Source of the DNA: a virus
Reading direction: 5' to 3' (one strand)
IMG/VR virus record: IMGVR_UViG_3300031673_000398
Coordinates: 1-26,764 of that record
Length of the DNA stretch: 26,764 bases
Shown here one piece after another: positions 1-26,764 of this stretch. Below the pieces are notes generated by a model. The model was given only the letters and a program-made list of their open reading frames with translations. It had not been told where the DNA came from and made no database searches. Numbering within the stretch: the stretch's first letter is position 1; the number at the start of each line of letters is the position of its first letter. The translations under genes and the position numbers were made by a program.

Positions 1-959
1 AAAGAATAACTTTCTCTTTGACCCCAAGAAAACTTTTTATATACTTCCATGTAATCAAGAAAAGATATACCATGAATACTCCATGATCCCATACTTCTAC
101 CAAACGCTTGTGTTACATTTGGACGATAATATATACTTTTTACTGGAGATAGTTCTTTTGCTTTATCCTCATGGAATACTTTAATGAGTCTGTTAATGAT
201 ATAAGGTAAATCGAAGCCGGCTAGGTTCCAGCCACTACATATATCTGGTGTATATTGCTTCCAATAAGATAAAAAGTTGTTTAGAAGTTCTTTTTCTGTC
301 TTACATTGGACATACACTACATTGTCTTGCGTTGGTTTATAATCACCATGTAAACCCCAAGTAAAGAATTTCTTTTGAAGAGTGCTATACAGTGTAATTA
401 CATTGATAGCATAGTTAGCTTCTTCAGGATCGGGAAACTCAGTTGTCTGCGTATAACAGCTCTTTTCCAGAGATACCCACTTATCTACCTCTTCATCCCA
501 TACAATTGCGTTTCCGCCGAGATTTTGCTGTATAATATGCTTAATAGAATGTTCTTCTTCACCAGAATCTGTTTTCATCCTTACAAATGTATTGAGAGGA
601 TATTTACATGTATAAACTTCAATATCTATAAAGGATGTATCGATTTCGTTTTGTGAAAAACTAGGATCTGCATTTAGATTATTGTATTTTTCAATAAGAT
701 ATTGCTGTTCAGGTCTAAGATTATAAAAAATTCTCTTTATACCTGAATCTTTTATATACTTTGAACGTTCCCAATTGCTTTTAAACTCCATCTTTCGTAG
801 ATTTGAATTGTAAATCGACTTATATCCAAAGTCGTTTTGACATTCTACGAAAGCATAAGGTTTAAATTTTTCAATGGTTTCAATTCTTTCACCTTGCTCG
901 TTCCAAGTCCAGAGGTGCATATTGCCTTGACGGCTATCAAAGTAAACATTTCTATACAT
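1..959 (-). CDS. 43: DNA polymerase gp43, N-terminal part (family B), runs off left edge
   Basis: Replicative family B DNA polymerase with 3'-5' proofreading. My translation of the minus strand from the ATG at 959 stays open to position 1, giving about 319 N-terminal residues; the polymerase palm lies outside the window. The Exo I motif FIDIEVY places Asp112 and Glu114 at the numbers known for the T4 gp43 exonuclease site. The Exo II motif is GWNLAGFDLPY, with Asp at about 250 (T4 Asp219, so there is an insertion between the two motifs). It is the last gene seen in the leftward replication/recombination unit, 32 nt after the glycosyltransferase stop. A TATAAT (971-966) lies only 6 nt before the ATG and no clear Shine-Dalgarno is visible. 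The identity is secure; the gene is cut by the window edge, not broken. Confidence 0.95.
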   Translation of the reverse strand, partial: MYRNVYFDSRQGNMHLWTWNEQGERIETIEKFKPYAFVECQNDFGYKSIYNSNLRKMEFKSNWERSKYIKDSGIKRIFYNLRPEQQYLIEKYNNLNADPSFSQNEIDTSFIDIEVYTCKYPLNTFVRMKTDSGEEEHSIKHIIQQNLGGNAIVWDEEVDKWVSLEKSCYTQTTEFPDPEEANYAINVITLYSTLQKKFFTWGLHGDYKPTQDNVVYVQCKTEKELLNNFLSYWKQYTPDICSGWNLAGFDLPYIINRLIKVFHEDKAKELSPVKSIYYRPNVTQAFGRSMGSWSIHGISFLDYMEVYKKFSWGQRESYS

Positions 960-965
960 ATGTAT

Positions 966-994
966 ATTATATACTAGAGGTTAAACGATTGCTA
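966..994 (-). promoter_or_regulatory. Possible promoter directly before DNA polymerase gene
   Basis: On the minus strand TATAAT sits at 971-966, six bases before the gene 43 ATG (959). A poor -35 candidate (TAGCAA, 994-989) lies 17 bp upstream. If it is used, the transcript would start at or next to the ATG, giving a nearly leaderless mRNA. The region is AT-rich, so chance is possible. Confidence 0.3.
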
Positions 995-2227
995 CTTGTT
1001 AAATCTGTTTAAAGCGGTTCTCTCTTTAGAACCAAACGGAGTAAAGTAAATTTCTTCATGGCACTTGAGATTTTCTTCATTTTCCAACCACATAGTGTTT
1101 GCATATGCTCTTTCCTGGTCGGAAATTTTCATATATTTGGATCTATCTTTGCATACCAAATCAATTTGCTCGATCATTTCATCACCTGTGGTGAATCTTC
1201 TGCTACAACTTTCATATGTAACCATATCTTGACAAATTGCTGGAATTCCAAGACAAGCTGCTTCAAGATGTTTAATATTGCTCTTACATCTATTAAATTC
1301 GTTGTCTTCAAGTGGCGCAATTAAACAATTTACGTTCAAATTTGCAACTGCTTTCATATAATCCGGAAGCATTGCCCAATTATGAAATTCAATCTCACCA
1401 TTATCAATATAGGGTTTCAAACTTAAAGGATAACCACCCATAAACACCCATTGATATTTTTTTCGTGTCTTGATAATAGCTTCAATAACATGTGTAAAGT
1501 CGTCCTTTTGACCTGTTCTGTTCATTATATCAAAGTGTGTACCTGAACCCGTGTAACCAATTCGCGGTCTTTGTTTAACTGATTTAAAATTCAACTGTAA
1601 TTTTTTTCTGTCATAATGATCAGCCCAGAATTTAGGTGGAAAATTAGGAACAACTGTAATATTTTGATTCCCTGTCTTCCTTATATAATAATCTCTCATA
1701 TAAGGACATGTTACAGTAATTTCGTCCATTTCTTTCATTATTGTAAGAATAGAATCTACAATACTCTGGTCAGTAAACCCATCTTTACATCTATTATAAT
1801 CGGGAATATCATCTCTAAACACAACATCATCAATTTCATAAATCAATTTCAAACCGTTTAGAGGCTGAATCTTTTCTTTAATCATTTTAACAAATTGCAA
1901 TTGTACTGGTGTTGCTTGTCTTTGAAGTTTAACAGCTTTCATGTTCTTGTAATAATTAGGATCTAGAATCATCGTAGTACCACCACTTACTACAGCTTTT
2001 TGATACCAATTTAACATTAGTTCAGGCCATAACATTCTCCAAAAACCACATCCGCCATAATCTGCGTAGAAGTTTACTGCTCTGTTTAATCCATCTCCTG
2101 GTAATTTCAAGGCAGGTGCTTCACCTTGTTTCTTTAAGAGTGATTTAAACACTGAAGGTACAACAGGAATGCTACCTTGTGGAAGATATGGAATAGTTAA
2201 ATTATAAGTTTCTGGAATTAGTTTCAT
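992..2227 (-). CDS. GT-B fold glycosyltransferase (group 1-like)
   Basis: A 411-residue cytoplasmic glycosyltransferase, probably using a nucleotide sugar donor. The C-terminal half shows a Rossmann-like start (RPRIGYTGSGTHFD, residues about 223-236) and the donor-site stretch KSNIKHLEAACLGIPAICQD, where Glu and the AACLGIP turn match the GT4/group 1 pattern. An IDD segment lies in the N-terminal half (EIDDVVF). There is no signal peptide or membrane segment. Its ATG overlaps the gp46 stop by 4 nt (ATGA), so it is translationally coupled and lies between gene 46 and gene 43. It differs in fold from the GT-A enzymes of the downstream island. The acceptor is unknown: modified DNA base, virion protein and host surface glycan are all possible. 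Confidence 0.8.
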   Translation of the reverse strand: MKLIPETYNLTIPYLPQGSIPVVPSVFKSLLKKQGEAPALKLPGDGLNRAVNFYADYGGCGFWRMLWPELMLNWYQKAVVSGGTTMILDPNYYKNMKAVKLQRQATPVQLQFVKMIKEKIQPLNGLKLIYEIDDVVFRDDIPDYNRCKDGFTDQSIVDSILTIMKEMDEITVTCPYMRDYYIRKTGNQNITVVPNFPPKFWADHYDRKKLQLNFKSVKQRPRIGYTGSGTHFDIMNRTGQKDDFTHVIEAIIKTRKKYQWVFMGGYPLSLKPYIDNGEIEFHNWAMLPDYMKAVANLNVNCLIAPLEDNEFNRCKSNIKHLEAACLGIPAICQDMVTYESCSRRFTTGDEMIEQIDLVCKDRSKYMKISDQERAYANTMWLENEENLKCHEEIYFTPFGSKERTALNRFNK

Positions 2228-4020
2228 TGTGATAATTTTGTAACGCCGTTTTCCTTTTCTAGGTATATTATTTCACCCGAAATAGTATCTACTGCGTCTG
2301 GCCGGTGTGTAACTATATATACACACTCATTGTATTTGTCAACTCGTTCATCGAGTATTTTCATGACATTTTTTATCCCTTGTTTATCAAGAGAAGAGTC
2401 TAAAAGTTCATCATATATTGATACATTAATAGAAGAATCTGATTGTAATCTTCTTAAATCCTGGAATGTAAATAAAATAGCTAAATCTATTCGTTTTCTT
2501 TCACCAGCACTAAAATTATGATAACTACATTCGTGTCCTTTTTCGTTAACAAGTTTTTCTACAAAATATTGGTCAAACTCGCAAGTGCATGGTGCATCAA
2601 GAACATTTAAATAATAAGATAAACGGGAATTAAGAAGTTTAAGGATTTTTTTAACAACAAATGACCTAATACCTTCTTCAGATACTATAAATTTGGAGAT
2701 TTTATAAATTTCCATTTTTTTATCAAGGTCTTGAACAATGTTTTGCATTTCACAAACTTCGATTTGCAATTTTTTTATAGAATCTGTGTATCTGTCTTCA
2801 TCTTTATCCAAATCCTTAATGTCTTCTTCAAGAGATCTAATATTTTCTTTATATTCCTTAATAGAACTGCTATTTGTCTTGCAAGATTGAAGTTTATATT
2901 TAATACTCTGTGTTTCTTGAAGAAAAACTTCTCTTTCTTTTCTATTTTCTTTAATTTGTTCTTTAATTTCTAAAATAGTCTTTTCTTTTTTAATGATTTC
3001 TTTATCAATATTTAAAATAGATTTTTTTGCTTTAGATATTTTTTTATTAGCTTCTTCTAACAAAGTCTTTGTTAATTTTCTCTGACATGCGGGACATACA
3101 TCAGGAATATTTTCCTGTTCTTTAATTTCCTTTTCCAACAACCCCTTTTTATGAAGCATAATAGTATTTTCTTTTACATGATCAGCATTTTCTTCTTCAA
3201 GTTTATGTATCTGGTTTTCTATTATTTTAATTTCATCTGAAGACTTGTAACCCTGAAGTTCATCCTTTAACTTTTTTGTTTCCTCTTCAAGTTTTACAAT
3301 TCTATCTTTATTGTTTTCAATTCTGGATTTGTAATTTTCAAGCTTTTCTTTTTTTTGCAGCTTATATGATTTAAGCATGCCTTCTATATTTTCTAAAGAC
3401 TTAATGCTGGTAGAATATTTTCCATACTCAACCTGATAATCGCTCTTGGTGTTATTGAAATCAAGTCGAGCCATCAAAAGCATTTCACCAAAAGCACCTA
3501 ATCCTAAAATACCTTCAAGAAATTTTCTTTTATCAACTTTTCGTTGGCTCATAAAAGGAATTGCTCCATTTACAGTCATGATAATACTATTTTGAAATAC
3601 TTCAGGTGTTGCGCCTATGATTTGTTTAATTAAATCATTAGTTTTAGGTATTGTGGAAGGTGTAATATCAACACCTTGTTTATAAAGACTGACACGAGAA
3701 GGACTGGCATTCCTAATCAGTTCGTATTTACTTGTGCCAGAGGTATCCTTTACAGTAAAATCTACAGTTACTTCAGCAGGGTCTGTAGCTGAGTAATGTT
3801 TAATTTGAGTTGCTTTTACATCTCTGATGGTGGTTCCAAATAAAGCAAAGTATAAAATTTCCACTACTGAACTTTTACCTACTCCGTTTCCAGATTCTTC
3901 TCTGTCTAAATTAGCCCCTGTAATGATATTGACACCATGTCTGTAGTTCAATTCAATAGGCTCTTCACCAATAGACATGAAATTTCGGGCTACTACTTTT
4001 TCAAAACTAACTCTTTTCAT
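2224..4020 (-). CDS. 46: Recombination/repair ATPase gp46 (Rad50/SbcC-like)
   Basis: SMC-type ATPase subunit of the gp46-gp47 complex, which processes DNA ends for recombination-dependent replication and host DNA breakdown. At 598 residues it is close to T4 gp46 (560). Walker A (GNGVGKSS) is at about 44-51. Long Lys/Glu-rich coiled coils follow at about 200-300 and 320-440, separated by the zinc hook CPAC near residue 309. The ABC signature FSAGERKRIDLA is at about 503-514, Walker B (SIYDELLDSS) near 535-545, and a VTHR switch near 571. Its ATG overlaps the stop of the GMP reductase-like gene by 1 nt. In T4 the partner gene 47 is a near neighbour; here it is about 7.7 kb upstream in the same operon. 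Confidence 0.96.
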   Translation of the reverse strand: MKRVSFEKVVARNFMSIGEEPIELNYRHGVNIITGANLDREESGNGVGKSSVVEILYFALFGTTIRDVKATQIKHYSATDPAEVTVDFTVKDTSGTSKYELIRNASPSRVSLYKQGVDITPSTIPKTNDLIKQIIGATPEVFQNSIIMTVNGAIPFMSQRKVDKRKFLEGILGLGAFGEMLLMARLDFNNTKSDYQVEYGKYSTSIKSLENIEGMLKSYKLQKKEKLENYKSRIENNKDRIVKLEEETKKLKDELQGYKSSDEIKIIENQIHKLEEENADHVKENTIMLHKKGLLEKEIKEQENIPDVCPACQRKLTKTLLEEANKKISKAKKSILNIDKEIIKKEKTILEIKEQIKENRKEREVFLQETQSIKYKLQSCKTNSSSIKEYKENIRSLEEDIKDLDKDEDRYTDSIKKLQIEVCEMQNIVQDLDKKMEIYKISKFIVSEEGIRSFVVKKILKLLNSRLSYYLNVLDAPCTCEFDQYFVEKLVNEKGHECSYHNFSAGERKRIDLAILFTFQDLRRLQSDSSINVSIYDELLDSSLDKQGIKNVMKILDERVDKYNECVYIVTHRPDAVDTISGEIIYLEKENGVTKLSQ

Positions 4021-5042
4021 TAATAATGCCCTTCTTTACTTCCAGGTCCTGATACCTTAATAAATTCACAGTTGTTTTTAAATTCTTCTAGGTTATTCGA
4101 ACCAGTATAACTCAAAGCACTTTGAAGTCCTTCTTTAATTTCTTTAAATAAATACTTCGATTTACCTTTAAACTTAGTAGTGGTTGTAATTCCTTCAATA
4201 AACGAATTCTTTCCTTTATTTTCCCCTGACGCAGAACCTCCGTATACTTTATAGAAGTCACCTTCTTCATTTCTAAATACATTACCGGGTGTTTCAGAAC
4301 ATCCTGCAAAGAATGAACCCATCATAACCACATCCGCATATTTTAACGCTTTTGCAATATCACCCACATGCTTAATACCACCATCAGCAATTATTGCTGG
4401 GCCATTTACCATTCCCATTCTTTGTTTGTGTATATCTTCTAATGCACCAAGTTGTGGAACACCACATCCTGTACGTTTACGTGTCTGACAAGCATGACCC
4501 GGTCCTATACCCACTTTTATCACATCAGCACCCCATTCTGCTAAGTCATAGTAAGCATCACCTGTTGCAATGTTTCCTGCGATCAGAGTAATATTTCCTC
4601 TTCCAGCTTTATCCCATCTGAATATCTCATTTTGAATCCACTTTAACATGTTTTTCATATGTATGTGGTGACCATGAGCTATATCTATAGTGAAAATTTG
4701 TGCTCCTTGGTCATATAGTTCTTCAAATCTTCTCTTATCTTCGTCTTTAATACCAATTGATACTCCTATGTTATTAGAATATTCTAATTTTTCGCGGACG
4801 GTTTTAAAATCTTCTACATTCTGTTCAATAGTGTTAAATCTATGTAGAATTCCCATTGCTCCATTAAGATTTGCTTCAATTGCCATATTTGGCCCTGTAA
4901 CCGTCTTCATATTTGCAGTAATAATTGGTAAATTTAAGTGAATATTTCCTAATTTGGTTGATAGATCAACATCGTTCCTTGAAGTTACTTCGGAATATTT
5001 TGGTTTGATTAAAACGTCTGAGTATGTGTAGTTTGTGTTCAT
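4020..5042 (-). CDS. GMP reductase / IMP dehydrogenase family enzyme
   Basis: A 340-residue TIM-barrel oxidoreductase of the IMPDH/GMPR family, cytoplasmic, converting GMP to IMP (reductase) or IMP to XMP (dehydrogenase). The catalytic loop GIGPGHACQTRKRTGCG contains Cys185 and the following Thr, aligned with GPGSxCTTR of characterised enzymes. Other family marks are DVLIKP near the N-terminus, LPIITANM, IAGNIAT, IIADGGIKHVGDIAKAL and the C-terminal YGGSASGENKG plus EGLQSALSYTG. There is no CBS-domain insert, and the length equals that of GMP reductases (about 325-350), so GMP reductase is the favoured call. It sits between the methyltransferase and gene 46, overlapping each by 1 nt. It probably alters the guanine nucleotide pool in infection, either supplying DNA precursors or feeding a sugar-nucleotide route. 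Confidence 0.85.
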   Translation of the reverse strand: MNTNYTYSDVLIKPKYSEVTSRNDVDLSTKLGNIHLNLPIITANMKTVTGPNMAIEANLNGAMGILHRFNTIEQNVEDFKTVREKLEYSNNIGVSIGIKDEDKRRFEELYDQGAQIFTIDIAHGHHIHMKNMLKWIQNEIFRWDKAGRGNITLIAGNIATGDAYYDLAEWGADVIKVGIGPGHACQTRKRTGCGVPQLGALEDIHKQRMGMVNGPAIIADGGIKHVGDIAKALKYADVVMMGSFFAGCSETPGNVFRNEEGDFYKVYGGSASGENKGKNSFIEGITTTTKFKGKSKYLFKEIKEGLQSALSYTGSNNLEEFKNNCEFIKVSGPGSKEGHY

Positions 5043-5623
5043 TATTTGCCTTTTATTATAACAGAAGTTATAGAAATGTCTTTATTTTTTTTATAGTGAG
5101 AATTTTTAAATAGATATGTTTTATCAACAAGATCATGATTGGAAAACAAGAGTTTAAATAACATATTATCGTTTAAAGAAATTAAATGATTCAAATTTGT
5201 ATGCAAGTCTTCACAAATATAAATTCCGCCATTGTTTAGCTTATTTAAAAATAGATATTCAAATGAAGCAATTTGGTGTGATGGTATATGACTCCCATCA
5301 TCTATAATAATATCAAACATGATCTCTCTATATGTACTATGAATTGCATCGGTATCAATTTGACTCAAAGTGTTTAATTGAATCCTTTCTTTGTTAATTT
5401 TTTGACATCGGCTATAATCTATATCCATTCCATATATTTTTGAATTCTTGAAATAATCATGTAGTGATAATATAGAAGCACCTGTATTAACACCAATTTC
5501 TAAAATGTTTAAGTTTAAGTCTTTTTTATCTTTAAAAAATTCTTCATAAAATTCACAAAACTCATGATAAGTTTGTTTGTCAGTAGAATATTCGTTACAT
5601 ATATTTTTAAAATTATCTTTCAT
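5042..5623 (-). CDS. Class I SAM-dependent methyltransferase, macrolide/sugar O-methyltransferase-like
   Basis: A 193-residue methyltransferase. The N-terminal segment YSTDKQTYHEFCEFYEEFF resembles the G/STDK...H start of demethylmacrocin/MycE-type sugar O-methyltransferases. SAM-binding motif I is LEIGVNTGASI (about 40-50), an acidic residue follows beta-2 (YGMDID), and the metal or catalytic region DIIIDDGSHIPSHQ (about 97-110) includes the DDGSH signature of that group. ICEDLH comes later. It overlaps the preceding GT-A gene by 11 nt, and GGAAG precedes its ATG. Placed at the end of a run of glycosyltransferases, it most likely methylates a sugar hydroxyl added by them; that role is inferred from context. 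Confidence 0.75.
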   Translation of the reverse strand: MKDNFKNICNEYSTDKQTYHEFCEFYEEFFKDKKDLNLNILEIGVNTGASILSLHDYFKNSKIYGMDIDYSRCQKINKERIQLNTLSQIDTDAIHSTYREIMFDIIIDDGSHIPSHQIASFEYLFLNKLNNGGIYICEDLHTNLNHLISLNDNMLFKLLFSNHDLVDKTYLFKNSHYKKNKDISITSVIIKGK

Positions 5624-6245
5624 TTAACACTTCCTTGCATTTAGATATAAATTTTTGCTGTTGATTTATATTACGTATTTGAAATTGATGATATATTTTG
5701 TTTTCATATGTAGAACCGGGACCAAATTTTCTATTAAAGTTAATATTCCAAATAGGTTCTATACAATTAGTTAATCTTAAAAAATTAAGAGTAATATTAG
5801 TTTCTTCACACTTATATGTAAATTCTTCTCCAACATCCCCCCTGTGGGTTTCATTAAATTTTACAGGTGCCAATTTTTCAATAGTTTTTCTATGTATTGA
5901 AAGACACGCGGGACCAGCATAAACGTGATCAATTGAAGAATTGCAGTTACATTGTTGTTCTATTCCACAAACAGATCTTTCGTTTGTTTTTTCTAACACA
6001 AAATCGACAGCATCTTCTGTTAATGGAATACAATCAACATCAAAAAAAAGAATTATATCAGATAAAGTACTGTTTATTATACTTTCCATCCACATTGGAT
6101 GTCTTAATTCTGTTTTATATTGGTTTATGGGAATATCGAAAAAATCGAATACCTTTTTTTGATATTCAACCACACTAATATCTATATTATGCTGATAACA
6201 CGAACATATGAACACATTTTTATCTTTATATTTGTAAAATTTCAT
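5613..6245 (-). CDS. GT-A type glycosyltransferase-like protein
   Basis: A 210-residue protein, probably a nucleotide-sugar transferase. The stretch LSDIILFFDVDCIPLTEDAVDF (about residues 60-81) is a typical GT-A metal-binding region with a DxD (DVD). VYAGPACLSIHR follows, as in family 2-like enzymes where the acceptor loop comes after DxD. No membrane segment is present. It starts 2 nt after the GT25-like gene stop and overlaps the methyltransferase start by 11 nt. I do not recognise a closer family, and the sugar and acceptor are unknown. The C-terminal 40 residues are Gln/Lys-rich and look like a small helical tail. Confidence 0.6.
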   Translation of the reverse strand: MKFYKYKDKNVFICSCYQHNIDISVVEYQKKVFDFFDIPINQYKTELRHPMWMESIINSTLSDIILFFDVDCIPLTEDAVDFVLEKTNERSVCGIEQQCNCNSSIDHVYAGPACLSIHRKTIEKLAPVKFNETHRGDVGEEFTYKCEETNITLNFLRLTNCIEPIWNINFNRKFGPGSTYENKIYHQFQIRNINQQQKFISKCKEVLNER

Positions 6246-6247
6246 AC

Positions 6248-6850
6248 CTAATTATATAGACTACTTTGAAAAAGTCCCGCTTGTGATGCTTGATGAATAC
6301 CTGGCTCTGCATAACACGATCTAAGATTTTGTGTTTCGATGCATTCATTCAACTTCCAATCAATTGGTCTATTATGATTATCCAACAAACCAATTATTTT
6401 TTTTGCTGTCTCTAATTTTATAGTATAACAATGAGTACATCTGCTTCTATATGATGGATCAAAATAAACAAACTTGTTTTTTTCTATGTTTTTAGGTAAT
6501 ATTCCGCAACAAATTCCTAAAAATAAAATATCCCCCCTTAATTGCTCAAATTCTTTGATACAATTATTATAAAATTGGTCAAACCCGTCTGGCAAAATCA
6601 CATCATCTTCAAGAATTAACACTCTTTCAATATTATTGTTTATTTGTTCATTAAGAACATATTTATGTTTTAAATAAAGGGATAGTTCACCTTTATTTTT
6701 CATCCCTTTTGGTGTTTCTTTAATGTTTTCAGGTAGAAAACCTTCCACCCACTCAACTTCCATGTCAAGTTCTTTAAATCTTTTTAGCAATAATTCTTTT
6801 CTTTGTATTAATGCGGGATAGTGGAGACAATATGTTTTATCAAGTATCAT
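6248..6850 (-). CDS. Family 25-like glycosyltransferase (LPS-type)
   Basis: A 200-residue protein with the GT25 layout: an N-terminal beta strand naming a residue of the form TYCLHYP...RKELLLKRF, then EWVEGF, a block ERVLILEDDVILPDGF with the ILEDDV metal-binding motif (about residues 77-82), and later THCYTIKLETAKKII...PIDWKLN, which matches the YxI...A...PIDW region of these enzymes. GT25 members act on lipooligosaccharide or on collagen hydroxylysine. It overlaps the next upstream gene by 4 nt. The phage substrate is unknown. Confidence 0.75.
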   Translation of the reverse strand: MILDKTYCLHYPALIQRKELLLKRFKELDMEVEWVEGFLPENIKETPKGMKNKGELSLYLKHKYVLNEQINNNIERVLILEDDVILPDGFDQFYNNCIKEFEQLRGDILFLGICCGILPKNIEKNKFVYFDPSYRSRCTHCYTIKLETAKKIIGLLDNHNRPIDWKLNECIETQNLRSCYAEPGIHQASQAGLFQSSLYN

Positions 6851-7620
6851 TTTATCAATTTTCTATAGTATTCGAAATAAGCTTTATTTTTATTTTTACT
6901 TTTAATAATTGTATATTGTTCTTCTAGATATTCAACAGATAAATCTAACCAATCTTCTACAACCAAAATAGGAAGGTCATGGAATTTTTCCATAGCAACA
7001 TGTGAACTTATAATTGGTATTACACCCAGATATATTGCTTCCCATACCCTATGACAATCTATGCTATTTCCTGGAGGTGAGATAACGTACTTATATTTTG
7101 ACATAGTGTCCCAGTATTCCTCTTGGCTAAGTCTATTTTTTTCATAATCAACAAAATCCATACCACCCATGACAAGATCTATAAAATACCTGGACTTGGA
7201 AGTAGTAATGTCAAAGTTACTATATACTAATTTGTCTTTGGTTATGTTTTTGTTTATTACCTTTGTTAAAAGTTTCTTATTTCCATGGTCCCATTTATCG
7301 TTAGCCACTCCAATGGGAATAGAAGTAAACTTTTTATGGTTTATATTTGCATTCATACCATACCAATGAATTATTTTTTCATGTTCTAATATGTTTAACC
7401 AGGGGGCAGGCGTACTTATATCTGAATTGTGTGTAATGAGCTTGAATTTATTATTGATAAGAGGAAATATTTTTTCGATAAACATATTTAAATAATCTGT
7501 TTTAACAAATATAACATTTGGATGTACTAAGTCCTCTTTGGAAACCCATTGTTTATCTTCATCTAAATAAAAATCTGCAAGTTCCTTAAACTTATTACCA
7601 TCTATAAAATCATTCACCAT
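6847..7620 (-). CDS. Exostosin/GT47-like glycosyltransferase
   Basis: A putative glycosyltransferase of about 257 residues. The C-terminal block KYVISPPGNSIDCHRVWEAIYLGVIPII (about residues 185-212) is the clearest signal: S/P-P-G-N-x-x-D-x-x-R-x-W-E-A-x-x-x-G-x-x-P is the nucleotide-sugar binding pattern seen in exostosin-like and related eukaryote-type transferases. The frame is open five codons further upstream to a TTG at 7635. I chose the ATG at 7620 because GAGG lies 9 nt before it; it then overlaps the upstream gene by 11 nt. There is no signal peptide. It is a member of the glycosylation island, with acceptor unknown. Confidence 0.65.
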   Translation of the reverse strand: MVNDFIDGNKFKELADFYLDEDKQWVSKEDLVHPNVIFVKTDYLNMFIEKIFPLINNKFKLITHNSDISTPAPWLNILEHEKIIHWYGMNANINHKKFTSIPIGVANDKWDHGNKKLLTKVINKNITKDKLVYSNFDITTSKSRYFIDLVMGGMDFVDYEKNRLSQEEYWDTMSKYKYVISPPGNSIDCHRVWEAIYLGVIPIISSHVAMEKFHDLPILVVEDWLDLSVEYLEEQYTIIKSKNKNKAYFEYYRKLIK

Positions 7621-8461
7621 TTTCAAATTCCTCAAGTCTTTTACAATGGATATGTAGGTTAAAAATGGGTATTTTTTTACCTTTATAAATTAAAAACGGT
7701 GTTTTATTAAATTGTACTTCGAATTTTTTATGATGCAAAGCCTCCCCAACATAATGATGGAGTCCATACCACCCTGGTGAATGTCCAATATTTGTTCCAC
7801 CGAGATACTGTCCGTATGAAGCACCATCAAATAAACACTGAAGAGTGGAAAAATGATTATCATCTGGAAGTGTGGGTAAATAATCTATGTCTGGTGTATA
7901 TGTTTTAATAAGGTCAATAAGAACCATTTCTGAAAGATGATGTTGGTTTGTGAATTTACTAACAAAATTCTCTCCCTTTTCAATTAACTGTAGAAGTTTA
8001 TTGATAAATTTTGTGAAATGTTCTTGTTTTCTACAATATACTATTCCTGCGGATGCTAACTCTTTACCAACAGCTGTAAAATAAATACCACTTGGTAACT
8101 TTCTCAATATTTTAGGATTGTCATAAATTAAATTATCATATTCAAGATGTAAGAACTCTTCTATATTGTTTTTCTCTACATAAAGAAACAATGTATATAA
8201 TCTTAAAAGAGTTAATAACCAAAACGGGTCTTTATGATATGAAGGAAAGTTCTTTTTGCATAAATTATAAAATTCATCAACTTTTGGTTCCAAACCTTTT
8301 AGATCTGACATTGTAACAATATATGAATGCCCGAATTGTGCTGATTGTTCTACACTAGTCATTGCATATTCGGGTATTTTTTCAAAGGAATATTGAGATT
8401 TGTTTAATTCCTCAGAAAAACTAAAGTCGTTTATATTTAAGTGCGAATATAATATTTTCAT
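7610..8461 (-). CDS. Putative glycosyltransferase-like protein of the island
   Basis: About 283 residues, of a family I do not name with certainty. DPFWLLTLLRLYTLFLYVEKNN followed by FLHLEYDNLIYDNP (about residues 75-115) resembles a GT-A fold in which an acidic D-N/D motif after a hydrophobic strand holds the metal. Later AGIVYC and FDGASYGQYLGGT appear; the last phrase is highly patterned and probably part of the active site. The start is the ATG at 8461, with GAGG about 10 nt before it, rather than the in-frame TTG at 8467. It overlaps the 568-residue GT gene by 4 nt. Operon position supports a sugar-modification role. A non-enzymatic role is possible. Confidence 0.5.
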   Translation of the reverse strand: MKILYSHLNINDFSFSEELNKSQYSFEKIPEYAMTSVEQSAQFGHSYIVTMSDLKGLEPKVDEFYNLCKKNFPSYHKDPFWLLTLLRLYTLFLYVEKNNIEEFLHLEYDNLIYDNPKILRKLPSGIYFTAVGKELASAGIVYCRKQEHFTKFINKLLQLIEKGENFVSKFTNQHHLSEMVLIDLIKTYTPDIDYLPTLPDDNHFSTLQCLFDGASYGQYLGGTNIGHSPGWYGLHHYVGEALHHKKFEVQFNKTPFLIYKGKKIPIFNLHIHCKRLEEFENGE

Positions 8462-10164
8462 TTCCAATGATCCTCAAATCCAGCACACCATGAGTGCATT
8501 TGCACCATATCATAATCTTCTTTGTCTTTTAACAACTCTATTATTTCTTTTTCAGTCCAGGGTACCGCGTTTGGGTTATTAGAATGATCTTTTCCTGTGT
8601 GAAACTGTTTTGCTTTTTTTATTTTATATAAGTCTGGGTAATTTTTCATAACAAAGTTACCGTATATTTCTGGTTCTGCTATATGGCATGATGCCGATGT
8701 TATATCAAAGCTTTTTTCAGCAAACTCTTCTACAGTCATATCATATTTTCGCAACATTTCATTAATTATTGTCTTATTAAAGAAATTCATGTCACAAATA
8801 AACGTATGGTCTGCTACTTTATCCAATTCTAACATATATTTGTTAAAAAGAAAGTAAGGAAGGTGGTTTTGTCTCCATCCTTCATACCAAATTGGGTTAT
8901 CTCCATCAAAAAAGGTCATAGGTCTATTTAAAGTTGTATCTATATCTACTGTTAAATAATAATCTGTAGTAGTTACTTCTTGAAACAGTTTAAGAAATTG
9001 TTGAAAACACCAATTTGGTCTAAATTTCCATCTTAACGGGTCAATATTAGGCAAGACTTCCCTGTCAAGATGATAATAAATTGGAAAATCTACCTCAAAC
9101 TCGGGAATGGATTTAGGGGTACATATGTGTATGCTCTTTAATCCTTTTGCATTCTTGATTAATCCTCTTAACATATACTTTAATTTTATCATGTCTTTAG
9201 GGGCACACGGTAAAAATGCATCAAATTCTTTTTCTTTACTTGGTTGTTTTAAAATGATGTCAATTTCTTTAAAAGGTTTTACACCTTTACATATATAACC
9301 CTTAAACATATTTGATTCTAACTCTTTTTCATTGGGAAATGGTTTGTACCACTTAATACCATTAACTTCTGGTCTCTTTAAGAGAACATTATAAACATAG
9401 TTATACCACAACTGCTTACAGTTTATGTCTCTATTAAATATATCTTCATTATATTTGGCAAGAATATCGATATCAGTGCAAGAAGTACTAGAATGTTCGG
9501 GGTGAAATATAACAGGTGGTAATTTATTTAATGTAAATGTTCTTCCTAACAATTGACAGAGAGCAAAAAAATGTGTATCCCAGTATGGTTTACCTATTAA
9601 TTGTTCATGAAAGTTATTTCTGTTATTTATCCACCAGTCTTTTCTAAAACAAAACCCATCAAATCCGTGTACTGAATAAGATTCGGGTTTAAAATCTCCA
9701 TCTAAAGAATCAAAATCAAATAAGTGTAATTTTGACATTGGATAACAGTCATAATCAGAATTTTCTTGTATTTGTTTAATCATTCTGTCAGAAGCCACAA
9801 TATCATCATTTAAAAATATAATATGTGTACAATCTGTTTCTGCCAAGGCGTCAATTATATGTTTTACCGCTGGAATTCTTTTTTCTTTAATTGAATCCAT
9901 ATGGGTTTCGAACTCTTTCACATATAATTCTCTCAATCCGTGATGATTAAAGTAATCTTCGAGTATATCATGGCTATTTTTTGTCAAACTTTGCAATTTG
10001 GTAAAATTATCAATTTCAATATTCTCATCTTCATATTGAACATTAAATAAACTTACATTATCAAATTTATTTGATAACTTCTGCAATGCTTGTATACAAA
10101 GGAGTTGTCTATTCTCCAATTCATTGGTATTTTTATACGTATTTATTCCAATTGAAAATTTCAT
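8458..10164 (-). CDS. Two-domain GT-A glycosyltransferase fusion
   Basis: A 568-residue protein that reads as two glycosyltransferase modules. Module 1 (about 1-250) starts MKFSIGINTYKN, similar to the two following GT2-like genes, and has the metal motif HIIFLNDDIV near residue 115. Module 2 (about 310-568) begins EFDAFLPCAPKDM and contains YLTVDIDTTLNRP with a DID metal motif near residue 400, followed by ...WYEGWRQNHLPYF and a C-terminal Trp/His-rich region; this resembles the DUF6492-like group of putative GTs. Two active sites in one chain suggest stepwise addition of two sugars or of a repeating disaccharide. It overlaps the gene before it by 4 nt and the one after it by 4 nt (ATGA). 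Confidence 0.65.
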   Translation of the reverse strand: MKFSIGINTYKNTNELENRQLLCIQALQKLSNKFDNVSLFNVQYEDENIEIDNFTKLQSLTKNSHDILEDYFNHHGLRELYVKEFETHMDSIKEKRIPAVKHIIDALAETDCTHIIFLNDDIVASDRMIKQIQENSDYDCYPMSKLHLFDFDSLDGDFKPESYSVHGFDGFCFRKDWWINNRNNFHEQLIGKPYWDTHFFALCQLLGRTFTLNKLPPVIFHPEHSSTSCTDIDILAKYNEDIFNRDINCKQLWYNYVYNVLLKRPEVNGIKWYKPFPNEKELESNMFKGYICKGVKPFKEIDIILKQPSKEKEFDAFLPCAPKDMIKLKYMLRGLIKNAKGLKSIHICTPKSIPEFEVDFPIYYHLDREVLPNIDPLRWKFRPNWCFQQFLKLFQEVTTTDYYLTVDIDTTLNRPMTFFDGDNPIWYEGWRQNHLPYFLFNKYMLELDKVADHTFICDMNFFNKTIINEMLRKYDMTVEEFAEKSFDITSASCHIAEPEIYGNFVMKNYPDLYKIKKAKQFHTGKDHSNNPNAVPWTEKEIIELLKDKEDYDMVQMHSWCAGFEDHWK

Positions 10165-10937
10165 CTGTTTTTATGTTCTTTTAACCAATTTACTACAAAT
10201 TCTTTAGTATTCCCGCTAATATCTCTAGGTAAAACACCATGTTTTTTCTGAAACAATTTCCATTGTTCGGCAATTCTTTGTTCTCTACTCCCATCTGCTC
10301 TATTCTCTGCCTGTAACCTACTAACAGCTTCTGGATTGTTCATTATATAGTCATCTGAATTAGTAATATCAGGAAACCAACGGAACCCTGGATAATGAAA
10401 CTCCTGAGCTTCCCTATATAACATATCTATATCAAAAGGGTCTCTGAAACTAGTATCATAAAGACCTACTTTATTAAAACATTCTTGTCTATGATATGTA
10501 AATTCATTACAAGACTCACTATAAAATGAAACACCTACATTATTTTCATATTCAACTTGTAATTTTGGAGTTCGTTTTCCGGGTTCACCTGAATTCCAGG
10601 ATGTGCTGACGAACCCGAAGTATTTAATACCTGATTTTTTAGAAGCTTCTATATATTTGTTAAATATATTAGCATCTTTTATTATCATATCATCTTCAAT
10701 TAAAAAAATATGCTTACAATCTCTCTGCAATAGAAAATTCACAGCATCATTTCTACACATGGCAGGATAATAATTGTTTTTATGTTGTATCCAATTCACT
10801 TCATAGTCTTCTATATATGGATCACCACCATTTACAATAACTATCTCATCTATTTTTTCTAAAGGAATACTTTTGTAAAGTTCTTGAAGATAATTTTCCG
10901 ATTCATATGTAATAATTCCAATTCCTATTTTTTCCAT
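10161..10937 (-). CDS. GT2-like glycosyltransferase, paralogue A
   Basis: A 258-residue GT-A protein. The N-terminal strand KIGIGIITYESENYLQELYKS, then DEIVIVNGG and HIFLIEDDMIIKD (DD metal motif near residue 81) are standard family 2 features. The acceptor-side stretch GLYDTSFRDPFDIDMLYRE resembles the ED/W region. The C-terminus (W..F.KKHGVLPRDI) is repeated in the neighbouring gene at 10925-11713, so the two are tandem duplicates that have diverged. It overlaps that neighbour by 13 nt and the 568-residue gene by 4 nt. It is predicted cytoplasmic; donor and acceptor are unknown. Confidence 0.7.
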   Translation of the reverse strand: MEKIGIGIITYESENYLQELYKSIPLEKIDEIVIVNGGDPYIEDYEVNWIQHKNNYYPAMCRNDAVNFLLQRDCKHIFLIEDDMIIKDANIFNKYIEASKKSGIKYFGFVSTSWNSGEPGKRTPKLQVEYENNVGVSFYSESCNEFTYHRQECFNKVGLYDTSFRDPFDIDMLYREAQEFHYPGFRWFPDITNSDDYIMNNPEAVSRLQAENRADGSREQRIAEQWKLFQKKHGVLPRDISGNTKEFVVNWLKEHKNR

Positions 10938-11713
10938 CTATATATTTCCTGCAATTCTCTTTTAACTGTATCAATTCCCACATCTGGAATGTTCATTGGC
11001 ATATAACCGTGCTGTGTTTTAAAAAACTGGCATGCATTTATAAGGTTTTTATTCCATTCATGTTGGTCTTTTCTTATAACACTGCCTTCAAAATTCTCTT
11101 TTATATCTTTTATATAGTTATAACTCTCATGTATATCTGCAAAATACCAAAATGGTGGGTGTTTTTTGCAATCTTTATAAATTTTATAGGTATGTTCTAC
11201 ATGTTCCATTGCGTTTTGGTAATTTTCATCCATATACCCAACTCTTTCGATGCATTCTTTACGATAATAGCTCCAGGCCCCTAGAATATTATGATACAAA
11301 TCCACTTTTACATCCCCATAGTCTATAACCTTTTTTACAATAGGTTCCTGAGTTTGTTGATTTCTGTTATAAAAGCCATGGCCACCATAATTTAAATGCC
11401 AGATACCGCTAGTTTCCGCAGTTTTAATGTATTTGTCGCAAAGATTAGCGTCTTCGAACTTAATATCATCTTCACAAAGAAAAACATGGTCACAATTTCT
11501 TTCTTCAATTAGAAATTTTAAGGCTTTGTTTTTATTTTTAGCAACATTATCTATGCGTTTTGTGTAAATTACTTCATTTTTACCAGAAAAATAATCCTTT
11601 TCTCCACAAATAACCTCAACAACATGATCGGCCGGTGGCAATGTCTTAATACATTCTTTAAAAAACTCAGGTCTATTAACAGAGATAACACCAATTCCGA
11701 CTTTATTTGTCAT
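10925..11713 (-). CDS. GT2-like glycosyltransferase, paralogue B
   Basis: A 262-residue GT-A protein with the same plan as paralogue A: KVGIGVISVNRPEFFKECIKT at the start, HVFLCEDDIKFEDANLC (DD motif near residue 80), GYMDENYQNAMEHVEH in the acceptor region, and a C-terminus FFKTQHGYMPMNI matching FQKKHGVLPRDI of paralogue A. AAGG precedes the ATG at 11713, whose A is also the last base of the gp47 stop codon, so translation is coupled to gp47. It is the first gene of the glycosylation island in transcription order. Confidence 0.7.
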   Translation of the reverse strand: MTNKVGIGVISVNRPEFFKECIKTLPPADHVVEVICGEKDYFSGKNEVIYTKRIDNVAKNKNKALKFLIEERNCDHVFLCEDDIKFEDANLCDKYIKTAETSGIWHLNYGGHGFYNRNQQTQEPIVKKVIDYGDVKVDLYHNILGAWSYYRKECIERVGYMDENYQNAMEHVEHTYKIYKDCKKHPPFWYFADIHESYNYIKDIKENFEGSVIRKDQHEWNKNLINACQFFKTQHGYMPMNIPDVGIDTVKRELQEIYRWKK

Positions 11714-12804
11714 TATGATACCTTTTTATATAAATCCAATATGTAACTAGTCACTTCATCTTTGTATTCGATGTCTAATTCATTTACAAATTCTTTTATG
11801 CTCTGATTAATATCAACACCTGCGAATTCATAATCAATATCTAAATTTTCATCTCCAAACGTGTCAAATTCTACTTTAATATTGATAGGTTTTAAAGCAT
11901 TTAACTTTGAAATCAGTAATTCTATTCTATCTTCTTTGATTTTCTTATCTACATACAGTTTAATCCAATTATCCTTAAACGTTTCTTTTATTTCGGGGGT
12001 AATACCTGTCTTTGAAATCTCAGATAAAAATACTTTTTTGTGTTTTGGAGTAATATTGTTTTCGTAGAAATCATAATTGGAAGTTTCAACATCTAAAATG
12101 TAATAACCCTTGCTCGTTCCACTATCACCCCAGTCCAATTCATATGCACTGCCTGTATATAATATATGTCCTTTTTTATATTTTCTATCATCTCTAATAT
12201 GAAAGTGACCTGTAATAATTAATGGAGCCTTATCAAGAATTTCTTCAGAGGTAAACCCATGTGTACATACTTTAGACTTGTTTAAATGAAACCCTTGTAA
12301 TTCAAAATGACCAAAAATTATATCACTTTCTGGTATTTCTTCTAAATTCACGCCCCAGGGACATAAAGTTATGTTTTTACCAAATGCTTGGAAGGTTGTA
12401 ACCTCATCAGCAATGAAAACATTTTCCCATTCATTAAGGAAACCTAAACTATGTACTCTCGAATTGTTTTTATAGTATGCATCATGGTTACCTACCAAAC
12501 CTAAAATATTAAAATCTTTAAATTTGTGAAATAATTTACAAACAGTGTGCATAGTATGAACATTAATTTCATTTCTATGATGAAAGAAGTCACCAGGTAT
12601 GACAATGTCTTTTATACCATGTTTATTACACTCTGATATAAACCAATCAGCCCAATCATGCAAAATTTCATGCCAGGTGTGACTGTTATGGTGCACACCA
12701 GCATGTAAATCGCTTGCAATTGCAATTCGGTTGTGTTTAATTCCAGGTATTTTCTTCGTCATAACATGTATGTCTTCTTGTGTGTTGTCCGTTCTCTTGT
12801 TCAT
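11713..12804 (-). CDS. 47: Recombination endonuclease subunit gp47 (Mre11/SbcD-like)
   Basis: Mn-dependent nuclease partner of gp46. All calcineurin-like phosphoesterase motifs are visible: ASDLHAG, IVIPGDFFHHRNE, LGLVGNHD, IIFGHFE and IITGHFHIR, followed by GSAYELDWGD. At 363 residues with this start it is close to T4 gp47 (339). An in-frame ATG at 12762 (MTKKIPGIKHN) would remove 14 residues with no domain content and cut the overlap with gp55 from 68 to 26 nt; neither start has a strong Shine-Dalgarno, so the true start is undecided. The C-terminal region (about 240-363) is the less conserved capping/partner-binding part. Confidence 0.94.
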   Translation of the reverse strand: MNKRTDNTQEDIHVMTKKIPGIKHNRIAIASDLHAGVHHNSHTWHEILHDWADWFISECNKHGIKDIVIPGDFFHHRNEINVHTMHTVCKLFHKFKDFNILGLVGNHDAYYKNNSRVHSLGFLNEWENVFIADEVTTFQAFGKNITLCPWGVNLEEIPESDIIFGHFELQGFHLNKSKVCTHGFTSEEILDKAPLIITGHFHIRDDRKYKKGHILYTGSAYELDWGDSGTSKGYYILDVETSNYDFYENNITPKHKKVFLSEISKTGITPEIKETFKDNWIKLYVDKKIKEDRIELLISKLNALKPINIKVEFDTFGDENLDIDYEFAGVDINQSIKEFVNELDIEYKDEVTSYILDLYKKVS

Positions 12805-13216
12805 CCATTAATCTATTATAAATTTCATCTCTATAATTTTCAACAGCATCTCTTTCCTTCTTTTCAATTTTAATTCTGTTAACCATTGCATGAAAAGCCA
12901 CTTTAGTAAAATACATGAACGCATTCCCTTTCTTACCATTCTTTCCTACTTTCTCAGGGTCGTATTTATATACCTTATTTCGAATGGTTGCTATCATTTT
13001 TTCTCTTGCATCACCTACCATTTCATCTCTGTAAGAATAATTGATAAAATTTGGGCTGTAACTTAATTTGTTTGCGATTTTATCAACGCAAATACATACT
13101 TCATCTGATAATATATCAGTTCTGTAGCTTTCTGCAATTAATTCTTCAAATATATCTGGATTAACATAATATTCTGATTTTTTACCTCTTTTTCTAGGCT
13201 TGGATATTTCTAACAT
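12737..13216 (-). CDS. 55: Late-transcription sigma factor gp55
   Basis: A small sigma-like protein (159 residues; T4 gp55 is 185) that directs host RNA polymerase to late promoters (TATAAATA) with the sliding clamp and gp33. The central block YSYRDEMVGDAREKMIATIRNKVYKYDPEK...GNAFMYFTKVAFHAMVNRIKIEKKER (about 70-130) aligns with T4 gp55 ([51 protein letters not shown]), the sigma region 2-like core. The N-terminus is basic. The acidic C-terminal clamp-binding tail of T4 is shorter here. It overlaps uvsW by 23 nt and gp47 by up to 68 nt. The late promoters on the plus strand are its expected targets. Confidence 0.9.
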   Translation of the reverse strand: MLEISKPRKRGKKSEYYVNPDIFEELIAESYRTDILSDEVCICVDKIANKLSYSPNFINYSYRDEMVGDAREKMIATIRNKVYKYDPEKVGKNGKKGNAFMYFTKVAFHAMVNRIKIEKKERDAVENYRDEIYNRLMDEQENGQHTRRHTCYDEENTWN

Positions 13217-14636
13217 AGTACTTTATTTTCTCTTTATCATATAACAGGAGCCGTTTTTCATAGTGCCTATTGCCATATAACAGGTCATCTGTTATATCAA
13301 ATACATTCAGTTTAGTTTTTCTTGGATGTAATCTCAATCCTCTACCTATACTCTGAACAATTCTCGTTTTGGCTTTGCCACCAGCTCCAAAAATAATATA
13401 ATGTATATTGTTAATACTAATACCAGTTGAAAAAATGGCACCCATAGCAATACAAATAATATTATCTTCTACTTCCATTAACTTTTTTACTTTATCTCGT
13501 GTTTCTTCTTCAACACTACCTTGAATAAAATAAATCTTTTTACCTTTAATGTTGTCTTTAAAGGTTTTTTCTAAAATTTCTCCATGCTCTATTCGATCAA
13601 CCAAAAGAAGAGTGTTTTTTTCTAGCCGCGAACATAGTTTAGTAAGAATATTATTTCTTTTTTCATTATTAATAATAAATTCTAGCTCTTTGTGATATGC
13701 TTCAATTGGTTTATTAGGATTTGGCTTAAAATAAAAATCTTCTGTGTATGAAATTTTAAGAATTGTTATATCTACATCTGAAATATACTTTCCTTTTCTT
13801 AGATCTGCGCTTGATTCTTCTGCTAATACAGGGCCAAATAAGCCAATTACTTTCCATTCATCTATTTTATCATCAGGAAGTGTGCCTGTAAACCCAAATT
13901 TGTGTGGTGTGGTTATCTTTTCTAGCAATTTAGTAATAGAATTGCCATTTTTGGCTTTGTGGGTTTCATCGTTTATTAATACATCAACATCATTAACCCA
14001 CTTAGTGTCTTGTTTTTTACTTAAAAGTATGTTTGTACCTGCGATTATTACTTTATTTTCTGGTTTAAACATATTTTTTCCATCCCATTTACCAACATCT
14101 TGAAATGGTAATCCATATTCAAGGAAGTCTGTATATGTCTGGTCTACTAATTGTGTGGGTAATACTATTAAAATCTTATATTTTGGGTGATGTTGAAGTA
14201 AAGTACCCACCAACCCAGCCATAATTAGAGTCTTACCACCCGCTGTCGCGACTAAATTTACACCCCTGCCTCTTTTAATACACTTTCTGATTATATTTTC
14301 CTGATAATCTCTATATGTCTTACTTAACGTAATAATTTCTCTATCATAAAAGTCCCAACCACATGATATTTTTTCTTTTAACTGCTTTGTTATAGTAATT
14401 TGGTTAGTTACATCGTTCTTTTTGATATATTGTATAATTTCTGGAATAATACCCAAACCCACTCTGCCAGAATTAGTTATAGCATACTGTCTTGTTGCAA
14501 AATATCCCCTTTGCTTCCTTGCTCTTATAGCAGCTCCTTTATTTTCTACAGAAAAAGCGAGTCTGAGCTCATCTAAGTTCTCAGATTTTATAATTGCTTT
14601 CTTATATCTTGGACACCAATCAAATATATATCTCAT
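13194..14636 (-). CDS. uvsW: UvsW helicase (SF2, recombination and R-loop/fork remodelling)
   Basis: A 480-residue SF2 helicase, close to T4 UvsW (about 500). Motif I is ATAGGKT (about 130-136), a relaxed Walker A as in T4. Motif Ia is VLPTQLV, motif II is DETH (223-226), motif III is FTGT, and motif VI is QSIGRGLRLHP near 430. The N-terminal 100 residues correspond to the UvsW N-terminal nucleic-acid binding domain. T4 UvsW unwinds R-loops and branched DNA, ending origin-dependent and promoting recombination-dependent replication. It starts directly after the uvsY stop (TAAATG), as the two genes are neighbours in T4, which supports both calls. Confidence 0.94.
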   Translation of the reverse strand: MRYIFDWCPRYKKAIIKSENLDELRLAFSVENKGAAIRARKQRGYFATRQYAITNSGRVGLGIIPEIIQYIKKNDVTNQITITKQLKEKISCGWDFYDREIITLSKTYRDYQENIIRKCIKRGRGVNLVATAGGKTLIMAGLVGTLLQHHPKYKILIVLPTQLVDQTYTDFLEYGLPFQDVGKWDGKNMFKPENKVIIAGTNILLSKKQDTKWVNDVDVLINDETHKAKNGNSITKLLEKITTPHKFGFTGTLPDDKIDEWKVIGLFGPVLAEESSADLRKGKYISDVDITILKISYTEDFYFKPNPNKPIEAYHKELEFIINNEKRNNILTKLCSRLEKNTLLLVDRIEHGEILEKTFKDNIKGKKIYFIQGSVEEETRDKVKKLMEVEDNIICIAMGAIFSTGISINNIHYIIFGAGGKAKTRIVQSIGRGLRLHPRKTKLNVFDITDDLLYGNRHYEKRLLLYDKEKIKYYVRNIQA

Positions 14637-15032
14637 TTACATGGTTTCCAACTTCATAATCTCAACGATATTCTTATAATCCCATGTAATGGATGAAAAT
14701 ATACGTTCTAACTTCTCAAGATACTCAATAATATCTTTATATTCATCTATTTGTTCTTGTATCTTTGAAATACTCTCATGTTTTGAAGCTGCCGCGTTAA
14801 TTGATGCATCAGAAAGATTAACCCTACCCTTTTCTTTAAGTTTTACAGCTATATCAGCTATTGCAGCCCTCTTTTGTCTTATTAATTTAGATTCGTCTCT
14901 CTTTGCATTAATTAATCTTGCTACCCACTTATGTTTAATAGAGGGCAACTTCATAGACTTGTCATGAATAGTAACTTCATCGACTCTTGCATCATCTTCT
15001 GCTTCAATTATATATTGCTCTAGTAAATTCAT
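14637..15032 (-). CDS. uvsY: UvsY-like recombination mediator
   Basis: A 131-residue protein (T4 UvsY is 137) that loads the UvsX recombinase on gp32-coated single-stranded DNA. Visible features are a short acidic N-terminus, IKHKWVARLINAKRDESKLIRQKRAAI (like the SKWLNKHSSIKKEMLRIEAQKK block of T4), a long helix, and a C-terminal EYLEKLERIFSSITWDYKNIVEIMKLE similar in kind to T4 LQYWGILLDFCSGALDAIKSRGFAIKHIQDM. Similarity is moderate, but length, charge pattern and position before uvsW agree. It is the first gene of the leftward unit, reading away from the divergent region 15033-15122. Confidence 0.8.
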   Translation of the reverse strand: MNLLEQYIIEAEDDARVDEVTIHDKSMKLPSIKHKWVARLINAKRDESKLIRQKRAAIADIAVKLKEKGRVNLSDASINAAASKHESISKIQEQIDEYKDIIEYLEKLERIFSSITWDYKNIVEIMKLETM

Positions 15033-15122
15033 ATTAATTTTGTATATATTTCTCAGAACTTCTTGACATAACTTCTACATTCCCTAAATATATTATATAA
15101 TAGTATTATATAGGAGATTATT
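15033..15122. promoter_or_regulatory. Divergent promoter region between uvsY and the rightward block
   Basis: This 90-bp gap separates the leftward and rightward units and must carry promoters for both. On the plus strand TTGACA (15063-15068) has no well-spaced -10. CCTAAATA (15083-15090) matches the T4 late element TATAAATA at 6 of 8 positions, and TATAAT lies at 15096-15101. A clear Shine-Dalgarno, AGGAG (15112-15116), precedes the ATG at 15123. On the minus strand only AT-rich runs are visible; I see no MotA-like box for uvsY. Confidence 0.5.
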
Positions 15123-15611
15123 ATGACATCAACCCCGAAATTCGATAAAATTTATGAACAAGTAATGGAACAAAATGTTGCAGCACCAGGTGGTGTATTT
15201 GGTGATAACGCAGGAACAGGTGTGGACCTTGCTAAAAGCAGTGATACATATGCACCAGGTGATGCCAGATTGCCTAAAGCATTAGGTAAGGTTCAAAAAA
15301 GAAGCTTCCCTGAGTCTATATTTGACGGAAAAAAGAAAAAAGTAAGAAAAAAGAAGCAATCTGCTAACCCAGGACCTCTAAAAGAAGAAAAAGAATCTAT
15401 TAAAGGTGGTTTAGCAGATGGTATGTCGTTAAAAGACATAGCTGATAAGCATAATGTAGAGGTTTCAGAAATTAGAACACAATATGAGATGGGTGTTAAA
15501 GTAGAAATGGAACATACTGAGAATATTAAGCAAGCTCAAGAGATTTCTAAGGACCATTTAGAAGAAGATCCAAAATATTACTCTAAATTGAAAGATATGG
15601 AGCAAAAGTAA
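15123..15611 (+). CDS. DUF5661-like protein with basic patch and HTH-like segment; possible packaged head protein
   Basis: A 162-residue protein of unknown role. N-terminal peptide MTSTPKFDKIYEQVMEQ is amphipathic and carries I-Y-E at 10-12, an [I/L]-x-E prohead protease-type site. A strongly basic run (KKKKVRKKKQ, 70-79) follows. Residues about 95-122 (GLADGMSLKDIADKHNVEVSEIR) read as a helix-turn-helix. The C-terminal HTENIKQAQEISKDHLEEDPKYYSKL (131-156) is the DUF5661 signature (HT...A..IA.DHL.EDP.YY). AGGAG lies 6 nt before the start. The combination suggests a DNA-binding protein, perhaps carried in the head. The domain match is good; the function is not known. Confidence 0.6.
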   Translation: MTSTPKFDKIYEQVMEQNVAAPGGVFGDNAGTGVDLAKSSDTYAPGDARLPKALGKVQKRSFPESIFDGKKKKVRKKKQSANPGPLKEEKESIKGGLADGMSLKDIADKHNVEVSEIRTQYEMGVKVEMEHTENIKQAQEISKDHLEEDPKYYSKLKDMEQK

Positions 15612-15612
15612 G

Positions 15613-16008
15613 ATGGATTTAGGTCATTGGCAATTTAAAGGTGAAATACCCGAAGATGCTTATGGATTTATCTATCTTATTACCAATAATATCAATAAAA
15701 AGAAGTATATTGGTAAAAAACAAATGACATGTATTAGAAAACTCAAACCTTTAAAGGGTAAAAAGAATAAAAGACATAAAACAGTAGAAACGGACTGGAA
15801 AACGTATACAGGGAGCTCAGATGCTCTAAATAATGATATAAAAATATATGGTAAAGAGAATTTTACCTTCGAAATCTTGAAGATTTGCAATTCTAAGTCT
15901 CATTTGACATATGAAGAATCAAAAATGCAGTTCAAAGAAGATGTTTTATTAAAAGAAGATTACTATAACGGCATTATTTCATGCAGGATTTCAAAAATCA
16001 AGATTTAA
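15613..16008 (+). CDS. GIY-YIG nuclease-domain protein
   Basis: A 131-residue protein with a GIY-YIG fold: AYGFIYLITNNINKKKYIGKK (residues 16-36) gives the paired strands, DWKTYTGSSDALNNDIKIYG the helix region, ENFTFEILKIC the third strand, and TYEESKMQFKE holds the likely catalytic Glu. The catalytic Arg is probably in the CIRK segment (about 40). It is a stand-alone domain without a DNA-binding NUMOD or zinc finger, unlike T-even Seg homing enzymes, though related single-domain proteins are frequent in phages. It starts 1 nt after the preceding stop with GGAG some 10 nt before. It could be a homing nuclease or a structure-specific nuclease. Confidence 0.75.
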   Translation: MDLGHWQFKGEIPEDAYGFIYLITNNINKKKYIGKKQMTCIRKLKPLKGKKNKRHKTVETDWKTYTGSSDALNNDIKIYGKENFTFEILKICNSKSHLTYEESKMQFKEDVLLKEDYYNGIISCRISKIKI

Positions 16009-16027
16009 ACATAGGAAAATTTTAAAT

Positions 16028-16690
16028 ATGAGTAACAAAAAATGTGTATATTGCGGATTACCGCTAAGAGGAAAGGGTTGTCCCTACGGACCTAACAAAG
16101 TTCATGTAGTAATTGAACCAAATAAATGTATTTATTGTGGATTACCACTTAGAGGCAAAGGATGCGCATATTCACCTTCAGGGTCACATATTATGTCATC
16201 AGAATTTGGTTTGTTACAAGCTGAATCAACCAAGGAACACTTTATTATGAAATATATAATGGAAAAACTAAGAGAACCTGTCACTGAATCCAAGGCATAT
16301 GAACTTGGTATTATAAATGAACAAGGTTCTCAAATTAAAGACCCGTCAACACACCAGGAAAGGAAAGCATGGTCACCTTTGAATCAGTACTTACTAAGAT
16401 TAAAGAGAGTATTTGGTGAAAAGTTGGATGTATTAAACACTGAACTATATATGGAGAATGCAAGTAACTTAATTTCTTCAGAGGATCTTGTAGATGCTAA
16501 TTGGAATGCTGAAAAATACTTAGAAAAGGTAGAAATTGAAGAAAACTTTAAAAACTCCCTTGCAATTAAGTTAGATGAATATTATAATCTATTAAAAGAA
16601 GCTGAACACAATGGTATTTCAGCTGAGAAAATAGAGAAAATCTTATTATCTACCTTAAATGAAAATATCTCCAATAAATCTACCGGCTGA
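16028..16690 (+). CDS. Double zinc-knuckle protein of unknown function
   Basis: A 220-residue protein. Its first 54 residues hold two copies of CxYCGLPLRGKGCxYxPxxxH: Cys6, 9, 18 and His26, then Cys34, 37, 46 and His54, both with spacing C-x2-C-x8-C-x7-H, so each should bind one zinc. The rest is helical and acidic; KEHFIMKYIMEKLREPVTESKAYELGIINEQG (about 69-100) looks like a compact helical domain. The two repeats differ at most third codon positions, which points to selection for the protein motif rather than a recent copy. Nucleic-acid binding is likely; no family is recognised. AGGA lies about 13 nt before the ATG. Confidence 0.6.
   Translation: MSNKKCVYCGLPLRGKGCPYGPNKVHVVIEPNKCIYCGLPLRGKGCAYSPSGSHIMSSEFGLLQAESTKEHFIMKYIMEKLREPVTESKAYELGIINEQGSQIKDPSTHQERKAWSPLNQYLLRLKRVFGEKLDVLNTELYMENASNLISSEDLVDANWNAEKYLEKVEIEENFKNSLAIKLDEYYNLLKEAEHNGISAEKIEKILLSTLNENISNKSTG
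16043..16189 (+). repeat. Tandem zinc-binding repeat within gene, period 84 bp
   Basis: Two in-frame units of a C-x2-C-x8-C-x7-H motif, 28 codons apart. The core CGLPLRGKGC is identical at the protein level while the codons differ at several third positions (for example ggattaccgcta against ggattaccactt). Confidence 0.8.
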
Positions 16691-17228
16691 TAAAGTTGTA
16701 TTAATTAAATTCGAGGAAATCTTTCAGAACATAGAGAAAGATTTACTTAATGAACTACTTTTATATGATTTATTAAAAGATAATGTCTTAGATTTACGTA
16801 AAACAGATACTAAGAAAATACTTTATCATCATGTTATTTATAATATATGTGAAATAGTTATAAAATACAAGAAAACTTATAAATCTGATGTTTGTATTAT
16901 TTATAATAACATATTTACTAATAAAAATGAGATATGTAGATATATAGATTGTGATAAATTACATAATCAGTTAATTAATATATTAAACAAAATCAAAAAT
17001 AACTTATATATTCCTATATTCAAAGTTAAACACGAAATAACACAGAATAATTTAGAGTATGGTGAAGTTATTGATATTATAAGAATAATTATAAACACCC
17101 TGGCAACAAATTCAACCAAGAAAAATAATAATTTTTTAAAAACTAAGGAATTTGTTAAGAAAAATGGCTTAATTTTCCTAGATGAAACTTATTTTACAAA
17201 AATTCAATCACATTACCTGTTGATTTGA
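16659..17228 (+). CDS. Hypothetical protein, very AT-rich gene
   Basis: A 189-residue protein with no recognised family. It is rich in Ile, Leu, Asn and Lys and looks all-helical (FEEIFQNIEKDLLNELLLYDLLK; LHNQLINILNKIKN; GEVIDIIRIIINTLA), without membrane segments. The reading frame overlaps the zinc-knuckle gene by 32 nt and no strong Shine-Dalgarno is visible. Base composition is even more AT-biased than its neighbours, which could mean recent gain. It lacks the targeting-type N-terminus of the following genes and is followed by a 58-nt gap holding a late promoter. An uninterrupted frame of this length in the tiled order of genes favours a real gene. Confidence 0.55.
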   Translation: MKISPINLPADKVVLIKFEEIFQNIEKDLLNELLLYDLLKDNVLDLRKTDTKKILYHHVIYNICEIVIKYKKTYKSDVCIIYNNIFTNKNEICRYIDCDKLHNQLINILNKIKNNLYIPIFKVKHEITQNNLEYGEVIDIIRIIINTLATNSTKKNNNFLKTKEFVKKNGLIFLDETYFTKIQSHYLLI

Positions 17229-17257
17229 AAGAAACTTACTTTATAATGTGCAAAACA

Positions 17258-17265
17258 TATAAATA
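17258..17265 (+). promoter_or_regulatory. T4-type late promoter, copy 1
   Basis: Exact TATAAATA, the element recognised by gp55-programmed RNA polymerase, lies in the intergenic gap 21 nt before the ATG at 17287. It runs into AAATATTTTAACGGAGACA, which supplies the leader and a GGAG Shine-Dalgarno. The same leader occurs before the gene at 24672, which makes a chance match unlikely. It drives the six-gene operon 17287-22176. Confidence 0.75.
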
Positions 17266-17279
17266 TTTTAACGGAGACA
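17259..17279 (+). repeat. 21-bp direct repeat (late promoter/leader), copy 1
   Basis: Identical to 24649-24669. It consists of AT followed by AAATATTTTAACGGAGACA and joins the promoter element to the ribosome binding site. Both copies precede genes whose products start with capsid-targeting-like peptides. Confidence 0.85.
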
Positions 17280-17286
17280 CTAAAAA

Positions 17287-17532
17287 ATGAATACATTTGA
17301 TACACTATTTGAACAAATTATGGGACAAGATGCCACTAAGAAAGCAAAACAAAAAATTGCAGATGCAGAGGGCATTGAAGCACAAGCAGCACAAGATGAA
17401 GTTGATGGAAAAGATTCCACAATTAAAAAATCTGCAGCTAATAAACTTAAAGCAACAGGAACTAAAGAGCTTGCAGCAGATTTAACAAAGAAAGCTAAAG
17501 AAATCGAAGCACAAACTAAAACAGGATTTTAA
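17287..17532 (+). CDS. Small Ala/Lys-rich protein, possible internal head or core protein
   Basis: An 81-residue protein, almost wholly charged and helical, rich in Ala, Lys, Glu and Gln, without hydrophobic core signals beyond the N-terminus. It begins MNTFDTLFEQIMGQDA, an amphipathic start with L-F-E at 7-9 as a possible prohead protease site. Size and composition resemble the small prohead core or internal proteins of T4 (gp67, gp68, IPs), but there is no sequence match I can point to. It is the first gene after the late promoter at 17258 and ends 1 nt before the next start. Confidence 0.55.
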   Translation: MNTFDTLFEQIMGQDATKKAKQKIADAEGIEAQAAQDEVDGKDSTIKKSAANKLKATGTKELAADLTKKAKEIEAQTKTGF

Positions 17533-17533
17533 T

Positions 17534-18013
17534 ATGAAGAAATTTGAAAACGTTTTAGAAAAATATAGACAAGAGGTTGAACCTAAGGAAGTTAAACTCA
17601 GTGAATTTTATAAATCCATTGCAAAGAAAAATCCTATTAACATATATTTAACAGAACAAGATGCTCCACCAGAAGAAGCACCTTCTATTGACCCTGGTGG
17701 TCCTCCACCTATGCAAATGAATTCACCTGGTGGTCTTGGACCAGCTGATGAACCTGAAGAACCTGCAGAAGTTGAACTTGAAAACATTCCTTATGCTTTA
17801 ATGGCTTGGTATGCATTCAAGGCTCTTTTAATTAATCCATCAGAAATTACTAGTTCTGAATATTATGATCAACTTCAAGATTTGACCGGCGGTGGTGATA
17901 AAGCTAAAATTGATTCACCAGAAAAAGGCGTTAGAATCTTTCAAGTTATTGAAAAGATTATCGATGATAAAGAAACACCATCTAATTCTGATATACCACA
18001 AACTGCTGAATAA
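17534..18013 (+). CDS. Acidic proline-rich protein, possible head cargo or core protein
   Basis: A 159-residue protein of unknown family. The start MKKFENVLEKYRQ is amphipathic. L-S-E (22-24) and L-T-E (39-41, in NIYLTEQDAPPEEAP) are [I/L]-x-E sites. Residues about 43-85 are a low-complexity acidic Pro/Gly linker (PPEEAPSIDPGGPPPMQ..., DEPEEPAEVE). The C-terminal part (about 88-145) looks folded: IPYALMAWYAFKALLINPSEITSSEYYDQL and GVRIFQVIEKIIDD. The stop overlaps the next ATG by 1 nt. It could be a scaffold/core component, or an adaptor with a flexible arm. Confidence 0.55.
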   Translation: MKKFENVLEKYRQEVEPKEVKLSEFYKSIAKKNPINIYLTEQDAPPEEAPSIDPGGPPPMQMNSPGGLGPADEPEEPAEVELENIPYALMAWYAFKALLINPSEITSSEYYDQLQDLTGGGDKAKIDSPEKGVRIFQVIEKIIDDKETPSNSDIPQTAE

Positions 18014-18903
18014 TGAAATTTAAAGAATACCTCGTCGAATATAAAATTTTTCAACACATCCTCATGGAAGGTGGTGCCATGGAGGGTGTTGGTGCTATTC
18101 ATATAGATGAAATCGAACCCACTTTAATTAAGATACAAAATAGCTTAATTAGAGAGTTAGGACAAGAAACATTTAATAGATACTTTGACGGTGGTTCATT
18201 ATTAGATAACGCTCTTGGAAGTGTTCAGAAAAAGTTGTTTTCTGGAGATATGGACATTGCTATTAATATAGATAGATCAGAAATACCAGAGTTTGTCTCG
18301 GTTTTACAAAGAATTCCTGAGGTTAAGGAAGTTAAGACTGGTTCTGTTATTATGATGTCAGTGGAAATTGATGGTAAATCTGATGTAGAACCACCTGAAG
18401 GCAAGGCAAGAACTGGATTAGTTCAAATTGACTTCATGCCTGGTGAAAAACAATGGATGAAAACATTTTATCACTCACCCAACCTTTTAAAAGGTGAAAG
18501 TAAGTATGGTGGTATATATAGAACACTTCTTTTAACAGCTATTACATCTAATGTTGACACTAAAGTTGGTGAAATAGATCCTAATGATCCTATGGAAAGA
18601 CCTGAATTTATTGAAAGATATAAATGGGGTTCAAATGGTGTAGTGAGAGTAAGAAGAACACCTGGAAAAAATGCCAAGGGTTATCTAAAAAAGAATGATG
18701 ATGAAGTCATTGCAGGCCCTTATACTAATCCACAAGAAATTGTTAAGGTATTAAATTTAGGATCAACAGAAAACCTTAATAGTTATGAATCCTTGCGCAA
18801 AACTATCGAAGAAAGATATGAACCTGAATTAGTTACAAAGATTTTAGAGAGTTATAAAAAGTTATTGGAAAACCAAGGACTTGAAATACCAGGAGATTTA
18901 TGA
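18013..18903 (+). CDS. Pol-beta-superfamily nucleotidyltransferase with capsid-targeting-like N-terminus
   Basis: A 296-residue protein. The core GSVQKKLFSGDMDIAINID (69-87) fits the hG[GS]...DhD pattern of pol-beta-type nucleotidyltransferases, with Asp79 and Asp81 as metal ligands, and VQIDFMPG supplies the third carboxylate, Asp140. Such enzymes add nucleotides to RNA, DNA, protein or small molecules. The first 19 residues, MKFKEYLVEYKIFQHILME, carry two [I/L]-x-E sites (7-9, 17-19) before GGAMEG, as in T4 internal-protein targeting peptides. Its stop overlaps the ligase-like gene by 4 nt (ATGA), so the two products are probably made in similar amounts. The target is unknown. Fold assignment is fairly confident; packaging is inference. 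Confidence 0.7.
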   Translation: MKFKEYLVEYKIFQHILMEGGAMEGVGAIHIDEIEPTLIKIQNSLIRELGQETFNRYFDGGSLLDNALGSVQKKLFSGDMDIAINIDRSEIPEFVSVLQRIPEVKEVKTGSVIMMSVEIDGKSDVEPPEGKARTGLVQIDFMPGEKQWMKTFYHSPNLLKGESKYGGIYRTLLLTAITSNVDTKVGEIDPNDPMERPEFIERYKWGSNGVVRVRRTPGKNAKGYLKKNDDEVIAGPYTNPQEIVKVLNLGSTENLNSYESLRKTIEERYEPELVTKILESYKKLLENQGLEIPGDL

Positions 18904-20042
18904 ATTTTAAAGAATTTCGAAGAAGTGAAACATTAATCACAGAAGGCGCTGAAGCACGTATACAACACGCTGAAGATTTAATCTTTTGGGAAGGTTCACA
19001 AGGTGCTTTAAGAGCATTAGACGCTTTGGAATCACTCTCCAGAAGTGGTATTAATCACACTTCTGTTAAATGGGATGGTTCACCGAGTTTGATATTTGGG
19101 AATGATGAAAACGGAGAATTCGTTCTTACAGACAAGTCTGGTTTCTACGCAAAAGGGTATGACGGTAAAGCAAAATCCCCCGATGAATTAAGAGAAATGT
19201 TTTTAAACCGTTCTGGTGGTAAAAATAGAGAAAATTCAAGTTATGTTGAATTTGCAAATAAGATGGCACAAATTTTTTACATCTTTAAAAATGCAATTCC
19301 CAAAGGTTATAAAGGATTTTTTAAAGGTGATCTTCTATATTATAACAAACCAGGAATTAAAAACGGACATTATATATTTCAACCAAACGTAGTTCAGTAT
19401 GAAGTAGATTTAACATCAGATTTAGGTAAAAGAATTTCTAAATCTGAAGCTGGTGTTGTAATTCATAGAGCAGTTGATTTTGATGGAAATGAACAACCAT
19501 TAAAAGATTTGAATATATTTAAAGGAAATGATCTTTTAGTGATTCCTCCTGTATTCGTAGAACATAAAGCCCAAGTAGATTTAGAAAATATTAAAAGTGT
19601 TAAGAAAATTATTTCACAAAATAACCTTGCTATTAACTCTCTTATAGATGAAAATATATTAAAGCAAAAACAAATAGCTGATTTTCCACAAGTATTATAC
19701 AAATATTTAAATTCCAAAGTTGATACAGGACTTGAAAATATAGGATCTGATTTTTTTGATTGGCTTGCAACACAAAACATTTCCACCAGAAAAAAACAAA
19801 ACATAACACAACATATTCAAGAAAATTCACAAATCTTCAATGTTTTATGGCAAATAGTAAACATGATAATGGACATAAAGGACGATATTGTTCAACAATT
19901 TGACAATAATGCACAAGTGGTTAAGCAAACAATGGCTGGTGAGCGAGGTGGCGAAGGATATGTATACTCAAATAAAAACGGTGATATTAAATTAGTACCC
20001 AGAAGAACATTTTCTCGCATAAACAGGAGCATAGAAAGATGA
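18900..20042 (+). CDS. DUF6267-like protein with covalent nucleotidyltransferase (ligase/capping) motifs
   Basis: A 380-residue protein. HTSVKWDGSPSLIFG contains K57-W-D-G60, the KxDG motif I whose Lys becomes adenylylated or guanylylated in DNA/RNA ligases and capping enzymes. FVLTDKSGFYAKGYDGK follows, then GFFKGDLLYY (about 139-148, motif III-like), EAGVVIHR (about 183-190, motif IV-like, with His where Lys is usual) and a C-terminal KLVPRR that could be motif V. I recognise this as the phage DUF6267 type. The N-terminus MNFKEFRRSETLITEG has I-T-E at 13-15 followed by Gly, the best match here to the T4 targeting consensus. Coupled to the genes before and after by 4-nt overlaps. An ATP-dependent ligase role is plausible but unproven. 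Confidence 0.65.
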   Translation: MNFKEFRRSETLITEGAEARIQHAEDLIFWEGSQGALRALDALESLSRSGINHTSVKWDGSPSLIFGNDENGEFVLTDKSGFYAKGYDGKAKSPDELREMFLNRSGGKNRENSSYVEFANKMAQIFYIFKNAIPKGYKGFFKGDLLYYNKPGIKNGHYIFQPNVVQYEVDLTSDLGKRISKSEAGVVIHRAVDFDGNEQPLKDLNIFKGNDLLVIPPVFVEHKAQVDLENIKSVKKIISQNNLAINSLIDENILKQKQIADFPQVLYKYLNSKVDTGLENIGSDFFDWLATQNISTRKKQNITQHIQENSQIFNVLWQIVNMIMDIKDDIVQQFDNNAQVVKQTMAGERGGEGYVYSNKNGDIKLVPRRTFSRINRSIER

Positions 20043-21559
20043 GAACACTAAATGAAGCGTATGATAGAGTATACACCAAACAATATCGCCCACCTAAAAA
20101 CCTTCAAAGTATATATCTTGAGCAAGTTGCTGATGATGAACAAGATGAAGAAATTGAAGATATCAATATTCCAAAAAAAGATGCTTTAATTAAATTATCA
20201 GGTTTATCCAGCGAATCTGCACTTCTTAAACTAGCAGAACTCTATGATATTATAAAAAATGATTTGCGTTTTACTGAAATTTTAAAGAACCAAGTTTATT
20301 TTTCTAGAGGTTCTGAAAAATCCAGAATATACAGAAACGAAGATATAATTAATCAAAACACACTACTTGATATTTCTAAAAATGATTTCGATAATGGTGA
20401 ATTGATTATTACGTATGCTGGTAACATAAGAAAAATTAGAACACCAGCACCTGGTGCTAAAAGAATAGCAGAATTTAATAAAATTTCAGATTCACATGTT
20501 AATAAAACATATGAATCGATTAAAAATAAAAATACTATTAACAGTACTCATACTTCAACTCTTAGGATATTGTGTTTATATGATTTGTTTATTGAATATC
20601 CATCACTTGTTAAATTAACACAGAAAGTAGCGGCTGGACTTGGAGCAGAATTTGCACAAGTTGAAGAATTTAATAAAGCACTTGAAGATCTTCCACCTGT
20701 AAAATTCTTTATAAAACATAATTTAAAAACTGAAAATCAAAATATCCAATTTAATAAAGCTAAAAAAATTGAAGGTTCAGGAAAGGCAGATATTGAGCTA
20801 ATTAACTCAAAAACAGGAAAAGCGGTATATTGGATTTCTTTTAAAGATGGAAAATATGATGTAAAAAAAGATGCGTCTTTTCAACAATGGGGCTCTCTAA
20901 GAACCCTCTATAATAATGACAGTAGTATTAATTCAATCATTGATATATTTTTAGATAATATAAGTGATTTATTGCCTTCTGTTAATTATCCACCTTCTCA
21001 AAAAGAACTTGAAATTATTAATAAAAACCCTCTAATGAAAACATTATGGGATGCAAATTCTTATAAATTTAATAAGAACGGTACAGAGTTTAAAGCAAAT
21101 AAAAATTCTGTTAAAAAAATATATTTCTATACCAAAGGCACACCTGAATATTATATAGATCTCTTTAATAAAAAAAATAAAATGGAACAGAATTCAATTT
21201 CAAATCTTGCTTTAAAATCAATTTATGGGTCTGAATATGAAATGGGAAAGAATTCACCATTTTCTAGCGAGAATGTTAATATAGTTCTTCAAACACCAAA
21301 CGCTCTTTCTCTAAGACCGTTAATAAAAGAAGAAGAAATAGAGGCTGTTGTATTAGACATCAAACCAGGAGCTCACCTTATTAAAAATCCACAAATGCCC
21401 GAATCAGAAAATTATCTTCCTTGTTTATATAGCAGATTTACAGAAGCAATGTTTTTCTTTTTTAATAATAATACTGAATGTATTTTAGGAATACGACCTC
21501 TCGTTTATCCTATATCTAAAGCAGCCTCTGGTAAGTCAAAGGAAATCTTTTTAAAATGA
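20039..21559 (+). CDS. Large unknown protein with possible PD-(D/E)XK nuclease core
   Basis: A 506-residue protein, third in the coupled set. The N-terminus MRTLNEAYDRVYTKQY has L-N-E at 4-6; an acidic linker follows (ADDEQDEEIED, 31-41). The one suggestive motif is GSGKADIELINSKTGKAVYWISFKDG (246-271): Asp251 on a strand, then a strand ending S-F-K269, the arrangement of PD-(D/E)XK nucleases with Ser in place of Glu/Gln. The following KDASFQQWGSL fits the helix that comes next in such folds. The C-terminal 130 residues show alternating strands (AVVLDIKPGAHLI, CILGIRPLVYPI). No family is recognised. Its overlap of 4 nt on both sides ties it to the ligase-like and NMNAT-like genes. Confidence 0.55.
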   Translation: MRTLNEAYDRVYTKQYRPPKNLQSIYLEQVADDEQDEEIEDINIPKKDALIKLSGLSSESALLKLAELYDIIKNDLRFTEILKNQVYFSRGSEKSRIYRNEDIINQNTLLDISKNDFDNGELIITYAGNIRKIRTPAPGAKRIAEFNKISDSHVNKTYESIKNKNTINSTHTSTLRILCLYDLFIEYPSLVKLTQKVAAGLGAEFAQVEEFNKALEDLPPVKFFIKHNLKTENQNIQFNKAKKIEGSGKADIELINSKTGKAVYWISFKDGKYDVKKDASFQQWGSLRTLYNNDSSINSIIDIFLDNISDLLPSVNYPPSQKELEIINKNPLMKTLWDANSYKFNKNGTEFKANKNSVKKIYFYTKGTPEYYIDLFNKKNKMEQNSISNLALKSIYGSEYEMGKNSPFSSENVNIVLQTPNALSLRPLIKEEEIEAVVLDIKPGAHLIKNPQMPESENYLPCLYSRFTEAMFFFFNNNTECILGIRPLVYPISKAASGKSKEIFLK

Positions 21560-22176
21560 ACTTATTCGATAAACTTTACAAAAAAATAATTAATGAACAA
21601 ACAGGAAAAGCAGCTGTTGTTACATATGCAAGAATGAACCCTATTACAATAGGCCATAAAAAGCTTGTTGATAAAGTGGTTTCTGATGCTGAAGAAATAG
21701 GTGCTACACCAATTATATTTCTTTCACATACACAAAAACCCAAAACAGATCCTCTTTCATTGGACCAAAAGATTTATTTCTTTAAAAAACTATTTCCTGG
21801 CGTAAAAGTTGGTAATGATATGTTCAAAGGACAATTTACTCCACCTGCTGCTTTGGAAGAATTATCAAAACATGGTTACAAGGATATCATTTTTATAGTA
21901 GGGGATGATAGAGTATCAAGTTTTGGATTCTTACAAAAATATAATGGAGTCCCTGACAAAACCGGTAAAATTGCATATACATTTGATAATTTAGAAATCA
22001 GATCTGCGGGTGAACGTGACCCAGATGCCGAGGGTGTAGAGGGAATGAGTGCTTCAAAAATGAGAGCAGCTGCAGCAGAAGGTGATTATGAATTATTTGC
22101 TCAAGGAATTCCAACTGAAGATGAAAATTTAATCAAGGAACTCTACGAAGCTGTTCGTTCTGGCATGGGCTTGTAA
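21556..22176 (+). CDS. NMN adenylyltransferase-like nucleotidylyltransferase with targeting-like N-terminus
   Basis: A 206-residue HxGH-superfamily nucleotidylyltransferase. VVTYARMNPITIGHKKLVDK (21-40) has T-I-G-H at 31-34, the ATP phosphate-binding motif (T/HxGH); IIFIVGDDRV is the core strand, and GMSASKMRAAA (163-173) corresponds to ISSTxxR. The most likely reaction is NMN (or a related mononucleotide) plus ATP to a dinucleotide, i.e. NAD synthesis; a cytidylyl- or other adenylyltransferase role is possible. The first 15 residues, MNLFDKLYKKIINEQ, precede the domain and include I-N-E at 12-14, so cleavage would leave an intact enzyme. It is the last gene of the six-gene late operon. Confidence 0.72.
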   Translation: MNLFDKLYKKIINEQTGKAAVVTYARMNPITIGHKKLVDKVVSDAEEIGATPIIFLSHTQKPKTDPLSLDQKIYFFKKLFPGVKVGNDMFKGQFTPPAALEELSKHGYKDIIFIVGDDRVSSFGFLQKYNGVPDKTGKIAYTFDNLEIRSAGERDPDAEGVEGMSASKMRAAAAEGDYELFAQGIPTEDENLIKELYEAVRSGMGL

Positions 22177-22193
22177 AAAAATATAATTTTCAG

Positions 22194-22221
22194 GTGACAC
22201 CTTCATCTTTTGTAGTATAAT
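22194..22221 (+). promoter_or_regulatory. Sigma70-like promoter for queE
   Basis: GTGACA (22194-22199) and TATAAT (22216-22221) are 16 bp apart in the 50-bp gap after the NMNAT-like gene. The queE ATG begins at 22227, only 5 nt after the -10, so the transcript would start at or near the initiation codon. An AAGG (22222-22225) is too close to the ATG to act as a normal ribosome binding site. Confidence 0.55.
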
Positions 22222-22226
22222 AAGGT

Positions 22227-23027
22227 ATGGAAAACAATAATATAATTAATGTGTCGGAATTTTTCCTTTCGATACAAGGGGAGGGTGCTACAACAGGTAT
22301 ACCTTCTATCTTCATTCGTCTTAGTGGGTGCAATTTTGCATGCGGTCTTAACCAAATGTTCGAGAAAGGTCTAGCCACCTGGAAGTGTGACTCAGAAAAG
22401 GTTTGGAAAACTAATTCACCAATGACATATGAAGAATTATACGCTTCATTTGAAAGTTGGGGTGAAATTTCTAACATAATTGAAGGTAGAACACATCTAA
22501 TTTGGACTGGTGGTGAACCAACCATGCCACAACATGTTAAATCCATCGTTGGTTTTCTTGATTTCTTCACTGACTTACATCCAGAAGCAGTTGGTCAGAT
22601 GTATAATGAGATTGAAACCAATGGTTCCATTCCAGTATTTCAAAAAGGGTTTTACAAACCAGAAGAAATCGATGGGATTGTCGTGGGCCCTTATATACAA
22701 CAAATTAATTGTTCTGCAAAATTGGCAAATTCAGGAATGGGCAAACCAATGAGAATTAACAAGAGAGCAATTGAACAAGTTTTAGAACACCCGGAAGGTT
22801 ATTTTAAATTTGTAATTAGTTCTGAACCAGATATTCTTGAAATACAAGAAGATTTTGTCAAACCTTTTAATATACATTGGAAAAAGATTATTTTAATGCC
22901 GGCTGTGGATAACAGAGATGATTTGCCCGCAGCAACTAAGTTTTTATTCGATATGTGCAAGAAATATGGCTATAGAGGTGTTACAAGAAGCCACATACTG
23001 GCATGGGATCGTGTCACTGGGGTTTAA
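22227..23027 (+). CDS. queE: 7-carboxy-7-deazaguanine synthase (radical SAM)
   Basis: Converts 6-carboxytetrahydropterin to CDG in the preQ0/queuosine pathway; 266 residues. FLSIQGEG (13-20) and the radical SAM region RLSGC35NFAC39 are typical, but the third cluster Cys is at 54 after the 14-residue stretch GLNQMFEKGLATWK, giving C-x3-C-x14-C instead of C-x3-C-x2-C. The CDSEKVW that follows suits an insertion-bearing QueE class. LIWTGGEPTMP (91-101) is the GGEP SAM contact. Phage QueE can serve 7-deazaguanine DNA modification or host tRNA queuosine; no other pathway gene (queC, queD, folE, dpdA) is in this window. It starts a separate promoter unit with dCMP deaminase 3 nt downstream. Confidence 0.9.
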   Translation: MENNNIINVSEFFLSIQGEGATTGIPSIFIRLSGCNFACGLNQMFEKGLATWKCDSEKVWKTNSPMTYEELYASFESWGEISNIIEGRTHLIWTGGEPTMPQHVKSIVGFLDFFTDLHPEAVGQMYNEIETNGSIPVFQKGFYKPEEIDGIVVGPYIQQINCSAKLANSGMGKPMRINKRAIEQVLEHPEGYFKFVISSEPDILEIQEDFVKPFNIHWKKIILMPAVDNRDDLPAATKFLFDMCKKYGYRGVTRSHILAWDRVTGV

Positions 23028-23030
23028 TCG

Positions 23031-23501
23031 TTGAATATCAACAGGTTAACTAAAACTGAATATGGATGTTTGATGGCTTTATCAGCGTCCACCCGGTCAG
23101 AAGGTAGAAAAACTAGAGTAGGTTGTGCAATTGAAGACCACGATGGTAGAATTATTGCGACTGGATATAATGGTTATGCACAAGGATTTAATTTAGATGC
23201 TGTAATTAAAAATAATGAAGAATCAAGACCTTATTATATACACGCAGAAACAAATGCCCTAAGTTTAATTCAAAGAGGACAAGGTAAAGTGCTATATTGC
23301 ACACATTCACCATGTATTTCTTGTGCACAAAACATAATTGCCCATAAAATTCAAGAAATTGTGTATATTAATTTATATGAACACGTTGAACAAGATGTTA
23401 ATTTCAAGTCATTGTTTGAAAGTTACAATATTAAATATCGCAACGCAACAGTATTAGAAAAAAATAACATTCTTGAAAGTTATATAAACAAAAACTTATA
23501 A
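23031..23501 (+). CDS. dCMP deaminase (zinc deoxycytidylate deaminase)
   Basis: Deaminates dCMP to dUMP for dTTP synthesis, as T4 gene cd. It has 156 residues with the zinc site H71-A-E73 and PC95-x2-C98, the proton-shuttle Glu at 73, and GYNG (about 46-49) of the dCMP deaminase group. The start is TTG (23031), 3 nt after the queE stop and preceded by GGGG; the first ATG in frame would remove the N-terminal helix (LTKTEYGCLMALSAS), so TTG is favoured. The C-terminal 40 residues lack other motifs. Free cytosine deaminase cannot be excluded, but the phage context favours dCMP. Confidence 0.85.
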   Translation: MNINRLTKTEYGCLMALSASTRSEGRKTRVGCAIEDHDGRIIATGYNGYAQGFNLDAVIKNNEESRPYYIHAETNALSLIQRGQGKVLYCTHSPCISCAQNIIAHKIQEIVYINLYEHVEQDVNFKSLFESYNIKYRNATVLEKNNILESYINKNL

Positions 23502-23504
23502 GTA
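23497..23504 (+). promoter_or_regulatory. Possible late promoter before the 103-residue gene
   Basis: TATAAGTA, one mismatch from TATAAATA, overlaps the dCMP deaminase stop. It runs into TTTTCGTAGGAG, which resembles the leader of the two clear late promoters (TATTTTAACGGAG), and is 21 nt before the ATG at 23526, the same distance as copy 1. The 7 of 8 match alone would be weak in AT-rich DNA; the shared spacing raises it. Confidence 0.45.
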
Positions 23505-23525
23505 TTTTCGTAGGAGAAAAAAAAA

Positions 23526-23837
23526 ATGATTAAAAGAATAATTACATTTATTAAAGCGCCATGGATTTGTTCAGTTGTAACAAAAACAATCCAAGGCATA
23601 TCATCTGTTCTTGTTGTTCTTAAATTTGCTCGTGAGCAGATAGAGGGCAGTGAAGCAGGAGATAATGCTATTAAAATTATAGCAGAAGTAGAAGGATTTC
23701 TTGAAGTTGCACTAAAAACACTAAAGAAAACCACGGGGTTCATTTGTGGTTCGACAGATGTTGAAGTTAAAACACAAAGTCTAGATGACGCAATTAAAAC
23801 CTTAAGTTCCGTAACTAAAGAATTAAAAGATCTTTAA
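23526..23837 (+). CDS. Small helical protein of unknown function
   Basis: A 103-residue protein with good Shine-Dalgarno AGGAG 10 nt before the ATG. The first 35 residues are hydrophobic/amphipathic (MIKRIITFIKAPWICSVVTK, GISSVLVVLKFA) but too broken by charge and polar residues for a confident membrane segment. The remainder is an amphipathic helix pair (AIKIIAEVEGFLEVALKTLKKTTG; DAIKTLSSVTKELKDL). It is followed 13 nt later by a hairpin terminator, so it closes the queE unit and may also have its own late promoter. No family recognised. Confidence 0.5.
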   Translation: MIKRIITFIKAPWICSVVTKTIQGISSVLVVLKFAREQIEGSEAGDNAIKIIAEVEGFLEVALKTLKKTTGFICGSTDVEVKTQSLDDAIKTLSSVTKELKDL

Positions 23838-23850
23838 TACAAACTAACAT

Positions 23851-23884
23851 AAAAAGCGGCTTATTAATTTAAGTCGCTTTTTTT
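23851..23884 (+). terminator. Rho-independent terminator
   Basis: Hairpin GCGGCTTA / TAAGTCGC with one G-T pair and a 6-base loop, flanked by AAAAA on the left and a run of seven T on the right. It lies 13 nt after the stop at 23837. The A-run on the left makes it a possible terminator on both strands, but no leftward gene reads into it. Confidence 0.85.
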
Positions 23885-23885
23885 A

Positions 23886-23913
23886 TTGGCTTTTTTAAAA
23901 AATGCAGTATAAT
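23886..23913 (+). promoter_or_regulatory. Sigma70-like promoter for the P-loop kinase gene
   Basis: TTGGCT (23886-23891) and TATAAT (23908-23913) are 16 bp apart, directly after the terminator. The ATG is at 23957 with GAGG at 23946-23949. The -10 context AGTATAAT is the same as at queE. Confidence 0.65.
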
Positions 23914-23956
23914 TATTGTTAATGACACAAACAACATTAAAATTAGAGGTAATGAT

Positions 23957-24652
23957 ATGAGAATACTTGTGAGCGGTGCTCAAAGTCAGGGAAAAACGAC
24001 ATTTATAAACGACTTTATCAAAGCGTTTCCGATGTATAAGAAATCAGAAAATAGTTACAGAGAACTATTAAAAGATAGTAATATTAAAGTCAATAGAGAA
24101 GGTTCTCTCGAACATCAAAAATTAATAAGAGACCATATCATTGATAACCACATGACATTTAGAAAAACAGACCATGTAATTCATGACAGAGGAATTTTAG
24201 ACAATGTAGTACACACTATATATCTCAATGATAAAAACCCAGAAGATGTTACACACGAGTTTGTTGAAGAAAGTATGCGTTTATGTCAAGAAACATGTAA
24301 ATTTTATGATATTATATTTCTTTTTCCGATCACAAAGTATGATAACATTCCAATGGATGAAAAAAAGAATAGAGATACAGATATTGAATTTAAAAATGAG
24401 ATAGATTTTTTCTTCAGAGCAGCCCATGGAACATATAAAGACGCAAAAACATTATTTTTTGATATGAAAGATTGCCCAGCAGTAATAGAAATCTTCGGAA
24501 ATCGATTAGAGAGAATTGAAATGGCTAGAATGTATATAGATCCCAAAACAGGTGACCAATATAAAGAAGAAAAATCCCTATTGACACCTGATTTAATGGA
24601 CATCATGAGTAAAGAAGACACAATACAACCCAAAACATTCCAACTTCGATAA
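23957..24652 (+). CDS. NadR-like P-loop kinase/ATPase
   Basis: A 231-residue P-loop protein. The start RILVSGAQSQGKTTF contains Walker A (G7-x4-GKT, 7-14) in the form found in the ribosylnicotinamide kinase domain of NadR and the AAA_28 group. VIHDRGILDNVVHTIYL (about 73-89) has the DR...D motif of the same group, IIFLFPITKYD (about 115) is the next core strand, and a lid-like Arg/Lys segment (DEKKNRDTDIEFKNEIDFFF) follows. A nucleoside or nucleotide substrate is likely; nicotinamide riboside is a reasonable guess, given the NMNAT-like gene 1.8 kb upstream. Its C-terminal 40 residues are polar. The stop codon overlaps the late promoter copy 2. Confidence 0.65.
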   Translation: MRILVSGAQSQGKTTFINDFIKAFPMYKKSENSYRELLKDSNIKVNREGSLEHQKLIRDHIIDNHMTFRKTDHVIHDRGILDNVVHTIYLNDKNPEDVTHEFVEESMRLCQETCKFYDIIFLFPITKYDNIPMDEKKNRDTDIEFKNEIDFFFRAAHGTYKDAKTLFFDMKDCPAVIEIFGNRLERIEMARMYIDPKTGDQYKEEKSLLTPDLMDIMSKEDTIQPKTFQLR

Positions 24653-24655
24653 ATA
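24648..24655 (+). promoter_or_regulatory. T4-type late promoter, copy 2
   Basis: GATAAATA (7 of 8 match to TATAAATA) overlaps the kinase stop codon and continues into the same AAATATTTTAACGGAGACA leader as copy 1, with GGAG before the ATG at 24672. It drives the last two plus-strand genes. Confidence 0.7.
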
Positions 24656-24669
24656 TTTTAACGGAGACA
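24649..24669 (+). repeat. 21-bp direct repeat (late promoter/leader), copy 2
   Basis: Identical to 17259-17279, 7.4 kb away. Because its first bases form part of the kinase gene's last codons and stop, the element here serves as both coding sequence and promoter. Confidence 0.85.
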
Positions 24670-24671
24670 TT

Positions 24672-25628
24672 ATGAAATTTAACAAAGCAGTAAAAATATT
24701 ATTAAATGAAGAGGTACAATCTCTTAACGAATTTGCAAGAATTGCTGACCATGAACAATTGCAAGGAATGGTTACAGCTGATTATGATAAAGCAGCTGTA
24801 ACTGCTGCAATCAACGAATATTTTAAAATTAAACCAAAAGGTTTCTTTTCTAAAGCAATCAATGGTAAAAAAGATTTAGATATTGGTAATATTTTTATCA
24901 AATCCATAGACGAAGTAATTGAAAAGATGGATTTGGATTCGTCTTATGGTCTTAGAGCTGCTATGTTTGATTTCCACGGACATAATAATAACGTTGATAA
25001 AAACATTTTAGCACAAGAGGTGTGGAAAAATATTAATGAAGAATTAGGAACCAATATTCCTAAAACAAAAATTAAATCAACCTTACTTCAAGTAAAAGGT
25101 TTCATGAAAGCAAATTCTTCTTTATTTTTAACTGATGAAGAAGCACAAGTAAATGGTCGTGGTGTTTCAAAAGGAACAAAAGGCTCTGCTAAACCAGCTA
25201 CAGATTCAAAAAACTACAAGGTTATTAAAGACACCAGTGAAACAGAAATTCAAGAAGCTGTTACAGATCAATTTGACCGCAGAGTTGCACGAGCTGTTAA
25301 ACTTCTAGGACAAGGTGAAGTCCTCTCCATTGCAGAAATCAAGAGTTTCTTTGATACCTTTGATTATGATACAATGACCATCGTAAAATTCCTAGTGGAT
25401 ATGGGTATTATCGAACCTTCTGATGAAGTAGTCCACTCTCCAGAAGAAAATGAAACAGAAGGGGAAGATGAAGTTGATGGAAAAGAAGTTAAAGACTTAG
25501 ATCAAAGCTTTTTTGCAGATAAGGGTATAAAAAAATTCTCAAGCGTTGACTCTGTCAGATCAGAAATAGGTGATACTATTGGAAGAACTGGATTCAGAGG
25601 TTCGCCTGAAGGCTATGGTGACTATTAA
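24672..25628 (+). CDS. Unknown 318-residue protein with targeting-like N-terminus
   Basis: No family recognised. The start MKFNKAVKILLNEEVQSLNEF is amphipathic with L-N-E at 11-13. Residues about 30-160 look alpha-helical with a FDFHGHNNN segment near 98. A Gly/Ser/Lys linker (GRGVSKGTKGSAKPA, about 162-176) separates it from a second domain at about 195-255 (DQFDRRVARAVKLLGQGEVLSIAEIKSFFDTFDYDTMTIVKFLVDMGII) with a winged-helix-like alternation. The tail is strongly acidic. Late promoter copy 2 lies 16 nt upstream. The stop overlaps the next ATG by 1 nt. Head or virion protein, packaged cargo, or DNA-binding protein are all possible. Confidence 0.5.
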   Translation: MKFNKAVKILLNEEVQSLNEFARIADHEQLQGMVTADYDKAAVTAAINEYFKIKPKGFFSKAINGKKDLDIGNIFIKSIDEVIEKMDLDSSYGLRAAMFDFHGHNNNVDKNILAQEVWKNINEELGTNIPKTKIKSTLLQVKGFMKANSSLFLTDEEAQVNGRGVSKGTKGSAKPATDSKNYKVIKDTSETEIQEAVTDQFDRRVARAVKLLGQGEVLSIAEIKSFFDTFDYDTMTIVKFLVDMGIIEPSDEVVHSPEENETEGEDEVDGKEVKDLDQSFFADKGIKKFSSVDSVRSEIGDTIGRTGFRGSPEGYGDY

Positions 25629-26053
25629 TGAATAGTAAATTTGAACAACTTATTTCTGAACAGATGTCTTCTATCACAAAGACAAAGACTATGAGATTTC
25701 CTCGTCAAATTCAGTTCAGTGAAGAGTTCATGCAAGCCATTGAAAAAGAATATTACACACAAGTAATATCTGAAAGCCCAGAAGCACCTGTTCGTAATAG
25801 ACCCCAAAAGTTCATTAAGGCTCTTGAGTTTGTTGTTGCTGATATTGTTAAAAATGAAGAAACCAATAAAGGCAAATACAGGATTAATGAAGACACAGAA
25901 CACTATTCAGCAACATCAGAAAATTCACCTAAACAAGATGAAGGTAAAGATGTAAAGAAAACAGAAAAGAATAAAGAAGAAGTCTTAAAGATGAATTCTA
26001 AACCTCTTAAAGAAGGTTGTTCAAAAAGAATGTCCAAGAGCCAACGCAGATAA
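25628..26053 (+). CDS. Unknown 141-residue protein with targeting-like N-terminus
   Basis: No family recognised. The start MNSKFEQLISEQMSS has I-S-E at 9-11. Residues about 20-80 look folded (MRFPRQIQFSEEFMQAIEKEYYTQVI; FIKALEFVVADIVKNE), then comes a charged Glu/Lys/Ser linker and a basic end (KPLKEGCSKRMSKSQRR). It is coupled to the preceding gene by a 1-nt overlap. Its last 33 bases overlap the end of the convergent primase gene on the other strand. Confidence 0.5.
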   Translation: MNSKFEQLISEQMSSITKTKTMRFPRQIQFSEEFMQAIEKEYYTQVISESPEAPVRNRPQKFIKALEFVVADIVKNEETNKGKYRINEDTEHYSATSENSPKQDEGKDVKKTEKNKEEVLKMNSKPLKEGCSKRMSKSQRR

Positions 26054-26764
26054 CTTAGAATTTGCAGTATTCTGAATAATTATTTCTGTACCTATCTTAT
26101 CCAGATTGTACTTACAACACAGTTCATTTATATCTTTAAATGAACTGTATTTTTTTGGCCATATGAAAACATTTTCTTCTGCGTCTAAAAGTTTTTTTGT
26201 CTTTTCTCTGGATGTGGCGTCTACATATTGATTATCCAAACACCATATTTTTTTATGGAATGGAAATTGGTTAAGAATTTCTTCTTGTTTTGTAGTTAAT
26301 GAAGTACCTGCAATTGAAATTCCATTGCGCACAAACATTGAATCTATAGGACCCTCAAATATAAAGATATAGAAATAATCATCTTCAACTTGATTTATAT
26401 TAAAGATTGTTTTTTCTGCATTGAACTTACCCCTGTATTTGTTCCCGTTGGTCGTTTGCATATCCCTTACTTGGAAAAAATTAATATCGTTGTTTCTATC
26501 GTAAAAAGGAAAACATATTGCATTTCCATATATTTTATCTCTTAAACTAAAATAAAGATTTTTTGGCTTATTTACAGCTGTGTATAAACGTCTTGACTTG
26601 CAATATTTGACAGCATCATTCAATGCTTTCTCTTTTTTGTAGTAATTAACTTCTGCTTCTGAATATAAGTTAATACTATCTTCTGGAAGTGTTTGAAATG
26701 AATGTTTTTCTGTTTCTTCGAAGTCAACTTGTTTTATTATACTTGCTGCTTCACTGAAAAAACC
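26021..26764 (-). CDS. 61: DNA primase gp61, C-terminal part (runs off right edge)
   Basis: Makes RNA primers with the gp41 helicase. The minus-strand frame is open from the right edge, giving about 247 C-terminal residues; an apparent TTG start at 26623 is internal. The TOPRIM-type block YIFIFEGPIDSMFVRNGISIAGTSL aligns with T4 gp61 (YVLEGPIDSLFIENGIAITGGQL), followed by KIWCLDNQ (T4 VWVLDNE), KKLLDAEENVFIWPKKYSSFKDINEL (T4 TKLVDAGERVMFWDKSPWKSKDVNDM). The catalytic Glu is in FEGPID and the acidic pair in the LDN strand. The N-terminal zinc domain is outside the window. It reads toward and slightly into the plus-strand block. Confidence 0.92.
   Translation of the reverse strand, partial: GFFSEAASIIKQVDFEETEKHSFQTLPEDSINLYSEAEVNYYKKEKALNDAVKYCKSRRLYTAVNKPKNLYFSLRDKIYGNAICFPFYDRNNDINFFQVRDMQTTNGNKYRGKFNAEKTIFNINQVEDDYFYIFIFEGPIDSMFVRNGISIAGTSLTTKQEEILNQFPFHKKIWCLDNQYVDATSREKTKKLLDAEENVFIWPKKYSSFKDINELCCKYNLDKIGTEIIIQNTANSKLSALALGHSF

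Follow-up and report, generated by a model that had tools for sequence, protein, structure and literature searches.

The DNA analysed here, called the window, is a 26,764-nt stretch of the IMG/VR virus record IMGVR_UViG_3300031673_000398 (positions 1 to 26,764). It contains nine ORFs, named below by their first position, whose products begin with a short peptide carrying an [I/L]xE site and include a Pol X-like nucleotidyltransferase, a ligase-like DUF6267 protein and a cytidyltransferase/NMNAT-like enzyme (Table 1). A check of the ORFs confirmed all nine, as well as all nine [I/L]xE positions, listed in the initial annotation. Its description of the peptides as often starting with M-x-x-F is accurate for three of them (F4 in 17287, 17534 and 21556) but generous for the rest, in which Phe is located at position 3 (18013, 18900 and 24672), 5 (25628) or 7 (15123), with none in 20039. 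Genetic studies of the T4 CTS, as outlined in PMC9026906, assign targeting to residues 4 and 7 and processing to residues 8 and 10; in the window set these residues are shifted by 1–5 positions or partly missing.

Table 1. Tagged ORFs and promoter-like elements of the window; scores and ranks refer to the outside tag profile.
Feature	Position	Strand	Tag or candidate site	Match, score or remark
CTAAATA, possible late-promoter variant	15084..15090	+		weak; 32 bases before 15123
DUF5661 protein, 162 aa	15123..15611	+	candidate tag 1-12 (IYE) or 1-16 (VME)	PF18905, E 3.5e-16; score 7.3 at E16, rank 4/33
Late-promoter-like TATAAATA with leader/RBS TTTTAACGGAGACA	17258..17279	+		heads tagged run 17287-22176
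81-aa tagged protein	17287..17532	+	MNTFDTLFE (1-9)	score 7.4, rank 3
159-aa Pro/acid-rich tagged protein	17534..18013	+	VLE 7-9, LSE 22-24, LTE 39-41	score 6.0 at E9, rank 5
Pol X-like nucleotidyltransferase, 296 aa	18013..18903	+	residues 1-19 (18013-18069)	rank 1/33
DUF6267 ligase-like protein, 380 aa	18900..20042	+	residues 1-15 (18900-18944)	PF19782, 5e-34; score -3.3, rank 13
506-aa orphan	20039..21559	+	MRTLNE (1-6)	score 8.65, rank 2; PD-(D/E)xK-like GSGKADIEL...YWISFK, by eye
Cytidyltransferase/NMNAT-like enzyme, 206 aa	21556..22176	+	MNLFDKLYKKIINE (1-14)	phrog_3041, 3e-52; rank 7
Second copy of the 21-bp late-promoter/RBS-like module	24649..24669	+		heads run 24672-26053
318-aa orphan	24672..25628	+	candidate MKFNKAVKILLNE (1-13), LNE	score -5.8, rank 16
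141-aa tagged orphan	25628..26053	+	MNSKFEQLISE (1-11)	score 5.5, rank 6

Whether the motif is commoner here than in random proteins, a question raised in the initial annotation, depends on the length considered. With the Glu within the first 25 residues, [IL]xE is only weakly specific, being present in 9/9 of the set, in 8/24 of the other window ORFs and in 28% of 296 internal stretches; when the limit is set at 16 residues, the motif is enriched (8/9 vs 3/24, Fisher 9.6e-5; 16% of 465 internal stretches). The three other ORFs with the motif in the shorter stretch are 992 (IPE), UvsY at 14637 (IIE) and the GIY-YIG gene 15613 (IPE), and because UvsY matches too, the bare [I/L]xE is not diagnostic of a tag. 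The metabolic neighbours queE (22227), dCMP deaminase (23031) and the kinase-like gene (23957) lack it in their first 25 residues, as originally noted.

Since the nine form a hand-picked set, an outside profile was used, trained on 53 unique cytidyltransferase tags from IMG/VR contigs, none of them from the window. All 33 window ORFs of at least 75 aa were ranked by scanning their first 25 residues; the starts of 18013 and 23031 were fixed by hand because the ORF caller had picked inner ones. The first seven places were taken, in order, by 18013, 20039, 17287, 15123, 17534, 25628 and 21556, all members of the nine, followed by UvsY in 8th and 15613 in 9th place, while the two remaining members, 18900 and 24672, scored poorly (13th and 16th). 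With the cytidyltransferase omitted, the eight members differ from the 24 other ORFs at Mann-Whitney p = 1e-4, and a score of at least 5 was reached by 6/9 of the set vs 0/24 of the others. An earlier version of the profile gave the same top seven, with 18900 11th and 24672 17th. Among relatives, 4–27% of the ORFs no more than six genes away from the cytidyltransferase scored at least 5, vs 2.2% of 6,799 internal stretches. In T4, 13 of 252 ORFs scored at least 5, UvsY being the highest, and among ten head substrates only IPII and IPIII did so (both 8.9), the gp23 site lying beyond the 25 residues scanned; the profile is therefore only moderately specific and not sensitive. UvsY from both the window phage and T4 scores as well, and when the N-termini of the nine are shuffled, [IL]xE still turns up in some 30% of trials (25 residues). 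Both results would also be expected if the peptide were a docking helix that acts elsewhere in the cell, for instance at the replisome, the membrane or a late transcription complex, and [I/L]xE a by-product of its amphipathic composition.

That the tag precedes the domain in the enzyme-like members, as first proposed, is upheld by AF2 models for 18013 and 18900 and by alignment for 21556. In the model of the 18013 product pLDDT is below 50 for exactly residues 1-19, and the predicted cut falls between E19 and G20, a second candidate site being LVE 7-9. Among 41 unique tagged Pol X-like N-termini, 40 have the Glu immediately before the domain (GG/SG), with Leu (18), Ile (15) or Val (6) at P3; the lone exception (L115) is, by eye, a mis-located junction. 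Untagged Pol X-like proteins (L170, L176, L182 and L183) start with Met where the tagged ones have the domain edge, which argues against a docking helix. As to the domain itself, Foldseek with the 18013 model found Pol beta at E 3.5e-5 (TM to query 0.33-0.42 among the matches listed) and VIA gave Z 10.1 over 174 residues, while the sequence profile reached Pol beta only at E 0.48. In an alignment of 26 selected sequences G69, K73, K74, S77-G78-D79, D81 and D140 are invariant and S70 nearly so, in agreement with the Pol X palm motif GS..(S)GD[IM]D and a third Asp, which are taken here to have their counterparts in Pol beta.

In the DUF6267 family, 43 of the 55 homologues found in the loci have an N-terminal extension as defined by a set pattern, 40 of these 43 extensions carry [ILMVF]xE, with the tag Glu at the edge of the domain, and several homologues are untagged. 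E15, the tag Glu after which the 18900 product is predicted to be cut (E15/G16), is invariant in 29 aligned tagged sequences, selected with untagged and truncated ones omitted; the AF2 model stays below a pLDDT of 50 as far as residue 19. Among 37 unique tags 81% are hydrophobic at P4 and at P7 (35% background), and most fit the T4 CTS register (hydrophobic 4 and 7, [IL] 8, Glu 10), a further point against mere docking elsewhere. K57-x-D59-G60, E352-G353 and K364 are invariant in the same alignment, giving the KxDG, EG and K pattern of ligases, with KxDG presumably being motif I and EG and K its downstream companions. The best 50 VIA matches of the model are all ligases or ligase-containing complexes, with Z of only 5.2-6.8; Foldseek alone gave E > 0.6 and a mixed list.

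The 21556 product, a cytidyltransferase by family match, is matched by 518 phage records, and among the best 60 of these the alignment begins at query residues 2-22. In 59 of 77 cytidyltransferases a short tag with [ILVMF]xE precedes the domain, and nine are untagged. The aligned sequences of phages of heterotrophs conserve GH of the first NMNAT motif and S-A-S and R of the second, on the assumption that the GxHxGH-like and ISSTxxR-like motifs are those of NMNAT. The T4 register is kept in eight tags with Glu at 10/11; in 35 unique tags with Glu at 8/9 the T4 spacing is not kept (17% hydrophobic at P4, 86% at P6), and its absence from most tags of this family would again suit a docking helix.

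A DUF5661 homologue in L062 begins with MKSFNKFLDEA. The 20039 product matches phrog_13937 (E 5e-10), a phrog without assigned function, and had no homologue by tblastn, in the viral-contig scan or among PDB sequences. Family searches gave neither a homologue nor a family above the cut-off for 17287 and no family match for 17534, whose cut site is the least certain of all (LTE 39-41, alternatively VLE 7-9). These two small orphans resemble, by eye, core fragments more than enzymes, and in T4 gp21 likewise reduces gp22, gp67 and gp68 of the core to short fragments (PMC5694885). The peptides might thus hold the proteins in the prohead as core or scaffold, acting as structural or assembly factors during packaging with no delivery to the host. 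This is unlikely, since catalytic-type motifs are conserved in the Pol X-like and ligase-like proteins, a terminal cut leaves the domain whole and relatives have been reported from purified virions.

Bases 17259-17279 are identical to 24649-24669, and the window holds no further copy of this 21-bp module with up to three mismatches (0 expected). Its presence at the heads of two runs fits the proposal that the proteins are made late, the promoter being read from sequence, and it supports the membership of 24672, the weakest of the nine by its tag. The TAA within the second copy doubles as the stop codon of the preceding gene. CTAAATA matches in the window are below chance, and the element is not enriched before tagged ORFs of relatives.

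Virion proteomes of relatives bear on the same question. In S-CREM2, with gp154 omitted, 6/27 MS-detected non-structural proteins scored at least 5 vs 3/167 undetected ones (p 2.7e-4; 2.7e-4 to 3.8e-3 over the five thresholds tried). At least one of the six, gp209 (endolysin), is probably a chance match, and gp6 and gp136 are clearly tag-like yet score below 5. A T4-IP spacing pattern, written after seeing those N-termini, gave 5/28 vs 1/167 (p 2.4e-4), and a looser one 7/28 vs 13/167 (p 0.012). Against this enrichment, and with a domain-edge Glu replaced by Met in untagged Pol X-like homologues, docking at another intracellular site is quite improbable. In S-SCSM1, where 64 of the 74 CDS of the stretch were scored, the profile fails to separate virion proteins (2/8 vs 4/56). 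RegA is also labelled a virion protein in that phage, and carry-over was raised by the S-CREM2 authors themselves (PMC10665884), so that detection could reflect abundant late proteins carried over in CsCl preparations, the tag being unrelated. Detection nevertheless follows the tag where examined: the cytidyltransferase is tagged and MS-detected in virions of 4/4 cyanophages (S-CREM2, S-SCSM1, S-SZBM1 and S-SM1), untagged DUF6267 is absent from 2/2 virion lists (S-CREM2 and S-SZBM1), and the Cas9-like protein is the sole entry under the DNA replication and metabolism heading of Table 3 for S-CREM2. Carry-over is accordingly very improbable, the least likely of the explanations considered.

No gp21-type protease is encoded within the 26.8-kb window. 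An S77 (gp21-type) protease was found in 5/5 complete named phages searched (T4, Melnitz-3, HTVC008M, S-CREM2 and PA5oct), and N-terminal gp23 motifs were FLTE, FLSE, FLGE, LLTE and ILQE. The protease does not track the tag, as it is also present in PA5oct and on contig L183, both of which encode Pol X-like proteins that lack a tag; neither S77 nor gp23 was found on eight contigs carrying Pol X-like loci, one of which is 146 kb long.

The evidence for prohead targeting and trimming by a gp21-type protease comprises a Glu at the edge of the domain in the Pol X-like and DUF6267 families, the start of untagged Pol X-like homologues at that same edge, low AF2 confidence up to or just past it, the T4 register of DUF6267 tags, the S-CREM2 enrichment, an untagged Pol X-like homologue labelled by MS in PA5oct, S77 in all five phages and the shared module. 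All nine proteins, or seven at the least, are thus read, with a probability of about 0.8, as internal proteins of the head that a marine T4-like phage makes late, tags and trims, the enzymes being kept in the head. Packaging and trimming of tagged proteins are well supported, virion presence and the protease being known from relatives. The N-terminal peptide, mostly of 6-19 residues with hydrophobics at or near the T4 targeting positions, would dock the protein in the prohead core; in the window's phage a gp21-type protease would cut after [ILV]-x-Glu at the domain edge, and the mature enzyme would remain in the head alongside the DNA. T4 Alt and internal proteins enter the host with the genome, and by analogy the mature enzymes presumably do likewise. 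The cargo, which can now be named better than in the initial annotation, would be largely directed at DNA or nucleotides (Pol X-like, ligase-like and NMNAT-like enzymes), plus orphans. Abundant marine T4-like phages have many unknown genes, and the tag offers a rule, based on sequence, for picking out those that may encode virion-carried proteins. It is also one way to explain why NMNAT-like, SAM-hydrolase, kinase and Cas9-like proteins have been reported here and there from the virions of cyanophages, and it makes the old question of what a phage sends into its host alongside the DNA, and to what end, testable in cultured phages.

The system shares with T4 IPI-III and Alt the short propeptide, the [IL]xE site, an MKTYQEFIAE-type register in many tags, a gp21-type protease (here in relatives) and a TATAAATA-type element; unlike them, its cargo includes DNA/nucleotide enzymes, mostly in one gene run, and no IP or Alt family is among the family matches of the window. 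In cyanomyoviruses (S-CREM2, S-SCSM1, S-SZBM1 and S-SM1) an NMNAT/cytidyltransferase, a SAM hydrolase, a kinase and Cas9-like proteins are associated with the virion, and their cytidyltransferase is homologous to that of the window, with a similar genome position and the same type of tag; unlike in the window, DUF6267 is untagged in four cyanophages examined. The stretches of S-SCSM1, S-SZBM1 and P-HM2 gave no Pol X-like match, and the main text of the S-CREM2 paper does not use the term capsid targeting. In SPN3US and phiKZ ejection proteins are likewise head proteins trimmed after x-x-Glu, by gp245 and gp175 (PMC5694885, PMC9026906), although several of their propeptides are longer than 100 residues and phiKZ has S/A-x-E as its motif. 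In the virion cluster EST35_0226-0238 of the Pseudomonas jumbo phage PA5oct, the Pol X-like homologue, labelled structural by ESI-MS/MS, lies near a possible, weakly matching ligase-like gene (0228); unlike the window protein it is untagged, its start lying no more than one residue away from the N-terminus predicted for the mature form.

Pre-packed DNA repair capacity is suggested by this cargo. It is conceivable, though doubtful, that the head carries a repair kit that would enter the host together with the genome and mend nicks, gaps or defence-inflicted breaks ahead of all phage gene expression. In it the Pol X-like enzyme would fill gaps and the ligase-like one seal them, perhaps with the help of a PD-(D/E)xK nuclease, and the NMNAT-like enzyme would guard NAD. 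Components of such a kit, some with a tag and some without, occur in phages ranging from marine T4-like ones to PA5oct. On contig L179 a fusion joins the ligase-like part to the Pol X-like part through an LNE/GG junction, an arrangement that, judged by its sequence, resembles a small polyprotein of the kind a prohead protease would cut.

The initial annotation had proposed that nine plus-strand proteins, named here by their ORF starts (15123, 17287, 17534, 18013, 18900, 20039, 21556, 24672, and 25628), are made late, packed in the prohead with an N-terminal tag ending in [I/L]xE, trimmed, and ejected into the host. This reading is supported with corrections: with a probability of about 0.80 the nine proteins, or at least seven of them, are tagged and trimmed internal head proteins of a T4-like phage, a variant of the T4 internal-protein kind. 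The 26,764-base record carries T4-type genes, and the nine lie between UvsY on one side and the primase on the other. In the cyanophage S-CREM2 the late sigma gene precedes a cluster whose first member is the cytidyltransferase and whose end lies before the primase, so that the genome position is similar in both phages.

Coordinates of features in the window and in loci of relatives
Feature	Position	Strand	Remark
DNA polymerase-resembling ORF	1-920, open-ended		by eye
IMP dehydrogenase/GMP reductase-like gene	4020-5042	minus	phrog_9582 dehydrogenase, E 5e-89
Glycosyltransferase-like run and methyltransferase	5042-11713	minus	by eye; between GuaB-like gene and gp47
gp46, gp47, gp55, UvsW		minus
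UvsY	14637-15032	minus
15123 (DUF5661)	15123 onward	plus
phrog_2086 protein	16028-16690
First tagged run	17287-22176	plus	six genes, all among the nine
Second tagged run	24672-26053	plus	two genes
Primase	right end of window
Annexin-type repeat protein of a relative	L002:4533-7034		833 aa; repeats by eye
Second MS-detected cluster of S-CREM2	L007:3837-13331
DUF6267-Pol X-like fusion	L179, 4704 onward	plus	junction LNE-GG

The [I/L]xE motif is indeed present in all nine proteins (9/9), but it is common elsewhere, in 28% of 296 internal 25-residue stretches and in 8 of the 24 other window ORFs, and its bare count was rejected as sole evidence. For this reason a position profile was trained on outside tags, namely 53 unique tags of cytidyltransferases encoded on IMG/VR contigs, with the window itself excluded; the version used replaces an earlier one with weaker smoothing. 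Among the 33 window ORFs the first seven ranks are taken, in that order, by 18013, 20039, 17287, 15123, 17534, 25628, and 21556, followed by UvsY and a GIY-YIG gene, so the search singles out seven of the listed proteins but leaves 18900 in 13th and 24672 in 16th place. In T4, IPII and IPIII score 8.9, and the remaining eight head substrates checked all score below 5 (gp67 4.8, gp24 4.3, IPI 2.8, gp22 1.2, Alt -1.6, gp23 -3.1, gp68 -6.6, gp21 -8.4); a score of 5 is reached by 13/252 T4 ORFs of our own calling, UvsY being the highest. The profile is useful, not diagnostic. UvsY, which is not known to be an internal protein, scores on it in both phages, either as a spurious match or because of a property yet to be explored.

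Conservation at the predicted cut site was compared in three families. Among 55 homologues of 18900 (DUF6267) in the loci of relatives, 43 have, by a pattern, an extension before the domain. [ILMVF]xE occurs within that extension in 40, the exceptions L062, L086, and L089 being short and untagged. The remaining 12 were read by eye: L039, L040, and L075 are tagged, gp87 of S-CREM2 has no tag, and the other eight are truncated or begin within the domain. In an alignment of 29 tagged sequences chosen from the 55, with untagged and truncated ones excluded, the Glu of the tag (window residue E15) never varies, nor does K57-x-D59-G60, and the remaining tag is variable. Homologues of the Pol X-like 18013 (about 75, 26 of them chosen for an alignment) yield 43 unique junctions, with L164, L165, L174, L178, and L179 set aside as having no recognisable GG junction and L170 read by eye. 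Glu stands immediately before GG/SG in 40, Met in two, and one, L115, was mis-located, its true junction being FFTE-GG; at P3, 39/41 have L, I, or V. The untagged L170, L176, L182, and L183 have their start Met at the junction point and the PA5oct homologue starts no more than one residue away, so tagged and untagged proteins appear to share about the same mature N-terminus. A single ORF of L179 joins DUF6267 to a Pol X-like domain behind it, and its junction, LNE-GG, would be compatible with polyprotein cleavage. Finally, 59/77 cytidyltransferases with a recognisable domain (the family of 21556) have a short tag containing the motif; by eye, the other 18 divide equally into untagged proteins (nine) and proteins whose long extension places the motif just ahead of the domain (nine).

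T4 genetics is reported to assign residues 4 and 7 of the capsid targeting sequence mainly to targeting and 8 and 10 to processing (PMC9026906). Of 37 unique DUF6267 tags, 81% are hydrophobic at P7 and likewise at P4 (background 35%), 73% and 62%, respectively, are aromatic there (background 11%), and 0% are hydrophobic at P5; P3 is fixed by the selection pattern and is not counted as evidence. This register is shared by eight cytidyltransferase tags whose Glu lies at 10 or 11. The 35 shorter ones outside it are spaced differently (hydrophobic at P4 in 17%, at P6 in 86%), hence there are at least two tag spacings. Because most cytidyltransferase tags depart from T4 spacing, and because the 29/29 invariance of the Glu is that of chosen sequences, the probability of the main reading was lowered from 0.82.

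In AlphaFold2 models the tags are poorly defined. For 18013 (26 sequences, mean pLDDT 90) residues 1-19 fall below 50 and the confident domain begins at the predicted cut; for 18900 (29 sequences, pLDDT 88) residues 1-3 and 5-19 do so, the predicted cut being at 15. By structure, the 18013 model resembles DNA polymerases beta and lambda. Foldseek yields 73 matches at E ≤ 0.001, the best 50 being without exception Pol beta, whole or catalytic domain (top E 3.5e-5), and the best VIA match has Z 10.1 over 174 residues at 3.2 A. Its motif LGS..KK..SGD[MI]D..(Q)xD corresponds to that of Pol X. PADLOC matched it to AbiEii (E 0.0056), presumably a nucleotidyltransferase of the same broad group. With 18900 the best 50 VIA rows are all RNA, DNA, or tRNA ligases or ligase-containing complexes (Z 5.2 to 6.8), which would suggest a ligase but alone is not decisive; Foldseek gave a mixed list at E > 0.6. 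PDB sequence profiles reached neither Pol X from 18013 nor a ligase family from 18900 at a safe E-value, and found no useful relative of DUF6267 or the cytidyltransferase. The enzymes would have the activities predicted, the tagged proteins would be ejected into the host, and the packaged enzymes might form a DNA repair kit.

Virion proteomics of relatives bears on packaging. Table 3 of the S-CREM2 report lists 24 structural and 28 other proteins (PMC10665884), the latter including the SAM hydrolase (MKDFDSFLEE), gp13 (MKDLHSFLTE), a kinase (MKRFDAFLTE), gp136 (MQTFSMFFSE), and the cytidyltransferase (MKNFSSFLTE). A profile score of at least 5 is reached by 6/27 MS-detected non-structural proteins, gp154 excluded (gp12, gp13, gp14, gp15, gp160, and gp209, the last probably by chance), vs 3/167 undetected ones (p 2.7e-4; 2.7e-4 to 3.8e-3 over the five thresholds tried); gp6 and gp136 look tag-like and score low. 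The T4 spacing pattern, written after these N-termini had been viewed, gives 5/28 vs 1/167 (p 2.4e-4), and a looser one 7/28 vs 13/167 (p 0.012). The second MS-detected cluster of this phage brings together two small proteins, the SAM hydrolase, the kinase, and a Cas9-like protein; most of these start in a tag-like manner. MS-detected cytidyltransferases are also tagged in S-SCSM1 (MKSFLQFLKE), S-SZBM1 (MRFRQFIIE), and S-SM1 (MKKFSAFLNE), and a fifth virion cytidyltransferase is reported for S-CBWM1. The DUF6267 homologues gp87 of S-CREM2 and gp141 of S-SZBM1 are untagged and absent from the published virion lists (the latter as far as accessible), and in the S-SCSM1 stretch the profile fails to separate virion proteins (2/8 vs 4/56). 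The PA5oct Pol X-like homologue is untagged and labelled structural by ESI-MS/MS. A literature search found nothing on DUF6267 and, for capsid targeting with cyanophage, one T4 review (bioRxiv and most subscription journals lay outside its coverage).

The gp21-type protease (PF03420), proposed as the trimmer, is absent from the window but present in T4, Melnitz-3, HTVC008M, S-CREM2, and 4/16 IMG/VR records, and also in PA5oct and 5/16 further records. Its presence is not tied to that of the tag: in PA5oct and on the L183 contig it occurs alongside untagged Pol X-like proteins. Peptidase_S78 was found in none of ten records, T4 among them, and a five-row gp21 profile, run without positive control, matched none of ten contigs. 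Near the mature start of gp23 a candidate motif reads SFLTE (T4), AFLSE (Melnitz-3), AFLGE (HTVC008M), GLLTE (S-CREM2), or EILQE (L101); of these cuts only that of T4 is established, and the gp23 propeptide there is reported to have 65 residues. Neither S77 nor gp23 was detected in eight of the contigs carrying Pol X-like loci, among them one of 146 kb. The Pol X-like genes of L148, L139, L140, and L144 have long tag-like extensions, and gp21 and gp23 were undetected on these contigs, reflecting either a missing segment or another head system.

Tagged cargo is not confined to these families. In relatives the share of ORFs scoring at least 5 is 4 to 27%, depending on position, within six genes of the cytidyltransferase and 2 to 8% at a distance of seven or eight genes; for 6,799 internal stretches it is 2.2%. 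A Pfam search of 39 tagged proteins (35 hand-picked among 83 clusters, with four more from L002) gives cytidyltransferase-like three times, NT5C nucleotidase twice, and annexin, peptidoglycan-binding (members not specified for these two), SprT-like, DUF5661, DUF7230, and DnaJ central domain once each. The tag is thus placed on many unrelated proteins, as expected of a targeting signal. Some tag-positive matches are false, e.g., DnaJ with internal starts. By eye, the 833-aa protein of L002 combines annexin-type repeats with a peptidoglycan-binding stretch; its start is tag-like. PA5oct 0228 may be a DUF6267 relative, at E 4e-4 in a set of ten. No family above cut-off was found in Pfam, PHROG, or PADLOC for 17287, 17534, 24672, and 25628, and no homologue of 20039 by tblastn or in the viral-contig scan, PDB sequences, or loci of relatives; its profile was negative against four tagged or neighbouring families except for a weak L043 match (probability 40%). 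With these searches negative, a nuclease may be suspected for 20039 from its PD-(D/E)xK-like motif only.

Both tagged runs are headed by identical copies of a 21-base block, ATAAATATTTTAACGGAGACA, before 17287 and 24672; the TAA of the second doubles as the stop codon of the preceding gene. No further window site was found with up to 3 mismatches, and none is expected. Right of 15 kb, plus-strand ATAAATA occurs at these two sites only, its window total being below chance. In relatives TATAAATA, the T4 late promoter sequence, precedes 15/186 tagged vs 38/959 other ORFs (p 0.02), and neither NATAAATA nor CTAAATA is enriched before tagged ORFs. Between the runs lie queE, the deaminase, 23526, and the kinase-like gene, all of them untagged, as had been claimed for queE, the deaminase, and the kinase. 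Elsewhere in the window, the glycosyltransferase-like run is unusual in its placement between gp46 and gp47, and this phage carries an IMP dehydrogenase/GMP reductase-like gene. The protein at 16028-16690 starts, by eye, with a duplicated CxYCGLPLRGKGC-like motif, followed by the small conserved phage domain phrog_2086, which is present in many of the relatives' loci.

Follow-up and report, generated by a model that had tools for sequence, protein, structure and literature searches.

A late phage operon suggests that a ready-made kit for mending broken DNA or RNA is injected at the start of infection

African swine fever virus carries Pol X, a ligase with an OB domain and an AP endonuclease in its virion for genome repair, and the bacterial LigD protein of NHEJ joins a polymerase of the primase type to an OB-containing ligase in a single chain. 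In phage T4, the internal proteins IPI-III and Alt bear a leader that is cut by the prohead protease after (L/I)xE, are injected with the DNA and act against the host. In addition, a phage RNA repair system has been proposed in which RlaP (PF10127), a protein of the polymerase-beta superfamily, is encoded beside RNA ligases (PMC7824862). In cyanophages, the DUF6267 protein T4-GC71 is encoded behind gp41 together with the cytidylyltransferase T4-GC190, which is a known virion protein (PMC3037559). DUF6267 (Pfam PF19782) has matches in 468 phage records among those searched, and no published function was found for it in the literature searched.

The operon described here, from a T4-like phage, resembles each of these systems in part. 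As in African swine fever virus, a small palm-thumb polymerase would work with a ligase and a nuclease, although that virus is a eukaryotic one, its ligase contains an OB domain, and the likeness comes without a shown sequence relation. As in LigD, polymerase and ligase lie in one chain in 14 fused loci of relatives, but the polymerase of LigD is of the primase type and its ligase is OB-containing. The N-terminal (L/I)xE leaders recall those of IPI-III and Alt, which are anti-host proteins rather than polymerases or ligases, and packaging of the present proteins is predicted. RlaP systems likewise pair a polymerase-beta superfamily protein with a nucleotidyltransferase-fold ligase in phages, whereas the polymerase-like protein of this operon belongs to another family by HMM, has a family X thumb-like second domain, and is late and leader-bearing. 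With the cyanophages the operon shares the PF19782 family and the ligase-cytidylyltransferase neighbourhood, whereas the polymerase gene is missing from the cyanophages tested and their DUF6267 protein is usually without a leader. We propose, with a probability of roughly 55%, that the operon encodes a capsid-delivered end-healing-and-sealing module.

Operon layout, late expression and leaders

The window, that is, the whole stretch of DNA analysed, is a 26,764-base IMG/VR virus record from a T4-like phage. Its minus strand carries genes for a UvsY-like protein, a DNA helicase, SbcC/SbcD and a late sigma factor (gp55-like; 12737-13216, minus strand; phrog_234, E 5e-22). On the plus strand, six co-directional genes at 17287-22176 encode proteins of 81, 159, 296, 380, 506 and 206 aa, the last four of which are coupled by 4-nt overlaps. 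The earlier note had described three consecutive genes linked in this manner in a late operon, and the ORFs at 18013-18903, 18900-20042 and 20039-21559 are indeed co-directional and overlapped so. An exact match to the T4-type late promoter TATAAATA lies at 17258-17265 on the plus strand, 29 nt before the first ATG of the operon (17287); with both strands counted there are four matches in the window, and this one is the sole match on the plus strand. Because of this upstream promoter and the late sigma factor gene in the same window, the operon is called late, in agreement with the earlier description. The first gene (17287-17532, plus strand) encodes the 81-aa protein, possibly a head or core protein, with a short leader containing an LFE/Q site (the slash marks the predicted cut). 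The second (17534-18013, plus strand) encodes the 159-aa protein, whose 41-residue leader ends LTE/Q and which is possibly a capsid internal protein; family searches with it gave no match.

Comparable leaders are predicted for the enzymes. The polymerase-like leader (residues 1-19; 18013-18069, plus strand) ends ILME/GG at a predicted prohead-protease site; in the model, residues 1-18 have pLDDT below 50 and include a helix at 3-16, and E19 is present in 123/123 relatives. The ligase-like leader (residues 1-15; 18900-18944, plus strand) ends LITE/GA, with pLDDT below 50 for residues 1-16, and the disordered leaders in the models stop at the predicted site (residues 16 and 18). The leader of the 206-aa protein ends IINE/Q. 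Within the first 50 residues, (L/I)xE followed by A, G, S or Q is found in 6/6 operon genes versus 4/25 other genes of the window (hypergeometric 2.9e-4, with Gln allowed after the cut). Among relatives, whose sequences are not independent, the stricter pattern [LI]xE[AGS] falls within the first 40 residues in 94% of the polymerase-like and 79% of the ligase-like proteins; the corresponding figures are 3-4% for internal windows and 0% for the helicase. As the polymerase leader in many relatives has only about 5 residues (MILNEGG), part of the site conservation may be structural; a leader of this length falls short of the usual capsid-targeting sequence.

Peptidase_S77, the T4-type prohead protease, is found in 11/13 records of relatives, and the polymerase-like protein of PA5oct carries a structural-protein annotation based on ESI-MS/MS. 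Mass spectrometry has revealed T4-GC190 in S-SM1 virions (PMC3037559), and in S-CREM2 virions the cytidylyltransferase relative ORF154 was represented by three peptides, for which the authors allow carry-over (PMC10665884); the ligase-like protein is not named in the cyanophage virion data. Motif statistics, protease genes in relatives and published virion proteomics together support the previous suggestion that the N-termini are targeting-like. From the leader motifs and the virion proteomics of relatives, we infer that the operon proteins would be packaged in this phage.

The polymerase-like and ligase-like pair

The 296-aa protein (18013-18903, plus strand) is predicted to be a polymerase beta/lambda-like nucleotidyltransferase with palm and thumb. 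Its AlphaFold2 model, built with 46 sequences, has a mean pLDDT of 90.5, and the matches that Foldseek lists in the PDB come from DNA polymerases beta and lambda, the best at E 1.8e-5 with probability 1.00; TM, normalised by query length, is about 0.33-0.41. VIA superposed residues 27-259 on the palm and thumb of polymerase beta (146-335; Z 10.1, rmsd 3.6, 165 residues), so that in the model the protein has a family X-like palm-plus-thumb fold. The family X-type motif GS...DxD plus D is present (G69, S70 (S/T), D79, D81 and D140), and the residues of the predicted catalytic pair (codons D79 to D81, 18247-18255, plus strand) and the predicted third catalytic Asp (codon D140, 18430-18432, plus strand) are conserved among relatives: Asp79 in 131/133, Asp81 in 133/133 and Asp140 in 132/134.

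Sequence profiles are less telling. The PF14792 and PF14791 profiles gave no significant match (one of 46 family members reached E 0.19 for the palm), a PDB sequence search with the polymerase-like profile gave no credible match, and in an HMM-HMM comparison of the family with bacterial PolX the palm and thumb motifs fall in register, yet not significantly; as statistical proof failed here, the family X case rests on the model. An identity with RlaP was considered and rejected: the PF10127 profile matches 0/46 members, the HMM-HMM alignment with RlaP spans only 14 columns, and RlaP itself is found at other places in the genomes of Lak-B5 and Atu_ph07, both polymerase-bearing phages.

The 380-aa protein (18900-20042, plus strand) belongs to DUF6267 (PF19782, E 5e-34), which was the only Pfam family above cut-off, with no PF09414 (RNA ligase) match at E<=1. 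Motifs I, III, IV and V of the covalent nucleotidyltransferase superfamily occur in order. In motif I, K57-W-D-G, the predicted adenylation lysine (codon Lys57, 19068-19070, plus strand), the Asp and the Gly are each present in 169/169 relatives and the Trp in 165/169; in motif III (G143-D144-L145), G143 is found in 161/162 and D144 in 162/162; motif IV, E352-G353, in 155/155; and motif V, K364-x-V366-x-R368, is near-invariant, with K364 in 155/155. The AlphaFold2 model (67 sequences, pLDDT 92.6) adopts a covalent nucleotidyltransferase (ligase) fold, as judged by VIA, in which all 50 matches listed are ligases (Z 8.5 to 6.3). A Naegleria RNA ligase comes first (Z 8.5, rmsd 4.2, 180 aligned), T4 Rnl1 (7.2), REL1 (7.1) and T4 Rnl2 (6.9) are further matches, and a tRNA ligase and DNA ligases trail at Z 6.7-6.6; since rows within 1 Z are counted as tied, the ranking does not decide between RNA and DNA ligases. 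Nor does the list by itself rule out OB-containing or other ligase families absent from it. Foldseek alone was weak, with a fungal tRNA ligase first at E 0.036 and nothing lower, and a PDB sequence search with the ligase-like profile gave no credible match. In the model no OB domain follows motif V; there is a single helix at 368-379, and the chain stops at 380, 12 residues past the motif. Between motifs III and IV lies a helical insert of about 110 residues (228-336). A match to PNKP_ligase (PF16542, E 0.011) was set aside, being under cut-off and aligned mostly to this insert.

The earlier note had read the first protein as a pol-beta-type nucleotidyltransferase with Asp79, Asp81 and Asp140 and the second as bearing KWDG with motif III/IV-like blocks, and had proposed structure prediction and fold search as a check. 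Both folds are found in the models, the three Asp residues are more than 98% conserved, and the ligase motifs are near-invariant among relatives. DUF6267, previously without assigned function, has now acquired a predicted fold, a predicted active site and a polymerase-beta-like partner.

Profile scans of IMG/VR, required because single-sequence scans gave few relatives, returned at least 589 relatives of the 380-aa protein and at least 308 of the 296-aa protein, and 80 were kept for each. When loci were fetched with the 296-aa protein alone, the ligase gene was adjacent in 74 of 80, within 3 kb in 2 and fused in 2, the remainder being one locus without room for a ligase gene and one without such a gene. 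The ligase lies on the same strand within 3 kb of the polymerase in 76/80 loci, most commonly with a 4-nt overlap, and over all fetched loci the 14 single-ORF fusions keep the same domain order. The pairing of polymerase and ligase in relatives is far beyond chance. Among the loci fetched with the ligase-like protein, 31/82 are missing the polymerase gene, which whole-record tests of cyanophages did not find either. The place beside or near the polymerase is taken in PA5oct, Phosso and Atu_ph07 by a different KxDG ligase-like protein, that of Atu_ph07 giving a weak full-domain match to PF09414 (E 0.002); the partner therefore stays ligase-like while its family changes. The usual genes before the block in relatives encode a primase, a DnaB-type helicase and a small phrog_11854 protein ('virion structural protein'). 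A scan of genome contigs gave two loci only, both in MAG contigs with phage-like gene order, and an NCBIfam search was uninformative. The co-occurrence expected of three neighbouring genes thus holds for the first two, which are found together and even fused, but not for the third: all three or four operon genes were found together only in this virus, aside from contig L002, which is identical to the window over the first two genes (296 and 380 aa), and relatives usually carry subsets of the four.

Proposed role and competing readings

In the proposed scheme, the enzymes would be made late in infection with short N-terminal leaders for entry into the prohead. There the T4-type prohead protease would cut the leader off after (L/I)xE, and the enzymes would be packed beside the phage DNA and delivered together with it to the next cell. 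The ligase-fold protein would seal breaks once its Lys57 has taken up a nucleotide, with ATP as the probable donor, and the polymerase-beta-like partner would fill missing nucleotides at the same break before sealing. The 506-aa protein would probably trim ends, and the TxGH nucleotidylyltransferase encoded by the last gene may support cofactor or nucleotide supply, e.g. NAD-type chemistry. The folds and catalytic residues come from prediction and conservation, from which the reactions of adenylation, gap filling and sealing would follow. Entering phage DNA with nicks or gaps is the likeliest substrate, at about even odds, supported by the pol X-type thumb and the replicative helicase and primase neighbours; cleaved RNA such as tRNA is the main alternative and somewhat the less probable of the two. 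Should packaging and injection of the pair hold true, the infected cell would receive break-repair enzymes from the phage itself, and the mending of injected genomes (or host tRNAs) in the first minutes would become directly testable. More speculatively, an injected polymerase-X-plus-ligase machine, sometimes one fused chain, may repair the incoming genome before gene expression; in a bacterial virus it would parallel the repair enzymes that some large eukaryotic viruses package in their virions, and it would give DUF6267, which is widespread among marine cyanophages, its first function.

T4 Rnl1 and Pnkp restore and reseal tRNAs cut by host anticodon nucleases, and it is possible, though less likely than the DNA reading, that the pair does the same. 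An RNA substrate is favoured by the absence of an OB domain from the ligase-like protein and by its best structural matches, which are RNA ligases (Naegleria Z 8.5, T4 Rnl1 7.2, REL1 7.1); the Atu_ph07 partner, moreover, weakly matches the PF09414 RNA_ligase profile over the full domain, and in HTVC008M a P-loop kinase-like protein (PF06414/PF13671) adjoins the ligase cluster. A precedent of RlaP with RNA ligase is also published (PMC7824862), but the present polymerase is not RlaP by HMM (PF10127, 0/46), RlaP being encoded elsewhere in Lak-B5 and Atu_ph07. Furthermore, the palm-plus-thumb architecture is of the DNA polymerase type, and the block sits with replicative helicase and primase.

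The latter neighbourhood is equally what would be expected if the ligase-like protein were an ordinary replicative (Okazaki) ligase and the operon replication machinery rather than an injected kit. No PF01068, PF01653 or PF09414 ligase was found in eight Kyanoviridae genomes (S-WAM1, S-PRM1, MED4-213, DSL-LC02, S-CAM9, Melnitz, HTVC008M and S-SM1), so DUF6267 could be their missing ligase and may supply the activity that these genomes appear to be without. For the operon itself this reading is improbable: the polymerase-bearing PA5oct, Lak-B5, Phosso, Atu_ph07, G001 and G002, as well as DLP6, also have a canonical DNA ligase, so that in the polymerase-bearing phages tested the ligase-like protein comes on top of it as a specialised enzyme; the window's late promoter and leader sites, together with the lack of an OB domain, argue against this reading as well. 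It is very improbable that the proteins are catalytically decayed or are structural head proteins merely keeping the fold, as might be suggested by the neighbouring phrog_11854, called a virion structural protein, and by the PA5oct relative listed as structural, because virtually no variation is seen in the catalytic residues across 130-170 divergent relatives, a degree of conservation that a purely structural role would not need.

The two distal genes

The 506-aa protein (20039-21559, plus strand) contains a phrog_13937 domain (E 4.9e-10). The same family includes the S-PRM1 gene immediately upstream of the ligase (2e-117), and one gene of the PA5oct cluster matches it (1e-5). Close relatives were found neither in phages nor in IMG/VR, and a PDB sequence search with the nuclease-like profile gave no credible match. 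The pattern SxKDG...FQQW is common to the 506-aa protein and the DLP6 gene upstream of the ligase, reading SHKDG...FQQW in S-PRM1 and DLP6. The candidate active-site core, codons D251 to K269 (D...SFK; 20789-20845, plus strand), was aligned with the S-PRM1, DLP6 and PA5oct proteins. Of the possible PD-(D/E)XK core claimed in the earlier note, D251 and Lys269 stand, being shared with relatives, but the sequence D251...S267-F268-K269 gives SxK instead of (D/E)xK. As the acidic residue before the Lys is replaced by Ser, the protein is only tentatively assigned as a PD-(D/E)XK-like nuclease of an SxK variant.

The last gene (21556-22176, plus strand; 206 aa), a fourth enzyme gene of the operon overlooked in the earlier note, encodes a predicted TxGH nucleotidylyltransferase of the cytidylyltransferase/NMNAT superfamily (phrog_3041, E 3e-52; phrog_395, E 7e-34). 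A regex match to an apparent cytidylyltransferase-nuclease fusion in L085 was discarded, the C-terminal part reading as an ATP-grasp domain. The 206-aa protein has TxGH and SxxKxR motifs, of which G33-H34, S165 and R170 are invariant, and its match to CTP_transf_like (E 0.0044) is under the Pfam cut-off. In cyanophages, its relatives usually come after the ligase gene.

Fusions and a recurrent neighbour among the relatives' loci

Two of the relatives' loci, L164 (positions 4594-7911, 1105 aa) and L167 (positions 2-2290, at least 762 aa), each encode a single chain in which the polymerase and ligase are fused together with a long leader-type domain. The cytidylyltransferase is also found in fused form, with the ligase in L094, with a domain reading as ATP-grasp in L085, and with a P-loop kinase-like domain in L086. 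In about 70 loci, the polymerase-ligase pair is followed by an unassigned protein family of ~264 aa, examples of which are L019:2758-3699, Phosso 448 and Atu_ph07 AUZ94876, and 84% of its members carry a leader site.

Leader-like N-termini around the operon

Outside the operon, a UvsY-like protein and two unknown proteins (14637-15032, 15123-15611 and 25628-26053) have leader-like N-termini with (L/I)xE or similar sites, and on this sequence feature they may be head-targeted. At 22227-23501, a QueE-like radical SAM gene is directly followed by one that starts with TTG and encodes a dCMP deaminase-like product, and the leader site is absent from both proteins.

Other genes of the window

An interval of ~7.7 kb (4020-11713) lies between SbcC (2224-4020) and SbcD (11713-12804) on the minus strand. 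It encodes a dehydrogenase family member (phrog_9582) together with a methyltransferase and two glycosyltransferases, and we regard it as an inserted cassette, perhaps with a role in nucleotide or surface sugar chemistry. The N-terminus of the phrog_9582 product resembles IMP dehydrogenase/GMP reductase. Elsewhere, a 220-aa protein (16028-16690) begins with two near-identical zinc-finger-like repeats, CxYCGLPLRGKGC, at its N-terminus.
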